Source of the DNA: an uncultured Alistipes sp. | GTDB taxonomy: Bacteria > Bacteroidota > Bacteroidia > Bacteroidales > Rikenellaceae | DNA: 64,000 nt | Reading direction: 5' to 3' | NCBI GenBank assembly: GCA_944321175.1 | Contig: CALUKI010000023.1 | Location: forward strand, 1-64,000 | Shown: in pieces, positions 1 to 64,000 of the stretch | How the letters are laid out: every line of letters starts with the position of its first letter | Position numbering within the stretch: the stretch's first letter is position 1 | Program-made: the position numbers and the translations under genes | Notes under the pieces: generated by a model | What the model was told of the DNA's origin: nothing | Database searches by the model: none | What the model saw: the letters and a program-made list of their open reading frames with translations, nothing else

Positions 1-939
1 GTACAGCAGCGCAACGCCTTGATTTCGGAACTCGTGGAGCGCTACTACGGGTTGGCGCTGGCGCAACAGGTCGTCGAGGTGCGCCAACAGGTCGTCGATG
101 GCGTGCGCAAACACCTCGAAGATGCAACGGCGCTGGAGGCACAGGGGATGATCGCCCACAGCGAGAAACTCTATGTGGAATTCCGGATGTCGGAAGCCGA
201 ACGGGAGTTGCAAAATGCACAGTCGCAAGTCGAAACGATCCGCAGCGCCCTGAACAGCACATTGGGCAAGAGCGGCGACTATCTGCCCGTCACGGCGATG
301 TTCATGCTCGACCGCATCGAACCGCTCGATTACTTCCAGACACTGGCCACGCAGCGCAATCCGCTGTTGGCACAGGTCGAACAGAAGCGGCAGCTGGCCC
401 ATGAAGGGGTCCGCGCACAGCGTTCGGAATTTCTGCCGCAGGTCGTAGCGATGGGCGGGATGTCGTTCTACGACTATCAGGTTACGGACGTCCTGCCACG
501 CTGGGCCGTCGGCGTAGGCGTCAACTTCAAGCTCTTCAACGGACTGAACCGCGAATACAAATACTCGGCGGCCAAGCAGACCGTGCGGCGCGTCGAGGCG
601 TTGCAGACGAAAGCCCACGACGACATCGCCGTGCTGATCGAGAAGATCTACAACCAGATGGCCAACTGCCGCGCCCAAATGACATCGATCGAATCATCGC
701 TGGCATTCGCGGAGGAGTATCTCAAGGCCAAAAACGCCGCTTTTCTCGAAGGCATGTGCACATCGTCCGACCTGATCGACGCCGAGCTGAATCTCGCGAA
801 GGTCAGAACCGAGCGCATACAAACAGCCTATCAGTACGATGTGCTGCTGGCCCAGCTGCTCGAAGCGGCCGGAGCCAGCGACGAATTCATGGAGTACATG
901 CGCCGCATGGATACGCGGCACATCGCATACGACAAATAG
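1..939 (+). CDS. TolC-family outer-membrane efflux protein (5' end outside window)
   Basis: The frame is open from base 1, so the gene starts upstream and only the last 312 residues are visible. They are rich in Ala, Glu, Gln and Arg with long heptad-like helical stretches broken by short strand-forming segments, including one ending in VGVNFKLFNGL. This is the layout of the second half of a TolC/OEP monomer. The role would be the outer-membrane channel of a tripartite exporter. The HlyD-like adaptor begins 22 bp downstream and two ABC-2 permeases follow, which supports one export operon. The substrate cannot be told. The family call is by helical pattern and context. Confidence 0.85.
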   Translation, partial: VQQRNALISELVERYYGLALAQQVVEVRQQVVDGVRKHLEDATALEAQGMIAHSEKLYVEFRMSEAERELQNAQSQVETIRSALNSTLGKSGDYLPVTAMFMLDRIEPLDYFQTLATQRNPLLAQVEQKRQLAHEGVRAQRSEFLPQVVAMGGMSFYDYQVTDVLPRWAVGVGVNFKLFNGLNREYKYSAAKQTVRRVEALQTKAHDDIAVLIEKIYNQMANCRAQMTSIESSLAFAEEYLKAKNAAFLEGMCTSSDLIDAELNLAKVRTERIQTAYQYDVLLAQLLEAAGASDEFMEYMRRMDTRHIAYDK

Positions 940-961
940 CGAACGATAAAAAGAGAAGAAT

Positions 962-1948
962 ATGAGCAAGAAAAACATCATTGCAGTTATCGCAGCCGTT
1001 GCGATCATCATCGTGGCAGTCGTACTTGTCAGCCACTACCTGAAGATCAAGACACCGACGCTGATTCAAGGGACGACCGAATGCACGACCTACAAGGCAT
1101 CGTCGAAGATCGCGGGCCGCATCGTCGAGATGAAGGTCGAAGAGGGAGAGCGCGTCGAACAGGGTCAATTGCTCTATACGCTTTCGACGCCGGAACTGGA
1201 TGCGAAGTTGCAACAGGCCGAAGCGGTACGCAGCGCCGCAACGGCGCTCGACAAGAAAGTGCTCTCCGGTGCCCGTGTACAGCAGATCGAAGCGGCATTG
1301 AGCATGTGGCAAAAGGCGCAAGCGGGACAGGAACTCGCCAAAAAGACCTTCGAACGGGTAAAAACGCTCTACGAGCAGGGTGTCGTACCGGCACAGAAGT
1401 TCGACGAGGCACAAGCCCAATACAACGCGATGCTCGCGACGGCCGCCGCAGCCAAGGCCCAATACGACCTTGCCGTCGATGGCGCAAGCAAGGAGGAGAA
1501 ACTGGCCGCCGCAGCGCAGGTGGAACAGGCGCAGGGAGTCGTATCGGAAGTCGAGAGCTACCTGAACGACGCAACGGTCTATTCTCCGGTCACGGGCGAG
1601 GTATCGACGATCATCGCCGAACAGGGCGAACTCGTCGGCAGCGGTTATCCCGTCGTGGCGATACTCGACATGAGCGACATGTGGGTGACGTTCAACATCA
1701 AGGAGACGCTGATGCCCAAGATCCGCATGGGCGGGCGGCTGCGCGGACATGTTCCGGCGCTGGATCGGGAGATCGAGTTCCGGATTACCTACATTGCCCC
1801 TCAGGCCGATTTCGCGACATGGGCGGCAACCCGCACCCAGGGAGGGTTCGATATCCGCACCTTTGCCGTCAAGGCCAAGCCGACGAATCCCCAGGAGGGG
1901 CTGCGTCCCGGCATGAGCGTCATCGTCGATTGGGATACCATCGAGTAG
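962..1948 (+). CDS. HlyD-family membrane fusion protein (periplasmic adaptor)
   Basis: The product has 328 residues. A single N-terminal membrane anchor (about residues 5-27, very Ile/Val-rich) is followed by a biotinyl-lipoyl-like half motif (KIAGRIVEMKVEEGERVEQG), a coiled-coil hairpin of about 130 residues rich in Ala/Gln/Glu, the returning lipoyl half (ATVYSPVTGEVSTI) and a beta-barrel domain ending in GLRPGMSVIVDWD. This is the usual HlyD/EmrA order. It would bridge the inner-membrane permeases encoded next to the TolC-like protein encoded before it. It lies 22 bp after the TolC gene and 15 bp before the first permease, so it is almost certainly in the same transcript. Confidence 0.93.
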   Translation: MSKKNIIAVIAAVAIIIVAVVLVSHYLKIKTPTLIQGTTECTTYKASSKIAGRIVEMKVEEGERVEQGQLLYTLSTPELDAKLQQAEAVRSAATALDKKVLSGARVQQIEAALSMWQKAQAGQELAKKTFERVKTLYEQGVVPAQKFDEAQAQYNAMLATAAAAKAQYDLAVDGASKEEKLAAAAQVEQAQGVVSEVESYLNDATVYSPVTGEVSTIIAEQGELVGSGYPVVAILDMSDMWVTFNIKETLMPKIRMGGRLRGHVPALDREIEFRITYIAPQADFATWAATRTQGGFDIRTFAVKAKPTNPQEGLRPGMSVIVDWDTIE

Positions 1949-1963
1949 CGGAGGGAGGCGGCC

Positions 1964-3142
1964 ATGCGGAACTATTTCAATGACACGCATCATGCCCTGC
2001 AACGCGAATTGCGGCGCATCGCCCGACAGCCGATGTATTGGCTGCTGCTGGTGGTGCTGCCCGTCGTGTCGTTCGCATTCTTCGCCGTCGTCTTCAAGGA
2101 GGGGGTTGCACGCGACATCCCGATCGCCGTGCTGGACGAGGATCACACCGCCCTGTCGCGCAAGGTGACGCAGATGATCGACGACACCCCGACGGCAATG
2201 GTATCCTACGAAGTCCAGAGCATGGACGAGGCGGAGCATCTGATGCGTGAGGGCAGGATCTCGGCCATCATCCAGATACCGGCCTTTTTCGAAAAAGAGA
2301 TCCTGAGTGTCGGACAGACACACCTCGAAAGCTATGTGAGCGGGACGAACATCACGGTCAACGGGCTGCTGGCAAAAGACATCCAGACGGCCGTCACGAC
2401 CTTTCAGGCGGGCGTCCAGCTGCAAATGCTCATGAAGCAGGGACTGACCGAGCGACAGGCGATGGCACAGATCCAGCCGGTGCGGTTCGTCAAACATGTA
2501 TTGTTCAATCCCTATACGAATTACAGCTATTACCTCTCGCCGAGCTTCATGCCGATGATGCTGATGATCTTCGCCATTCTGGTCACGATTTTTGCCATCG
2601 GCACGGAACTGAAAAACGGCACGGCCCGCGAATGGCTCGATTCGGCCAACGGCTCGATGTTGTCGGCGCTCGTAGGCAAGACGCTGCCGCTGATCGCCAT
2701 GATGCTGCTGATGACGCTGCTGATGTTCCTGATCCTGTTCAAGATTGTCGGAGTGCCGCTCAACGGCAGCCTCACGGTTCTGATGCTCGGCTGCATGCTG
2801 TTCGTCCTGGCCTACATGTCGATCGGCGTACTGATCGTATCATTGCTGAGCAATCTGCGGTTGTCGCTGTCGATCGGCGGCGGCTATTCGGTCCTCGCCT
2901 TTACGTTTTCGGGCCTCACGTTCCCGATGATGGCGATGTATCCGTCGATGCAGCTTTTCAGCAAGATCTTCCCCTTCACGTTCTACACCGACATCTTCAT
3001 CGATCAGGCATTGCGCGGAGCACCGATCATCGATTCGCTGTGGGACATGGGATACATCGCTCTGTTCATCGTCCTGCCGATGCTCTGCCTGCCGCGCCTG
3101 CGCAGGATCTGCACCGACGAAAAATATTGGGGGAGGTTGTAA
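1964..3142 (+). CDS. ABC-2 type transporter permease, first of a pair
   Basis: The product has 392 residues. It has one transmembrane helix near residues 27-47, a large periplasmic domain of about 150 residues (starting near the IPIAVLDED segment) and five or so further helices in the C-terminal half. This is the ABC2_membrane_3 (YbhR/YhhJ-like) fold. Such proteins normally work as pairs with a separate ATPase to export drugs or lipids through HlyD and TolC partners. The gene is followed after one base by a second permease with the same architecture. No ATPase domain is fused to it and none is encoded in the visible part of the operon. Confidence 0.9.
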   Translation: MRNYFNDTHHALQRELRRIARQPMYWLLLVVLPVVSFAFFAVVFKEGVARDIPIAVLDEDHTALSRKVTQMIDDTPTAMVSYEVQSMDEAEHLMREGRISAIIQIPAFFEKEILSVGQTHLESYVSGTNITVNGLLAKDIQTAVTTFQAGVQLQMLMKQGLTERQAMAQIQPVRFVKHVLFNPYTNYSYYLSPSFMPMMLMIFAILVTIFAIGTELKNGTAREWLDSANGSMLSALVGKTLPLIAMMLLMTLLMFLILFKIVGVPLNGSLTVLMLGCMLFVLAYMSIGVLIVSLLSNLRLSLSIGGGYSVLAFTFSGLTFPMMAMYPSMQLFSKIFPFTFYTDIFIDQALRGAPIIDSLWDMGYIALFIVLPMLCLPRLRRICTDEKYWGRL

Positions 3143-3143
3143 G

Positions 3144-4355
3144 ATGAAACGTTTCAAAGAGATACTGCGTGCATACCGGAGTGAATTCCTGTCGGTTGTA
3201 CGCCATGAATACAAGGCGATATTCACCGATGGCGGAGTCATACTGGTCATGATTCTGGCCATCCTGATCTATTCGACGCTGTATGCGGCGGCCTATGCGC
3301 CGGAAGTTCTGCGGAACGTCCCCATCGGCGTTGTGGATGAGAGCCAGACCCCGACGAGCCGGGAACTGGTGCGGATGTTCGATTCGGGCCCCAACTGCTA
3401 TGTGGCATACGAACCGCAGGGGATGGAAGAGGCCGAAGATCTCTTCTTCGCCCGCAAGATCTATGGCGTGGTCTATATTCCGGCCGATTACGAGAAGCAG
3501 TTGACAGGCGGCTCATCGGCGGCGGTCTCCCTCTACGTTGACGGCAGCTATTTCCTGATGTACCGGCAGGTTTTTCAGGAGCTGGTATCGAGCATCGGGC
3601 AAACGGGCGCGATGGTGCGGTTCCAGCGGCTGATCGCCAAAGGCGCCAACGTTCCGCAGGCAATGGCCGTCACGCAGCCGGTCATCTACGAATCCCACAA
3701 TCTGTTCATTCCCTATCTGGGATACGGATCGTTCATCATGCCGGCCATCATCATCGTCATCATCCAGCAGACATTGTTGATCGGCATCGGAATGATCGGC
3801 GGCACATGGCGGGAATTCGGTCTTTACCGGAAACTGATACCGGCCAACTGCAAACGGATGTACACGGTTCCTATCGTGATAGGCAAGGCGATGGTCTATG
3901 CCTCGATCTACGCCGTGACGCTCCTCTATATCATGACGGTCCACTACAAGCTGTTCGACTATCCCTCGAACGGCTCCACCTGGACTGTCATCGGATTTCT
4001 GATTCCCTATCTGTTGGCCTGCATCATGATGGGAATCGCCATCTCGACCCTGTTCCGTTACCGTGAACAGTCGCTGCTGCTGCTTTTCTGGACATCGATT
4101 CCGATTCTGCTGTTGAGCGGAGCATCGTTTCCGCGCGAGGCGATTCCGGAGTGGCTCTACACCTTCGGACAGATCTTTCCGAGCAGCAGCGGCGTGAACG
4201 GATTCATCCGCATCCGTACAATGGGCGCCTCGTTACAGGAGGTAATGCCCGAACTGCGGCTCCTGTGGGCGCAGGTATTCATCTATGGCGGACTGGCATG
4301 CATCGGCATCCATGTGCTCCTGACACGCGAGAAACAGGACCGCGCATTGAAATAG
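3144..4355 (+). CDS. ABC-2 type transporter permease, second of the pair
   Basis: The product has 403 residues with the same layout as the preceding permease: one N-terminal helix (about 33-50), a periplasmic domain beginning at the VPIGVVDESQTPTSREL segment, then a cluster of C-terminal helices. The PIAVLDED/PIGVVDES correspondence shows the two are paralogues that likely form a heterodimer. The ATG lies one base after the stop of the previous gene, which implies translational coupling. A strong bidirectional hairpin at 4467-4504 ends the operon. The ATP-hydrolysing partner is not visible and may lie left of the window. Confidence 0.9.
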   Translation: MKRFKEILRAYRSEFLSVVRHEYKAIFTDGGVILVMILAILIYSTLYAAAYAPEVLRNVPIGVVDESQTPTSRELVRMFDSGPNCYVAYEPQGMEEAEDLFFARKIYGVVYIPADYEKQLTGGSSAAVSLYVDGSYFLMYRQVFQELVSSIGQTGAMVRFQRLIAKGANVPQAMAVTQPVIYESHNLFIPYLGYGSFIMPAIIIVIIQQTLLIGIGMIGGTWREFGLYRKLIPANCKRMYTVPIVIGKAMVYASIYAVTLLYIMTVHYKLFDYPSNGSTWTVIGFLIPYLLACIMMGIAISTLFRYREQSLLLLFWTSIPILLLSGASFPREAIPEWLYTFGQIFPSSSGVNGFIRIRTMGASLQEVMPELRLLWAQVFIYGGLACIGIHVLLTREKQDRALK

Positions 4356-4466
4356 GGTCAAGGCTCGCCGGTCAGGCGTTGCTGCTTCAACAGAATCGGC
4401 AGTCCGGCACGAACGGCAGAGCAGAAGAGCGGCCGTGGCACGAACGACGACCGGAAGGCGGTCAAA

Positions 4467-4504
4467 AAAGCGGGGAACGATCCTTGTCGGTCGTTCCCCG
4501 CTTT
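4467..4504. terminator. Bidirectional intrinsic terminator
   Basis: A perfect 14-bp inverted repeat (4467-4480 and 4491-4504) with a 10-nt loop. A-rich sequence lies on the left and T-rich on the right, so it can stop both the export operon (+) and the barrel gene that ends at 4522 (-). Confidence 0.85.
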
Positions 4505-4521
4505 CGGTTGTTCCATCCGGA

Positions 4522-7503
4522 TCAGAAACGCGGCCCGCGCCCGCCGGGCGGAGGGCCCATCGGCGGCCGGCCGTGACCGCCTGCCGGACGGCCTCCCATA
4601 CCGTCATAGTCCCTGATATCCTTCGAACCGCGTTTTCCGAAATGACGCAGGTTATAGACGAACTGCACGGTATAATAACGGCCGATGACGCTGTTGAGCG
4701 TATTCTGCGTATATCCGGAACCCGTTGTGCGCGAGAATGCCGTATTCTGATTGAACAGGTCGTTGATGCCGAACATCAACTCGCCGCGCCGGTTGCGGAA
4801 GAGTTTCTTGCCAACATAGGCATTGCACAGCACATAGGAATAGTCGTAATCGTTCGTAAAACCGAGATACTGCTGGTAGGATACGTTGCCCGTGAATGTA
4901 AACGATTTCAGGAAGACGAACTTCATCGTCCCCGACGCCACATGGTTGAAATAGCGGTTTTTGGCACCCGATGACGCAAGCGAGTTTCTGGCGATGTTGT
5001 ATGCGCCGTGCCACGAAAGCGTGAAATCGACATTTTCGGAGATATTGCTACCCAGCACGGTGCGGAAATCGTAGCTCAGCCGGCTCGCATCGTTCCGTTC
5101 GCCGCCCAGCAGCTCGCCATCGACCAGCGTTCCGCCGACCATTGTGGGAGTAATGGTATAACCGACACCCGCCATCATGTTGAGGTTGCTCTTAAGGAAT
5201 GAAACCGGAAGGCCGTAGCTCACATGCGAGCGCAGATCCCAGAATCCATCCATATTGGTATAGGTCGAATAGGTATGCGGGGTATAGGTCCGCATCACGG
5301 GATTGTTTTCGGCATCGACCTCGCCGGTCGGAACCGGCACCGAAATGTCGTATGCCATGCTTGAGGTGATATAGTTCGACGTATTCCGCATGGAGAACAT
5401 GCACATGAAAGTCCGGCCCTTTTCGACATTGGAGTTTACATAATGGAAACGCACGTTGTTCGAATAGGTCGGTCGCAGATTGGGATTGCCTTTCGAGATG
5501 CTCTGGGCATCGGATACGTCGTAAATATTTTGCAGCTGGCTGATATTCGGATTATTGGTCGAAGAGTTGATGAAAAGCCGGATCGAGTTTTCAGGGTTGA
5601 TGTTGAGCTGCCCCATGAGGAAATAGGTAAAGTTGTCGAATCCGTGCCGCGTCTTCGTATCTTCGCCGGGGCGGATCAGTTTCGTCGCAGAGAGCACTTC
5701 GCCCATCAGTTCGGCATGCTGGTAGGAGAAATTGGCAACGAAGCGGTTTTTCCCCTTGACAATCCGGAAGCCGGGGCCTATGCGGTGGGTCAGATAACCG
5801 GTATTGGAGGATTGCGAGAGGCTCGGATCGGGTTCCACGCCCGCCGCATTGAACTGATCGTTCGTAATATAGGTCCGTTTGTCGCTCTCCTGATAGTTGT
5901 AGGCCACACGGTATTGCAGACTCAGCTGCGCATACTGCGAAACCGGTTCCGTGTAGGTTACGTCACCGCGCAGGTTGTAGCTGTACGAGGGTGAATGCGT
6001 CAACTGATAACGCAGCAGAAGCGTATCGGTCGGACTTGCGATCAGGTCGGGATCGATGCCGTTTGCCTGATTCGAATAGCTGTTCGTATCGCCGCGGTTG
6101 TCGCGATAGCTGACATTTCCATCGACGGTAAGCGTCCGGCCGTCTTTTCCCAGTTTGGCGCGATAGGAGAGGTACTGGTTGAGATTCATGCCGTGCCGCA
6201 CACCTTCACTGAAGTTGTCGATGACCCGATAACCGCTCTCGCCCCATTGGTGTCCGTATCCCGTGCTGTAAGGATCGTAACTCTGGAAACTCAGTCCCGT
6301 GCGCGACATGAGCGACTGGTTCTCGGAGATGCGCCATTCGAGACGGGCATTGAACCGGTGGTTTCCGTTTATGTTGTCGGAGTAGTTTTCTCGGTGAAGG
6401 GTATCGATCGGCGACGGCGCCTCGTACCATTTATCGGTAATCGAGGTGTTTTTTGTTGCCGTCCGGTTGAAGAAATAACTTGCCTGCAAGGTTACCTTTT
6501 CCCGATTTCCGGTTTTCCCCCAGCTGTCCGAATAGTTCACGCCGAAAGAGGTGACGTTTGCCACGCCGCTCTGGGGCCGTACCATCAGAGCGCCGACACC
6601 GCGTCCCATCTGGCCGCCCGAAACGCCGAGAATATCCTCGAACGAGAAGTTCTGTTGGTTGACGTTGTTGAAGAGCCCGATCAACGACACGCGGCTCGAT
6701 CCGTGAAAGAAGTTGACATTTCCTCCGGCATTGTATTTGTGGGGCGAGGTTATGCCCTCCGTATCGGGCTGGTACCCGTATCCGGCATAGAGTTTTCCGA
6801 ACTGACCCTGACGCATGTCGGGTTTCGTAACGATATTGAGCGCCTTGTAGCCTTCCCCGTCATCCATGCCGGAGAATTCGGCGGCATCGCTCAGTTTGTC
6901 ATAGACCTCGACCCGATCGACGGCCTCGGCCGGCAGGGACTTGATTGCGGAGGTAACATCTTCGCCGAAAAACTCCTTGCCATCGACAAAGACCTTCTTG
7001 ACGGTCTCACCCTGTGCCTCGACCTCGCCGTCCGTTACGGTAATGCCGGGCATTTTCTTGAGCAGCCCCTCCACGTCGGCATCCATTGCGACCTTGAAAG
7101 CGCCGGCATTGTAGCTGACTGTATCGCCCTTTTGGGAGGTCCGCATCGACTGCACCTCTTTTACGACCGCTTCGATCTGCGTGGAACCCGGTTCGAGTTC
7201 GATCGTACCGAGGGACTTGCGGGCCGACGAGAGTTTCAACTTCTCCGTGAAGGTGTCGTAACCGAGGAACGACACTGCGACCGTATATTCGCCATAGGGT
7301 ACTGCGACGTCGATTCTGCCACCGTAGCCGGAGGTAAAATAGCGTTTCTGAGCGGTCGTATCGGCCGGTGCGAACTCCACGACGGCCCCCGGAACACCTT
7401 TACGGGTGTCGGCATCGATCACCGTTGCCGACACCTTGCCCGATTGGGCATGAACGTTCAGCGCGGTCAACAAAAATACGACAGACATAACGGCACGCTT
7501 CAT
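4522..7503 (-). CDS. TonB-dependent receptor-like outer-membrane beta-barrel protein (paralogue A)
   Basis: I start at the ATG at 7503, which gives a normal signal peptide (MKRAVMSVVFLLTALNVHAQ) and 993 residues. Reading further upstream adds a non-signal-like stretch. After the signal come a carboxypeptidase-regulatory-like Ig domain (about 20-105), a TonB plug-like domain (about 115-230, containing DGEVEAQGE and VFVDGKEFFGEDV) and a barrel with the aromatic-rich outer strands of the OMP_b-brl_3 family. It has no SusD partner. The C-terminus ends in a Gly/Pro/Arg-rich tail (GGRPAGGHGRPPMGPPPG) that its paralogue lacks. It is probably co-transcribed with paralogue B upstream. The ligand is unknown. 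Confidence 0.88.
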   Translation of the reverse strand: MKRAVMSVVFLLTALNVHAQSGKVSATVIDADTRKGVPGAVVEFAPADTTAQKRYFTSGYGGRIDVAVPYGEYTVAVSFLGYDTFTEKLKLSSARKSLGTIELEPGSTQIEAVVKEVQSMRTSQKGDTVSYNAGAFKVAMDADVEGLLKKMPGITVTDGEVEAQGETVKKVFVDGKEFFGEDVTSAIKSLPAEAVDRVEVYDKLSDAAEFSGMDDGEGYKALNIVTKPDMRQGQFGKLYAGYGYQPDTEGITSPHKYNAGGNVNFFHGSSRVSLIGLFNNVNQQNFSFEDILGVSGGQMGRGVGALMVRPQSGVANVTSFGVNYSDSWGKTGNREKVTLQASYFFNRTATKNTSITDKWYEAPSPIDTLHRENYSDNINGNHRFNARLEWRISENQSLMSRTGLSFQSYDPYSTGYGHQWGESGYRVIDNFSEGVRHGMNLNQYLSYRAKLGKDGRTLTVDGNVSYRDNRGDTNSYSNQANGIDPDLIASPTDTLLLRYQLTHSPSYSYNLRGDVTYTEPVSQYAQLSLQYRVAYNYQESDKRTYITNDQFNAAGVEPDPSLSQSSNTGYLTHRIGPGFRIVKGKNRFVANFSYQHAELMGEVLSATKLIRPGEDTKTRHGFDNFTYFLMGQLNINPENSIRLFINSSTNNPNISQLQNIYDVSDAQSISKGNPNLRPTYSNNVRFHYVNSNVEKGRTFMCMFSMRNTSNYITSSMAYDISVPVPTGEVDAENNPVMRTYTPHTYSTYTNMDGFWDLRSHVSYGLPVSFLKSNLNMMAGVGYTITPTMVGGTLVDGELLGGERNDASRLSYDFRTVLGSNISENVDFTLSWHGAYNIARNSLASSGAKNRYFNHVASGTMKFVFLKSFTFTGNVSYQQYLGFTNDYDYSYVLCNAYVGKKLFRNRRGELMFGINDLFNQNTAFSRTTGSGYTQNTLNSVIGRYYTVQFVYNLRHFGKRGSKDIRDYDGMGGRPAGGHGRPPMGPPPGGRGPRF

Positions 7504-7885
7504 ACAGCAAAACCTTTCTTCTTTAGAAATTCGGCACGGTATGGACATGATGTTGCTAAAATTTGCGCGAAAATAACAAAAATCCTGCAAACGGACTTTC
7601 ATTTTCTGTTCAAAAAGCCCAATATCAAACGGAATTCAATTGAAAATAGTATATGAAAGGGAGCAAAAACCGGTCGGGATCCGGCTGCGTCGTCTCAGGA
7701 TCGCAAGCCCCGCATCTGCGGCGCATACGGCCACAAAGCGACACCCCTTGCCGCAGGAAGTGGGGAAGAGACGGCAAAGGGTGTCTGTGTCTGTACGGGT
7801 TGTCGGCTGCAACAAGCTCCGGCGTTTTTTCGGAAGAGAGAACCGGGATCGCATGTTGTTTCATCCCATTGGCGGGACGCCTTGC
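7504..7885 (-). other. Spacer between the tandem barrel genes, with an imperfect hairpin
   Basis: This 382-bp stretch holds no convincing gene. The notable element is a 14-bp inverted repeat with one mismatch at 7740-7753 and 7772-7785 around an 18-nt loop. It has no clear U-tract on either side, so it may be a processing or attenuating hairpin between the two genes rather than a full terminator. The 120 bases next to paralogue A are AT-richer and could contain a weak promoter, but I found no exact TAnnTTTG. Confidence 0.4.
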
Positions 7886-10867
7886 CTACCGTTTTTTCCG
7901 TTTTGCCTTCGGGCGGTCCGACGAGGGCGGAATATCGCCGTAAAACCGCTGCATGACATCGTAATCCTTGATGTTTTTGGATCCGCGTTTTCCGAAATGC
8001 GTAAGGTTATAGACGAACTGCACGGTGAAGTAACGGCCGATGACGCCGTTGATCGTATTCTGTGCATACCCCGAACCTATCGTGCGGGAGAAGGAGGAGT
8101 TCCGGTTGAAAAGGTCGTTGACACCGAGCATCAGCTCTCCGCGCTGCGTGCGGAAGAGTTTTTTGCCCAGATAGACGTTGCACAGCACATAGGAATAGTC
8201 GTAGTCGTTCGTGAAACCGACATACTGGTTGTATTCAGCCGATGCGGTAATGGTAAGGCTGCGGGGCAGAATGAATTTCATACCCGCCGAGACCTGCTGG
8301 AGGAAATAGCGGTTTTTCGTCCCCGCCGCATCCAGCGAATTGCGGACATGGCTGTAAACGCCCGACCAGCTGAGGGAGAAATCGGCATTCTCGGAGATGT
8401 TGCTGTCGAGCCATGCCTGGAATGTGTAATTCATTTCATTCGCCTCATTGCGCTGACCGCCCGACAGGTTGCCGTCGATGAGTGTCCCGCCGACCATCGA
8501 CGGCGTGGAGCAGTAACGGAGACCGGCCATAAGGGTGAAGTTGCTCTTGAGGAAGGAGACGGGAAATGCATAATTCATCTGCGTACTTACCGACAGGAAG
8601 CCGTCCATATTGACATAGGCCGAATAGAGATAGGGGTTGTAGATCTGCATGACGGGATCTCCGGCGGCATCGGTCTCTCCGGTCGGAACCGGCACGGAAA
8701 GGTCGTAGGCGATGTGCGACGTGATGTAATCCGATATGTGCTCCATTGTCACGAACCACAGGAACGTCCGGCCTTTTTCCATATTGGTGTTTATGTAGTT
8801 CATAAAGAGCGTTTTCGCATAGGAGGGGCGCAGGCGGGGATTCCCCCTGACGATGTTCTGGGCATTCGTAACGTCGCAAATGTCCTGCAACTGCCCGATA
8901 TTGGGGTTCATCGTCGCAGAACTGAGGTTCAGGCGCACTGAATTCTGCGGATTGAAACGATAGAACCCGATGACGGAATAGATCAGGTTGTCGAACCCGT
9001 AACGGCTCCGGTTCTCGGCTCCTTCGCGGAGGGAACCGGCTGCGGAGAGCACGTTTCCCGCCAGTTCGGCATGTTGATAGAAGATATTTGCCTGAATGCG
9101 GTTGGCGTTCTTCGCAAACTGGAATCCGGGCCCGACACGATGGGTCAGATAGCCACTGTTGGAGAATTGCGAAAGTGCGGGGTCGGGTTCCAGACCTGCC
9201 GTATCGAACTGCGGGCCGGTGACATAGGCCCGTTTGTCACTCTCCTGGTAGTTGTACGCCACACGGTATTGGAGGTTCAGTAGTGCATGTTCCGAGAGCG
9301 GTTCGGTATAGGTCACATTGCCTGCGACATTGTAACTGTAGGACGGAATCCGGACAGACTGATAACGCAGCAGCAGCGTGTCGGACGGTTCGGCAATCAG
9401 ATGGAGGTCGATGCCGTCGGCCAGATTCGAATGGCTGTATGTATCGTTCCGGCTGTCGCGGTAAGTGAAATCGCCATCGAGCGTAAGGGTGCGGCCGTCC
9501 TTCCCCAGCTTCAGACGGTAGGAGAGGTACTGATGCAGATTCAGTCCCGAACCGTTTCCATCCCTGAAGTCGTCGATTACCCGATAGCCGCTTTCGCCCC
9601 ACTGATGTCCGCCGGAGATCTCATAGGAGTCGTTGTTCTGGTATGTCAATCCCGTGCGCGACATCAACGACTGGTTCTCCGCGATCCGCCATTCGAGGCG
9701 GGCATTGAAACGATGCCCTCCATTGAAGGTATTCGAACGGTCCTCCTGATGGAGCGTATCCAGCGGCGAAGGAGCTTCGTACCATCTGTCGATGGCGGAT
9801 CGGTTCTTGAGGGTCGTATGGTTGTAGAAATAGCTCGCCTGCAACTGGACTTTGTCATGGTTGCCGGTTTTCCCCCAATAATCGGTATAATTGAATCCGA
9901 AGGCATGGATCTGTGCGACACCGGTCTGAAGGGGCATCATCGTATTCATCAGATCGGCTGCATTGCCTCCCGAAACGCTGATGATGTCCTCAAGCGCGAA
10001 ATTCTGCTTGTTGACATTGTTGGAGAGACCGATCAGCGACAGGCGGCTCGAACCGTGAAAAAGGTTGATGTTCCCGCCGACATTGTATTTGTGATGTCCG
10101 GTCAGCCCCTCCGTTTCGGGCTGGTACCCGTAGCCGCCATAGACCTTTCCGAAGACGCCCTGACGCATATTGGGTTTCGTGACGATATTGATAGCCTTGT
10201 AGCCTTCGCCGTCATCCACCCCCGAGAACTCGGCCGCATCGCTCAGCTTGTCGAACACCTCGACTTTATCGACGATCACCGCCGGAAGGGTTTTGATCGC
10301 GGTATTGACATCTTCGCTGAAAAACTCCTTGCCATCGACATAAATGCGTTTCACGTTCTCGCCCTGCGCCTCGACCTCACCGTCCGTTACGGTGATGCCG
10401 GGCATTTTCCTGAGCAGGCGTTCGACGCTGGCATCGGCCGTAACCTTGAACGCTTCGGCATTGTAGATCAGCGTATCGCCTTTCTGGGAGGTGCGCATTG
10501 CCTGCACCTCCTTGACGACGGTTTCGATCTGCGTCGCGGCGGGTTTCAGTTCCACCGTACCGAGCGACAGGGTTCCGGATGCCACCGAAGCCGCTCGGAC
10601 GGCGGTTTCATATCCGAGGAACGAGACTGCGACCCCATACTCCCCGCAGGGGACCGACACCTCGAAACGTCCGCCGTAGCCGGAGGTAAAATAGCGTTTC
10701 TGGAGCGTCGTATCGGCCGGTGCAAATTCGATGACGGCCCCCGCCACGCCTTTGCGGGTTTCGGCGTCGATAACCGTTGCCGACACCTTTCCCGACTGCC
10801 CATACGCCATCGGGACACCCATGCAAAAAAGAACAGTACAAAGAATCGGGTAGAATCGTTTCATCAT
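7886..10867 (-). CDS. TonB-dependent receptor-like outer-membrane beta-barrel protein (paralogue B)
   Basis: The product has 993 residues, exactly the length of paralogue A, and aligns with it from end to end (for example SGKVSATVIDA, GDDGEGYKA-like and RRGELM-G-NDLFN segments in both). The signal peptide is MMKRFYPILCTVLFCMGVPMAYGQ. The carboxypeptidase-like domain, plug-like domain (IYVDGKEFFSEDV) and barrel come in the same order. The tail differs: here it is basic (DRPKAKRKKR). This looks like a tandem duplication followed by divergence. A LytTR two-component system is encoded upstream on the same strand and could regulate it, but nothing in the sequence proves that. Confidence 0.88.
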   Translation of the reverse strand: MMKRFYPILCTVLFCMGVPMAYGQSGKVSATVIDAETRKGVAGAVIEFAPADTTLQKRYFTSGYGGRFEVSVPCGEYGVAVSFLGYETAVRAASVASGTLSLGTVELKPAATQIETVVKEVQAMRTSQKGDTLIYNAEAFKVTADASVERLLRKMPGITVTDGEVEAQGENVKRIYVDGKEFFSEDVNTAIKTLPAVIVDKVEVFDKLSDAAEFSGVDDGEGYKAINIVTKPNMRQGVFGKVYGGYGYQPETEGLTGHHKYNVGGNINLFHGSSRLSLIGLSNNVNKQNFALEDIISVSGGNAADLMNTMMPLQTGVAQIHAFGFNYTDYWGKTGNHDKVQLQASYFYNHTTLKNRSAIDRWYEAPSPLDTLHQEDRSNTFNGGHRFNARLEWRIAENQSLMSRTGLTYQNNDSYEISGGHQWGESGYRVIDDFRDGNGSGLNLHQYLSYRLKLGKDGRTLTLDGDFTYRDSRNDTYSHSNLADGIDLHLIAEPSDTLLLRYQSVRIPSYSYNVAGNVTYTEPLSEHALLNLQYRVAYNYQESDKRAYVTGPQFDTAGLEPDPALSQFSNSGYLTHRVGPGFQFAKNANRIQANIFYQHAELAGNVLSAAGSLREGAENRSRYGFDNLIYSVIGFYRFNPQNSVRLNLSSATMNPNIGQLQDICDVTNAQNIVRGNPRLRPSYAKTLFMNYINTNMEKGRTFLWFVTMEHISDYITSHIAYDLSVPVPTGETDAAGDPVMQIYNPYLYSAYVNMDGFLSVSTQMNYAFPVSFLKSNFTLMAGLRYCSTPSMVGGTLIDGNLSGGQRNEANEMNYTFQAWLDSNISENADFSLSWSGVYSHVRNSLDAAGTKNRYFLQQVSAGMKFILPRSLTITASAEYNQYVGFTNDYDYSYVLCNVYLGKKLFRTQRGELMLGVNDLFNRNSSFSRTIGSGYAQNTINGVIGRYFTVQFVYNLTHFGKRGSKNIKDYDVMQRFYGDIPPSSDRPKAKRKKR

Positions 10868-11415
10868 GGTCTTACGATTTTAAGCGGTTCATGAAACAGG
10901 CTGGGGTACGGAATGGATGGGCAGGGACAAGACAAGGGTTCTCCTCCCATCGGGAGACGGACCCGTCCGCGCACAGCCGTCTTCGAAGGGAAGGGCGGGG
11001 CGGGGGAAATTGCCGTCCGCCGGAACGGCCGGGCGCCGGCTGAAAAAAAGCGTGCAGAGACCGCCGGTCTCTTCTCTCCCGGAATATCAGACATTTCACG
11101 TCGCAATCCACCCGTCGGATGCGGGAGCTTGGCTACAACCGCAACATCCGGTTCCAAGCGACGGATTCTGTTGCCGGCGGTCCTGCACGCCGTGCCGGAG
11201 CCGCAAACGGAAGGATCCGGCAACGGAAAGATGCGCCTGCCGCAGACACCGGCCGGCATCTCCGCACCGGTCTCCGACAAAGCAGCCGTTCCTGCCGTTA
11301 TGCACCTTATCCTCCGCATGATCCGTAATCCATATTTACAATGGCAAAATTAGCCGTCTTTCTTCAAAGCGGCGCTGTCATGCGGGCAAAAGGGCAGAAA
11401 TGAGGGGTGAAACGA
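10868..11415 (-). other. Long leader or small-RNA region upstream of the barrel genes
   Basis: This 548-bp stretch has no gene I can support. On the minus strand there is an exact -7 box TAATTTTG at 11352-11345. About 270 nt downstream lies a 7-bp hairpin (11072-11066 with 11062-11056, loop GGC), followed after six bases by seven U residues (complement of the A-run 11043-11049). It could be a leader with an internal terminator ahead of paralogue B, or a free-standing RNA of about 295 nt. Confidence 0.4.
11345..11352 (-). promoter_or_regulatory. Candidate -7 promoter box TAATTTTG
   Basis: Exact match to TAnnTTTG on the minus strand. A TTTG lies only 12 nt upstream instead of the usual 19-21, so the -33 element is not convincing. 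It would drive the leader region of the barrel genes. Confidence 0.35.
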
Positions 11416-12183
11416 CTAATCGACGGGGTGAACCGCCGTGAGCCACCGTTTGAATTCGGGAACGCGGGCTTTCGAGATGATGATCCGTTCGGGTGTTTCG
11501 ACACAGAGGCGGACCGACAGGCGGCTGCCGAACCATACGGAGATGTCGTTCACGGCGCGCCGTGCAATGATGAACTGGCGGTTTGCCCGAAAGAATTCAC
11601 CGGGCGGCAACAGGGTCTGAAGCACTTCGAGCGGTTTGTCGAGGGGATATGTCTTTCCGTCGAGCGTACAGGCCGAAACACGTTCGGCGCTGGTATGGCA
11701 GTAGGCTATATCCTCGCGCCGCAGCGGGATGAGTTTGTCACGCATACGCACCAGAAAAGCCTGTTGCTGTTCGTTTGCGCGGGCGGCCATGCGCTCCACA
11801 CGTTCGGAGTAACGGTTCCTGTCCAGTTCCGACAAACGGCGCAGTTTGTCCAGTGCGCGCCGCACATCCTCCTCCTTGATGGGCTTGAGCAGGTAATCGA
11901 TGCTGTTTACACGGAAGGCCTCAAGGGCATATTGATCGTATGCGGTGGTGAAGACGACGGGAGCGGTCACCGAAACCCGATCGAAGATGCGGAACGACTC
12001 GCCGTCGGCCAGATGAATATCCATCAGCACCAGATCGGGAGATGCGTGCGTTTCGAACCACTCGACGCTTTCGGCGACGCTTTCCAGTTCGGCGACGACC
12101 TCGACCGACGGTGCAACCTGCCGCAGGATGGACTTGAGGTTGAGAGCGGCAGCTGTTTCATCCTCGATAATCACGACTTTCAT
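11416..12183 (-). CDS. LytTR-family DNA-binding response regulator
   Basis: The product has 255 residues. The N-terminal receiver domain (about 1-115) has the acidic pair in VVIIEDE, the phospho-acceptor Asp55 in LVLMDIHLADG, and the conserved YLLKPI lysine near residue 100. The C-terminal half is a LytTR DNA-binding domain (about 140-245) with the FFRANRQFII segment typical of this family. Its start overlaps the stop of the upstream kinase gene by four bases, so the pair is translationally coupled. The target genes are not known. The adjacent barrel genes are the obvious candidates by position. Confidence 0.95.
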   Translation of the reverse strand: MKVVIIEDETAAALNLKSILRQVAPSVEVVAELESVAESVEWFETHASPDLVLMDIHLADGESFRIFDRVSVTAPVVFTTAYDQYALEAFRVNSIDYLLKPIKEEDVRRALDKLRRLSELDRNRYSERVERMAARANEQQQAFLVRMRDKLIPLRREDIAYCHTSAERVSACTLDGKTYPLDKPLEVLQTLLPPGEFFRANRQFIIARRAVNDISVWFGSRLSVRLCVETPERIIISKARVPEFKRWLTAVHPVD

Positions 12184-13751
12184 TGGCTTTCGCGTTTGTT
12201 TTGCTGGGGTTCGAGCAGGGGCAGCCGCACCGAGAAGGTTTTGTCGTCCTGCACGATCCGGATGCCCTGTCCGGTAATGAGTTGCCAGCGGCTGTCGAGA
12301 TTCCGCAGGCCGGTGCCCGTTCCGGATACGGCGTCGAGTTTCGGCGACCGGGGATTCGAGACGACCAGCACGCCGTCATCGACCCGAATCGAGACATGCA
12401 GCGGAGAGCGTTTGGTAATGGCATTGTGCTTGACGGCATTTGCAAGGAGCTCCTGCAGGGTCAGCACCGGCAGCCGACAGGAGAGGTAGGCGGCATCGAC
12501 CTCGATGTCGAAAAAGAGCTTGTCGGCATACCGGATCTTGAAGAGATAACAGTACGATTCGGCAAAACGCAGCTCCTCGGCAAGGGTCGTCAGCATGTTC
12601 TGTCCGTTTTGGATGATGTAACGGAACGAATAGGAGAGCCGGTCGATATAGGCGAGCGCCTTGCTTTCCTCCTTTTCGCGCACGAGCATGGCCAGCGAGT
12701 TGAGCGAATTGAAGAAGAAGTGGGGGTTTATCTGACTTACCAGCATGTTGTAGCGGGTTGTCATATTTTCGTTTTTGAGCTGTTCGTTTTCGAGGATCAT
12801 GGCCTGCCGTTGGTGCAGCAGCCGCACGATCTGCGCATAGAACAGGCAGACGACCAACGTAAAGAGGCATTTGAGGACGAGCGTATAGTCGATCCAGCGG
12901 CCGAGCATGTACCAGGGCAGTATCTGATAGGGCATTCCCCGCAGCAGCACGGGTTCGAGGAAATAGAAGAGAAGCGTCAATGCCAGACAGAGAAGACTCC
13001 GTTTCAGGAAGAGTTTCATCGAATAGTTTTTCGTATCGCGGGTCATGATGGAGAGCAGGAGAAACGCCAGCACGAAATATCCGACGAACTGCAGGGTAAG
13101 GCTGTTGTACCAGTGTTTGATCATTGCCGGCGCATAATGAGGACGGTAACGTTTTCCGTTGACGCTTATTGTTCGTCCGATCGGCGAATTGTGGACCCGC
13201 AGGGAAAAAAGTTCCACATCAACGCTGTCGCCGTCCTTGAGCCTCATATGGATCATGGTCCGATCGCTCAGATATATGCTGTCGATACGTTGTCCGTACC
13301 GGAGAGAATCATCGGCCGCTGCGTTGCCGGAGGGAACGGGCTCCGAAGATTCATAAATCAGAAATCCGTGTCCATAGGGCGAACGGGACACCTTTCCGGA
13401 GATCACTCTCGGTGCCGGATCATGCTCCTCTTCCTCCGTGTCGGTCCAGGCGCCGCGTTCGATTCCGAAATCCCGTCCCGCGTCAACAGAGTCCGCACCG
13501 GCCGCAGCCGCCGGATCTGCGGGCGTATCGGCGCCTTCGGGGGACGTCTGTCGTTTTACGGTCTTTCCCCGATTGCGCTTTCCGTGACCGGCATCCTTGA
13601 GTTTCTGCACTGTCCTGCTCGAAATCACCGGCCGGGTCTCGTCCTGGCCCACCAGCATCGGCAGGATATACATGAAATTGACCACCAATACGATAGCCCC
13701 CGCCACGAACAGGTTGACGATGATTTTGTTTTTGTTTGTCGAGCGCTTCAT
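12180..13751 (-). CDS. LytS/YehU-type sensor histidine kinase
   Basis: The product has 523 residues. An N-terminal helix (about 10-30) is followed by a long, low-complexity, charged extracytoplasmic segment (about 36-210). Three further helices (about 218-236, 250-270, 287-307), a short coiled coil and a His_kinase domain come next, with the phospho-accepting His344 in INPHFFFNSLN. The ATP-binding part contains LLANAVKHN and GTGLRNLDSR. It pairs with the LytTR regulator that overlaps it by 4 bp. The periplasmic segment has no domain I recognise and may be the signal-sensing part. Confidence 0.93.
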   Translation of the reverse strand: MKRSTNKNKIIVNLFVAGAIVLVVNFMYILPMLVGQDETRPVISSRTVQKLKDAGHGKRNRGKTVKRQTSPEGADTPADPAAAAGADSVDAGRDFGIERGAWTDTEEEEHDPAPRVISGKVSRSPYGHGFLIYESSEPVPSGNAAADDSLRYGQRIDSIYLSDRTMIHMRLKDGDSVDVELFSLRVHNSPIGRTISVNGKRYRPHYAPAMIKHWYNSLTLQFVGYFVLAFLLLSIMTRDTKNYSMKLFLKRSLLCLALTLLFYFLEPVLLRGMPYQILPWYMLGRWIDYTLVLKCLFTLVVCLFYAQIVRLLHQRQAMILENEQLKNENMTTRYNMLVSQINPHFFFNSLNSLAMLVREKEESKALAYIDRLSYSFRYIIQNGQNMLTTLAEELRFAESYCYLFKIRYADKLFFDIEVDAAYLSCRLPVLTLQELLANAVKHNAITKRSPLHVSIRVDDGVLVVSNPRSPKLDAVSGTGTGLRNLDSRWQLITGQGIRIVQDDKTFSVRLPLLEPQQNKRESQ

Positions 13752-13772
13752 CCGATTCAGGATTCGAGGTTT

Positions 13773-14315
13773 TTATTCCGAAGGCTCCCGTCCGGTGTAC
13801 CACGACGCATACATGCGATAGTCGCGCGTGGTACGGCGGATGATCTCTTCGCGCTGTTGGGGCGTGATCTCCTTGACCTTCCGTGCAGGCACGCCGGCAT
13901 AGACCGAATCGGGTTCGAGTCTGGCGCCCGAAAGGACGAGGGCTCCGGCGGCGACGATGCAGCCCGAAGCGACGACGGCGTTGTCGAGAACCGTTGCACC
14001 CATGCCGATCAGGCAGTTGTCCTCGATCGTTGCGCCGTGAATGGTGGCGTTGTGGCCGATCGAGACATCGTTTCCGATATGGGTCTGCGAGGGATGGGGC
14101 GAACCGTCGTAAAGGGTATGGATGACTGTCCCGTCCTGGATATTGGTCCTGTCACCGACGGTAATCGTATTGACGTCGCCGCGCAGCACCGTATTGAACC
14201 ACACGGAACTGTCGCGGCCGATGGTCACGTCGCCGATCAGCACGGCCGTGTCGGCGACGAATGTTCCTTCTCCCACGCGGGGCAGATGTCCCCGCACCTC
14301 CTTGATATAAGCCAT
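13773..14315 (-). CDS. Gamma-carbonic-anhydrase-like hexapeptide-repeat protein
   Basis: The product is 180 residues from the ATG at 14315; the longer open frame upstream is not protein-like. It is a left-handed beta-helix made of isoleucine/valine hexapeptide repeats. Three zinc-ligand histidines are present (His66 in DGTVIHTLY; His88 and His93 in VSIGHNATIHG), as in the gamma-carbonic anhydrase/YrdA/PaaY group. Many such proteins have no proven anhydrase activity. It is the first gene of a likely operon with the kinase (21 bp downstream) and the LytTR regulator. An excellent promoter lies about 45 bp upstream. Confidence 0.9.
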   Translation of the reverse strand: MAYIKEVRGHLPRVGEGTFVADTAVLIGDVTIGRDSSVWFNTVLRGDVNTITVGDRTNIQDGTVIHTLYDGSPHPSQTHIGNDVSIGHNATIHGATIEDNCLIGMGATVLDNAVVASGCIVAAGALVLSGARLEPDSVYAGVPARKVKEITPQQREEIIRRTTRDYRMYASWYTGREPSE

Positions 14316-14360
14316 AAACGTATTGCCATTTTGCTGCGCCGGAACGCACAGCCTGTTCTG

Positions 14361-14391
14361 CAAAATTAAGAACTCCGCGCGAAAATCCAAA
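14361..14391 (-). promoter_or_regulatory. Bacteroidota promoter for the carbonic-anhydrase/two-component operon
   Basis: On the minus strand, TTTG (14391-14388), a 19-nt spacer and TAATTTTG (14368-14361) match both boxes of the Bacteroidota consensus. Transcription would begin near 14354, about 40 nt before the ATG. Confidence 0.75.
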
Positions 14392-14560
14392 ATAATCATG
14401 CAGAACCCCTTCCGCAACCGGACGGATTTGCGGGAAAAGGATCCGCAAGGGCCTCTTTTCCGATCGGAGAGGAGGGCAGCGGAGAGGGCCTCCGCACGGG
14501 GCACGCAGGCGGAGAGTCTCCGGAGGAGCGGCGCGAGACGGAAAAGAAAAGAGGGGAAAG

Positions 14561-14592
14561 TTTTTTTATTCGGTTTTTTCTTTTTACCTTTG
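14561..14592 (+). promoter_or_regulatory. Promoter candidate for metK, far upstream
   Basis: An exact -7 box TACCTTTG lies at 14585-14592, with a T-rich -33 region (TTTT) at the expected distance. Transcription from here would give metK a leader of nearly 290 nt, which contains the hairpins described at 14738-14868. Confidence 0.6.
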
Positions 14593-14737
14593 CGGAGCTT
14601 TTCCTGCAAGGGAGGGGCGAAGATGGAATGTGGAAAGATTTGACTGATTGCAACCACAATAAAAAATCGCTAAACCAGCAGCTACATTTTTTATTCCAAC
14701 AGCCAATTTTTCCCGTTTCGATACGTTTAACTGCGAA

Positions 14738-14868
14738 AGTCTTCCGCTCACGACGGAAGATTCGAGAGGGTCGTCCGACAGCGAACCGGTCTGTGTGACA
14801 GGCCAGGGAGTGAGTCCGGCAAGTTCGCGATCGAAGCCCTTGACAATTGGAAATCTTGCCGGACTCAC
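14738..14868 (+). promoter_or_regulatory. Structured 5' leader of metK (candidate cis-regulatory RNA)
   Basis: Three hairpins lie in order. The first is a 9-bp stem (14738-14746 with 14754-14762, loop CTCACGA). The second is a 7-bp stem (14788-14794 with 14798-14804, loop GTG). The third is a perfect 14-bp stem (14810-14823 with 14855-14868, loop 31 nt) that ends 17 nt before the ATG. The loop of the first hairpin contains CTCAC, which can pair with GTGAG at the base of the third stem, so a pseudoknot and the last stem exclude each other. It does not match the SAM-I consensus as I remember it. The structure is read directly; any ligand is inference. Confidence 0.55.
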
Positions 14869-14885
14869 GTTAAATTGTATTGAAA

Positions 14886-16190
<1,305 letters not shown>

Positions 16191-16245
16191 CGGGCCGTCC
16201 CCCTGCACGGCTCCGGTCGTGCGGAACCGCCCTGCACCCGACAGA

Positions 16246-16254
16246 GGGGGGGGG
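16246..16254 (+). repeat. Homopolymer run of nine G, intergenic
   Basis: G9 lies between the metK stop and its terminator. It is one of seven runs of 8-10 G in the window, all on the + strand. Confidence 0.9.
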
Positions 16255-16278
16255 CATTGGAGCCAAGAGGGAGAGAAG

Positions 16279-16316
16279 AGAGCCGTATTCCGACGAAACG
16301 GCTCTTCTTTTCTTTG
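16279..16316 (+). terminator. Intrinsic terminator of metK
   Basis: An 8-bp GC-rich stem (16279-16286 with 16298-16305) with an 11-nt loop is followed by TCTTTTCTTT. Confidence 0.8.
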
Positions 16317-16784
16317 TCGGGCCGCCGTTCCATCGAACCTGCCGCAGCCGGTTGCGGAAGAGCGGCAGTCCCCGAAAAAACAGGCGCCGCAACGGACACC
16401 GGAGCCCATTCGGGAGATCGGGAGAATCAGGAAGGGCGCGGAAAGAATCGGGGCGAAGAGAGAAAAAGCGGAAAGACGGAGCGGGCGGGCACGGCAGCCC
16501 GATCGGGCGAAAATCGGGATTCGGGCAACGGACTGCAGCGCCTTCGCCGGATGAAAATTTCTTTTCCGAGAGGGTCAGCACATTGCGGCGCCAACGTGCG
16601 GACAATCGGCATCGGGCACATTTTTCCGCACATCGACGGCACGATCTTCGATAAACGACGAAAAAAAGAGACGGCCGCCAAAATATTTCTCCGCAGGGCG
16701 CGTTATATGGCAAAGCGACAGTACAAGAAAAGATTTGCCGATGAAGAAAATAGCCTAAAAGACAAACGTAATTTTCACAACACA

Positions 16785-18278
16785 ATGAAAAAGACATTTT
16801 TATTTTTAGGACTGATTGCCGTCTCGGCCGTAACGAGCGGCGTAACGGTATGGGCATTGAACGGCACCCGTTCCGAGAGCAGGATCGAATATATCGAACA
16901 CGAGGTGGAGCGCACGCCGGCTTTGGGGTCGCATTTCACGGCCTACGAAGCGGACAAATATCCCGATCTGACCTATGCAGCGGAGAATGCCGTAAAGGCG
17001 GTGGTGAACATTGAAGCCATCCAGCAGGTTGAAGTCGGCGGAGGTTTCGGCGGGGCCTACGACCCCTTCTTCGAGTTTTTCGGCCTGCCGCAGGGATACG
17101 GCCGGCGGGGCGGCGGTGAGCCGCGCACGCAGGAGCGCCGCGCCGGAGGTTCGGGCGTCATCATCTCGGAGGACGGCTATATCGTAACGAACAACCATGT
17201 GGTGGAGGATGCCGACAAACTGCGCGTAAAGCTCAACGACGGCCGGACGTTCGATGCGAAGGTCATCGGCACGGATCCCACGACCGACGTGGCCCTGATC
17301 AAGGTCGAAGGGAAGGATCTGCCGACGATTCCGTTCGGCAACTCCGATGCGCTGCGTCTGGGCGAATGGGTGCTGGCCATCGGCTCGCCGTTCGATCTGC
17401 AATCGACCATCACGGCCGGCATCGTAAGTGCCAAGGCCCGTCAGCTGGACGTCATACCCGACCAGTTCCGCATCGAGTCGTTCATCCAGACCGACGCGGC
17501 GGTGAATCCGGGCAATTCGGGCGGGGCGCTGGTGAACACGCGCGGAGAGTTGGTCGGCATCAACACGCTGATCAAGTCGCAGACGGGCAGTTTCATCGGT
17601 TATTCGTTCGCCATACCGGAATCGATCGTGAAGAAGGTGGTAGTCGATCTGAAGGAGTACGGAGTCGTACAGCGGGCCCTGCTGGGTATCTCCTACCGCT
17701 ACATCGACCAGGACTTCATCGACCAGATGGGCAAGGATACCGGCATCAAGGAGCTGGGCGGAGTATATGTTGCGAGTGTTGCGGAAGACGGGGCGGCCTC
17801 GGCAGCCGGCATCCGCAAGGGGGATGTGATCATCGCCATTGACGGCGCAAAAATCAGCAATGCCTCGACGGTTCAGGAGCAGATAGCGAAACACCGGCCC
17901 AACGACAAGGTAAAAATTACGGTAAAAAGAGACGGCGAAGTGAAACATTTTGATGTCACCTTGCGTAATAAGGCTGGTAAAACGGAGTTGATCACGCGCG
18001 AAACGGTTGACGTGACGGCTGCACTGGGCGGGAAGTTCCGCGATGCCGGCACCAAGGTGTGTCGGGAGCTGGAGATCAAAGGCGGAGTGCAGGTCGTAAG
18101 CATCAAGCAGGGCGGCATTTTGGCCCGTGCGCGTGTGAAAGAGGGATTTATCATCACACACATCAACGATCGTCCGGTCTATTCGCTCAGCGACATGCAG
18201 CGCATGGATGAGAAGGTGACGTCGATCGACGGCATCTATCCCAACGGTCGGGCCGCAAGCTATACGCTGATCGAGTAG
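16785..18278 (+). CDS. HtrA/DegQ-type periplasmic serine protease with two PDZ domains
   Basis: The ATG at 16785 starts a clear membrane/signal segment (MKKTFLFLGLIAVSAVTSGV) and gives 497 residues, the usual length in Bacteroidota. The trypsin-like domain has the catalytic triad His138 (IVTNNHVV), Asp168 (TTDVALI) and Ser245 (NPGNSGGAL). PDZ1 covers about 285-385 (GVYVASVAEDGAASAAGI) and PDZ2 about 405-495. It would degrade or refold damaged envelope proteins. The long in-frame extension upstream is not used in this call, since it lacks protein character. The gene is alone, with rpoD 364 bp downstream on the same strand. Confidence 0.96.
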   Translation: MKKTFLFLGLIAVSAVTSGVTVWALNGTRSESRIEYIEHEVERTPALGSHFTAYEADKYPDLTYAAENAVKAVVNIEAIQQVEVGGGFGGAYDPFFEFFGLPQGYGRRGGGEPRTQERRAGGSGVIISEDGYIVTNNHVVEDADKLRVKLNDGRTFDAKVIGTDPTTDVALIKVEGKDLPTIPFGNSDALRLGEWVLAIGSPFDLQSTITAGIVSAKARQLDVIPDQFRIESFIQTDAAVNPGNSGGALVNTRGELVGINTLIKSQTGSFIGYSFAIPESIVKKVVVDLKEYGVVQRALLGISYRYIDQDFIDQMGKDTGIKELGGVYVASVAEDGAASAAGIRKGDVIIAIDGAKISNASTVQEQIAKHRPNDKVKITVKRDGEVKHFDVTLRNKAGKTELITRETVDVTAALGGKFRDAGTKVCRELEIKGGVQVVSIKQGGILARARVKEGFIITHINDRPVYSLSDMQRMDEKVTSIDGIYPNGRAASYTLIE

Positions 18279-18447
18279 GGGAAACCTGCAAGACAGCGTT
18301 CGACGGCGGATACGCCGGACCTGAAGGGCTTTTCGGGGATCAGGTAAAAGAGATGTGTGAGAGAGGGTTCCCCTGAAAGCCCCACGGGTTTTCCACAACG
18401 ACGATTTACCGGGGAGAGGGGGAACTTCTCCCCGTGCCGTATCCCCA

Positions 18448-18456
18448 GGGGGGGGG
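18448..18456 (+). repeat. Homopolymer run of nine G, intergenic
   Basis: G9 between the HtrA gene and rpoD, at the start of the purine-rich leader-like stretch. Confidence 0.9.
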
Positions 18457-18484
18457 CGGAGAAAGGGCCGGGCAGGAGCAGAAG

Positions 18485-18562
18485 CAAGGGTAGAGAGAGC
18501 AGACAGAGAACAGAGCAAGAGAACAGGGCAGTAACAAGGGTAGAGGGACAGACAAGGAACAG
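18485..18562 (+). repeat. Two imperfect purine-rich direct repeats
   Basis: The units at 18485-18513 and 18535-18562 share CAAGGGTAGAG, then GA, CAGACA and GAACAG with few differences. They lie 50 bp apart and about 80 nt before rpoD. Confidence 0.7.
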
Positions 18563-18642
18563 GACGGAGAGAGACAGTCGGACAAAGCCCGCAGTGAAGG
18601 AAGAAACAGGTTATGAGATAAAAATAAGTTAGGTTAAAGAGT

Positions 18643-19503
18643 ATGCGTCAATTAAAGATTACAAAATCCATTACCAACCGTGAGAGTGCCTCGCTGGACA
18701 AATACCTTCAGGAGATCGGCAAGGAGGAGCTCATTACGGTCGAGGAGGAGGTTGAACTGGCCCAACGGATCCGCAAGGGCGATCAGGAAGCATTGGAGAA
18801 ATTGACGAAGGCCAATCTTCGTTTCGTGGTATCGGTGGCGAAGCAGTATCAGAATCAGGGATTGAGCCTTCCGGATCTGATCAACGAAGGCAATCTGGGA
18901 CTGATCAAGGCCGCCGAAAAGTTCGACGAGACGCGTGGATTCAAATTCATCTCCTATGCCGTATGGTGGATCCGCCAGTCGATTCTTCAGGCCCTGGCCG
19001 AGCAGTCGCGCATCGTGCGCCTGCCACTCAATCAGGTGGGGTCGCTCAACAAGATCAACAAGGCCTTCGCCCGCTTCGAGCAGGAACACGAACGCACGCC
19101 GTCGCCCGAAGAACTGGCAACGGAACTGGATCTGCCGCGTGAGAAGGTTACCGACACGCTGCGTGTAGCGGGCCGGCATGTATCTGTCGATGCACCGTTT
19201 GCCGACGGCGAAGACAACTCCCTGCTCGACGTACTCGTAAATCCCGACTCGCCGAACGCCGATCGGGGATTGATCAGCGAATCGCTGGCCACGGAGGTGG
19301 ACCGTGCATTGGAAACATTGACGGAGCGCGAACGCGACATCATCAAATACTTCTTCGGCATCGGCTGTTCGGAGATGACGCTTGAAGAGATCGGCGAGAA
19401 ATTCGATCTGACGCGCGAACGCGTGCGTCAGATCAAGGAAAAGGCGATCCGCCGCCTGCGCCATTCATCGCGCAGCAAGCTGCTGAAATCCTATCTCGGC
19501 TAA
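18643..19503 (+). CDS. rpoD: Primary sigma factor RpoD (Bacteroidota short type)
   Basis: The product has 286 residues, the compact housekeeping sigma factor of the phylum, without the long non-conserved region of E. coli RpoD. Region 1.2 ([20 protein letters not shown]) is followed by region 2 (FRFV-like [14 protein letters not shown], then [15 protein letters not shown]), region 3, and region 4 with its helix-turn-helix ([21 protein letters not shown]). It would recognise the TTTG/TAnnTTTG promoters found throughout the window. The sequence upstream is an unusual purine-rich stretch. A strong terminator follows 30 bp after the stop. Confidence 0.97.
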
Positions 19504-19533
19504 ACGGGTGAGAGGGACGGCAAACCGCAAACA

Positions 19534-19576
19534 AAAAGCCGAAGGGTGCAGCATGATGCTGCACCCTTCGGCTTTT
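19534..19576. terminator. Bidirectional intrinsic terminator
   Basis: A 21-bp perfect inverted repeat (19534-19554 and 19556-19576) with A-rich and T-rich outer ends. It separates the convergent rpoD and the small periplasmic protein gene. Confidence 0.92.
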
Positions 19577-19625
19577 ATACACGCTTCCCGAAGGAAGGGA
19601 ACTCCATCGGGCAGTGCCCGACCCG

Positions 19626-20165
19626 TTACTTCTCGGCAGGAGCCTGCGGGGCCTCCGGTGCGGGAAATACGGGCGCTCCACGACGGCCTTGCCCTTGCCG
19701 CATGCCGGAAGCCTTGCCGGCCTTGAATCTTTTGACATCGGACTTCGGGGTTCCGCCCTGCGGACAAGGACGTTTCGGCATATCGCACTGCATACCGCAT
19801 TGCGGGCCAAGGTTGCGCGCGCCCCGACGGCACTGCATCTGCGACCAACGCATGAACTGTTCGGTCGTGAGCACCTGTTTCATCGTCTCGGCTTCAGCCA
19901 ATTTTGCCGCACGGGCTTTTTCGCGCAAAGCCTCGGCGCTACGAAGTTGTTCGAGTGTCGCGGCATAGACCTTCTGCGACTGCTCCTCGGTGAGCTGCAG
20001 CCGTTCGGCCATACGTTCCGTCCTGCTGCGGGCCAGCTGTTCCACGGTCGGCCGCTGCACGGGCTGCGGAGCATCCGCCGGTTTTTCGGGCTTCGTATTC
20101 TGTGCAAATGCCGTTATTCCTGTCAGCAGGAAAAGGGCCGTAAGGGCCGTCATCATCTTTTTCAT
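19626..20165 (-). CDS. Small periplasmic Spy/CpxP-like protein (DUF4890-like)
   Basis: I use the ATG at 20165, which gives a signal peptide (MKKMMTALTALFLLTGITAFAQ) and 179 residues; a TTG four codons earlier is possible. The mature part has a helical segment with PTVEQLARSRTERMAERLQL followed by TEEQSQKVY, resembling the LTxxQ-type helices of Spy/CpxP chaperones and the Bacteroidota DUF4890 family. The C-terminal half is unusual: Cys-, Arg- and Pro-rich, with four cysteines around QCGMQCDMPKRPCPQGG and a Pro/Ala tail. The role is unknown; a stress-related chaperone or sensor is a guess. An exact -7 box lies about 90 nt upstream. Confidence 0.8.
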   Translation of the reverse strand: MKKMMTALTALFLLTGITAFAQNTKPEKPADAPQPVQRPTVEQLARSRTERMAERLQLTEEQSQKVYAATLEQLRSAEALREKARAAKLAEAETMKQVLTTEQFMRWSQMQCRRGARNLGPQCGMQCDMPKRPCPQGGTPKSDVKRFKAGKASGMRQGQGRRGAPVFPAPEAPQAPAEK

Positions 20166-20518
20166 TCTCTTTCTCAATTTAATTGAACCTCAATTCAACG
20201 GATGACCGCTGTCCGTTTCGAAGCGGACTCCAACGGGAATCATCCTTCCGTTGCAAAGATAGGACAAATGCCGGCGGCACGCTACCGGCGGCAGGGTCAG
20301 ACGGCAAAAGAGCGGGGTCAGACGACCATTTCACACGCCCAACCGCCCTGACCGCCGCGACACCGGCATCCGGAGCTCGAAGCAGGGGGCCTATACCGGA
20401 AGCCGGCTCCAAAGGTTGTGACCGGATCCCGATGCAGCGACCTGCTCCCGCATCAATAGGGGATAAAACGCTTCTCCGCCCTTCGGCCCGGAGCGAAAAG
20501 CATCGGCCTGCCGCCGGA
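20166..20518 (-). other. Spacer between the Spy-like gene and the GH20 gene
   Basis: This 353-bp stretch holds the promoter at 20254-20261 and a short palindromic hairpin around 20214-20231. A direct repeat of GGGTCAGACG occurs twice near 20295-20325. Nothing protein-like is visible. Confidence 0.5.
20254..20261 (-). promoter_or_regulatory. Promoter -7 box TATCTTTG for the Spy-like gene
   Basis: Exact TAnnTTTG on the minus strand, about 90 nt before the start codon. No TTTG is found at the -33 distance. Confidence 0.5.
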
Positions 20519-22681
20519 TTATTTGATGACGGGCGACTGCACCGTCACATAGGGGCAGCCGTTTCCTTCACATGTCGAGACGATCCGTATGGCGCGAATC
20601 GGCTCTTCGGGACGACGGAGCATCCAACCGCCCTTGACCAGCTCGCCCGCACGTTCGAAAGTCTCGCCGTCGGCGCTCAGTTCGACATAACCCGTCGTGA
20701 AGATGAAACGCGGCAGTTGCAGATTGCCCGTCCGCACGGCAATTTCACGGCAAGTGAACGGCTCCTCGAAATCGTAGCGGATCCAGTCGCCCTTCCGGCA
20801 GGTGCGGGCCGTGCGGGCGATGCCGCGATACTCTTCGGCCCGCACATACGGGAACTCCTTGCTTTCACCCATCGAGGTCGTGATCTTCACGGCCGGTTGA
20901 AGCGTCCGGTAGTAGGCCGGAGCGCCGACTTCCGGGCTGCGGCCGCTCCGATAGCGGCTGCGGAAAAGGAAGCGTTCGGGGTGTTGGGTCCGGATCGCTC
21001 CCGTATAAGGTTTCTCCTCGGAATCCCCCTCCGTATAGGTCAGCTGCGAACCGTCCTCGACGGATGCGCTGAGCAGGCCGTTGCGATAGTTCACGCGGGG
21101 CGGCATCAACCGGAACCGGATACCCTGTGCACCCATTGCATCGTAATAGACCTTCAGCCGGCGGTAAAATTCGGGCCATTCGCGCAGGCCGTCGCTCCAA
21201 CCGATCTCCGAAAGGGCACAGATGCGCGGGAAGGTCATGTAGTCGAGATAATCGGCCTTTTCGGGTTCATGCGAGACATAGGCTTCGCTCCAGAAGGCGC
21301 CCTCGACGCCCAGGACGTTCGCCACCTGAGCGGGGGAGAAGCCGCACTTCCCGAAATCGAACGAATAGGTTTTGCGGACATCGAAGATCGCAGCCCAGTC
21401 GTGCCCCTCCTCATGAGGCGACTGCCGCATGTCGAAATAGAAATAGGCGCCGGGCATCACGACGGTACGATAGCCTTGAGCCGTAGCTTCGAGACAGGCA
21501 TCGACATCCTTCCAGCCATGCACGCGGGCATTGCGGGGCAGATTTCCGCCCCGGATGGCCTCGTTCCACACGGCAGGGCGTTTTCCGTTTGCTTCGAGGA
21601 TACGGCTCACGCGGCCCAGAAAATACTGTTCGATGGCGTGGCCGTCCGCAAGCCCCTCACGGCGCTTCAAGGCCTGGCAATCGGGACAACGGTTCCACTG
21701 GGTCATATCGACCTCATCGCCGCCGATATGGATATACTCCGAAGGGAACAATGCCGACACCTCTCCCATGATATCGGCCAACAGGTGGTAGTTCTCCTCG
21801 CGGGCGGCGCACCACACCGAGCGGTAGTCGTAACCGGCCGTCACATCCAGATCGGGCGTATAGTTGCAGAGGATTTCGGGATGCACGCGGGCGATATTGC
21901 GGCTGTGCGCCGGCAGATCGAACTCCGGAATGATCTCGACGTTGCGCTCCTCGGCATAACGGATCAGATCACGCATCTGCTCCTGCGTATAGAATCCGCC
22001 GTATTTTTCATCCCACTTGCCATAGACGGGCCATACGGGGGAATCCCCGCCGCGCCAGGCGCCGATCTCGGTCAGTTCGGGATGCGACTTTATTTCGAGT
22101 CTCCAGCCTTCGTCATCGGAGAGATGCAGATGCAGCTTGTTGATTTTCAGATGCGATATCAGGTCGATATGCCGTTTCACGCGGTCGGCATCCATCCAGG
22201 TGCGGGCCACATCGAGCATCATGCCCCGGTAGTGAAACCGGGGTTCATCAACGATCCGGCAGGCCGGCACCGTCAGAGGCAGGGTAGCGCGCTTCGTATA
22301 GACCTCCGGCGGCAGGAGCTGCAGCAGCGACTGCAAGCCGTTGAAGACGCCGCCGTAGTCGCCGCCGGTAATGCGGACGCCCTGCGGCGTTACCTCCAGA
22401 CGATAGGCCTCCGCGCCGAGGGTGTCGTCGATGAGCAGGCGCAGGGATTGTCCTGCAGTCCATGTCCGGTCATCGATTTGCCGCAAGGGGATATATTCGG
22501 TAATGTATTCGGCGAGCGGTTCGAGGCCCGACGCATAGATTACCGGTATGCCGGGCGTAAAGACGAATTGTCCCTCGTGCATATCGACACTGTTCGGTCG
22601 CGGCAGGATCGTCGTGGCGGCATTTGCCGCCGCACAGAGAGCGGCAAGGAGAAGGATCAGCAGAGATTTCGATTTTCCCAT
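20519..22681 (-). CDS. Beta-N-acetylhexosaminidase, GH20
   Basis: The product has 720 residues and a signal peptide (about 1-22). An N-terminal GH20b-like domain (about 25-145) is followed by the catalytic TIM barrel (from about YRGMMLDVARTWM at 151). The catalytic Asp322-Glu323 pair lies in IHIGGDEVDMTQW, as expected for substrate-assisted catalysis on terminal GlcNAc/GalNAc. Beyond about residue 540 comes a C-terminal discoidin/F5-8-like region. It would trim N-acetylhexosamine from mucin, N-glycan or chitin-type substrates in the periplasm or at the cell surface. It starts 6 bp after the Nim-like gene, so the two are probably co-transcribed. Confidence 0.96.
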   Translation of the reverse strand: MGKSKSLLILLLAALCAAANAATTILPRPNSVDMHEGQFVFTPGIPVIYASGLEPLAEYITEYIPLRQIDDRTWTAGQSLRLLIDDTLGAEAYRLEVTPQGVRITGGDYGGVFNGLQSLLQLLPPEVYTKRATLPLTVPACRIVDEPRFHYRGMMLDVARTWMDADRVKRHIDLISHLKINKLHLHLSDDEGWRLEIKSHPELTEIGAWRGGDSPVWPVYGKWDEKYGGFYTQEQMRDLIRYAEERNVEIIPEFDLPAHSRNIARVHPEILCNYTPDLDVTAGYDYRSVWCAAREENYHLLADIMGEVSALFPSEYIHIGGDEVDMTQWNRCPDCQALKRREGLADGHAIEQYFLGRVSRILEANGKRPAVWNEAIRGGNLPRNARVHGWKDVDACLEATAQGYRTVVMPGAYFYFDMRQSPHEEGHDWAAIFDVRKTYSFDFGKCGFSPAQVANVLGVEGAFWSEAYVSHEPEKADYLDYMTFPRICALSEIGWSDGLREWPEFYRRLKVYYDAMGAQGIRFRLMPPRVNYRNGLLSASVEDGSQLTYTEGDSEEKPYTGAIRTQHPERFLFRSRYRSGRSPEVGAPAYYRTLQPAVKITTSMGESKEFPYVRAEEYRGIARTARTCRKGDWIRYDFEEPFTCREIAVRTGNLQLPRFIFTTGYVELSADGETFERAGELVKGGWMLRRPEEPIRAIRIVSTCEGNGCPYVTVQSPVIK

Positions 22682-22687
22682 ATTGTT

Positions 22688-23176
22688 CTATAACGGTTTC
22701 ACATGTTTGGCTTTACCGCTCCAGTGATCGATATCGAGGCGGATGATCTCGGTGCGGGCGAAGGATTTTTGGGCATAGATCCGGCCGATTTCGCGATCGT
22801 CGGGCGAATATTTTTCGAGCAGCGCTTCGAGTGCCTCCATCCGTTCTTCGGGCGGCAGATTGTGCCGGGCGCGACACGTCAGGACGATGCTCTCGTATCC
22901 GGTCGTGAACTGTGCGGGGCGCAATTCGGTTTTACCGACGACACAGAACGACACCCGTTCGTCATGGTCGATACAGGCGAGTTTCCGCCCGACAGGCGCA
23001 CAATGAATATAGATCGACGAACGGCCGTTCCAGACAAAGTTGACCGGTATGCCGTAGGGGCCCGATGTATCGGTGAGCGACAGCACGCCATATTCACCCG
23101 CTGCGAGCAGTTCGCGCGCACGGGTTTCATCGAGCAAACGGTCCTGCCGACGGACGCCGGAGTTGTCGTAAAGCAT
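22688..23176 (-). CDS. Pyridoxamine 5'-phosphate oxidase-like (NimA-type) flavoprotein
   Basis: The product has 162 residues with the split-barrel FMN-binding fold of the Pyridox_ox_2/NimA group: ARELLAAGEYGVLSLTD, then YGIPVNFVW, then IYIHCAPVGRKLACI, and WSGKAKHVKPL at the end. Members bind FMN, and some (Nim) inactivate 5-nitroimidazoles. The sequence alone does not show resistance, since most chromosomal relatives have unknown substrates. It is the first gene of an operon with the GH20 hexosaminidase, an odd pairing. Its promoter lies back to back with that of mazG. Confidence 0.88.
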   Translation of the reverse strand: MLYDNSGVRRQDRLLDETRARELLAAGEYGVLSLTDTSGPYGIPVNFVWNGRSSIYIHCAPVGRKLACIDHDERVSFCVVGKTELRPAQFTTGYESIVLTCRARHNLPPEERMEALEALLEKYSPDDREIGRIYAQKSFARTEIIRLDIDHWSGKAKHVKPL

Positions 23177-23199
23177 ATTATCGGTTGATTAAATTCAGA

Positions 23200-23207
23200 C
23201 AAAGATA
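23200..23207 (-). promoter_or_regulatory. Promoter -7 box TATCTTTG for the Nim-like/GH20 operon
   Basis: Exact TAnnTTTG on the minus strand, about 24 nt before the Nim-like start codon. It is divergent from the mazG promoter 22 bp away. Confidence 0.6.
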
Positions 23208-23228
23208 CCTTTTTTCTGCAAAAAACCA

Positions 23229-23236
23229 TACCTTTG
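23229..23236 (+). promoter_or_regulatory. Promoter -7 box TACCTTTG for mazG
   Basis: Exact TAnnTTTG. Transcription would start near 23243, which rules out the upstream TTG at 23234 and supports the ATG at 23264 as the mazG start. Confidence 0.65.
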
Positions 23237-23263
23237 TATGAATTAAATCAACACCCAGAGCAA

Positions 23264-24046
23264 ATGGAACAGGACAAACGTGCGGCCGCGACCTTGCGGT
23301 TGCTGGGAATCATGGACGAATTGCGGGCCAAATGTCCCTGGGATCGCAAACAGACCTTCGAGACGCTCCGCGACAATACGATCGAGGAGACCTACGAACT
23401 TGCGGATGCGATTCTGGACGGGAATATGGATGGTATCCGCGAGGAGTTGGGGGATCTGATGCTTCACATCGTCTTCTACTCGAAGTTGGGCGAGGAGGCG
23501 GGCGCCTTCGACTATACGGATGTCGTGAACGATCTGTGCGACAAGCTGATCTACCGGCACCCGCATGTATATGGCGAGATCCATGCCGACACGCCCGACG
23601 AAGTGAAGCGCAACTGGGAGGCATTGAAACTGCGGAAGAAACACCGCCGCAGCGGCACGCTGGGCGGAGTTCCGGTCTCGCTGCCGGCGATGGTCAAGGC
23701 GGTTCGGATCGGCGAGAAGGCCGCCGGAGCAGGCTTCGACTGGGAGAAGAAGGAGGATGTATGGGCGAAGGTGCGCGAGGAGATCGGCGAAGTCGAAACC
23801 GAGATGCGCAAAGGCGACAACCGGCACATGGACGAGGAGTTCGGCGACCTGTTTTTTGCCTTGATCAACGCCTGCCGCCTGTATGGCGTAGATCCGGAGG
23901 CAGCGCTCGAACGCACGAACCGGAAGTTCATCCGGCGCTTCACCTCAATGGAAGAGCAGGCTGAAAGACAAGGACGTATGCTTTCGGATCTCACGCTCGA
24001 CGAGCAGGAGGCGCTGTGGCAGCAGGCCAAGAGCGAAGAGCGATAA
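23264..24046 (+). CDS. mazG: Nucleoside triphosphate pyrophosphohydrolase MazG
   Basis: The product has 260 residues from the ATG at 23264. It hydrolyses (d)NTPs to NMP and pyrophosphate and acts as a house-cleaning enzyme. Two MazG domains are visible. The first (about 10-110) has CPWDRKQTFETLRDNTIEE followed by EELGDLMLHIVFYS. The second (about 160-245) has EEIGEVETEM and DEEFGDLFFALIN. The EExxE and ExxD metal-binding patterns are intact in both. An exact -7 box lies upstream. The gene stands alone, unless the small open frame at 24212 is real. Confidence 0.95.
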   Translation: MEQDKRAAATLRLLGIMDELRAKCPWDRKQTFETLRDNTIEETYELADAILDGNMDGIREELGDLMLHIVFYSKLGEEAGAFDYTDVVNDLCDKLIYRHPHVYGEIHADTPDEVKRNWEALKLRKKHRRSGTLGGVPVSLPAMVKAVRIGEKAAGAGFDWEKKEDVWAKVREEIGEVETEMRKGDNRHMDEEFGDLFFALINACRLYGVDPEAALERTNRKFIRRFTSMEEQAERQGRMLSDLTLDEQEALWQQAKSEER

Positions 24047-24211
24047 GAAGTCCTTATTGCAATTCAGAACAAGGAGCGGACACCGTCTGTTGTTCCAAGG
24101 GCCCTTTTCCGTTTCAGGAGACGGAAAAACAGCTGTCCTTTCTCCAGCAGAAAATACGGCTTGCCGAAGCGGAAGCGAGCGATGCTCTGGAGTTGCTATT
24201 TGGGGCTGGAT

Positions 24212-24493
24212 ATGGAGAGACATCCGATGCGCAATGCCGTAATTGGGGTTATTCGGGACATTTCCGGCCATGCCGCAAACAAACTCGGCACCCTGCTGCT
24301 ATGGGGTGGAAACCTTATCGAAATATTGCAAACCACAGGCGGCGGTTTTATCGGCTGTGCCGCCATATCGGTGATGGCCTTCTGCATCTATGTTGCCTCT
24401 TACGAACGCAGGCAAAACGAAGTGCTCCGTCTGAAGAAGCTCCTTGCAACAGATGATGGCACCGCCTTCCGTTCCGGCATCAGACGACTCTGA
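24212..24493 (+). CDS. Doubtful small membrane protein
   Basis: This frame could encode about 93 residues (ATG at 24212; other ATGs at 24182 and 24227). One hydrophobic helix (about GGGFIGCAAISVMAFCIYVA, residues 46-65) is followed by a charged stretch (ERRQNEVLRLKKLL). This arrangement is plausible for a small inner-membrane protein. I do not recognise a family, there is no exact promoter box close by, and the frame may be chance. A hairpin 70 bp downstream could be its terminator. Confidence 0.3.
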   Translation: MERHPMRNAVIGVIRDISGHAANKLGTLLLWGGNLIEILQTTGGGFIGCAAISVMAFCIYVASYERRQNEVLRLKKLLATDDGTAFRSGIRRL

Positions 24494-24561
24494 CCGTCAC
24501 AAAGAGAGCCGCAACACCGTATTTGCGGTCTTGCCCGATTTCCATGCGGATGACAATAACG

Positions 24562-24595
24562 ACGGGAGCAACCCTGCAATCCGAGCTGCTCCCGT
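24562..24595. terminator. Likely bidirectional terminator between mazG and pheT
   Basis: A 9-bp stem (24562-24570 with 24587-24595) is followed on + by TGATTTTGG, and on - by a T-rich stretch. Confidence 0.55.
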
Positions 24596-24641
24596 TGATT
24601 TTGGATAAGGACGTCCGGCATCATTACCGCATCTTTCGAAG

Positions 24642-24661
24642 AAGGGAAGGGAAGGGAAGGG
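24642..24661 (+). repeat. Four tandem copies of AAGGG
   Basis: A pentanucleotide microsatellite downstream of pheT, outside any gene. Confidence 0.85.
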
Positions 24662-24729
24662 AGCCGCTCCTCTGTCCCCTTTGCCCCCTTGCCACTCATA
24701 CGCATTTTCCGCCCCCCTGCGGCTGCCGG

Positions 24730-27198
24730 TTATTGGCGGACCGTCGCTCCGGCCTGACGCTCGAACTGCGTCTGCAGGTTGTCCATCACACGTTCGATCT
24801 CCTTGTCGGTCAACGTCCGGTTCTTGTCCTCCAGCACGAAACTCAACGCATAGGACTTCTTTCCTTCGGGCAGTTTGTCGCCTTCATAGACATCGAACAG
24901 CGTCACGCTCTTGAGCAGTTTGCGTTCCGCCGCGAAGGCGATCTGCCGTAATTGTGCGAACGTCACGGAGCGGTCGACCAGCAGCGCCAGATCACGTTTC
25001 ACCTCCGGATATTTCGACAGTTCGCTATATGCGATGCGATGTTTGCGCGTCATCCTGATCAACATGTCGAAATTCATCTCCAGATAATAGACCTCCTGTT
25101 TGAGATCGAACATCCGCCGGATCCGTTGCGCCACGACACCCATACGCACAAAAGGTTTCCCGTTGATCGACAATGTCATGCCGTCGGCAAAGAGGTCTTC
25201 GGGAGCCGCTTCGCTCTTCATGGCATATATATCCACGCCGAAACGCCGCAGCAGCTTCTCCGCAACGGCCCGCAGCGTAAAGAAGGACGAGACGACAGGT
25301 TTTTCGTTCCACGACTGCGGCACGGCGGTACCCGTCACGGCGATTGCCAGCCGATACTCTTCCGAATAGGCTGCAAGCGGTTTCTCGGCATCCCGTGCCG
25401 CCTCGTCGTAGAAATAGCAGTTGCCGAATTCGTAGAGTTTCAGGTTGCCGTTGCGGCGGTTGACATTGAGCTGCACGGCCTCCATCGTATGGAAGAGCAG
25501 CGTCTGGCGCAACACGTTCAGGTCGGCGCTCAGCGGGTTGAGGATCTTTACGCAGCGGGCAGCCGGGCAGGAAGTCAGCGACTCGTAATAGGCGCCTTTG
25601 GTCAACGAGTTGGACATGATCTCCGTAAATCCGTTGTCGGTCAGGAAATCGGCCGCAAGGTTCATCAGCCGGTTCCGATCGGGTTTGGGGGCATAGGAGA
25701 GCGTCGAACGCACCTGTGTCGGTATTTCGACATTGTTATAGCCGTATATGCGAAGCACGTCCTCGACCAGATCGGCTTCGCGCTGCACATCGACCCGATA
25801 GGGCGGTACGGCCACGCGCCATACGCCGTCGCGTTCATCGAGAATCTTCACCTCCAGCGCATCGAGAATCGTCCGATAGGTCTCTTCGGGAATCCGTTTT
25901 CCGATGAGACGATCCGCCCTGTCGAGCGAAAAGTCGAAGACGAAATCGGGTGTTTCACCGGCGCAGACCTCGACGATATCGCTGGAGACGGTACCTCCGG
26001 CCAGCTCCTTGAAGAGCAGCGCCGCGCGTTTGAGCGCATAAATCTGCATACGGGGATCGATACCGCGTTCGAAGCGCCACGAAGAGTCGGTATTCAGGCC
26101 GTGACGCTTTGCGGTTTTGCGAACCCATACGGGATTGAAATAGGCGCTCTCCAGAAAGACATCGACCGTCTGGTCGCTGATACCCGAATCCAGACCGCCG
26201 AAGACTCCGGCAATGCACATCGGACGCTCGGCCGAACAGATCATCAGATCGCGGGCGCCGAGTTTCCGTTCCACGCCGTCGAGCGTCACGAATGGCGTAC
26301 CTTCGGGGCAGGTTTTGACGACGATTTGCCCGCCTTCGATCTTGCGGGCATCGAAGGCATGGAGCGGCTGTCCGAGTTCGAAGAGCACATAATTGGTAAT
26401 ATCCACCAGATTGTTCTTGGGATGAATTCCCGCTGCGCGGAGTTCATTCTGCATCCATTCGGGCGAAGGGGCGATTTTGCAGCCCGTCACCGTCACGCCG
26501 GCATAACGGGGCGCCGCTTCGGGATTTTCGACCGTGACGCCGATTTTCAGTGCATGGTCATCGACCTTGAAAGCCGCGACGTCGGGCCACACGACACGGG
26601 CGTCGGCGTTGCCCCTGGCACGGAGATAGGCGACCAGATCGCGCGCCACACCGATATGCGATGCCGCATCGACGCGATTGGGCGTCAATCCGATACCGAT
26701 CAGGTAATCGTCCTCGACATGCAGGAACTCTTTTGCGGGCATCCCTACGGGAGCATCGGCCGGCAGTTCCACGATACCGTCGTGCGACGTGCCGATACCC
26801 AGTTCGTCCTCGGCACACAGCATGCCGTGCGACTCCACGCCGCGAATCTTGCTGCGTTTGATCTTGAACTCCTCGTCGCCGCCGTCAGGGTAGAGGACGG
26901 AGCCGATTGTCGCGCAGAGCACCTTGAGACCTTTCCGGCAATTGGGGGCACCGCAAACGATTTGCAGGGGCGTGCCGTCACCGACATCGACCGTCGTAAC
27001 ATGAAGATGGTCGGAATCGGGATGATCTTCGCAGGTAAGGACTTCGCCCACGACAACGCCCTTGAGCCCGCCGCGTATGCTTTCGATCTTCTCGAAGGTC
27101 TCCACCTCCAGACCGATGTCGGTAAGGATCCGCGCCATCTCTTCGGCCGGCAGATCGACCGTAATATACTTCTTCAGCCAGTTGTAGGATACGTTCAT
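24730..27198 (-). CDS. pheT: Phenylalanine-tRNA ligase beta subunit
   Basis: I start at the ATG at 27198 (MNVSYNWLKKYITVDLP), giving 822 residues, normal for bacterial PheT. The longer open frame upstream translates promoter repeats and is spurious. Domains in order: a tRNA-binding OB fold (about 40-155, with EDHPDSDHLHVTTVDVG), B3/4 editing (about 210-370), B5 (about 400-475), the catalytic-like core, and the C-terminal FDX-ACB anticodon-binding domain (about 725-820, SKYPEVKRDLALLVD). It joins phenylalanine to tRNA-Phe together with PheS, which is not in this window. Three tandem repeats carrying promoter boxes precede it. Confidence 0.97.
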   Translation of the reverse strand: MNVSYNWLKKYITVDLPAEEMARILTDIGLEVETFEKIESIRGGLKGVVVGEVLTCEDHPDSDHLHVTTVDVGDGTPLQIVCGAPNCRKGLKVLCATIGSVLYPDGGDEEFKIKRSKIRGVESHGMLCAEDELGIGTSHDGIVELPADAPVGMPAKEFLHVEDDYLIGIGLTPNRVDAASHIGVARDLVAYLRARGNADARVVWPDVAAFKVDDHALKIGVTVENPEAAPRYAGVTVTGCKIAPSPEWMQNELRAAGIHPKNNLVDITNYVLFELGQPLHAFDARKIEGGQIVVKTCPEGTPFVTLDGVERKLGARDLMICSAERPMCIAGVFGGLDSGISDQTVDVFLESAYFNPVWVRKTAKRHGLNTDSSWRFERGIDPRMQIYALKRAALLFKELAGGTVSSDIVEVCAGETPDFVFDFSLDRADRLIGKRIPEETYRTILDALEVKILDERDGVWRVAVPPYRVDVQREADLVEDVLRIYGYNNVEIPTQVRSTLSYAPKPDRNRLMNLAADFLTDNGFTEIMSNSLTKGAYYESLTSCPAARCVKILNPLSADLNVLRQTLLFHTMEAVQLNVNRRNGNLKLYEFGNCYFYDEAARDAEKPLAAYSEEYRLAIAVTGTAVPQSWNEKPVVSSFFTLRAVAEKLLRRFGVDIYAMKSEAAPEDLFADGMTLSINGKPFVRMGVVAQRIRRMFDLKQEVYYLEMNFDMLIRMTRKHRIAYSELSKYPEVKRDLALLVDRSVTFAQLRQIAFAAERKLLKSVTLFDVYEGDKLPEGKKSYALSFVLEDKNRTLTDKEIERVMDNLQTQFERQAGATVRQ

Positions 27199-27234
27199 AT
27201 TCTGTTTTGAATGATTTGCGTCGTAAAATTCGGT

Positions 27235-27266
27235 CAAAGATACGAAAAGTCGAGCGCAGAGACAAA
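27235..27266 (-). promoter_or_regulatory. pheT-proximal promoter (repeat copy 1)
   Basis: TTTG (27266-27263), 20 nt and TATCTTTG (27242-27235) on the minus strand form a full match to the consensus. Transcription would start about 30 nt before pheT. Confidence 0.75.
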
Positions 27267-27487
27267 TGAAAACGCAGTTTTCGATTTGGCTATGCCGAGA
27301 CGGAGTATCTAAGGAGAAGCCAAAGATACGAAAAGTCGAGCGCAGCGGCAAATGAAATCGAAGTTTTTGATTCGGCTGTGCCGGAACGGAGTATTCAAGG
27401 CGGCGCCAAAGTACGAAAAGTCGGGCGCAGCGGCAAATGAAAACGCACTTCATCCACATCGGCCCTTCCGAGACGGAAAATCCGAAA
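27235..27487 (-). repeat. Three tandem 86-bp repeats, each with promoter boxes facing pheT
   Basis: The copies start at 27235, 27321 and 27407; the first two are exactly 86 bp, and the third decays after about 45 bp. Read on the minus strand, each ends in TTTG, a 20-nt spacer and a -7 box. Copy 1 (27266-27235) and copy 2 (27352-27321) have exact TATCTTTG. Copy 3 (27437-27407) has TACTTTG, one base short. The shared core is TGCGCTCGACTTTTCG. From memory, similar units occur between genes in other Bacteroidales and give spurious hypothetical proteins. Confidence 0.85.
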
Positions 27488-27709
27488 CAAGAGACGAGCA
27501 CATAGACATTGGAAGCGATATTTCCGAATTCGGGACGGAGAGGCCCAGGACAAGCCACAGGCGCAAAAACCTCCGAATCACAACCGGAATCGCCCGAAAG
27601 ATTGCGCCCCTGCACTTTGGACGCCGCAAAAGCGGGTAAAAAACCTTGCGGGAAGTTTTCATTTTCCGCCGATTTTTATTATCTTCACGACACAAAACCT
27701 GCGAACCGA

Positions 27710-28375
27710 ATGTACCGTATTCCCCGCATAGCCTGCAATTCCGCCTGTCCGGCCTCCGTAGAGGCGGCCTTTGCGCTAACCCGGCCCGAAACAATCGGCT
27801 GCAACAATTGGGCGGAAGCCTATCCCTACATGCCCCATGCAACGTTCCGCATCTTCCATACGGGCGAAGAGCTGCTGTTGCGATTCGACGTCGAGGAGCA
27901 GGATACGGCGGCGAAGGTTCTCGACGACAACGGCCCTGTATGGACCGACTCGTGCGTGGAGTTTTTCTTCCGTCCGGACACGGGCGACCGTTACTACAAT
28001 TTCGAAACCAACTGCATCGGCACAATGCTGTTGGGCCGCCGGCGGAGCCGCGACGATGCGGAACATGCTCCGGCCGACGTGCTGCGCCGGATCCGGAGGC
28101 AAACGACATTCCCCTATCGCCGGCCGGTCGCAACGACGGAGGACAACCGGTGGCGACTGACGCTCGTCATCCCCGTCACGGCACTGTTCGGCGAAGAGCT
28201 GAAGAGCTGGGCGGGCGTGCACGGAAGCATGAATCTCTACAAATGCGGCGACTCGCTGGCACGGCCGCACTACCTGTCATGGCAGCCCGTGGCCACGCCG
28301 CACCCCGATTTTCACCGGCCCGAATTTTTCAAGCCGGTTCTCTTCGAGCCGCAGACCGACAAACAAAACAGATAA
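27710..28375 (+). CDS. CBM9-like carbohydrate-binding protein
   Basis: The product is 221 residues from the ATG at 27710. The fold signals are those of the family 9-like carbohydrate-binding module found as a stand-alone protein in Bacteroidota: [20 protein letters not shown], then [26 protein letters not shown], and a C-terminal [15 protein letters not shown]. There is no signal peptide, so it appears cytoplasmic, which is unexpected for a glycan-binding domain. It lies 13 bp before glpK and so appears to be the first gene of the glycerol operon. Its role there is unknown. Confidence 0.82.
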
Positions 28376-28388
28376 ATACAGAGACTCC

Positions 28389-29891
28389 ATGAAACCGAAG
28401 TATGTATTGGCACTCGATCAGGGGACGACCTCCTCGCGTGCCGTAGTGTTCAATTCCCGCTGTGAAATCGTCGCGATGTCGCAGCGGCCGTTCAACCAAC
28501 AATTCCCGCATCCGGGCTGGGTGGAGCACAACCCGCTGGAGATCTGGTCCACACAGTCGTTCGTCATGGAAAACGCCGTCAACAAGGCGGGGGCCGACTG
28601 GACGGAAATCGTGGCGCTGGGCATCACAAACCAACGCGAGACGACGATCGTCTGGGACCGTGCGACCTCCGAACCGATCTACAACGCCATCGTATGGCAG
28701 GACCGCCGCACGGCTGAATATTGCGACACGTTGCGGGAACAGGGGCTGACCGAACGCATACGGGAAAAGACGGGACTGATTCTCGACGCCTACTTTTCCG
28801 CCACCAAGATCCGGTGGATTCTGGACAACGTGCCGGGAGCGCGGATACGCGCCGAGCGGGGTGAATTGTGTTTCGGGACGGTCGATACCTGGCTGACATG
28901 GCGGCTGACGGGCGGACGGCTTCATGTGACCGATGTCTCGAACGCCTCACGCACGCTGCTTTTCAACATCCATACGCTTGCATGGGACGAAGAACTGCTC
29001 GACCTGTTCGACATCCCCCGGTCGATATTGCCGAAGGTTGTACCGAGCAGTGCCGTCTATGGCATGACGGAGTGCCCGCAGATTCCCAGTCCGGTACCGA
29101 TTGCCGGCATCGCAGGAGACCAGCAGGCTGCATTGTTCGGCCAGCAGTGCATCGAGCCCTATTCAGCCAAGACGACCTACGGCACCGGCTGTTTCATCAT
29201 GCTCAACACGGGCGACAAACCGCACATGTCGGAAAACAATCTGCTGGCAACCGTCGCATGGCAGCGCAACGGGGAGACGGCCTACGCCCTCGAAGGAAGC
29301 GTTTTCGTGGGCGGGTCGATCATCCAGTGGCTGCGCGACGGTCTGAAATTCTTCTCGTCGTCGGCCGATTCGGAGGCCCTGGCAGCATCGGTCGAGGATT
29401 CCGGCGGCGTCTGTCTCGTACCGGCACTGACGGGCTTGGGAGCCCCCTACTGGGATCCCTATGCACGGGGGACGATCATCGGCATCACACGGGGCACGAC
29501 CTCGGCGCACATTACCCGCGCGGCGCTCGAAGCAATCGCCTTTCAGGTGGATGACGTAGTACGGGCAATGGCGGCCGATACGGGCCATACCTCGACCGAT
29601 ATGCGCGTCGATGGCGGAGCGGTGTCGAACAACCTGCTCATGCAGTTCCAGTCGGATCTGACAAACGTGAAGATCATCCGGCCGGCGGTGATGGAGTCAA
29701 CGGCATTGGGTGCGGCATTGTTTGCCGGTCTTGCCGTCGGATTCTGGCATTCGACCGATGAAATCGGCACGTTGCTGCGTCCGGAACGCACCTTCACGCC
29801 GCAGGCCGATCCGGCGGAGATGGAGCGGCGGCGGCGCTTGTGGCACAAGGCCGTAGGCCGGAGCCTGCATTGGGCCGAACAATCCGAATAA
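28389..29891 (+). CDS. glpK: Glycerol kinase
   Basis: The product has 500 residues. It phosphorylates glycerol to sn-glycerol 3-phosphate. The FGGY-family hallmarks are present: [14 protein letters not shown] at the N-terminus, [10 protein letters not shown] (about residues 79-88), [11 protein letters not shown], the [16 protein letters not shown]-site segment and [14 protein letters not shown] near the C-terminus. It is preceded by the CBM9-like gene (13 bp) and followed by the glycerol facilitator (33 bp), forming a compact glycerol-uptake operon. No glycerol-3-phosphate dehydrogenase is present in the window. The glycerophosphodiesterase at 37789-38649 could supply glycerol 3-phosphate indirectly. 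Confidence 0.98.
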
Positions 29892-29924
29892 CCGGACAGA
29901 AAAACTCAAACAACCGAAACTACC

Positions 29925-30662
29925 ATGACACCTTTTCTTGCTGAATTCATCGGAACGGCCGTACTGGTATTGTTGGGTACGGGCGTATGCGCAAACGTAT
30001 CGCTGCCGCATACGAAGGGGCACGGCAGCGGACTCATCGTCGTCATTTTCTCGTGGGCGATGGCCGTATTTGCGGGCGTCGTCATTGCGGGCCCGTACAG
30101 CGGGGCGCATCTCAATCCGGCCGTCACGCTGGGCTTCGCCGCATGCGGGCTCTTTCCCTGGGGTGATGTTCCGGCCTACGTCCTCGCACAGATGTGCGGG
30201 GGTTTGGCAGGCGCCCTCGTCATGTGGCTTTTCTACCGCCACCATTTCAATCTGGAGGAGAATCCCGATACGATACGCTGCGTCTTCTGCACCTCTCCGG
30301 AGATCCGCAAACCGGCCTCGAACCTGCTGAGCGAGACCATTGCGACATTCGTGCTGGTCTTCGGAATCTTCTACATTACCGACGGGCATCTGGCCTCGGC
30401 GGAAGGCGATCTTCCCGTCGGACTGGGATCCGTCGGCGCCCTGCCCGTAGCGATGCTCATCCTGGTCATCGGCGGTGCACTGGGCGGCACGACGGGATAT
30501 TCGCTCAATCCCGCGCGCGATCTCTCGCCGCGCATCATTCATGCGCTGGTGCCGATCCGCCACAAGGGGCCGAGCGACTGGGGCTATGCGTGGATCGCTT
30601 CGGTCGGGCCGCTCATCGGAGCCCTGCTTGCTGCGGGTGTGCAGCGGCTGCTTCCGGCATGA
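29925..30662 (+). CDS. glpF: Glycerol facilitator (aquaglyceroporin, MIP family)
   Basis: The product has 245 residues with six transmembrane helices and the two pore motifs HLNPAVTLGF and SLNPARDLSPR. The Asp after the second NPAR is the signature of glycerol-conducting members rather than strict water channels. Its position right after glpK supports glycerol uptake coupled to phosphorylation. It ends the operon; hairpins lie downstream at 30712-30740 and 30813-30848. Confidence 0.95.
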   Translation: MTPFLAEFIGTAVLVLLGTGVCANVSLPHTKGHGSGLIVVIFSWAMAVFAGVVIAGPYSGAHLNPAVTLGFAACGLFPWGDVPAYVLAQMCGGLAGALVMWLFYRHHFNLEENPDTIRCVFCTSPEIRKPASNLLSETIATFVLVFGIFYITDGHLASAEGDLPVGLGSVGALPVAMLILVIGGALGGTTGYSLNPARDLSPRIIHALVPIRHKGPSDWGYAWIASVGPLIGALLAAGVQRLLPA

Positions 30663-30711
30663 GCACCTGCGGGAATTTGAGTTCCAAACCGGTTTCCCCG
30701 CCAAACGATCC

Positions 30712-30740
30712 GCCCCGACCCCGCACCCGGAGGTCGGGGC
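30712..30740. terminator. Candidate terminator hairpin after glpF
   Basis: A 9-bp GC-rich stem (30712-30720 with 30732-30740) with an 11-nt loop is followed by AACCGTTTCT. The T-tract is weak. Confidence 0.45.
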
Positions 30741-30782
30741 AACCGTTTCTCCGGCGGCACACGAAAGGGCCGCAGAGAAGGA

Positions 30783-30792
30783 GGGGGGGGGG
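30783..30792 (+). repeat. Homopolymer run of ten G, intergenic
   Basis: G10 is the longest of the seven G runs. It lies between convergent glpF and the DMT transporter gene. Confidence 0.9.
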
Positions 30793-30812
30793 CATGCGGG
30801 GACTTCATCGGC

Positions 30813-30848
30813 TCAGGAGACGGCAAGGCACACCGTCCCGTCTCCTGA
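30813..30848. repeat. Perfect 11-bp inverted repeat
   Basis: Arms 30813-30823 and 30838-30848 with a 14-nt loop. There is no flanking U-tract, so its role as a terminator is uncertain. Confidence 0.6.
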
Positions 30849-31026
30849 CATGAAATACAAAGGCGGCAAGGAGTGCAGGCAGATTTCTTTTCATCACGCA
30901 AAACGGGTTAGCGGTTCATCATTCAAGACAACGCCCCATACGCAAATAAAGATACGACAAAAAACCGCCTGTCCGTGACAGAACGTCATTGTTTTTTGCA
31001 GAAACGGGAAATGTCCGCAAGGGCCG

Positions 31027-31926
31027 CTATTTCGAGCCGATCCAGAGGAAGAACATCCCGACGAGAATCAGCAACAGATCGACCGCCTTGGCCCGCAGGT
31101 TCCGCTCATGGAAAAGCAGGGCGCCGAAACCGAAGGAGACGATGACCGAACCGCGGCGTATCATCGAGACGATGGAGATCATCGCATCGGAATCGCTCAG
31201 GGCATAGAGATAGCACAGGTCGGCGGCGGAGAGAAAGATCGAGATCAGCGGGATGGCCCAGCTCCAATGGAACGGGGTGGTGCGGTGCCGGCGGGGCCAC
31301 CAGATGAGTCCTACAGCGGCCGTCATCATCCAGAACTGATAGAAGGTGTACCAGCTCTGAACGAAGACGGGGTCGAGACGCCGCGTGATGAATTTGTCGT
31401 AGAGGCCGCTTGCAGCACCCAGCAGGGCTGCGGCCGCGACACAGTAGATCCAGATGTTGTGTCGGAAATCGACGCCCTCCTTCCGGCTCGAACGGCTCAA
31501 CAGCAGCAGCGAGACTACGGCCAGCGCCACGCCGATCCACTGGTATCCGTTAAGCCGCTCACCGAAGATGAGCATCGCGCCGACGAGCGTCATCACGGGA
31601 CGAGTGGCGTTGATCGGGCCGACGATTGTCAGCGGCAGATGTTTGATTCCGAAATAGCCGAAAACCCACGACGACAATACGATGCAGGATTTGAGCACCA
31701 CGAGGAGATGCGCCTGCGGATCGCCCGACGGGCAACGCAGCGGCGTAGCGTCGAACCATCCCCATCCGCCGGCCGTCGAGAGGATCGTCGGCAGGAAGAG
31801 CAGCGACGAGAAGAGGGTATTGAGCAGGAGTACGGGCAGCACGGCATTGTCGCGCAGCGCCTGTTTTTTGGCCACGTCATACAATCCCAGCAGGGCCGCC
31901 GAGGTGAAAGCGAGCAGCAACCACAT
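31027..31926 (-). CDS. EamA/DMT-family membrane transporter
   Basis: The product is 299 residues from the ATG at 31926; a TTG two codons earlier is less likely. About ten hydrophobic helices are arranged as two EamA repeats. GPINATRPVMTLVGAMLIFGERL and its surroundings (about 85-120) show the typical helix-4/5 signature, and the second repeat ends in a basic tail. Substrates of the superfamily include amino acids, nucleotide sugars and drugs. It lies 83 bp downstream of lysA on the same strand, so lysine or diaminopimelate export is possible but unproven. Confidence 0.88.
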   Translation of the reverse strand: MWLLLAFTSAALLGLYDVAKKQALRDNAVLPVLLLNTLFSSLLFLPTILSTAGGWGWFDATPLRCPSGDPQAHLLVVLKSCIVLSSWVFGYFGIKHLPLTIVGPINATRPVMTLVGAMLIFGERLNGYQWIGVALAVVSLLLLSRSSRKEGVDFRHNIWIYCVAAAALLGAASGLYDKFITRRLDPVFVQSWYTFYQFWMMTAAVGLIWWPRRHRTTPFHWSWAIPLISIFLSAADLCYLYALSDSDAMISIVSMIRRGSVIVSFGFGALLFHERNLRAKAVDLLLILVGMFFLWIGSK

Positions 31927-32009
31927 GATCAATCAACTATGGACAGGCAGGAGTGCACCGTTCAAAGGAACGGCACATGCGTTATCGAACCGGTCGCCGA
32001 TGCAGCCGG

Positions 32010-33173
32010 TCATTTCATGAGATCTTCGCCATAGACGGCCCCGGGCAGATCGTGGAGGTTGTATCGCGACGCCATAGACATGCCGTATGCTCCGGCCGAC
32101 TTGATGGTCAGGAGGTCGCCGCGCTGCGACCGCCGCAGACTGACATTCTCGTCGAAGCGGTCGGTCGATTCGCAGGCGGTGCCCACAACCGTATATTTGT
32201 CGGAACGGTCGGTTTCGGCCGTAATGTTCTCGATATTGTGGTAGGAGCCGTACAGTGCCGGACGGATCAGTTCGGTCATCGAAGCATCGACGATGAGGAG
32301 TTTGCGGCCCGTAGCGGTCGTTTTGTTGAAAAGCACGCGCGTAATGAGTTCGCCGCATTCACCGACGATCGAACGCCCGAATTCGAAATGCACTTCGCGG
32401 TCGCCCACGCGCAGATGGTTGTGCACGATGGCGAACAACGATGCGAAATTGGGAATCGGCTCGTTTTCGGGCATGTCGTAGTTGATGCCCAGCCCGCCGC
32501 CGACATCGACGAACCGGAAATTGAATCCGAGCCGTTCGAGGTTCTCGACGATGACGTTGACCTTCAGACACATGTTTTCGAAGACATGCAGTTCGCGGAT
32601 CTGCGAACCGATATGCAGGTGCACACCGACGATATTGAGGTGTTCGAGCGCGCGGATACGGGCGGCATTGTCGAGAATCTCCTCGTAGGAGATACCGAAC
32701 TTGCTGTCGGCCTGACCGGTATCGATGCAATGGTTGGTTTTGGGATCGATGTCGGGATTGATGCGCAGGGCCACATCGACCCGCCGGCCGGCTTCGGCGG
32801 CGAAGGCGTCGAGGACGGTCAGCTCCTCGATCGATTCGCAGTTGACGGCCATGATTCCCTGTTCGATGGCATAGCGGAGCTCCTTGTCGCGTTTCCCCAC
32901 ACCGGCATAGACGATGGTGCGGGGATCGAAACCCGCTTCGACCGCCTTGCGTATCTCGTTTCCGGAAGCACAATCGACACCCAACCCGTATTCGCGGATG
33001 ATCGAAAGCAAACGGTCGTCGTAATTGGCTTTTATGGCATAATGGACCTTATAGTTGTAACGCTGCGATTCGTTGACGACGCTTTCGAGCGTCTGACGCA
33101 ACAATTCCGTGTCATAGAGATAGAAGGGCGTTTCCAGATCCCGGAGCCGCGAGGCGATACGTTTGCTCAACAT
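32010..33173 (-). CDS. lysA: Diaminopimelate decarboxylase
   Basis: The product has 387 residues. It converts meso-diaminopimelate to lysine. This is the fold-III PLP type: the PLP lysine lies in YAIKANYD (about residue 48), then GVHLHIGSQI (about 190-199), the glycine-rich VDVGGGLGINY loop, and CESTDRFDENV near the C-terminus, the segment that carries the catalytic cysteine in this family. The protein is shorter than the E. coli enzyme, as is common in Bacteroidota. A -7 box TACCTTTG on this strand at 33500-33493 would give a leader of over 300 nt. The other lysine-pathway gene here is dapB at 61100. Confidence 0.95.
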   Translation of the reverse strand: MLSKRIASRLRDLETPFYLYDTELLRQTLESVVNESQRYNYKVHYAIKANYDDRLLSIIREYGLGVDCASGNEIRKAVEAGFDPRTIVYAGVGKRDKELRYAIEQGIMAVNCESIEELTVLDAFAAEAGRRVDVALRINPDIDPKTNHCIDTGQADSKFGISYEEILDNAARIRALEHLNIVGVHLHIGSQIRELHVFENMCLKVNVIVENLERLGFNFRFVDVGGGLGINYDMPENEPIPNFASLFAIVHNHLRVGDREVHFEFGRSIVGECGELITRVLFNKTTATGRKLLIVDASMTELIRPALYGSYHNIENITAETDRSDKYTVVGTACESTDRFDENVSLRRSQRGDLLTIKSAGAYGMSMASRYNLHDLPGAVYGEDLMK

Positions 33174-33492
33174 AATTACATCTATTTAGTTTTCAGACAT
33201 CTGTCATCGTTTACATGATGTGCGGCATCGGGTCTGCGCCAATCCTCGGCCGCACCTCATTCGACCCGCACCGCAAACCGCTCGGCTCTGTGCGGAGCAA
33301 AAGGGCGCGACAGCGCCGGCCCCTGCACGGCCCGCCGCAACCGCCGAATGTCCGGCAACGGCACATGCCGCCGTCTCGGAACACGCACATCCCGAAGGAG
33401 TCGCGGCATGGAACTCATCGAGAAACGGTTCTCCGCCTCCAGCGGCAGGAATCCGACGGGCTGTGGAATGCTTTTCAGCGGGTTAACGAGGG

Positions 33493-33500
33493 CAAAGGTA
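33493..33500 (-). promoter_or_regulatory. Candidate lysA promoter -7 box TACCTTTG
   Basis: Exact TAnnTTTG on the minus strand, with a TTTG 23 nt upstream (33527-33524), slightly longer than usual. It implies a leader of about 310 nt before lysA. Confidence 0.45.
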
Positions 33501-33571
33501 GCCAAAATAGCGATTCGACAGCGCAAACTGCCGAAGAATTTTCATTTCGGAGCGGGAAAAACGGGTGTACA

Positions 33572-33603
33572 TTTGGCGATTTTGAATCCGGTTTGTATCT
33601 TTG
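33572..33603 (+). promoter_or_regulatory. lepA promoter
   Basis: TTTG (33572-33575), a 20-nt spacer and TATCTTTG (33596-33603) fully match the Bacteroidota consensus. Transcription would start near 33610, about 55 nt before lepA. Confidence 0.8.
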
Positions 33604-33665
33604 TAGTGTGGATCGGGATCCGACGAGTCCCGCTGTCCGCCGGTTGACATTCAAGAAATTACTAC

Positions 33666-35456
33666 ATGAAGCACATACGCAATTTCTGCATCATCGCACA
33701 TATCGATCACGGGAAGAGCACGCTTGCCGACCGTCTGCTGGAAAAGACCAACACGCTGAACCAACGGGAGATGCAGGCTCAGGTTCTGGACGACATGGAT
33801 CTCGAACGCGAAAAGGGAATCACCATCAAGAGCCACGCCATCCAGATGGAATATACGGCCCGTGACGGCGAACATTATGTTCTCAATCTGATCGACACGC
33901 CGGGGCATGTCGATTTTTCCTACGAAGTATCACGCGCGATCGCCTCGTGCGAAGGGGCCCTGCTGGTGGTCGATGCCACGCAGGGCATTCAGGCGCAAAC
34001 GATTTCGAACCTCTACCTTGCCGTCGGACACGATCTGGAGATCGTGCCCGTTCTGAACAAGATCGATGTGGACTCGGCGATGATCGACGAGGTAACCGAT
34101 CAGGTGATCGATCTGATCGGCTGCAGGAAGGAGGATATTCTCCTTGCGTCGGGCAAGACGGGCGAGGGCGTCGAAGAGATCCTCGAAGCGATCATCCACC
34201 GCATACCGGCCCCGCAGGGAGACGATTCGGCGCCGCTGCAGGCGTTGATCTTCGACTCGGTATTCAATCCTTTCCGGGGGATCATCGCCTATTTCCGCAT
34301 CTTCAACGGCTCGATCCGCAAGGGAGAACATGTGAAATTCATCAATACGGGCGCGGAATACGACGCCGATGAAGTCGGCGTTCTGAAGCTGAAGATGTCG
34401 CCGCGCGACGAGCTGCATGCGGGCGATGTAGGCTACATCTGCTCCGGTATCAAAAACTCGTCGGAGGTAAAGGTCGGCGATACCATCACGTCTGTTGCGA
34501 CGCCCAGCCTCGAAGCGATTGCCGGCTTCGAGGATGTGAAACCGATGGTCTTCGCGGGCGTTTATCCGGTCGTCGCCGACCAGTACGAGGATTTGCGCGC
34601 CTCGCTCGAAAAGCTGCAGCTCAACGATGCGTCGCTGACCTTCGAACCGGAGAGTTCGCTGGCGCTGGGCTTCGGATTCCGCTGCGGATTCCTCGGCCTG
34701 CTGCACATGGAGATCATTCAGGAGCGGCTCTATCGGGAGTTCGACATGGACGTCATCACGACGGTTCCGAATGTCTCGTACCGCATCACCACGACATCGG
34801 GCGAGCAGCTGGAGGTGCACAACCCTTCGGGGCTGCCCGAAATCACGAAGGTGGCAAAGATCGAAGAGCCGTACATTCTGGCGCAGATCATCACCAAATC
34901 CGATTTTCTGGGCAGCGTCATCAAACTCTGCATCGACAAGCGGGGCACGTTGAAGAACCAGACGTTCATCACCACCGACCGCGTGGAGGTCAACTTCGAC
35001 ATGCCGCTTTCGGAAATCGTCTTCGACTTCTACGACAAGCTCAAGTCGATTTCGAAAGGTTACGCCTCGTTCGACTACCACCGCACGGGCTACCAGCCGT
35101 CGAAACTGGCCAAACTCGATATCCTGCTCAACGGCGAGCCGGTCGATGCGCTGTCGTCGCTCATCTATGCCGACCACGCCTACGATTTCGGACGGAAGAT
35201 GTGCGAGAAACTCAAGGAGCTGATCCCGCGCCAGCAGTTCGACATCGCCATACAGGCCGCCATCGGCGCCAAGATCATCGCCCGCGAGACGGTCAAGGCC
35301 GTGCGGAAGGACGTGACGGCGAAGTGCTACGGCGGCGACATCACGCGCAAGCGCAAACTTCTGGAGAAACAGAAGGCGGGCAAGAAGCGCATGCGCCAGA
35401 TCGGGCAGGTGCAGGTGCCGCAATCGGCATTCCTTGCCGTACTGAAAATGGACTAA
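33666..35456 (+). CDS. lepA: Elongation factor 4 (back-translocating GTPase LepA)
   Basis: The product has 596 residues, the normal length. The G domain has [14 protein letters not shown] (P-loop), DTPGHVDF (G3) and NKIDVD (G4), followed by domain II, the EF-G-like domains and the LepA-specific C-terminal domain ([30 protein letters not shown] region, near the end). It acts on ribosomes during stress. The gene has a full consensus promoter and is followed after 44 bp by the acyl-CoA synthetase gene, probably in the same transcript. Confidence 0.98.
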
Positions 35457-35500
35457 TCGGGCGGCAGGGACGCCCCTGCCGCACCAAAAGATCCTGCCAT

Positions 35501-37399
35501 ATGAAGAAAACCCTCATCGATCTCTTCGAAGCCTCCGTCGCGAAATACGGCAAGAAGGCTTTTCTGCTCGAAAAACGGCATCACAAATTCGAGCCGACAA
35601 CGTATGCACAAACCAAAGAACAGGCACTTGAGGTGGGAGCCGGACTTGCCGCAATGGGTGTCCGGCGCGGCGACAAGGTCGCGATTCTGGCCGAAGGCAG
35701 CAACGCTTGGATCATCTCCGAGCTGGGTCTCTTCTATGCGGGGGCGATCAGCGTACCGCTCTCCGTGAAACTCGAAGAGTCGAACGACCTGCTGTTCCGG
35801 CTGCGGCATGCGGAGGTCAAGGTGCTCTTCGTCTCGAAGCACCAGCTGCCGAAGATCCGCCGGATTCGGGAGAAGCTGCCGCAGATCGAACACATCATCG
35901 TCTTCGGCCATATTCCGCTGGAGGTGGGCGAGATGGCATACGGCACGCTCAAACGTCTCGGACGGGAGTACCTTGCCGACGACAGCCGCCGCGAAGAGTT
36001 CCTGAAGATCGGACAGTCGCTGCGCAACGAGGACTACGCGACGATCACCTATACGTCGGGTACGACGGCCGATCCCAAGGGGGTTATCCTTACGCACCGC
36101 AACTATACCGCCAATGTCGAACAGTCGCTCACGCGCATCGACATACCGTCATCGTACCGCACGCTCATCATCCTGCCGCTGGACCACTGTTTCGCCCACG
36201 TCGTGGGGTTCTACATCATGATTGCCTGCGGGGCGACGGTCGCCACCGTACAGATCGGACGCACGCCGATGGAGACACTCAAGAACATTCCGGTGAACAT
36301 CCGCGAGGTGCGTCCCCATTTTCTGCTGTCGGTTCCGGCCCTTGCCAAGAACTTCCGCAAGAGCATCGAGAGTTCGGTCCGCGCAAAAGGGGGCGTTGCA
36401 TGGGGCCTTTTCCGGCTGGGGCTCCGCACGGCCTACACCTACAACGGCGACGGGTACCGGCCCGGTCACGGCTGGCGGAAACTGTTATGGCCGTTGTATG
36501 CCTTCATCGACACGCTGTTGTTCCGCAAGGTCCGCAAGGCTTTCGGTGGGGAGCTGCGCTTCTTCGTGGGCGGCGGCGCACTGCTCGACACGGAGCTGCA
36601 GCGCTTCTTCTATGCCGTCGGGATGCCGATGTTCCAAGGCTACGGGCTTTCGGAAGCCACGCCGGTCATCTCGACCAACTCGCCCAAACCGCGCAAATGC
36701 CATTTCGGATCGTCGGGCACGCTGGTGCAGCCGCTCGACTGCCGGATTCTGGACGAAGAGGGCCGCGAGATGCCCGTCGGCCAGAAAGGCGAAATCGTCA
36801 TACGGGGCGAAAACGTCATGGCCGGCTACTGGAAGAATCCCGAAGCTACGGCCGACACGGTCCGCGACGGCTGGCTCCATACGGGCGATATGGGTTATCT
36901 GACCGCCGACGGCTTCCTGTATGTGCTGGGACGCTTCAAGAGCCTGCTGATTGCCTCCGACGGCGAGAAATACAGCCCCGAAGGGATGGAAGAGGCGATT
37001 GCCGACGCCTCGGCGCTGATCGACCAGATCATCGTCCACAACAACCAGAATCCCTATACGGTTGCGGTAGTCGTTCCCAACCGCGATGAGTTGAAACGCC
37101 GTCAGGCGGCAGGAGCGGATCCGGCACAACTGGCACGGGCGGTCATGGGGGAGATCGACCAGTTCCGCAGCGGCGGCACGCACGGCGGCCAATTCCCCGA
37201 CCGCTGGCTTCCGTCGGCCATCGCGATTGCTGATGATGCCTTCAGCGAACAGAACGGGCTTGTCAACAGCACGATGAAGGTTGTTCGGGGCAAAGTCGAA
37301 GAACGCTTCAGCGAACGGCTCGCGGCCCTGTACACGGCCGAAGGGAAAAGTGCGGACAGTGAGCCCAATCTCGCCGCCATACGCAAATGGCTGGAGTAA
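35501..37399 (+). CDS. AMP-dependent long-chain fatty-acid-CoA ligase
   Basis: The product is 632 residues from the ATG at 35501. The adenylation signatures are TYTSGTTADPKGVILTH (about 184-200), FQGYGLSEATPVIS and the hinge region GWLHTGDMGYL, followed by GRFKSLLIASDGEKYSPE. The size and layout fit the long-chain (FadD/FAA-like) group that activates fatty acids to acyl-CoA or acyl-AMP. The chain-length preference cannot be read. It follows lepA in the same direction, and a 20-bp bidirectional terminator lies about 190 bp downstream. Confidence 0.93.
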   Translation: MKKTLIDLFEASVAKYGKKAFLLEKRHHKFEPTTYAQTKEQALEVGAGLAAMGVRRGDKVAILAEGSNAWIISELGLFYAGAISVPLSVKLEESNDLLFRLRHAEVKVLFVSKHQLPKIRRIREKLPQIEHIIVFGHIPLEVGEMAYGTLKRLGREYLADDSRREEFLKIGQSLRNEDYATITYTSGTTADPKGVILTHRNYTANVEQSLTRIDIPSSYRTLIILPLDHCFAHVVGFYIMIACGATVATVQIGRTPMETLKNIPVNIREVRPHFLLSVPALAKNFRKSIESSVRAKGGVAWGLFRLGLRTAYTYNGDGYRPGHGWRKLLWPLYAFIDTLLFRKVRKAFGGELRFFVGGGALLDTELQRFFYAVGMPMFQGYGLSEATPVISTNSPKPRKCHFGSSGTLVQPLDCRILDEEGREMPVGQKGEIVIRGENVMAGYWKNPEATADTVRDGWLHTGDMGYLTADGFLYVLGRFKSLLIASDGEKYSPEGMEEAIADASALIDQIIVHNNQNPYTVAVVVPNRDELKRRQAAGADPAQLARAVMGEIDQFRSGGTHGGQFPDRWLPSAIAIADDAFSEQNGLVNSTMKVVRGKVEERFSERLAALYTAEGKSADSEPNLAAIRKWLE

Positions 37400-37513
37400 T
37401 CGACCGTAAAGAAGATGGGCAACGGTTCCGGCACGATCAGACCCTGTACATATCTTTTGAAGTCCCCAACACCGTTCAATGCCACAACCGGAGAAAGCGG
37501 GAAGAGGCTGGAC

Positions 37514-37521
37514 GGGGGGGG
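37514..37521 (+). repeat. Homopolymer run of eight G, intergenic
   Basis: G8 between the acyl-CoA ligase stop and its terminator. Confidence 0.9.
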
Positions 37522-37585
37522 TGACGAAGAGACGGAAAAGGGTAACTGAAAAGAGAGGTATCGGGGCGTTGTCAGTCCCGCAATT

Positions 37586-37630
37586 ATGAAAATACAGCCG
37601 CGTGTCGTTAACACGCGGCTGTATTTTCAT
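37586..37630. terminator. Bidirectional intrinsic terminator
   Basis: A perfect 20-bp inverted repeat (37586-37605 and 37611-37630) with a 5-nt loop. The outer ends are ATGAAAAT and ATTTTCAT, so it works in both directions. Confidence 0.92.
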
Positions 37631-37788
37631 TGAGTTCCAATGGGGTTGCAGAACCGTTTTGCTCCAATACATACCTCCGTCGTCATCAAAAAACGCCCTC
37701 GGCCAATGATCATATGCGGCATGCCGGCGGCAGAGGTGTGATTATTCGGAATCCGTTTTTCGGATCCTCGCAGGAAAGAGGCGCCACG

Positions 37789-38649
37789 TTATTTCAACAA
37801 CGGGCACCATCCTTTCGTCTGAATAAACGGCAAATACGATTGACACCATCCGGCCACATCGATCACGGCATCGCAACACAGACAATCACTGCCAAGAGCT
37901 ATTCCCAGCAACAGATCATGACGTGAAGCGACCGGCCACAGCGAAACGGACATTCCGATGTCATGAGCAAAATCGACTGCCGCACGAGTCGATCCGTCCA
38001 TTTTGCAGGCGATCCGATGAATACCCATCCGACGGGCCTCCATGACAACCGAAGCCGAACAAGGCTGCGTTTTCAACAACATCAGTTCGGCATCGGGATG
38101 GCGGGCCTTCATGGTCGTCAACGCACGTTTATCAAACGACGAAAAGACATAGCATGAGCTTGCAGGCTTGTGAGCCATAGCCATATGGTAGAGTTTATCG
38201 ATCAAATCGTCGAGCATGGCCTGTGTATAAAGCCAATCCACCGTTTTAATCTCGAATTCCACATACATATCCTCCTTGTCCGAGAGGAAGTCGCAGAACT
38301 CGTCACAAAAAGCCAGAGGATTCCCCTGTCGCGTGCGAAGACGGCGGCACTCTTCTGTCGTCAAATCTTCCGTTTGCACATCGACTCCACAAGTACGGTA
38401 AAGCGACTCGTCATGAGACAGAATCAGATCTCCGTCACCCGTCATGCGCACATCGATTTCAAAACCACGCGCTCCGGCATCATAACTCCGCCGGAAAGCC
38501 TCCATCGTATTCTCATCGAACTCGAAACGGCTGCCCCGATGCGCCAGAAACTGAAACGTTCTGTTTCCTGCATTTTGAGCGCCAAGCTCGGTCATCGGAG
38601 AAATCGTCAAAAGCAATCCGAGAATTTTATAAAGAATACGGGTCTTCAT
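37789..38649 (-). CDS. Secreted glycerophosphodiester phosphodiesterase
   Basis: The product is 286 residues from the ATG at 38649; a GTG nine codons earlier is possible. A signal peptide (about 1-24, ending ELGAQ) is followed by a GDPD TIM barrel with the catalytic and metal residues in place: His37-Arg38 in FLAHRGSRFEFDENT, Glu64 and Asp66 in FEIDVRMTGDG, His79 in LSHDESLY, and EFEIKT. It would release glycerol 3-phosphate from deacylated phospholipids such as glycerophosphoinositol or glycerophosphocholine. It is the last gene of the phosphoester locus, 31 bp after the phosphatase remnant. The active site looks intact. Confidence 0.92.
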   Translation of the reverse strand: MKTRILYKILGLLLTISPMTELGAQNAGNRTFQFLAHRGSRFEFDENTMEAFRRSYDAGARGFEIDVRMTGDGDLILSHDESLYRTCGVDVQTEDLTTEECRRLRTRQGNPLAFCDEFCDFLSDKEDMYVEFEIKTVDWLYTQAMLDDLIDKLYHMAMAHKPASSCYVFSSFDKRALTTMKARHPDAELMLLKTQPCSASVVMEARRMGIHRIACKMDGSTRAAVDFAHDIGMSVSLWPVASRHDLLLGIALGSDCLCCDAVIDVAGWCQSYLPFIQTKGWCPLLK

Positions 38650-38680
38650 TGTTGAATCATCATTACTAAGCCTCACTCAA

Positions 38681-39736
38681 TTAACGACAGGGAGATTCTT
38701 CCAGGATACCGAAAGCCGGAGCCTCGACCCGTGCAGGGCGGTCAAAACCCAACTCCTTGACAGCAGGGAGTTCCGCGATATGTGCCATTTTGTCCGTCAT
38801 ATAACGGCGCAGATCATCCCAACGATAATATGGTGCAATATCACTGGCAAGCGGGATACGGCATTCGTGTTCATTGTGCAACAGTTTGACGATCGTATCC
38901 CCAGCCTCATTGCGGAAAAATACGAATTGCACATTTGCCGACATGGGCGAGATGCGGAAATCCACCCATACCTCCTTGAGATGCTCCCAATCGTCGGTAC
39001 GGGCACACATCCCCTCTACTTCCATGGTTGCCAGCAGAGCGATAACCGTATAATCATGTCCGAATCGCAAAAAGGCCGAACGATTCTCACCCGCCAGTTT
39101 CGCATCGAAATCATCGACGATGGAACGCATTACCGATGCACCGTCCTCGAAAATCGCATCACCCCAGCGATATGAAGTACCGTATTGCGCATAACGGTAC
39201 GCATTGATCTTCTCCCAGACAGCCATCCGCTCCTGCGGAGTGAAAAGATCGTCGATGCGGGTATCGCCTTCGGTATTCTGCATCATCATCATCAAATCGA
39301 ACAACGAACGGACAAAGACGTTGCATTTGTCAGCCTCCGAAGCCGTAAAGGCGGCATAACCGGGTTTGAAGATACGCGCCAGCACAGCAGGAGATATGCG
39401 GTCGATCTCACGATCGATACGCGGCAAAGTTGCAGCTTTGGCCTCCGCCTGAAAAGATTTGTGTCCGCGCAGCGTATTGGTAAAGGGTTGCACGCGGGCG
39501 TTGGAGGTCTGATATATGCGGATTTTCGGATTCAGTTCCGTCAGCCGCTGATTGAAGGCCGCCATTGTCAGGATGCAGCGCGGAAAGATCGAAGAGTAAG
39601 CCTCGACAAAGACATCGTCCCCTTCGAAGAGCGAGGGATAGGATGCCGCCATCCGTTCGGCAATACCGCGCTGCTCGGCAATCCCCTGCGGCGAGATTTT
39701 TATCAACAAGGACAACAGCTCTTCACGCATCCGCAT
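38681..39736 (-). CDS. Histidine-type phosphatase lacking its catalytic N-terminus (probable remnant)
   Basis: The 351 residues match the middle and C-terminal part of Bacteroidota histidine acid phosphatases of the MINPP/phytase type. The segments are SPQGIAEQRGIAERM, the FPRCILTMAAFNQRL stretch, and the proton-donor motif His227-Asp228 in RFGHDYTVIALLA. The part that should come first, a signal peptide and the RHGxRxP nucleophile motif, is absent. A stop codon (TAG) sits immediately before the ATG in frame. I found no RHG-encoding stretch in any minus-strand frame of the 387 bp upstream. As it stands it cannot be an active histidine phosphatase. A functional ancestor probably hydrolysed inositol phosphates. 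Confidence 0.8.
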   Translation of the reverse strand: MRMREELLSLLIKISPQGIAEQRGIAERMAASYPSLFEGDDVFVEAYSSIFPRCILTMAAFNQRLTELNPKIRIYQTSNARVQPFTNTLRGHKSFQAEAKAATLPRIDREIDRISPAVLARIFKPGYAAFTASEADKCNVFVRSLFDLMMMMQNTEGDTRIDDLFTPQERMAVWEKINAYRYAQYGTSYRWGDAIFEDGASVMRSIVDDFDAKLAGENRSAFLRFGHDYTVIALLATMEVEGMCARTDDWEHLKEVWVDFRISPMSANVQFVFFRNEAGDTIVKLLHNEHECRIPLASDIAPYYRWDDLRRYMTDKMAHIAELPAVKELGFDRPARVEAPAFGILEESPCR

Positions 39737-39835
39737 CTACCGATAAAACAGCGCACGGAATCCGCTTCACGAAAATCCGTACAGGGAGAAACAGCCAAAT
39801 GGCAGGTCTGCGTTTATCATCAGTTTCCGGGCAGA

Positions 39836-39852
39836 ACAAACGTTTGCGCAAA
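39836..39852. promoter_or_regulatory. Operator-like palindrome, second copy
   Basis: ACAAACGTTTGCGCAAA is identical to 48916-48932. It contains the palindromes CAAACGTTTG and TTTGCGCAAA. The shape resembles LacI/PurR-family operators. It lies 100 bp before the truncated phosphatase. Confidence 0.4.
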
Positions 39853-39949
39853 AACTGAAAGAAGCAGGAGACGGGAGGAACAGGACGGCAAAACCAGTCT
39901 TCCAATCCTGAGTTGATCTAAAACCGCGAGAAATCGGTGGGACAGAAGA

Positions 39950-40099
39950 GTGTTCCGACAATCAGCAGGCCATAACACACCTTCATGTATGTTTCCAACA
40001 ACATGCGCATTCATCGGAAACATTCATGCAAGGGCCGACAGGAAACCGAACGGCTTTCTGCCGGCCCCTAAAGAATCCTCGTTCCGGTTGTCGGAACAC
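39950..40099 (-). repeat. Nested inverted repeats after susD (candidate three-way-junction RNA)
   Basis: The outer arms are a perfect 12 bp (39950-39961 with 40088-40099). Inside are two hairpins: a 13-bp stem with one mismatch (39984-39996 with 40016-40028) and a GC-rich stem (40032-40048 with 40051-40067, interrupted). Together they would fold into a three-way junction beginning 25 nt after the susD stop. It could be a processing or stability element for the susCD mRNA, or the trace of an inserted element. Confidence 0.55.
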
Positions 40100-40123
40100 A
40101 CAGGCGAAACAACCTGGGACGGA

Positions 40124-41866
40124 TCAGAAATTCAAACCGTCTTCCCAACCGGGGTTCTGCGTCAGCGCCGGGTTCAACGTACGCTGTGATGCGGGAACGG
40201 GCCAGAGATAATCCCGATTATCATCCCAGTTCCGGCCATGCACGGCACCGGAATAACCGACGATATAGCCATTCGTCGAATTGCTCAGGATGATATCCGT
40301 ACCAATTCTCAACTTCGTCGCACAAGTTGATGTTGCCGTTTCGGTGTAGATCTCCAGATCGGGCGAGCCATCGTTGTCCATATCGTATGTACCCGGGCCG
40401 GGGATGTAACAGCCGTAGTAGGGCTGATAATAATTCAACGCCTGTTTTGCTTCGTTCCAGCGGAACAGATCCCACGAACGATAAGGAACTTCAAGAACGA
40501 GTTCGATGGTACGTTCGCGCCGAATCTCCAGAATGACACCCGTATGCTTGCTCTGCGTAACATTGGGATAGCACTTCAGCAGATAGGGGTCGGGATCGGC
40601 GTTGGCCTTTGCAAGATCGAGCGAAGGCATATTTGCACGTTTCCGAATCCGGTTGATCGATATTTCGAGGTCATTCTGCGTGATGGTACCCAGCTCGGCA
40701 ACCGCCTCGGCATAATTCAGATAGACCTCGGCAGCACGCATCAGAATCCAGTCACTGGCACTGGAGCCCGATGTTGCGGAATTTTCCACCGTACCGATGA
40801 ATTTAATCGGTTCATAACCCGTATGAGAGGAAAGCGTACACTTGGTCACGGCCGATGCGCCGACCTGTACATAGCCGGGGCACAATACGGTCTGCGCCAT
40901 CCGCGGGTCGCGGTTCACGGTCTCTTCACTGTAGGTCATCTTCTCCCATCCGTCACGATCGGTAAAACGCGAACCGTCGGCCATCAGATAATGGTTAACA
41001 AAACGACGGGTAAGGCTTGTACGTCCGAACTTGATGTTGTACGGCACGGAATGAGTAATACCGAATGCCTTGTCGTAACGGCGGCACAGCACCACTTCGC
41101 AGGTCTTGGCGTCTTCCGAATAGAAGAGTTCACGATACGGCTCTTCCCCTTCCGAATAGAGATAAAAAGGCGATTCATCGATGAACTCTTTGGCCGTTGC
41201 GGCAGCCTGCTGCAGGTATTTGTCGGCATCGGCCATTCCATGATACTTACGGAACGTACCTTCGTAGAGTGCTGCACGGCTCGCATATGCGAGCGCCGCC
41301 CACCGCGTCACGCGCGTATGCTGTGTACCCCATTCGGAAGGAAGGTTCCTGGCCGCGAAATCGAAATCCTCCAGCACCCGATCCATGACATATCCCCGGT
41401 CATCGCGCGGCTTGTAGATGTCGGGGTCGGTGGAACCGAGAACATGGTCGTAATAGGGGACATCGCCATAGGTACGGACTCTGAGGAAGTAGAAATAGGC
41501 ACGGAAAAAGCGTGCTACAGCTTCGTATTTCGTCGCCAGCGTCCGATCCGGGCACTGATTAAGGTGTTCGAGCAGATAGTTTATTTTACGCAACGGCGTG
41601 AAAGACCACGATTGCGATGCAGCATTGCGTGCTCCGGAAATGTAGTCGCTCAATCCGTTGTCGATTTTGTCATCGGCATCGTTGACGCCGATGTCGGCCG
41701 ATTCAAGATTGTCACTGTAGAACTGATTGCTCCAAAGCGTGAGATCCGATTCATTGCGGAAATACTGATCAGGCGAAAGTTCGTCTTCGGGCAGCATCGT
41801 CAGATCGCAACCGACCGTTGCAAATGCGAGAGCCCCCAATGCCAGGATTTTATTGATGATTTTCAT
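40124..41866 (-). CDS. SusD/RagB-family nutrient-binding outer-membrane lipoprotein
   Basis: The product has 580 residues. A lipoprotein signal with the lipid-attachment Cys20 (FATVGC) is followed by the SusD-like N-terminal domain (LPEDELSPDQYFRNESDL) and the TPR-rich SusD_RagB core (AEVYLNYAEAVAELG near residues 375-390, then RIRKRANMP, and the C-terminal RTIELVLEVPYRSWDLFRW). It would cap the SusC barrel and bind the imported ligand at the surface. It lies 21 bp after susC. The binding site cannot be deduced from the sequence; the phosphatase genes around it suggest a phosphorylated ligand. Confidence 0.95.
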   Translation of the reverse strand: MKIINKILALGALAFATVGCDLTMLPEDELSPDQYFRNESDLTLWSNQFYSDNLESADIGVNDADDKIDNGLSDYISGARNAASQSWSFTPLRKINYLLEHLNQCPDRTLATKYEAVARFFRAYFYFLRVRTYGDVPYYDHVLGSTDPDIYKPRDDRGYVMDRVLEDFDFAARNLPSEWGTQHTRVTRWAALAYASRAALYEGTFRKYHGMADADKYLQQAAATAKEFIDESPFYLYSEGEEPYRELFYSEDAKTCEVVLCRRYDKAFGITHSVPYNIKFGRTSLTRRFVNHYLMADGSRFTDRDGWEKMTYSEETVNRDPRMAQTVLCPGYVQVGASAVTKCTLSSHTGYEPIKFIGTVENSATSGSSASDWILMRAAEVYLNYAEAVAELGTITQNDLEISINRIRKRANMPSLDLAKANADPDPYLLKCYPNVTQSKHTGVILEIRRERTIELVLEVPYRSWDLFRWNEAKQALNYYQPYYGCYIPGPGTYDMDNDGSPDLEIYTETATSTCATKLRIGTDIILSNSTNGYIVGYSGAVHGRNWDDNRDYLWPVPASQRTLNPALTQNPGWEDGLNF

Positions 41867-41887
41867 GGTATTTCAGATTATTGGTTC

Positions 41888-44800
41888 TTAGAAAGTGATG
41901 TCGATGCCAAACGAGAAAGTCTTCGGCATGATATATCCCGTACCGGACCCTGCCTTGTAAAGGCCGTCCGATACAGCCAGTTCGGGATCGATCAGCTTGC
42001 AATACTTTTTCAACGGCGACCAATAGCAAAGGTTCTCACCCGATACATAGATACGCAGTTTGCTGATATACCGTTTCAGAGCAGGAATCGTGTAACCGAT
42101 CGTAAGGTTCTTGAAACGCAGATAGGCCACACTTTGGAGATAACGGTCGTTATTCTGACCGAGAGGGCCGCCATTATAGCTTTGGATGGGGCGCAGACGC
42201 GGGAAATAACGGTCGGGGTGTTCCTCGGTCCATATATCGTCCATGAAATCGTAGGTAATGAACGAAGGGATGGTATAGCCGTACAGTTGCCAGAACTGGT
42301 TGGAGCCATAGATGTCATCCTTATTCGCAGCAGGATACCAGTCACGTTTTCCGACACCCTGGAAGAAGGCCGAAATATCGAAACCGTTCCAACTTGCCTC
42401 GATACGGAAAGAATAGTTGTAACGGGGCGTCGAGTTTCCGATGATGATCATGTCGCCCGGATCATCGACCGTACCGGCTCCGGTACCGATCGAACCGCTG
42501 TTGTCACGATCTTCAAACATCACGTCGCCTGCCATCAGCTTACCCAGATTGTTCTGCATGTTGTAAACGCGCTGATAAACGTTGCTGCTGTTGTTGATCG
42601 CCTTCTGATAAGCGGCGGCTTCCTCGTCCGTATCGAAGAGTTTCGGTACATGGTAGCCCCAGATTTCGCCCAGCATCTTTCCTTCATAATAACTGTTAAA
42701 CAGTTTTGTAGGATTGTTGTATTTTGTGATTTCGGTCTGGTAGTCTCCCACCTGCCCGGTGATGCTGTAATGGAAAGGTTTCCCTGCAAGTTGGAAGCGA
42801 TCGCGCCATGTAAGCGAGAACTCCCAGCCTTTCGTCCGCAAATCGGCACAGTTCTCGGTGGGGGTAGCAGCACCGTACACCGACGGCAAGGTCAGCGATT
42901 GGGTCAGCATATCCTTCGTATCGCGAATGAACAGGTCGCCCGTGAACGACAGACGGTTGTTCAGGAAACTCAGGTCAAGACCGAGGTTGTAGGTGCGGAC
43001 CGTCTCCCACGTCAGGCTCGATGACATCGGATCGGATACCGAAGCATAATTTGCCTTCCCGCTCTCATCGAAGAGGTAGTTGAGCGTACCTGTTCCGATC
43101 GTCTGGAGATAGAGGTAATCGGCCACCTGCTGGTTTCCCAGCTCACCGTACGACAGACGAATCTTACCGTTGTCCCACCAACTGCTCAACGGCTCCATGA
43201 AAGGCTCCTCGGTGAACCGCCAACCGGCCGATACCGACGGGAAAATGCCCCAACGATCCTTTTTCGCAAAACGCGATGTACCGTCGGCCCGCAACGAAGC
43301 CTCAAAGAGATATTTGCCATTGTAGTCGTAGTTGATACGGCCGAAGAAACCGAGTGTTTTATAGGCCGATATATCCTGTGTTACGATCCAGTAGGTGTCG
43401 TCATTGACCGAATTGAACGAATCGAGCTGTTCACTTCCGACTCCGAACTGTTCGACGATATTGTCCGTCATACGGTAACGTTCGTAGTTCATACCCGCAA
43501 CCGCCTTGAAATTATGCGCGTTGTTCCATGTATGAGCATAAGTCAGGTAGGCATCGACGTTGTGGTAGGTATATTCGTAAGGACGTTCGCGGTAGGTATC
43601 CTTCTGATAGTGCGTTGTCGATTTCGAGACACCGATCGCATCGGAATAGGTGTTGGCCACCGTACGGTCCTTGTACAGGCGCCGATAGTTGTTGATGTTA
43701 TAGTTTGCGTCGAAGGTCAGACCTTCGTATAGTTTGATATTCAAGCTATTGGACAGCGTCAACGAAAGGTTTTCGATCGTATGCTTGTTTGCAGGGTCCG
43801 CCAGCGATGCCGTACGGCCCTTACCCAATGAAACATTACGCAAATCGGCCGGATACATCACGATCGAACCGTCGGGATTGTAGGGCACGAACATCGGAGC
43901 GACGTTCTCCTCCAACGCCGCAATCGTTTGCGCTTCATTAAGCGTGCCGGGATATTTTTGGTTCACGGCATTGAGCGAGGCATTTGTCGACCATTTGGCC
44001 CATTTGAAAATCCGGGCATCGAATTTGGCGCGGAACGCATAGTTCTTATACTTCTCCTTCTGCTGGATCATACTGCCGCTCAGGACACCGTCCTGTTCAT
44101 AGTAACGGCCGCTGACATAGTAGTTCATGCTCTGCCCGCCGCCCGAAAGCGAAAGGTTGTGCTCCTGATGGAAACGGTTGGTGTTATAGATGCTGTGATA
44201 CCAGTCGAAGTTTCCGTAATAGTGGTACTTGCCGTCATCGCCGACTACGACCCAAGGACGGTCGGGATGTTCGGTCTTGTCGTACCTGCGTGCTTCGAGA
44301 GCGGCCCAATCGGCCTCCGTATAGTTGAAAGCGCTGTACGCATAACGCGAGAAGTAGAGATTATCAACGATTTTGGCATAATCATAACCGTTGGTGATAA
44401 AGTCCGTCGGCGTTGTCGGTTGTGTCCAGCCGATATTGTTCGAATATTTTACGACGGCCTTTCCCTGCGAACCCTTCTTCGTCGTCACAAGAATCACGCC
44501 GGCTGAAGCCTTCGCGCCATAGATTGCGCTTGCCGACGCATCCTTAAGTACCGAGATCGACTCGATATCCGTCGGATTGACCAAACGCAGCGACACACCC
44601 GGCACACCATCCACCAGAATCAGCGGCGAGCCGCCGTTGATCGAAGGTACACCCCGAATGTTGAGACTGTTTCCGGCGATGGGATTACCCGATTCGATAC
44701 TGATATTAAGCGATGGATCGACACCCTGCAACGCCTGCATGGTCGAAACGACGGGCCGTTGCGCCAGTTCATCGCCCGATATCGACGAGACGGCACCCGT

Positions 44801-45241
44801 CACATTGATTTTTTTCTGTGTAGCATAACCTACGACAACCACATCGCTGAGCATCTGTGCATTTTCGGAGAGTTCGACCGTCAACGTCCCTGAAGCCGGA
44901 ACCTTGACCTCCTGCGTATCATATCCGACGAAGGAGACGGCCAACATCTGGCCTGTTGCCGCACGCACGACAAAAGCTCCGTCGGCATCACTCGTCGTCC
45001 CCGTTGCGGCGGCAGCATTGTAGATAGTCGCGCCAACGATGGGAGCACCTTTTGCATCGAAGACCCGTCCCCTGACATTGCGCAGGGTCGATTCGTAAGA
45101 CTGAACCATTTGAACGGCGTTGTTCTCCGCAACATCGGCCGCCTGCAGGCGGGCCATAGGCAGGAGCGACAGTCCGATACTCAACAACATGACGCCGAGA
45201 CGTCCTTTTGCCGGAATCCGGCATGTATGATTGTTTTGCAT
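41888..45241 (-). CDS. SusC/RagA-family TonB-linked outer-membrane transporter
   Basis: The product has 1117 residues. A signal peptide (about 1-35) is followed by a CarboxypepD_reg-like domain (about 55-140, GRVFDAKGAPIVGATI), a TonB-box-like stretch and plug (about 150-260: LSDVVVVGYATQKKINVTGA, then GGSPLILVDGVPG and SVLKDASASAIYGAKASAG), and a 22-strand barrel ending in FSFGIDITF. These are the SusC-specific signatures. It is coupled to the downstream SusD and preceded at 21 bp by the BACON/LamG-like lipoprotein. The import substrate is unknown, probably a phosphoester or phosphoglycan judging by its neighbours. Confidence 0.96.
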   Translation of the reverse strand: MQNNHTCRIPAKGRLGVMLLSIGLSLLPMARLQAADVAENNAVQMVQSYESTLRNVRGRVFDAKGAPIVGATIYNAAAATGTTSDADGAFVVRAATGQMLAVSFVGYDTQEVKVPASGTLTVELSENAQMLSDVVVVGYATQKKINVTGAVSSISGDELAQRPVVSTMQALQGVDPSLNISIESGNPIAGNSLNIRGVPSINGGSPLILVDGVPGVSLRLVNPTDIESISVLKDASASAIYGAKASAGVILVTTKKGSQGKAVVKYSNNIGWTQPTTPTDFITNGYDYAKIVDNLYFSRYAYSAFNYTEADWAALEARRYDKTEHPDRPWVVVGDDGKYHYYGNFDWYHSIYNTNRFHQEHNLSLSGGGQSMNYYVSGRYYEQDGVLSGSMIQQKEKYKNYAFRAKFDARIFKWAKWSTNASLNAVNQKYPGTLNEAQTIAALEENVAPMFVPYNPDGSIVMYPADLRNVSLGKGRTASLADPANKHTIENLSLTLSNSLNIKLYEGLTFDANYNINNYRRLYKDRTVANTYSDAIGVSKSTTHYQKDTYRERPYEYTYHNVDAYLTYAHTWNNAHNFKAVAGMNYERYRMTDNIVEQFGVGSEQLDSFNSVNDDTYWIVTQDISAYKTLGFFGRINYDYNGKYLFEASLRADGTSRFAKKDRWGIFPSVSAGWRFTEEPFMEPLSSWWDNGKIRLSYGELGNQQVADYLYLQTIGTGTLNYLFDESGKANYASVSDPMSSSLTWETVRTYNLGLDLSFLNNRLSFTGDLFIRDTKDMLTQSLTLPSVYGAATPTENCADLRTKGWEFSLTWRDRFQLAGKPFHYSITGQVGDYQTEITKYNNPTKLFNSYYEGKMLGEIWGYHVPKLFDTDEEAAAYQKAINNSSNVYQRVYNMQNNLGKLMAGDVMFEDRDNSGSIGTGAGTVDDPGDMIIIGNSTPRYNYSFRIEASWNGFDISAFFQGVGKRDWYPAANKDDIYGSNQFWQLYGYTIPSFITYDFMDDIWTEEHPDRYFPRLRPIQSYNGGPLGQNNDRYLQSVAYLRFKNLTIGYTIPALKRYISKLRIYVSGENLCYWSPLKKYCKLIDPELAVSDGLYKAGSGTGYIMPKTFSFGIDITF

Positions 45242-45262
45242 AGTACGTTCGTTTTAAGGTTG

Positions 45263-46636
45263 TTATTTCACGAGTTTCCAAAGGGCATAGACCTGCTCGG
45301 CCGTCAGCGGATCGCCATAGACACGCGCGATTACCACCTCGCCCTTGAACGAGATCTGTCCCGTATCGTCGGCTCCGGGATCGGCTCCGATTCCGAACCA
45401 GCGTTTGTTGACATTCGTATTCATGTGTTTGAATTCGCCGCCGGCATTGTCATTGGTGGCTTTCAGTTCGCCGTTGACGTAAATCTTCTGCGTTCCGGCC
45501 TCCTTGTCCCACACACCCACAACATGGTAATATACATCCTTCTGTGGTGTGACGCCGCTCTTGCATTGCCGCCATGTATTTCCACCGGTGGAACTCAGCG
45601 TACCGGTCTCCATAACGATCTGATTCGAGTCGTCAGCCCAGAAGCAGAGACTTACACCTCCGGCTTCGGATGCAGCAAACGGTTTAATCTGCAGTTTTTT
45701 AGGATCGTCATAACGCCGGACAAGCATTTCCATCGTATATCCGTCCTCCATCTTGCTCTTGAAGGTCTCATTCTCGTAATATGGGATCGTATAGTAGCCG
45801 CCGGTCAATTTCGACAATCCCGGTTCGTGTGTAAATACGGCTGCATAACGGCCATACTTCTCAAGATAGGTTGTCGTGACAAATTCATTGGGCCGTAACT
45901 CGACAGGCATCTTCAACGGCGACACATCCTCCGCAGCGCCGTTCTCACCGAAGACCACATCCAACAGGTCGGCGGTCGGAGGATCTACCAGATAGCCCTG
46001 CTGCACATCCACATATGTAAAGACTTCGGGATGAAGTTCCGAAAAGATTTTTATTTGGACCTCCCGGATACTTCCCGTATGGTTTTCGGTCACGGAGAAG
46101 GTCACATCGGCGGCCGTTTTCGAAGTCTGCGTCAACCAGTCATGCTCTCCGACGAAATCGCACGACCATGACGTCTGATTGGTCGTGACGGCAATAGTGA
46201 ACTCCGTCGCATCGCCGATGAGCGGCACCGAAGTCGGTGTGACGTCGATATAGGGCTGTTCTTCGGCCTGCGTAATCGTATAGAGATAGCGGGCTTCGCT
46301 CTCACCCTTGAAGTAGAACGACAGTTGTGTTGAACGTACGGCACCGCTGGTATTCGACTTTGCAGACAATGTCACCGGCGTGCTGCCTGTTCCGCCGCTT
46401 GACACCGAAAGTGTAAAGCCGTCCGTCTGGGAAAGCATGGCCGACCAGTCATCTGTCGCCATGACAGTGAATTCCACTGTTTGGGGCTTCCCGTCGATCT
46501 CAATCGTCTGCGACGAATCCGTTCCGTTGGGGCTGACGACCTTGAAGATCGGCGTACGATTCAGATCGCCTCCGCTGTCATTGCATGCCGCAAGCAATCC
46601 ACTTGCAGCAATAAACATGGTTAGCAGTCGTTTCAT
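45263..46636 (-). CDS. Surface lipoprotein with BACON-like domains and a LamG-like C-terminus
   Basis: The product has 457 residues with a lipoprotein signal (Cys18 in LLAACND). Two Ig-like BACON-type domains follow (about 30-125 and 128-220, each with a conserved Trp after a Thr/Asp-rich strand: TDDWSAML and QTSWSCDF). The last 230 residues look like a concanavalin-type LamG jelly roll (YTMEMLVRRYDD, then VYYHVVGVWDKEAGTQKIYVNGEL, and the repeat-end motif ISFKGEVVIARVYGDPLTAEQV). It is probably a surface ligand-binding protein of the SusCD locus, equivalent to SusE/SusF-type partners. It sits between the metallophosphoesterase and susC. Confidence 0.85.
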   Translation of the reverse strand: MKRLLTMFIAASGLLAACNDSGGDLNRTPIFKVVSPNGTDSSQTIEIDGKPQTVEFTVMATDDWSAMLSQTDGFTLSVSSGGTGSTPVTLSAKSNTSGAVRSTQLSFYFKGESEARYLYTITQAEEQPYIDVTPTSVPLIGDATEFTIAVTTNQTSWSCDFVGEHDWLTQTSKTAADVTFSVTENHTGSIREVQIKIFSELHPEVFTYVDVQQGYLVDPPTADLLDVVFGENGAAEDVSPLKMPVELRPNEFVTTTYLEKYGRYAAVFTHEPGLSKLTGGYYTIPYYENETFKSKMEDGYTMEMLVRRYDDPKKLQIKPFAASEAGGVSLCFWADDSNQIVMETGTLSSTGGNTWRQCKSGVTPQKDVYYHVVGVWDKEAGTQKIYVNGELKATNDNAGGEFKHMNTNVNKRWFGIGADPGADDTGQISFKGEVVIARVYGDPLTAEQVYALWKLVK

Positions 46637-46809
46637 AAAGTAATGGTTTAAGTTAATAAATGGAATAGTGATGGTTCATCATATACTTGCCAACTCCTGA
46701 CAATCGTATAAATTTTCCGTCGGACACGATGACGGGCGGGCGACACGGATCGGTAATCCCCGATTCGCAACCGGCAAGCATCCCGCACGTCATCGGCCGA
46801 GGATAAAGA

Positions 46810-48879
46810 TTACCACTGCGACGAGTTGGTCATGTCGTAAAAGCTGCGGGGGCGTGTCATTGTCTCACGATAGACCCGTCCGAAATCATCGGTCACCGTA
46901 ATTTCCAGTGTGGACGTTGCCGACGAGCAGAAGACCTCAAACATATGGGAGGTCAACAACGTCGGGAATGTCATGGCCGTTGAATTGGTATTCATACGGT
47001 TCATATTGAAATGCACCGTGTGCAGCGGATCGTAGGTATCGAGTTGCGTAACGGCAAGTTCCTTGTCGGTCTCGACTTCGACAACCTTCAGCCGCCACTG
47101 TTCGTTCCAGTCGAAAATATTGATCAACACGGCATTGTCACTGCGAGCCCGATCATAGCCATTGGCGTATTGAGAGAAGAATTCGGCGCTGACCGTTGAG
47201 AAATTATTGGCGATACGCGGACAGTAGGTCTCGCGTGTGATATGTGTCTCGTTCAGATCGTAGCACCGGAACTGATAGTCGGCCGACCTGCCAATCGGTT
47301 GATAACGCCATGACACAGCGCCCGGAGCACGTTCTCCGATATCGAACACTTTATAGCCGCCGGGCGAACCGTCGCGACACATCTGGCAACGTCCGCCTGT
47401 ATAATATCCCGTCCACCACCAGGTTGCACATACCGCAGCAATGTTGTGCTCCATCAATCCGTCGTCGATAAAATTCGTATAATTGATATGCGTATGCCCC
47501 GTTACCAGATGTGCATCATACGGCGCCAATAATTCGGCGATGCGCGACCGATATTCGGATGGCATGGCGTAGCTCCACGACAACTTGCCGTTTTCGATTT
47601 TATAGCGATTGGAATATTGGATATGCATTCCGAGAAAGACGGTGGAACCCGCCGGCACATTCTTCAAATCGGCAGCAAGCCAGCGCAACTGGTCGTCCGT
47701 AAAACCTTCCGTATAGTTCAACTCTCCGACGGTTCCCTGAGCACCGCCTGAATTGATGAAAAGCGTATTGTCCATCTGAATATAATGGACATTGCCGACA
47801 TTGAACGAATAATAGGTCGGGCCGACGGCATCCCGCCAGGGAGCCGTTGATTCAAAATCATCGGCGACATAGGGATCGTTATCGTGATTGCCCGGAATAT
47901 TATAGACCGGCAGATCGAGATCGGCCATCTGAGCGACGTAGTCCGAAGGTTGGAAACGGTTTACATACCACCATTCATCCCACGACAAGTCCCCCAATGC
48001 CATTGCATAAAGAGCAACGCCTTCAGCTTTTGCACGGGAGATTTCCTCCTTGAGATCGGCCTTGAACCCCTGTTCAAACTGATTGATGTCGTTCGTACGG
48101 TTTGCCAGATGGGTATCGGTATAGACAAGCATCCGATGCCGTTCGTTGGGCTCGGCCGCCAAGATGAAACAGCACTGTTCGTATGTTGACGATGAAGCCT
48201 CCAAACGTCGGAAAAAGCGGGGAATCGAGCGGTCGACAGCCACACGATACCCGCCGGGAACCGATATAAAGACATATCCGTATTTCTTGAGCGAGGCGAG
48301 GTAGTAGCGGCCGTTCTCGTCGGTAGTCGTCACAAAAACGCCGTCCGAGACGCTGACATTGGGGATCGGATTACCCGAAGCGTCGATCACACGGCCGTAA
48401 ACGGTATTTCCCGCCACTTGCGGAACTTCAGAGCGATCGACCACATCGACAAACGTTGTTCCGAGATCGATTGTCGCACCGTCGTTTTTATGATACAGGA
48501 GTTTGTACATGCCTCCGATGAAACCGGAGGGTGTCGATAGGGTAGCCCCATCGTCATCGATGCCCGCAACGGGAATATCGTAAGTTTCGGAGGCATCGTT
48601 GCGTGAAACCAGCTGCAAATGATCCGCCGGATCGATTCCTTTGCAAGGGAGCCGGAAGCTGCCGTTGAACGCCATCACCAGAGCATCCCCGACTTTATAT
48701 TTCGTAATGTCAGGCAACTCCGACGGATCCGGATCTACTTTTTCTTCATCTCCAGGGGAGGGGGGGGGAAATTTTTCCTCATCACTACCGCTGCATGAAC
48801 ATATCGCGACAGACAGGATGCAGACGGCCATTCCCAAACACCGGCAGGCATGATTCAGGACGCTGTAATTCTTCTTCAT
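46810..48879 (-). CDS. Surface lipoprotein with three-domain calcineurin-like metallophosphoesterase
   Basis: The product has 689 residues with a lipoprotein signal (cysteines at 27 and 29). A Ser/Pro/Asp/Glu linker containing three prolines encoded by a C9 run follows, then a MetallophosN-like Ig domain (about 150-225). The catalytic domain carries the metal motifs in order: YTDTHLANR (DxH), ALGDLSWDEW (GD), NIPGNHDNDP (GNHD), GMHIQ and GHTHINYTN (GHxH). A MetallophosC-like domain completes it. The active-site residues are all present. It opens the phosphoester locus and is the likely first cleavage enzyme at the surface. Its own promoter and operator-like site lie at 48916-48961. Confidence 0.92.
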   Translation of the reverse strand: MKKNYSVLNHACRCLGMAVCILSVAICSCSGSDEEKFPPPSPGDEEKVDPDPSELPDITKYKVGDALVMAFNGSFRLPCKGIDPADHLQLVSRNDASETYDIPVAGIDDDGATLSTPSGFIGGMYKLLYHKNDGATIDLGTTFVDVVDRSEVPQVAGNTVYGRVIDASGNPIPNVSVSDGVFVTTTDENGRYYLASLKKYGYVFISVPGGYRVAVDRSIPRFFRRLEASSSTYEQCCFILAAEPNERHRMLVYTDTHLANRTNDINQFEQGFKADLKEEISRAKAEGVALYAMALGDLSWDEWWYVNRFQPSDYVAQMADLDLPVYNIPGNHDNDPYVADDFESTAPWRDAVGPTYYSFNVGNVHYIQMDNTLFINSGGAQGTVGELNYTEGFTDDQLRWLAADLKNVPAGSTVFLGMHIQYSNRYKIENGKLSWSYAMPSEYRSRIAELLAPYDAHLVTGHTHINYTNFIDDGLMEHNIAAVCATWWWTGYYTGGRCQMCRDGSPGGYKVFDIGERAPGAVSWRYQPIGRSADYQFRCYDLNETHITRETYCPRIANNFSTVSAEFFSQYANGYDRARSDNAVLINIFDWNEQWRLKVVEVETDKELAVTQLDTYDPLHTVHFNMNRMNTNSTAMTFPTLLTSHMFEVFCSSATSTLEITVTDDFGRVYRETMTRPRSFYDMTNSSQW
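48760..48768 (-). repeat. G9/C9 run inside the metallophosphoesterase gene
   Basis: On the + strand it is G9; on the coding strand, nine C encoding Pro38-Pro40. Slippage by one base would shift the frame just after the lipoprotein signal. Confidence 0.9.
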
Positions 48880-48915
48880 AAGGTTATAGTTTTAAGAAAA
48901 CGCTCCACATGTTGC

Positions 48916-48932
48916 ACAAACGTTTGCGCAAA
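48916..48932. promoter_or_regulatory. Operator-like palindrome at the locus promoter
   Basis: ACAAACGTTTGCGCAAA has two overlapping palindromes (CAAACGTTTG and TTTGCGCAAA). It overlaps the -7 box at 48929-48936 and would cover the start of transcription, the position expected for a repressor of the LacI type. No LacI-family gene is in the window. Confidence 0.5.
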
Positions 48933-48961
48933 TATAATAAAATCAAAATAAAATTCACAAT
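48929..48961 (-). promoter_or_regulatory. Promoter of the phosphoester locus
   Basis: On the minus strand, ATTG (48961-48958, three of four bases of the consensus), 21 nt and TATATTTG (48936-48929, exact). Transcription would start near 48922, about 40 nt before the metallophosphoesterase gene. Confidence 0.65.
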
Positions 48962-49303
48962 TTCGAATGTTTTTTTACATGCGAACTGAAAAATAAAAAA
49001 ATTTAATATATACATGAAACTGGAAATAGCACGATTGCAGAATTAAAATAAGGAGTAAAATAGAATGCTGTCAGGGTCACCGGAACAGTTGCAATAAACT
49101 TCTTTTGAATGTTAGGGCCGTCTCATCCGAACGCATTATTCCAATGCAAGGATCAGGCGAGTGCATTCGATTGAAGCTCTCTTCATCTAAAGATGACCGA
49201 TATTTTCGTATTGAGACAAATAAAGAAGCAGGACACACGCAAAATCTTGAAAATTCCCGTTCGGAACCGTCCGGACAACCGCAAAACCGCAGACACCAAA
49301 GAA

Positions 49304-49332
49304 AACGGGACGGAATGATTCCGTCCCGTTTC
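49304..49332. terminator. Terminator after the DUF1015 gene
   Basis: A 14-bp perfect inverted repeat around one central base (49304-49317 and 49319-49332). On the minus strand TTTTCTTT follows; T-rich sequence also lies on the + side. Confidence 0.85.
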
Positions 49333-49370
49333 ATTGTTTCATTGCGCGCGAAGGCTCTCCGCCGCAACGG

Positions 49371-50627
49371 CTATTCCGTATCGGACTGCCCGAAGGAGTG
49401 GATCACCACACCCGAACGCAGTTTCGGTTCGAACCATGTCGTTTTGGGCGGCATGATATTCCCCGTATCGGCAATGTCGATCAGCTGTTTCATCGAAACG
49501 GGGTAGAGCGCAAAGGCGACCTTCATCTCGCCGCTGTCGACACGCCGCTGCAACTCGCCCAGTCCGCGAATGCCGCCGACAAAATCGATCCGCTTCGATG
49601 TCCGCAGATCCTCGATGCCCAGCAACCGGTCCAAAACACGTTGTGACAGCACCGTCACGTCAAGCACCCCGATCGGATCGTTGTCGTCATACGTCCCTTC
49701 ACGCGCCGTCAGGCTGTACCACGCCCCGTCGAGATACATCGAGAAGTTGTGCAGTCCGGCGGGGCGATAGATCTCCGCGCCCTTTTTCTCGACTTCGAAA
49801 TCCGTCTCCAGCGCCCTCAGAAAGGCTTCGGGCGTCATCCCGTTGAGATCCTTCACCACACGGTTGTAGTCGATGATCCGCAGCTGGCTCGCGGGGAACG
49901 TTACGGCGAGAAAGAAACAATACTCCTCGTCGCCCGTATGGTTCGGATTGCGGCGCATGCACTCTTCGCCCACGCGCGCGGCGGCGGCCGTGCGATGATG
50001 CCCGTCGGCCACATAGAGCGCCGGAATACCGGCGAAGATCTCCGTAATGCGATCGTTCGTCGCGCGGTCGCGGATCACCCACAACCGGTGTCCGAAACCG
50101 TCCTCTGCCGTGAAGTCGTACTCCGGTGTCTCCCGTTCGACGATTCCCGAAACGATGGCATCGATCTCGGCGTTGTCGGGATAGGCGAAGAAGACCGGCT
50201 CGATATTGGCCTGCTGATTCCGGACATGACACATGCGGTCTTCCTCCTTGTCGGGCCGCGTCAGTTCGTGTTTCTTGATCGCGCCGCCGAGGTAGTCGCC
50301 GAAGTGGCAGCACATCGCCAGACCGTACTGTGTACGCCCCTCCATCGTCTGCGCATAGATGTAATAGTGCTCTTCGTCATCCTGGCTCAGCCATCCGCGT
50401 TCCCGCCACAGGCGGAAATTCTCGACGGCACGGTCATAGACCTCCTGCGCATGTTCATCGGCTATCGGGTCGAAATCGATCTCCGGCTTGATGATATGGA
50501 GCAGCGAACGTTCCCCCGCCTCCGCCTTCGCCTCGACGGAGTTCAGGACATCATAGGGGCGTGAAGCGACCTCGGCGGCCAGCTCCTTCGGCGGGCGAAT
50601 ACCCCGAAACGGTTTGATTCTTACCAT
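49371..50627 (-). CDS. DUF1015-family protein of the serine operon
   Basis: The product has 418 residues. It contains the family's start (RIKPFRGIRPPKELA), the central FFAYPDNAEIDA region and the YVADGHHRTAAAARVGEECM motif. The latter resembles a ParB-like nucleotide-binding box with a His pair. The same gene sits after serC and serA in many Bacteroidota. Members of this family have been linked to serine kinase or related serine chemistry, but I cannot confirm activity here. It is the last of the three genes, followed by a strong terminator. Confidence 0.9.
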   Translation of the reverse strand: MVRIKPFRGIRPPKELAAEVASRPYDVLNSVEAKAEAGERSLLHIIKPEIDFDPIADEHAQEVYDRAVENFRLWRERGWLSQDDEEHYYIYAQTMEGRTQYGLAMCCHFGDYLGGAIKKHELTRPDKEEDRMCHVRNQQANIEPVFFAYPDNAEIDAIVSGIVERETPEYDFTAEDGFGHRLWVIRDRATNDRITEIFAGIPALYVADGHHRTAAAARVGEECMRRNPNHTGDEEYCFFLAVTFPASQLRIIDYNRVVKDLNGMTPEAFLRALETDFEVEKKGAEIYRPAGLHNFSMYLDGAWYSLTAREGTYDDNDPIGVLDVTVLSQRVLDRLLGIEDLRTSKRIDFVGGIRGLGELQRRVDSGEMKVAFALYPVSMKQLIDIADTGNIMPPKTTWFEPKLRSGVVIHSFGQSDTE

Positions 50628-50707
50628 AATGCAATAAAGCAGTTTGAGGTCGGCAACGACCGAGAGCCGACCCGCAGGCCGGCTCTCAGCCTTGTTTCGA
50701 CAGTTGT

Positions 50708-51631
50708 TTACTTATTGACCTGGAAGCGCGTGTCGCCCGTCTTGAAGAAGGCTACGATCTGACGCGCAGCAGCCAATCCGGCATTGATATTCGCCTCGGC
50801 CGTCTCGGCACCCATCTTCTTGGGGGTCGCGAAGAAGCGTTTCCCGAACTTCTCCTCCATCTCGGCCTGCGCTTCGGGCGCAATATCGGTAATGTACTTC
50901 AGATCCTCGCGTTCGCTCAGCGCCGCAATGACGCCGGCCTCGTCGATCACCTCCTTGCGGGCCGTATTGACCAGCGTCGCGCCCTTCGGCATCGACATCA
51001 GCAGGTCGTAACCGATCGACCGGCGCGTCTGCTCCGTTGCCGGAATGTGCAGCGACAGGTAGTCGGAGACCTTGTACAGCTCCTCAACCGACGATACACG
51101 TTTCACGCCGTCGGCGGCGAAGACCGCATCGTCCGAGATAAAGGGGTCGTAAGCCACGACCTCCATACCCATCGCCCTGCCCTTGCGGCCGACGAGCTTG
51201 CCGACATTGCCGTAGGCATGGATACCCAGTGTTTTGCCCTGAATCTCACAGCCCGTGCCGGGGGTGAAACGGTTGCGCGACATGTAGATCATGAAGGCGA
51301 CGGCAAGCTCGGCAACGGCATTCGAATTCTGACCGGGCGTATTCATCACCACGATCCCGCGCGCCTTGGCCACTTCCAGATCGACATTGTCGTATCCGGC
51401 GCCGGCACGCACCACGATCTTCAGGTTTTTAGCAGCGTCGATCACCTCGGCTGTCACCTTGTCGCTGCGGATGATCAACGCATCGGCATCGGCCACGGCG
51501 GCGAGCAGCGCCGCTTTCTCCGTATATTTTTCCAGCAGCTCGAGTTGGTAGCCGGCCTCCCCGACAATGCTCCGGATACCGTCCACCGCCTCGCGGGCGA
51601 ACGGTTTTTCGGTTGCAACCAGAATCTTCAT
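50708..51631 (-). CDS. serA: D-3-phosphoglycerate dehydrogenase
   Basis: The product is 307 residues from the ATG at 51631 (MKILVATEKPF); the longer frame upstream is not protein-like. It oxidises 3-phosphoglycerate, the first step of serine synthesis. The Rossmann motif is GIHAYGNVGKLVG (about 137-149) and the substrate-binding Arg is in NTARKEVID. The usual catalytic His is replaced: TPKKMGAET (Lys271) stands where TPHiGa.T is typical. The same replacement is known in Entamoeba-type enzymes and, as I recall, in Bacteroides. It has no ACT or other regulatory domain, so it is the short type. Confidence 0.95.
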   Translation of the reverse strand: MKILVATEKPFAREAVDGIRSIVGEAGYQLELLEKYTEKAALLAAVADADALIIRSDKVTAEVIDAAKNLKIVVRAGAGYDNVDLEVAKARGIVVMNTPGQNSNAVAELAVAFMIYMSRNRFTPGTGCEIQGKTLGIHAYGNVGKLVGRKGRAMGMEVVAYDPFISDDAVFAADGVKRVSSVEELYKVSDYLSLHIPATEQTRRSIGYDLLMSMPKGATLVNTARKEVIDEAGVIAALSEREDLKYITDIAPEAQAEMEEKFGKRFFATPKKMGAETAEANINAGLAAARQIVAFFKTGDTRFQVNK

Positions 51632-51711
51632 ATCCTTAAGCAATGATGTGAAATAAATTCGTTTTTCCTTTTTCGCTTCGTATGTATAGGGAACGATAGT
51701 CGGGCACATGG

Positions 51712-52785
51712 TTATTTCGCGTGAATTGTTGCGAACTCCTGCATGCAGGCAACCAACGCCTCGACGCTCTCACGCGGCAGCGCATTGTAGCACGATGCAC
51801 GGAACCCGCCCACCAGGCGGTGTCCCTTGATACCCACCATGCCGCGCGCCTTCGCGAACTCCAGGAACTCCGGCGCCAGCTCCTCGTAGCCTTCGTTCAT
51901 CACGAAGCAGATGTTCATCAACGAGCGGTCTTCCTTCTTCACCGTCCCCACGAACAACGGGTTGCGGTCGATTTCATCGTAGAGCAGCGCCGCCTTCTCC
52001 TGATTGCGGCGGTAGATCTCCGGCACGCCGCCGATCGACTTGAGCCATTTGAGCGTCTCGGTCAACGCATAGATCGCAAAGACGGGAGGCGTATTGAACA
52101 TCGAGTTGTTGTTCACATGCGTGCGGTAATCGACCATCGTCGGCAGGTCGCGCTGAACGGTCTCCAGCAGATCCTCGCGGATGACGGCGAAGGTTACGCC
52201 CGCCGGAGCCAGATTCTTCTGTGCGCCGCCGTAGATCATGGCATACTTGCGCACGTCGCGCGGCCGGCTCAGAATATCGGAACTCATGTCGGCAATGACC
52301 GGAACCGGCGAATCGAGATCGGCCGTGTACTCCGTACCGTAAATCGTATTGTTGGTGGTAATATGGAGATAATCCAGATCGGACGGAATATCGAATCCTT
52401 TGGGGATATAGGTAAAGTTCTGATCCTCCGACGACGCCACGACAACCGTCTCGCCGTAACGCTTGGCCTCCTTGATGGCCTTTTTGGCCCATACGCCCGT
52501 ATTGACATATCCGGCCTTGCGATTGAGGAAGTTGGCGGGAATCTCAAAGAAATGGGTGCTGGCGCCGCCGCCGATAAAGATGATCTTGTAGTTATCGGGA
52601 ATATCGAGCAATTCGCGCAGCAGACAATCCGCCTGAGCCATCACCTCATCGAACTCCTTCGAACGATGAGAAATCGAGAGAATGGACAGTCCCGTTCCGT
52701 TGAAATCGCGAATCGCTTCGGCCGTCTTCTCATAAACGACTTCAGGCAGGATCGAAGGTCCTGCGTTAAAATTGTGTTTTTTCAT
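51712..52785 (-). CDS. serC: Phosphoserine aminotransferase
   Basis: The product has 357 residues. It makes 3-phosphoserine from 3-phosphohydroxypyruvate and glutamate. Family hallmarks: [16 protein letters not shown] at the N-terminus, [18 protein letters not shown] (about 66-83), the PLP-binding lysine in [12 protein letters not shown] (about 190-201), and the C-terminal [15 protein letters not shown]. It begins a run serC, serA, DUF1015 with gaps of about 80 bp, all on the minus strand. The -7 box 40 bp upstream of the start is exact. Confidence 0.97.
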
Positions 52786-52824
52786 AGTCAGGATGATTTA
52801 GATAACTGTTACTCCAATAACACA

Positions 52825-52855
52825 CAAAGGTAAGCAAAAAATAAAAAAGTCCAAT
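52825..52855 (-). promoter_or_regulatory. serC promoter
   Basis: ATTG (52855-52852, three of four), 19 nt and TACCTTTG (52832-52825, exact) on the minus strand. Confidence 0.65.
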
Positions 52856-52936
52856 CATGCGGCACAAATAATTTCACGATAATTCGCCGGCAGCCATTTT
52901 TCGGGCCGAATCCTTCCCCTTTTCGCTTTTGTTTAC

Positions 52937-52944
52937 TATTTTTG
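52937..52944 (+). promoter_or_regulatory. Promoter -7 box TATTTTTG for yicC
   Basis: Exact TAnnTTTG, 19 bp before the yicC ATG; no -33 box at the right distance. Confidence 0.45.
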
Positions 52945-52962
52945 CAAAAATTTACCCCGACC

Positions 52963-53835
52963 ATGATCAAATCGATGACCGGATTCGGGAAGGCCGAAAG
53001 GCTCGTCCCGAACAAGAAAATCTGCGTCGAAATCCGCTCGCTCAACTCCAAGCAGCTCGATCTGAGCCTGAAAATGTCTCCGGCATACCGGTCGTTCGAG
53101 CCAGAACTCCGGGCGATGATCTCGCAAAAACTGCTGCGCGGCAAGATCGAGCTGTTCGTCACCGCCGAGAACACCTCAGTCGAGACGTCGGCCCATATAA
53201 ATAAGGAGCAGTTCCGCGCATACGCCGGACAGCTGGGCGAGACTTTGGAGTTCTGCGGCATGAAGGCATCGCATGACGCCATTCTGAAATCCGTGTTGCG
53301 GATGCCGGATGTCGTATCGGCATCGAACGACACGGTCTCCGAAGAGGAGGGGCAGGCATTGATGGAGGCCGCCGCCGAAGCCGCAGCACAGCTCGATGAG
53401 TTCCGCAAGCAGGAGGGGGCGACACTTATCGCCGATCTGCTGCACCGCGTGGAGCTGATCGAGAAATACAAGGAAGAGGTCACGCCTTTCGAGGTCGCCC
53501 GCACCGAGACGATCCGTGCGCGCATCCGTGAGCAGCTGGCGCAGCTCAAGGTCGATGTCGATACGAACCGGCTGGAACAGGAGATGATCTTCTACCTCGA
53601 AAAGCTCGACATCACCGAAGAGAAGGTCCGACTGACGAACCATTGCCGCTATTTCCGCGAAGTGGCGGCTGCGGAAGAGGCGCCGGGGCGCAAACTCGGA
53701 TTCATCGCACAGGAGATGGGGCGTGAAATCAATACGATGGGTTCCAAAGCCAACGAAAGCAACATCCAGATTCTTGTCGTGAAGATGAAAGACGAACTGG
53801 AGAAGATCAAGGAACAGGTGCTCAATCTTTTATAG
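52963..53835 (+). CDS. YicC-family endoribonuclease-like protein
   Basis: The product is 290 residues starting at MIKSMTGFGKAE (ATG 52963), the standard N-terminus of the family. Other signatures are EIRSLNSKQLDLSLKM, the central helical region, and the C-terminal EEAPGRKLGFIAQEMGREINT followed by GSKANES. Members have been described as RNases acting on small RNAs in E. coli; the role in Bacteroidota is not established. It is followed by gmk after 40 bp, a pairing seen in many bacteria. Confidence 0.93.
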   Translation: MIKSMTGFGKAERLVPNKKICVEIRSLNSKQLDLSLKMSPAYRSFEPELRAMISQKLLRGKIELFVTAENTSVETSAHINKEQFRAYAGQLGETLEFCGMKASHDAILKSVLRMPDVVSASNDTVSEEEGQALMEAAAEAAAQLDEFRKQEGATLIADLLHRVELIEKYKEEVTPFEVARTETIRARIREQLAQLKVDVDTNRLEQEMIFYLEKLDITEEKVRLTNHCRYFREVAAAEEAPGRKLGFIAQEMGREINTMGSKANESNIQILVVKMKDELEKIKEQVLNLL

Positions 53836-53875
53836 ACGACAATTAAACCGCTGCCCGAACAAGCGGGCACAACGC

Positions 53876-54436
53876 ATGGGAAAACTCATCATCTTTTCTG
53901 CACCGAGCGGCTCCGGCAAGACGACCATCGTCCGGAAACTGCTCGAACGGATGCCGCAGCTCGAATTTTCGATTTCGGCCACGTCGCGTGCGCCGCGCGG
54001 TACGGAACGCAACGGCGTGGACTACTATTTTCTCTCGGCCGAAGAGTTCCGCAAGGCGGTCGAGGAGGGTCGTTTCGTCGAGTGGGAGGAGGTCTATGCC
54101 GGCACCTGCTACGGCACGCTCCGCAGCGAACTCGAACGCATCTGGAGCAAAGGCCATACGATTCTGTTCGATGTCGATGTGATGGGTGGCATCAACCTCA
54201 AGCGCATCTTCGGCCGTGACGCCTGTTCGATCTTCATCATGCCGCCGTCGATCGAGGAGTTGGAACGGCGGCTGCAACAGCGGGGCACCGATGCGCCGGA
54301 GGTCATCGCCAGACGTGTCGCCAAAGCCGGATTCGAACTGACCAAAGCTCCGGAGTTCGACCATACGGTCGTGAATGACCAGTTGGATACGGCCGTAGCC
54401 GAGGTTGAAACCATCGTCCGCAACTTTCTCGCATAA
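53876..54436 (+). CDS. gmk: Guanylate kinase
   Basis: The product has 186 residues. It converts GMP to GDP. The P-loop is FSAPSGSGKTTIVRKL (about 7-22). The GMP-binding part (SATSRAPRGTERNGVDYYFLS) and the lid region (DVDVMGGINLKRIFGRDA) follow. The length and order are normal. The gene lies between yicC and nadD in one direction, with short gaps. Confidence 0.97.
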   Translation: MGKLIIFSAPSGSGKTTIVRKLLERMPQLEFSISATSRAPRGTERNGVDYYFLSAEEFRKAVEEGRFVEWEEVYAGTCYGTLRSELERIWSKGHTILFDVDVMGGINLKRIFGRDACSIFIMPPSIEELERRLQQRGTDAPEVIARRVAKAGFELTKAPEFDHTVVNDQLDTAVAEVETIVRNFLA

Positions 54437-54458
54437 CCGTCCGCAACCGATACCGACA

Positions 54459-55283
54459 ATGACAAGGAAAAAAGAGGTCGTACTCTATTTCGGGTCCTTC
54501 AATCCCATCCATCGGGGACATGTCGCACTGGCCGAATGGGTCGTCGAACATGTCGCCTGCGACGAGGTGACGCTGATCGTTTCGCCGCAGAACCCGCTCA
54601 AGGCCGACAGCGATCTGGCATCCGAACTGGCACGGTTCGAGATGGCGGAACTGGCCTGCGCCGCTTCGCGCTATCCGGAGCGGATCAGGCCCTCGGCCAT
54701 CGAATTTCTGCTCGACAAACCATCGTACACGATCCACACGCTCCGGCACTTGCGGGAGAATTACGGCGACCGGATGCATTTTCAGGTGCTGATGGGCGCC
54801 GACCTCGTTCCGCAGCTCGACCGCTGGAAGGAGAGCGAAGAGTTGCTGGCCGATTATCCGCTGCTGGTCTATCCCCGCAAGGGCTGCGAGGTCACGCAAT
54901 ACCGCGACCGCATCACCTATCTGGCCGATGCTCCGCTGTGCGACTGCTCCTCGACCGAAGTGCGGCAGCGGCTGACAGCCGGCGGCGACGTCCGCGGCAT
55001 GCTCGCCCCTGAAGTGCTCGGTTACATCCGGGAAAAGGGGCTGTGGGAGGCAAAGGAGAGCTATTCCGCCGATCTCGACCGCCGCATCGCCGCCGATCCG
55101 GAGAATGTCGGGCTGCTCATCGAACGGGGGCTGGAACACTACCGCCATACGCAGTGGGGGAAGGCGCTCAACGATTTCCACCGGGCGCTGGCGCTGGACC
55201 CCACGCAGGAGCAGGCGCGGCAATATGTCTCGCTGGTCGAGGAGATCCTCGACTTCCGCTACAAAGACATCTACAATCCATAA
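54459..55283 (+). CDS. nadD: Nicotinate-nucleotide adenylyltransferase with a C-terminal TPR-like extension
   Basis: The product is 274 residues from the ATG at 54459. The first 190 residues are a complete NadD: nucleotide-binding GSFNPIHRGHVALAEW, then SPQNPLK, GADLVPQLDRW, the LADAPLCDCSSTEVR motif (ISST-like) and a C-terminal YIREKGLW. It makes deamido-NAD. The last 75 residues (from about 200) form a helical TPR-like unit (IAADPENVGLLIERGLEHY, then GKALNDFHRALALDPTQEQA). NadD normally ends at about 190, so this is a fusion. The gene is 22 bp after gmk and 18 bp before ddl. Confidence 0.93.
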   Translation: MTRKKEVVLYFGSFNPIHRGHVALAEWVVEHVACDEVTLIVSPQNPLKADSDLASELARFEMAELACAASRYPERIRPSAIEFLLDKPSYTIHTLRHLRENYGDRMHFQVLMGADLVPQLDRWKESEELLADYPLLVYPRKGCEVTQYRDRITYLADAPLCDCSSTEVRQRLTAGGDVRGMLAPEVLGYIREKGLWEAKESYSADLDRRIAADPENVGLLIERGLEHYRHTQWGKALNDFHRALALDPTQEQARQYVSLVEEILDFRYKDIYNP

Positions 55284-55301
55284 AACAAGAATACGTCGGA
55301 C

Positions 55302-56297
55302 ATGGCAAGACTCAGAATAGCCTTTCTGGCCGGCGGCGACTCCTCGGAACGGGAAATCGCCCTTCAGAGCGCCGCACAGATCGAAGCGGCGCTCGACCGC
55401 ACGAAATACGACATTACCGTCATCGATGTCCACCATCGCGACTGGCTTCATACGACGCCCGACGGCCGGAAATGGCCGCTTGACCGGAACGACTTCTCGC
55501 TCACGGTTGACGGGCGGCGGCGCGAATTCGATTATGCGCTGATCCTCATTCACGGTACTCCGGGCGAGGACGGCAAACTGCAGGGATACCTTGACATGAT
55601 GGGGATCCCGTATTCGTCGTGTTCGATGACCTCGTCGGTCATCACCTTCGACAAGATCTCGACCAAACGGGCCGTGGCCGGCACGGGAGTCGGGCTGGCC
55701 CGCGAACGCCTCGTGCGGCGCGGCGAGACGGTCGATCCGGAGACAATCGTTGCGGAGCTGGGCCTGCCGCTCTTCGTCAAGCCCAACGCATCGGGTAGCA
55801 GCTTCGGCGTAACGCGCGTCGAACATGTCGGGGAGATCCCCGCAGCCGTTGCCGCCGCCCTTGCCGAAAGCGAGGAAGCGCTCATCGAGGAGTGCATACA
55901 GGGGCGGGAAATGGGTTGCGGCGTGATGGTCGCCGGCGGTCGGGAGTATCTGTTTCCCATCACGGAGATCTGCCCGAAAAAAGCCTTCTTCGACTATCAG
56001 GCAAAATACGAAGCGGGGTATTCGGACGAGATCACACCGGCGCGGATCGCACCGGAGACCGCCGATGAACTGCACCGGTACGCATTGGCGGCATATCGGG
56101 CCTGCCGGTGCAGGGGAATCGTGCGCGTCGATTTCATCGTCACGCCCGAAGGCCGGCCCTATCTGATCGAGATCAACTCCATCCCCGGCATGAGCAGCGG
56201 AAGCATCGTTCCCAAGCAGGTGCGGGCTGCCGGCATGACGCTGGGTGAATTGTACGACATCCTTATCGCCGACACCTGCGGCCGCGAACTGCCATGA
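55302..56297 (+). CDS. ddl: D-alanine-D-alanine ligase
   Basis: The product has 331 residues. It makes the D-Ala-D-Ala dipeptide for peptidoglycan. The ATP-grasp motifs are present: FLAGGDSSEREIALQSA (start), LIHGTPGEDGKLQGYLDMMG (about 87-106), PLFVKPNASGSSFGVTRV, the ICPKKAFFDYQAKY loop and the metal site VDFIVTPEGRPYLIEINSIPG followed by MSSGSIVPKQ. The last four bases overlap the start of the DUF3109 gene. Confidence 0.96.
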   Translation: MARLRIAFLAGGDSSEREIALQSAAQIEAALDRTKYDITVIDVHHRDWLHTTPDGRKWPLDRNDFSLTVDGRRREFDYALILIHGTPGEDGKLQGYLDMMGIPYSSCSMTSSVITFDKISTKRAVAGTGVGLARERLVRRGETVDPETIVAELGLPLFVKPNASGSSFGVTRVEHVGEIPAAVAAALAESEEALIEECIQGREMGCGVMVAGGREYLFPITEICPKKAFFDYQAKYEAGYSDEITPARIAPETADELHRYALAAYRACRCRGIVRVDFIVTPEGRPYLIEINSIPGMSSGSIVPKQVRAAGMTLGELYDILIADTCGRELP

Positions 56298-56887
56298 TCG
56301 AAATCGACGACAAGATCGTAAGTCTCGACCTGCTGCGCGAATGTTTCCTTTGCGACCTGCAGCGCTGCAAGGGGCTATGCTGCGTCGAGGGAAACGCCGG
56401 AGCGCCGCTCGAAGCGGAGGAGGTGGCGATGCTCGAAGCCGAATACGGGCACTACAGGCCCTACCTGACGGGAGAGGGGATCGCCGCCATCGAACAACAG
56501 GGATTCATGGTGCCGGACGAGGAGGGCGACCGCACGACACCGCTGGTCAACGGTGCACAGTGCGCCTACGCCTATACGGAAAACGGCGTCACGCTCTGCG
56601 CCGTCGAACGGGCCTATCGGGAGGGGCGGTGCGGATTCCGCAAACCGATCTCGTGCCATCTCTATCCCATCCGCGTCGTCCGGTTTTCGAACGGCACGCT
56701 GGGGCTGAACTACCACCGCTGGGAGGTTTGCCGCCCTGCGGTCGCCTGCGGCCGCAGGGCGGGCATCCCCGTTTACAAGGCGTTGCGCGAACCGATCATC
56801 CGGCGCTTCGGCGAGGAGTTCTACAAGGCGTTGGAGGCCGCCGAAGAGTACCTCCGCGAACAGGAACCGCGCGACGGCCGGTCCTGA
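56294..56887 (+). CDS. DUF3109-family Cys-rich protein
   Basis: The product has 197 residues. A Cys-rich N-terminal motif (CFLCDLQRCKGLCCVEGNAG, about 16-35) is followed by QCAYAYTENGVTLCAVE and CGFRKPISCHLYPIR, then VCRPAVACGR. Such spacing suggests a metal or iron-sulphur site similar to YkgJ-type zinc/iron proteins. No function is established for the family. It is coupled to ddl by a 4-bp overlap (ATGA), so it belongs to the yicC-gmk-nadD-ddl transcript. Confidence 0.88.
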   Translation: MIEIDDKIVSLDLLRECFLCDLQRCKGLCCVEGNAGAPLEAEEVAMLEAEYGHYRPYLTGEGIAAIEQQGFMVPDEEGDRTTPLVNGAQCAYAYTENGVTLCAVERAYREGRCGFRKPISCHLYPIRVVRFSNGTLGLNYHRWEVCRPAVACGRRAGIPVYKALREPIIRRFGEEFYKALEAAEEYLREQEPRDGRS

Positions 56888-56973
56888 CGGCCGTATCGTC
56901 CGAAACGGTTCACCGACGGGTCGAACGCCCATACGGGGAGCGGCAACAGGCTGCCCGCCCCGCAAGCGGCACA

Positions 56974-56982
56974 GGGGGGGGG
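56974..56982 (+). repeat. Homopolymer run of nine G, intergenic
   Basis: G9 between the DUF3109 gene and the M23 peptidase gene, about 100 bp before the latter. Confidence 0.9.
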
Positions 56983-57082
56983 CAAACGGCACAGGGAACA
57001 AGGGCCGTGATGTAGGATAAATGACGGGACAGAAGTCCGGACGGCAGGGGCGCCGCAACGGCGCATCCGAAGAAAGAGAGTT

Positions 57083-58216
57083 ATGAAGAGATACAAGACA
57101 AAGAGAGAAATGAATCGAACGAAACAGACAAGGAGCCTGCGCTGCCTGATGTTCCCGCTGCTCATCGCTGCGGGAACGGCCGTGAATGCACAGGCCCAAA
57201 GCATCGAACGCATGCGCGAACTGCTGCAGGAGATCCAGCAGGAGGTGGACAGCCTCGAAAAGGAACAGGCGCGGACGCTCCGCTTGCGGGAGCGGCTACA
57301 GCACCCCGTCGAATCGGTAGAGTATGTCGATGACGTAATCGCGGTCGATACGCTTCCGTCGGGCAGCGATGCGGTGATGATCGTCCTGTTCAACGACAAC
57401 ACCTGGAAATACCTGCGCAACCGCGACTATGTCAAGGACAGCGAAGTCTATACCCGATGCTGGGACACGACGAAGCTCTTCCCGTACCGCGACTCCGTAG
57501 CCCTGTCCGACCTGCCGCGCTCGGTCGATATTCAGCTGGTCGATTCGCTCAGGTGCTACCACTATCCCTACAAGGCCAACATCCGGTCGAAATTCGGCAT
57601 GCGCCGCCGGCGCAAGCATCAGGGAGTCGATCTGCCGCTCAAGACGGGCGATCCGGTCTATGCGACCTTCAACGGCAAGGTCCGCATCTCGTTCCCCTCG
57701 TCCAAGACGGGCGGTTACGGCAATCTGATCATCATCCGCCACGACAACGGGCTGGAAACCTTCTACGGACATCTCTCGGAACGGATCGTGCATGCCGGAG
57801 AGTGGGTCGAAGCGGGACAGATCATCGGGTACGGCGGCAGCACGGGCCGCAGTACGGGGCCGCATCTCCATTTCGAGACCCGTTATTGCGGGCAGTCGTT
57901 CGACCCGGAGCGTCTGATCGACTTCCAAAGCGGCAATCTGCGGCGCGAGACCTTCCTGCTCAAACGGAGTTATCTGGATATCCATTCGAGTGCTTCGCAG
58001 GATTTCGAGGACGAGGAGGATGAAGCAAAAGAGCGGAAACGCGCCGAGGAGGAGAAAAAGGCGCTGGCCAACGCCCAATACTACCGTATCAAGTCGGGGG
58101 ATACGCTGGGAGCCATTGCCATCCGCTACGGCACGACCGTCACGAGGCTCTGCCAGCTCAACGGCATTTCGCGCAACACGACCCTCCGGATCGGACGATC
58201 GTTGCGCGTCAAATAG
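57083..58216 (+). CDS. M23-family peptidoglycan endopeptidase with LysM
   Basis: The product is 377 residues (an alternative start is the ATG at 57110). A signal-like helix (about 20-37) is followed by a coiled coil (SIERMRELLQEIQQEVDSLE, about 40-60), an unassigned domain, and the M23 (lysostaphin-like) domain with the metal motifs HQGVDLPLKTGD (His-x3-Asp) and HLHFETRY (HxH). A charged linker (EDEAKERKRAEEE) and one C-terminal LysM (YRIKSGDTLGAIAIRYGTTV) complete it. It would cleave peptide cross-links in the cell wall during growth or division. The active-site residues are intact. A terminator follows at 58255. Confidence 0.94.
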   Translation: MKRYKTKREMNRTKQTRSLRCLMFPLLIAAGTAVNAQAQSIERMRELLQEIQQEVDSLEKEQARTLRLRERLQHPVESVEYVDDVIAVDTLPSGSDAVMIVLFNDNTWKYLRNRDYVKDSEVYTRCWDTTKLFPYRDSVALSDLPRSVDIQLVDSLRCYHYPYKANIRSKFGMRRRRKHQGVDLPLKTGDPVYATFNGKVRISFPSSKTGGYGNLIIIRHDNGLETFYGHLSERIVHAGEWVEAGQIIGYGGSTGRSTGPHLHFETRYCGQSFDPERLIDFQSGNLRRETFLLKRSYLDIHSSASQDFEDEEDEAKERKRAEEEKKALANAQYYRIKSGDTLGAIAIRYGTTVTRLCQLNGISRNTTLRIGRSLRVK

Positions 58217-58254
58217 GATACGGCGGAAAACGAACGTCTTTGAACAAGGCGGAT

Positions 58255-58299
58255 CCGGCCCATTGCGTGAAAAAATCAGGCATGGGCCGGAGTTTTTTT
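58255..58299 (+). terminator. Intrinsic terminator of the M23 peptidase gene
   Basis: A 9-bp GC-rich stem (58255-58263 with 58282-58290) is followed by AG and seven T. Confidence 0.88.
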
Positions 58300-58351
58300 C
58301 GCTTTTCCCGTTTTTTTCGCTCCCCCGGGTAGAACGTATAAATTATTTGCC

Positions 58352-58359
58352 TATATTTG
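58352..58359 (+). promoter_or_regulatory. Promoter -7 box TATATTTG for the BIG2 lipoprotein
   Basis: Exact TAnnTTTG; the leader would be about 105 nt. Confidence 0.5.
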
Positions 58360-58470
58360 CAATTGATGCATGCCCCTTTCGCGATAGTTGGGACAAGCCG
58401 CGGTTCCGGCTCTTCAACTCTTCTTTGATACCAATTCGCACATTTTCCATTAACCATAAACTTAAATCGC

Positions 58471-59766
58471 ATGAAAACAATTCTGTCCAAATTCGTGGGG
58501 GGGGGAATTCTCCTGCTCGCACTGCTGTCAGCCTCGTGTAAAGAGGATGACCCCGTATTAGTCGAATCCATCTCATTCGAAAGCCCGACCTTATCGTTGA
58601 AAGTCGGGAATTCGAAACAGCTCACGGTCACCGTATCTCCGGAGAATGCCGAAAATAAGACACTGACGTGGAGTTCGCTCGACAAGACTGTGGCCAGCGT
58701 CGATGAAACCGGTACGGTAACGGCCCATAAAACAGGGGAAACGACCATTCAGGCCACAGCGGGCAGCGTGTCGGCCACATGCAAAGTGACGGCATACACC
58801 GAGGTCGAGCTGATCTCTCTCAACCCGTCTGAGCACACGCTCAAAGAGGGTGAAACGGTAAAGATCAACGCCGTCATCTATCCCGACGACGCCATCGACA
58901 AGACACTGAACTGGACATCGAAAAATCCCGACATCGCCACCGTTGACTCCGAAGGTACGGTAACGGCCGTCAAGGAGGGTACGGCCGTCATCGAAGCCGC
59001 AATCGGCGATGTAAAAGGCAGCTGTACCATCACGGTGGAAAAAGCCGTGCAGATGGTGCATCCGGCAAGTCTCTTTGCCGAATTCAATGTCGGAGTCACA
59101 CCCGGCACCTTCGCCGCTTCGCACGAAGCCGCAGACAACGGATACTACAACTTTGCCGATGCACAGACGGCCTGCCCCGAAGGCTGGCACCTCCCGACAC
59201 AGAACGAACTGTACAGCGTCGTGGATTGTTATGACGGCAGCGAGACGATCGTACAGCACTGCAAATTCACCGGAACGTGCGATTATCCGAATATTCCTGA
59301 AAAAATTCTGGTCAACGGCGAATTGCGTGACTTCACAGCCGATTACTACACCGCAACGAAAAACGTATGCTACGCCTTGAAATTCAAGGATGCCTCGAAC
59401 GAATACCTCTCGGCCTACCGCTGGACCAACGCCGCGACCGACACCCCGTTCGAAGTCCGTGTACGTTGGATCAAGGCCGAAGGGAAGAATCTTACGGTCC
59501 GGGATATCGCCAACGACGACTATTGGAACAGCAACAATGAATCCGATATCGTATTGCAGTTCCCCGCCGTGGGATACAAATTCGCCAACGGCAACTCCTC
59601 GGGCATCGGCATGATGTCGTATTGCTGGACTTCCGTTGAAGAGACTCCGTCCCAAAGCGGCAGCGCCCGCGGCCTGCTGCTCTATTTCCTGAAGGGCAAC
59701 TATGCCTATACCGGAGCATTCGCCGCATCGTGGTGCTGCTCGGTACGATGCGTCAAGGACAACTGA
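58471..59766 (+). CDS. Lipoprotein with two BIG2 Ig-like domains and an FISUMP-like C-terminus
   Basis: The product has 431 residues. The lipoprotein signal ends at Cys23 (LLSASCKEDD). Two bacterial Ig-like (BIG_2) domains follow (about 30-105 and 110-190; conserved ENKTLTWSSLDKTVASVDETG and DKTLNWTSKNPDIATVD parts). The C-terminal half (about 195-431) has CPEGWHLPTQNEL and WCCSVRCVKDN, typical of the Fibrobacter-type major-paralogue (FISUMP-like) domain. It is probably surface-exposed and of unknown ligand. Nine G in a row encode Val9-Gly12 inside the signal peptide, where slippage would abolish expression. Confidence 0.87.
   Translation: MKTILSKFVGGGILLLALLSASCKEDDPVLVESISFESPTLSLKVGNSKQLTVTVSPENAENKTLTWSSLDKTVASVDETGTVTAHKTGETTIQATAGSVSATCKVTAYTEVELISLNPSEHTLKEGETVKINAVIYPDDAIDKTLNWTSKNPDIATVDSEGTVTAVKEGTAVIEAAIGDVKGSCTITVEKAVQMVHPASLFAEFNVGVTPGTFAASHEAADNGYYNFADAQTACPEGWHLPTQNELYSVVDCYDGSETIVQHCKFTGTCDYPNIPEKILVNGELRDFTADYYTATKNVCYALKFKDASNEYLSAYRWTNAATDTPFEVRVRWIKAEGKNLTVRDIANDDYWNSNNESDIVLQFPAVGYKFANGNSSGIGMMSYCWTSVEETPSQSGSARGLLLYFLKGNYAYTGAFAASWCCSVRCVKDN
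58497..58505 (+). repeat. G9 run inside the signal-peptide codons
   Basis: The codons GTG GGG GGG GGA contain nine consecutive G on the coding strand. A one-base slip would frameshift the lipoprotein at codon 9-12. Confidence 0.92.
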
Positions 59767-59785
59767 TCCAAAATATCCGACGCAA

Positions 59786-59821
59786 AAAGAGCGGACTTTC
59801 TCCGGAGAAAGTCCGCTCTTT
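59786..59821. terminator. Bidirectional intrinsic terminator
   Basis: A perfect 36-bp palindrome between the convergent BIG2 lipoprotein gene and the small membrane-protein gene, with A- and T-rich ends. Confidence 0.92.
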
Positions 59822-59871
59822 CACTCTTTGCCGGAGGGAGGGGCCGTGTCCGGCGGGCTGTACACCGGATA

Positions 59872-60057
59872 CTACCGGAACCACTCCGTCAGATGATCCT
59901 TCGCATAGAAATAATAGACCACGACCCCGAACCAGCTCGTAAGAAGAACCAGCAGAGAAGCCATTACCTTTCCTGCCATCGAAATCCGTTTTTTGAAGAT
60001 GTCAATGACGGCCAGCACGGCACACGCCAGACCGGCGATATAAAGAATCGTACCCAT
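59872..60057 (-). CDS. Small membrane protein, PLDc_N-like
   Basis: The product has 61 residues and two transmembrane helices (about 3-20 and 31-50), with KKR between them and YAKDHLTEWF at the end. The pattern (IDIFKKR before the second helix, then WFGVVVYYFY) matches the phospholipase-D N-terminal-like (PLDc_N) small membrane proteins. No role is known. The start is the only plausible ATG. It is convergent with the lipoprotein gene. Confidence 0.75.
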   Translation of the reverse strand: MGTILYIAGLACAVLAVIDIFKKRISMAGKVMASLLVLLTSWFGVVVYYFYAKDHLTEWFR

Positions 60058-60192
60058 CGTTCAAACTATTTTGAGTCAAACACGTTTCAATATCGGACGA
60101 CAACCGCACATCGTCTCATCCGCTTCCGCGACAACCGGCAGGACGGACTCCGCCCTGATGCACGACAGCCGGCAGAACTCCCTGCGACAGGG

Positions 60193-60975
60193 TCATAACA
60201 GCGGCAGACGCGCGGCGTCTTCGCTGCGGCGGAAGAGAGCGGCAGGGTAGGACACATCCCACAGATACAATCCTTCGGCCGGAGCGCCGCCGCTGGCCCG
60301 CGACAAGTCACGGCTCCCGACAATCGACCGGAACTCCCCGACATCGTAACGGCCGCGCCCCACATCGACAAGCGTTCCGACCACCGCCCGCACCATGTTG
60401 CGCAAAAAACGGTCGGCACGGATCCGGAAACACAGAACCCCCTGCCGCGACAGGCTCCATTCGGCCTGCGAAATGCGGCAGATGTTGGTCCGGTTGTTGG
60501 AGTTGAGTTTGGCGAACGTCGTGAAATCGTCATACTCCAAAAGCAGTGCCGCAGCACGGTTCATCCGTTCGATGTCCAGCGTCCGGTAATATTGCCACAC
60601 GCAGCCCCGCGTAAAGGGATTTTTATGCAGCTCGATGAAATAGCGGTATTCCCGTTCGAGGGCATCGAACCGGGCGTGCGCCCCGTCGGCTACGGGCGTG
60701 ATGTTCGACACGGCGATGTCGTTCGGCAGCAGGGCATTGAGCTTGTAGGCGGTATGCTGCGGATCGGAGAGCGGTTCATCAAGGTCGAAATGCGCCACAT
60801 AATAGGCCGCATGCACCCCCGTATCGGTGCGTCCCGCACCGGTTGTCCCGACCGGCCGGCGCAACAGGATCGTCAACGCCTCTTCGAGCGTTCCCTGCAC
60901 CGTCTCGCCCTTCGGCTGCCGCTGCCATCCGAAATAGTTCCGGCCGTTGTAACTCAGTTCGATGAAATAACGCAT
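60193..60975 (-). CDS. truA: tRNA pseudouridine synthase A
   Basis: The product has 260 residues. It makes pseudouridine at positions 38-40 of tRNA anticodon stems. Signatures: YFIELSYNGRNYFGWQRQP at the N-terminus, the catalytic Asp in TTGAGRTDTGVHAAYYVAHF (about 43-62), and the C-terminal RFLRNMVRAVVGTLVDVG. Length normal. Its -7 promoter box and that of dapB face away from each other in the 124-bp gap between the two genes. Confidence 0.97.
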   Translation of the reverse strand: MRYFIELSYNGRNYFGWQRQPKGETVQGTLEEALTILLRRPVGTTGAGRTDTGVHAAYYVAHFDLDEPLSDPQHTAYKLNALLPNDIAVSNITPVADGAHARFDALEREYRYFIELHKNPFTRGCVWQYYRTLDIERMNRAAALLLEYDDFTTFAKLNSNNRTNICRISQAEWSLSRQGVLCFRIRADRFLRNMVRAVVGTLVDVGRGRYDVGEFRSIVGSRDLSRASGGAPAEGLYLWDVSYPAALFRRSEDAARLPLL

Positions 60976-61020
60976 CGCCGATATACGGATTTTTCTTCGT
61001 CAAACGTTTCCTTGCCGGGA

Positions 61021-61028
61021 CAAATGTA
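61021..61028 (-). promoter_or_regulatory. Promoter -7 box TACATTTG for truA
   Basis: Exact TAnnTTTG on the minus strand, about 45 nt before the truA start. Confidence 0.5.
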
Positions 61029-61070
61029 TAAAAATTTCCCGTATGGAGACCGGATTCGGCGTTAATTTCG

Positions 61071-61078
61071 TACCTTTG
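61071..61078 (+). promoter_or_regulatory. Promoter -7 box TACCTTTG for dapB
   Basis: Exact TAnnTTTG, 21 bp before the dapB ATG. Confidence 0.6.
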
Positions 61079-61099
61079 CGGAAATAGTCAAGATCGGAC

Positions 61100-61813
61100 A
61101 TGAAAGCAGCAATCATCGGATACGGCAAGATGGGACGTGAAATCGAACGCATCCTGCGGGAACGCGGGCACGACGTTCCGCTCATCATCGACCTCGACAA
61201 CCGCAGCGATCTGAGTGCAGAGCGCTTGCGGGAGGTGGACGCGGCACTTGAATTTTCGACCCCCGCGACAGCCTATGACAACATCCGCGCCTGCATCGAT
61301 GCCGGAACGCCCGTCGTGAGCGGCACGACGGGGTGGACCGGCCGGTTGGAAGAGTTGCGCACACGCTGCCGCGAACGAAACGGCGCATTTTTTTATGCTT
61401 CGAATTATTCGCTGGGCGTCAACCTGCTCTTCCGCCTCAACCGCCAACTGGCGGAGATGATCGGTCGGGTAGGCGGCTACGACGTCCGCATCGAGGAGAT
61501 CCACCATACGCAGAAAAAGGATGCTCCCAGCGGCACGGCCATCACGCTGGCCGAGGAGATTATCGATCGGATCGGAACGAAACAACGGTGGGTGAACCGT
61601 CCGGCCGCGGCGCCCGACGAACTGGAGATCGACTCCCTGCGTGAGGGCGCGGTACCGGGCACCCATACGGTTGCCTATACCTCCGACGACGACGTGATCA
61701 CGCTGCGGCACGAATTGAAAAGCCGCCGCGCCCTGGCATTGGGTGCAGTCGTTGCAGCCGAATTCCTCGTCGGGAAACATGGCGTCTATACGATGGATGA
61801 CCTGTTGAAGTAA
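61100..61813 (+). CDS. dapB: 4-hydroxy-tetrahydrodipicolinate reductase
   Basis: The product has 237 residues, the short Bacteroidota form. It reduces the dipicolinate intermediate on the route to diaminopimelate and lysine. The N-terminal nucleotide-binding GYGKMGREIE and the catalytic/substrate motif EIHHTQKKDAPSGTAI (about 134-149) are intact, followed by the C-terminal RALALGAVVAAEFLVGK. The gene is 33 bp before the Cys-rich secreted protein gene and probably shares its transcript. With lysA (32010) it supplies two steps of the same pathway. Confidence 0.96.
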   Translation: MKAAIIGYGKMGREIERILRERGHDVPLIIDLDNRSDLSAERLREVDAALEFSTPATAYDNIRACIDAGTPVVSGTTGWTGRLEELRTRCRERNGAFFYASNYSLGVNLLFRLNRQLAEMIGRVGGYDVRIEEIHHTQKKDAPSGTAITLAEEIIDRIGTKQRWVNRPAAAPDELEIDSLREGAVPGTHTVAYTSDDDVITLRHELKSRRALALGAVVAAEFLVGKHGVYTMDDLLK

Positions 61814-61845
61814 TACCTCGCACTGAGAAGAAAACATTCCTGACA

Positions 61846-62322
61846 ATGAGAAAGTTCATCCTTGCAATTCTGTTGGTGGCGGGCGGGTTCGCGACAGTCG
61901 GGGCGCAACAGCTCAGCGGCTACTTCGCCGACAGTTCCGGAGGAGTCAATTTCTGGATAAGCAGCACCTACAACCATCCCGTTACGGTCATTCTCTCCGC
62001 CGTCAACCGCCGGACCCGCGAGCAGCGGGATGCCCGTGTGACCGTTCCGGCTTACGGTTCAGTCTATTTCGGCCGGAACTACAACTGGGCATGGCAGCCG
62101 GGCGAGATTATGTACGTCCGCAACACCAAGGGACAGGTGATCTTCCGGCAGGTCAACAATCTTGCGGGCAACCGCTCGAATCCGTCGTTCGGCAGCGGCG
62201 AAGCGGAGCGTTACAACGGCCGCAAGTGCAGCAAGTGCGACTGTTCGGGATGCGTAGCCTCCAACTGGGATCCCTTCGTATGCAGCAAATGCGGGCACAA
62301 GTGCAGCGACCACACCAAATGA
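61846..62322 (+). CDS. Secreted protein with a Cys-rich zinc-ribbon-like C-terminus
   Basis: The product has 158 residues. A signal peptide (about 1-20, FATVGAQ) is followed by a small beta-rich domain (about 25-110: FWISSTYNHPVTVILSAVNR and YGSVYFGRNYNWAWQPGE). The last 35 residues hold a dense Cys/His array: CSKCDCSGC, then CSKCGHKCSDH. The spacing resembles paired zinc knuckles, which is unusual in an exported protein. I do not recognise the family. It lies between dapB and lepB in the same direction, so export through the neighbouring pathway is only a positional hint. Confidence 0.78.
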   Translation: MRKFILAILLVAGGFATVGAQQLSGYFADSSGGVNFWISSTYNHPVTVILSAVNRRTREQRDARVTVPAYGSVYFGRNYNWAWQPGEIMYVRNTKGQVIFRQVNNLAGNRSNPSFGSGEAERYNGRKCSKCDCSGCVASNWDPFVCSKCGHKCSDHTK

Positions 62323-62487
62323 CGCCCTGCGCCGGGCATATTCCCGCAAAAAAGGGGACTGCCCTCCGGAGCAAGATGCCGCACCCGTAGATAAACAACA
62401 CAGACAATGCAATAACAGGCAGTACGGGCCGTTCTGCTTTATGAACCAAAAGACCGTACCGCCGCCAAGACACCGTAAATTTTACGC

Positions 62488-63846
62488 ATGGAAAAGATAA
62501 AAGCTCTGTTGCACAACCGTTGGGTGGGATTCACCTTGTGGAGCCTGCTCTATATCCTGTGGTTCGTCGTCTGGACCGGCAATCTCTGGCTGCTGCTGGG
62601 AGAACTGGTCATCATCGACCTCTATTTCACGCACTTCCTGTCGCGGTTCATCGGCGAGAAAAACCGCGAATGGTGCCGCCGCAGCGCAACCTACAAGTTC
62701 ATCTACGAATGGGTCAACGCCATCGTTTTCGCAACGGTCGTGGCCTCGCTGATCCACATCTTCGTCTTCCAGATGTACGTCATCCCGTCGTCGTCGATGG
62801 AGTCGTCGCTGCTGATCGGCGACTACCTCTATGTCAGCAAGGTCGCCTACGGGCCGCAGATGCCCAACACCCCCGTCGCATTCCCCTTCGTACACCATAC
62901 GATGCCCTTCTCACAGACGAAGAAATCCTTCTCGGAGTGCATCAAATGGCCCTATCACCGGCTCAAGGGTTTCGGCAGCGTGAAACGCAACGACGTGGTG
63001 GTCTTCAACTTTCCGGCGGGCGACACGGTGCTGCTCCAGCGGCAGGACGTCACCTATTACGACGTACTGCGCGAATACCAGCGTACCTACGGGCAGAAGG
63101 CGGGCCGCGAGCGGCTTTTCCGCGACTATACGGTCATCACTCGTCCGGTGGACAAGCGCGAGAACTACATCAAGCGCTGCGTGGCCGTCGCGGGCGATTC
63201 GCTCAAGATCGTCGGCGGAGAGGTCTATGTCAACAACGAACCGCAGGCTCCCGTACCGGAGAAACAGTACATGTACACGGTCATGACTTCGTCGCCGCTG
63301 TCGAAGTATGCGATCGAGAAGTTGGGCGTAACCGAATGGAGCGGCAGCGACACGAACTATTTCATGCTGCTCACGGCCGACCGCGCCGAAGCGCTGCGGC
63401 GCATGAAAAACGTGCTGGCCGTCGAACGCTACATCTACGAGGAACCCAACCGCGAAGTCTATCCGCACGACCTGTCGCTGGGATGGAATCAGGACAACTA
63501 CGGCCCGATCTGGGTGCCGGCAAGGGGCGCCACGATCGCGCTCACGCCCGAAAACCTGCGGCTCTACCGCCGTTGCATCGAGGTCTATGAAGGCAACCGG
63601 TTGGAGGAGCGGCCCGACGGCACGGTGCTGTTGAACGGAACGCCCGCAACCGACTATACGTTCCGCATGAACTACTACTGGATGATGGGCGACAACCGCC
63701 ACAACTCGGCCGATTCGCGTTTCTGGGGCTTCGTGCCGGAGGACCACATCGTGGGCCGCGCATCGTTCATCTGGCTTTCGCTCGACTCGCAGAAGTCATT
63801 CCCGTCGAACATCCGTTGGAACCGGCTCTTCACCAAAGTACGATGA
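62488..63846 (+). CDS. lepB: Signal peptidase I
   Basis: The product has 452 residues, larger than most because Bacteroidota enzymes carry insertions. Two helices (about 15-48) and a third (about 78-96) are followed by the catalytic Ser103 in YVIPSSSMESSL, the Lys in NYIKRCVAVAGDSLKI, and the C-terminal box YYWMMGDNRHNSADSRFWG. It removes signal peptides from exported proteins. The last four bases overlap the start of the YigZ-family gene. Confidence 0.96.
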   Translation: MEKIKALLHNRWVGFTLWSLLYILWFVVWTGNLWLLLGELVIIDLYFTHFLSRFIGEKNREWCRRSATYKFIYEWVNAIVFATVVASLIHIFVFQMYVIPSSSMESSLLIGDYLYVSKVAYGPQMPNTPVAFPFVHHTMPFSQTKKSFSECIKWPYHRLKGFGSVKRNDVVVFNFPAGDTVLLQRQDVTYYDVLREYQRTYGQKAGRERLFRDYTVITRPVDKRENYIKRCVAVAGDSLKIVGGEVYVNNEPQAPVPEKQYMYTVMTSSPLSKYAIEKLGVTEWSGSDTNYFMLLTADRAEALRRMKNVLAVERYIYEEPNREVYPHDLSLGWNQDNYGPIWVPARGATIALTPENLRLYRRCIEVYEGNRLEERPDGTVLLNGTPATDYTFRMNYYWMMGDNRHNSADSRFWGFVPEDHIVGRASFIWLSLDSQKSFPSNIRWNRLFTKVR

Positions 63847-64000
63847 CGACATCCGCCGACGATACCTACCGCACCGTCGAGGCGCCGGCCGAAGCCGTTT
63901 TCAAGGAGAAGGGCAGCAGGTTCCTCGCCCATGTCTATCCCGTCGGCGACGAAGCGGCGATCCGTGAACGGCTGGAAGCCCTGCGCAAACGCTATTACGA
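63843..64000 (+). CDS. YigZ/IMPACT-family protein (3' end outside window)
   Basis: Only the first 52 residues are visible. They begin MTTSADDTYRTVEAPAEAVF and continue with KEKGSRFLAHVYPV, the conserved start of the YigZ/IMPACT (UPF0029) family, whose biological role is unclear. The ATG overlaps the lepB stop (ATGA), so the two are coupled. The gene is cut by the right edge. Confidence 0.82.
   Translation, partial: MTTSADDTYRTVEAPAEAVFKEKGSRFLAHVYPVGDEAAIRERLEALRKRYY

Follow-up and report, generated by a model that had tools for sequence, protein, structure and literature searches.

A metallophosphoesterase-containing SusCD locus of an uncultured Alistipes as a candidate uptake system for ribose-bearing phosphoesters

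We have analyzed a stretch of 64,000 nucleotides (the window) from an uncultured Alistipes species, comprising contig C23 of a 2.36 Mb genome that is in 36 contigs and 99% complete. It contains a core of four genes, encoding a metallophosphoesterase (MPE), a LamG lipoprotein, SusC and SusD, that is very probably a SusCD unit directed at a phosphoester of some kind. With moderate confidence we take this core to be a Rus-like uptake unit for a ribose-bearing phosphoester, the ligand being inferred from the company its orthologues keep; on the best reading the candidates are a nucleotide, a short RNA fragment or an NAD- or ADP-ribose-like compound. Dead cells and RNA-rich diets supply the gut and rumen with plenty of phosphorylated ribose compounds. 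As a rule a SusCD pair is taken for a glycan importer, and automated annotation looks for CAZymes next to it, so that a locus pointing to this distinct class of nutrient matters for how such pairs are interpreted. More tentatively, we predict a SusCD importer whose only cargo would be nucleotides or fragments of nucleic acids, in which phosphoesterase, lectin-like binder, nucleoside hydrolase, permease and ribokinase are encoded in one operon. It would occur mainly in Bacteroidales of the rumen and other animal guts, and two Alistipes species would have kept no more than the outer-membrane half of it.

The initial annotation had described six minus-strand genes in this region, and all six open reading frames lie consecutively where it placed them, with Pfam and NCBIfam profile matches to the families it gave. 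The first encodes an MPE lipoprotein of 689 amino acids (46810..48879, minus strand) with the domains MetallophosN, Metallophos and MetallophosC (PF16371/PF00149/PF16370). It is followed on the same strand by a lipoprotein of 457 amino acids with BACON and LamG/ConA-like lectin domains (45263..46636; PF13004 twice and PF13385, Laminin_G_3), a SusC-type TonB-dependent outer-membrane transporter of 1117 amino acids (41888..45241; TIGR04056, SusC/RagA, 849 bits against a cut-off of 368) and a SusD-type ligand-binding lipoprotein of 580 amino acids (40124..41866; PF07980, SusD_RagB, 1.6e-45). The gaps between these four genes are 173, 21 and 21 bp, so SusC and SusD are adjacent as expected of a SusCD locus. 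The Pfam and NCBIfam profiles gave no CAZyme among the six genes, so this is not a CAZyme-bearing polysaccharide utilization locus, and the earlier statement that the block holds no glycoside hydrolase is upheld. The six had been regarded as one block. They are indeed adjacent, but they do not form a single unit; the block is two units, the MPE-LamG-SusC-SusD core and a downstream pair consisting of a phosphatase remnant and a glycerophosphodiesterase (GDPD).

The division falls after SusD, where 387 bp separate it from the next gene. Two terminator-like hairpins are predicted from folding energy just downstream of SusD (40028..40098, minus strand). The segment 40020-40123 has a folding energy of −46.1 kcal/mol (z = −4.2), and none of 200 shuffled sequences was as stable; there is no long T run at the hairpins. 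Beyond them lies a remnant of a branch-2 histidine phosphatase (38681..39736, minus strand), matching the C-terminal part of His_Phos_2 just below the cut-off (E = 9.5e-5, profile positions 258-354 of 354). In tblastn comparisons its alignment with intact homologues (~50% identity) begins at about their residue 117; a tblastn search of 38600-40300 did not recover the region with the RHG nucleophile, and ~116 N-terminal residues are gone. The gene had been noted as truncated, and the loss of the N-terminal catalytic part confirms this; from its sequence the remnant is presumed to be inactive. A link of this phosphatase to phytate was considered and rejected, as the catalytic N-terminal part is gone from the fragment and the intact homologues examined stand alone or as tandem pairs, away from SusCD. 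The last gene encodes a secreted GDPD of 295 amino acids from a GTG start, or 286 from an ATG at 38649 (37789..38676, minus strand; PF03009, 5.8e-28), which carries the HR...EN...ExD...HD pattern and lies 8 kb from the MPE. Homologues of both proteins are present in other Alistipes (56-66% identity for the GDPD, ~50% for the phosphatase), and in the loci examined neither is linked to SusCD.

The same division is seen in a sister species of Alistipes (G164), whose locus is in the same place, between an AMP-binding gene and a DUF1015 gene. The four core proteins are 85% (MPE), 90% (LamG), 97% (SusC) and 98% (SusD) identical to those of the window. The sister locus has neither the histidine phosphatase nor the GDPD; ~590 unrelated bases are found there instead, and a different hairpin (−31.7) follows its SusD. 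The idea that the six genes are a single conserved operon was therefore rejected, because the sister is without the last two genes and a hairpin splits them from the rest. We conclude that the GDPD and the dead phosphatase are a later, separate addition. Comparison of the window with the sister gave dN/dS values of 0.045-0.062 for the four core genes (0.062 for the MPE), similar to those of neighboring housekeeping genes (0.025-0.062), and all four core genes are therefore maintained by purifying selection. Alistipes loci retrieved with sequence on the downstream side of the DUF1015 gene showed no MPE, LamG or SusCD within ~1.5 kb.

The MPE is of the calcineurin-like MetallophosN/C type, with both flanking domains present. 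Its DxH, GD, GNHD, H and GHxH motifs (D255xH257, G296D297, G330NHD333, H419 and G461HxH464) are invariant in 39 homologues, in keeping with the initial description of a complete metal site. It is probably a surface lipoprotein, judging from the lipoprotein Cys and the SGSDEE that follows it. A search of the PDB by sequence with the MPE as single query gave no match, and a profile search gave weak matches only, to wheat purple acid phytase (E ~8e-6). An AF2 model (pLDDT 88.4) had its best structural matches in the PDB with GpdQ (Z = 22.4), Lmo2642 (22.1) and Rv0805 (21.2). GpdQ is the glycerophosphodiesterase of Enterobacter aerogenes and Rv0805 a nucleotide phosphodiesterase of Mycobacterium tuberculosis; both have the two-metal phosphodiesterase core predicted for the MPE, with ~220 residues aligned at 15-18% identity. 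Unlike either, the window MPE is predicted to be a secreted lipoprotein, and its core is flanked by further domains, CarboxypepD/MetallophosN on the N-terminal side and MetallophosC on the C-terminal side. The resemblance of the modeled core to Rv0805 would suit a ribose-bearing substrate, and its equally good fit to GpdQ would speak against one; with the three matches tied, the model leaves the possible substrates undivided. A further point against the ribose reading is that MPEs are often promiscuous. In a promoter scan the region upstream of the MPE gene gave no exact match to TTTG/TANNTTTG.

The LamG lipoprotein is presumed to be a ligand-binding accessory. Its AF2 model (pLDDT 88) is closest in the PDB to 4dqa, a putative carbohydrate-binding protein of B. 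ovatus. Toxin lectin domains also appeared among many generic jelly-roll matches; we set these aside as relatives, regarding them as sharing the fold only.

Fourteen loci of other Bacteroidales, for the most part from metagenome-assembled genomes of rumen and animal gut, contain orthologues of the four-gene core, with identities to the window of 46-55% (MPE), 58-66% (SusC), 58-65% (SusD) and 40-47% (LamG). In the SusD tree the window, its sister and 13 other Bacteroidales rows form one clade with support of 100/100, and the MPE tree agrees, with a 16-row clade at SH-aLRT 100. The LamG protein was found only within the clade of the window, and holds the same position in the orthologous loci. 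The comparison of gene order proposed by the initial annotation shows the four-gene core to be kept in the sister and in these 14 loci; the phosphatase and GDPD are absent from the sister.

What accompanies the core in these loci is informative about the ligand. A ribokinase, a RusT/RhaT-type permease and/or an IU nucleoside hydrolase is encoded within ~10 kb in nine of 10 orthologous loci, counting those with enough upstream DNA that are not second copies. None of the three was found within 7 kb of the MPE in 64 more distant MPE loci, a comparison to be read knowing that the loci share ancestry and that the queries came from the clade of the window; its Fisher value is for this reason not taken as a probability. 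The orthologous loci are related, and so the 10 are not 10 independent events. The assignments are good: the ribokinase scores 357 bits with TIGR02152 (cut-off 300), the nucleoside hydrolase 66.7 bits with IU_nuc_hydro PF01156 (cut-off 34), and the permease matches Ureide_permease/Sugar_transport. A LacI regulator is often present, closest to the RbsR and PurR models though under their cut-offs. Cassette and core often form one tight operon. In one locus (L205) the order is ribokinase, permease, nucleoside hydrolase, MPE, LamG, SusC, SusD and a BACON lipoprotein, with spacings of 11, 6, 4, 33, 14, 12 and 15 bp, and a second (L207) is similar. The same permease in 20 other genomes of the order has a ribokinase near it in 13 and a nucleoside hydrolase near it in seven, and a role in ribose transport is therefore reasonable; SusC was nearby three times where permease and nucleoside hydrolase occurred together.

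These loci resemble Rus, a system that includes a nucleoside hydrolase and ribokinases. Rus (Glowacki et al. 2020, as described in PMC12596196) serves Bacteroides thetaiotaomicron for the utilization of ribose (BT2803-2809); it is a SusCD locus that feeds in ribose from nucleosides, with the ribose permease RusT. The corresponding gene set is present, in full or in part, in the nine orthologous loci, a likeness drawn from description. It is absent from the locus in the window, where, in contrast to Rus, the ribose genes are unlinked from SusCD. The loci described here also differ in adding an MPE and a LamG lipoprotein, and we know of no counterpart of either in Rus. In the genome of the window, contig C27 encodes a permease (75%) and, next to it, a ribokinase (55%), and the one nucleoside hydrolase is on contig C22; the pathway is therefore in the genome, but split. 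Neither the window nor its sister has the cassette at the locus, so a change of function in Alistipes may have taken place.

On the ribose-bearing phosphoester reading, the LamG and SusD lipoproteins would hold the ligand at the cell surface, where the MPE would hydrolyze its phosphoester or phosphodiester bond. SusC would then import the nucleotide or nucleoside using TonB energy. Thereafter a nucleoside hydrolase would release ribose, the RusT/RhaT-type inner-membrane permease would take it up and the ribokinase would make ribose 5-phosphate. The genes for these last three steps are in the same operon in the related Bacteroidales and on two other contigs in the Alistipes of the window. Gene content, orthology, co-occurrence, purifying selection, integrity of the MPE motifs and loss of the phosphatase active site are observed; surface location, direction of the pathway and ligand are what we infer from them.

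Association of this kind of MPE with SusCD extends well beyond the clade. SusC or SusD is close to the MPE in 59 of the 64 more distant loci, which are spread across Bacteroidota, and in 34 of 39 additional loci belonging to Alistipes or its family; phosphoesterase-bearing SusCD loci are therefore a common kind. The proposal of a SusCD system for a phosphorylated ligand is thus supported as regards a phosphoester without CAZymes, but the ligand named was probably wrong. That ligand was a glycerophosphodiester, such as glycerophosphoinositol or glycerophosphocholine, which the MPE would trim outside the cell and from which the GDPD would release glycerol 3-phosphate in the periplasm, the glycerol genes using the product. 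We consider this unlikely, notwithstanding a GDPD with canonical motifs that adjoins the block and a GpdQ match that is the nearest to the MPE core by a tied margin. The window does encode GlpK (28389-29891) and a MIP/GlpF channel (29925-30662), so these parts of the glycerol operon proposed at 27710-30662 are real, although its upstream part (27646-28392) has no NCBIfam family match. The wider MPE family is often found beside GDPD or GlpT genes, as the MPE of the window is beside a GDPD, an observation that counts against the ribose reading. Near the MPE and SusCD in the 64 distant loci GDPD occurs in 13 and GlpT in 22, as in Parapedobacter sp. SGR-10 (L218: SusC, SusD-like_2, DUF5689, MPE, GDPD, GlpT).

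The loci of this last type, from Sphingobacteriaceae and Flavobacteriaceae (L218, and L220 of Sphingobacterium tabacisoli, for example), have a homologous MPE (37-42%) beside a SusCD pair. They differ from the window in having mostly a SusD-like_2 type of SusD, no LamG and glycerol 3-phosphate-type catabolism in place of the ribose type, and they lie outside its clade. In the 14 other orthologous loci neither GDPD nor GlpT was found close to the MPE; within the clade only the window has a GDPD, which is thus not a conserved neighbor of MPE and SusCD. There is no GlpT in the window block, and elsewhere in the genome a separate operon on contig C4 encodes a glycerol-1-phosphate-dehydrogenase-like protein, an MFS transporter and a GDPD. 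The chain from MPE through GDPD to glycerol 3-phosphate is not supported, as the GDPD is absent from the sister, lies behind a hairpin and is unlinked from SusCD in the relatives examined. The SusC, SusD and LamG set should decide the ligand, and here it is orthologous to that of loci with ribose genes and without GDPD or GlpT. The initial annotation was thus very probably right in kind, in proposing a phosphoester and not a glycan, and probably wrong in ligand and gene grouping. The MPE-SusCD loci of Bacteroidota split into at least two kinds by their partners, ribose genes or GDPD/GlpT, and this offers a definite rule, open to testing, by which the ligand of an otherwise anonymous SusCD pair could be predicted.

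SusCD loci with phosphodiesterases are already known. In Lidbury et al. (PMC8115612), the Pus loci of Flavobacterium pair PusCD with phosphodiesterases, one annotated CpdA, are induced by phosphate depletion, and are proposed by the authors to target lipid headgroups and nucleic acids. The window locus is alike in that a SusCD-like transporter is co-localized with a phosphoesterase in place of CAZymes, and it has the gene content of Pus, with the MPE, its motifs intact, 173 bp upstream of the LamG-SusC-SusD genes. It differs in that Pus is defined by its induction, whereas the likeness of the window locus is one of gene content; nor is a ribose cassette like that of the orthologous loci described for Pus in the text consulted. 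General phosphate scavenging, with the MPE as a broad phosphodiesterase or monoesterase and SusCD importing assorted organic phosphates for phosphate and not carbon, nevertheless seems doubtful to us. The precedent of Pus favors it, as do the 12 MetallophosC proteins encoded in this 2.4-Mb genome, most of them adjoining SusCD pairs, which suggest different organic phosphates. Yet the RbsR/PurR-like LacI regulator and ribose catabolism of the orthologous loci point to carbon use, and next to the locus we noticed neither PhoBR nor a phosphate transporter. What is new is the combination of Rus and Pus features; a search covering part of the literature turned up no SusCD locus described as having both a phosphoesterase and a nucleoside hydrolase.

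A phosphodiester-containing glycan (phosphomannan, or a polymer of capsule or teichoic-acid type, including ribosyl-ribitol-phosphate polymers), bound by LamG as a lectin and cut by the MPE, is improbable: the LamG/ConA-like fold does resemble sialic-acid-binding CBM40 modules and pentraxins, and the nearest SusCD pair beyond the clade (G054, L092; 52/57%) precedes a gene for a lipoprotein that bears a phosphodiester glycosidase (NAGPA) domain, but neither mannans nor glycerol teichoic acids would call for a nucleoside hydrolase or a ribokinase, and glycoside hydrolases are absent from the block and from the 25 families listed for the orthologous neighborhoods, so that the relatives are not loci that always contain them. 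The window as a whole yielded a single glycoside hydrolase, a GH20 (20519-22681) that lies 15 kb from the block.

Synonymous divergence is uneven across the locus at 40124-48879. Compared with the locus of the sister Alistipes species (L132), the SusC and SusD genes differ by 0.25-0.28, but the values for the metallophosphoesterase (MPE) and LamG lipoprotein genes are far higher at 1.0-1.4. The disparity suggests that the MPE-LamG part has recombined, and that the locus is a mosaic. The six genes of the block (37789-48879) have GC3 values of 0.54-0.64, below the 0.74-0.80 of the window's lepA, serC and glpK. Among 180 genomes of the genus, just one other was found to encode a close MPE orthologue. 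Together these two features suggest that the block arrived horizontally.

Three 'Bacteriophage sp.' records of human faecal origin that carry no annotation (MT835678, MT836730 and MT835685) also encode MPE homologues (28-34%); the records are probably misassigned bacterial contigs. The window contains a GH20 beta-hexosaminidase-type gene (20519-22681, minus strand), which lies 15 kb from the block and is unrelated to it.

Beyond the clade defined by the SusD and MPE trees, the nearest SusCD pair is that of L092. Three genes for DUF4988 lipoproteins come after it (G054:C5, noted at 10736-14056), and the leading one bears a phosphodiester glycosidase (NAGPA) domain. Four other Alistipes loci (L139, L140, L142 and L151) have a DUF5689 lipoprotein, an MPE, a BACON lipoprotein and an S1/P1 nuclease, accompanied in L142 by a SusD2-type gene; these are possibly nucleic-acid-directed as well. 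The window's own genome has a further locus (L081, G000:C1) with FAD oxidoreductases, a sodium:solute symporter, a Zn-dehydrogenase, a PfkB kinase, a full-length histidine phosphatase, two MPEs and SusCD. Its substrate may be a phosphorylated sugar or polyol.

Two near-identical copies of the Bacteroidetes-type promoter TTTG...TATCTTTG lie upstream of pheT on the minus strand (27235-27266 and 27321-27352), spaced by 86 bp, and a further copy is placed immediately ahead of lepA (33572). A scan of the window found five occurrences of the motif against 0.31 expected. Between the DUF1015 and MPE genes is an inverted repeat of 14 pairs (49302-49332), terminator-like on both strands.
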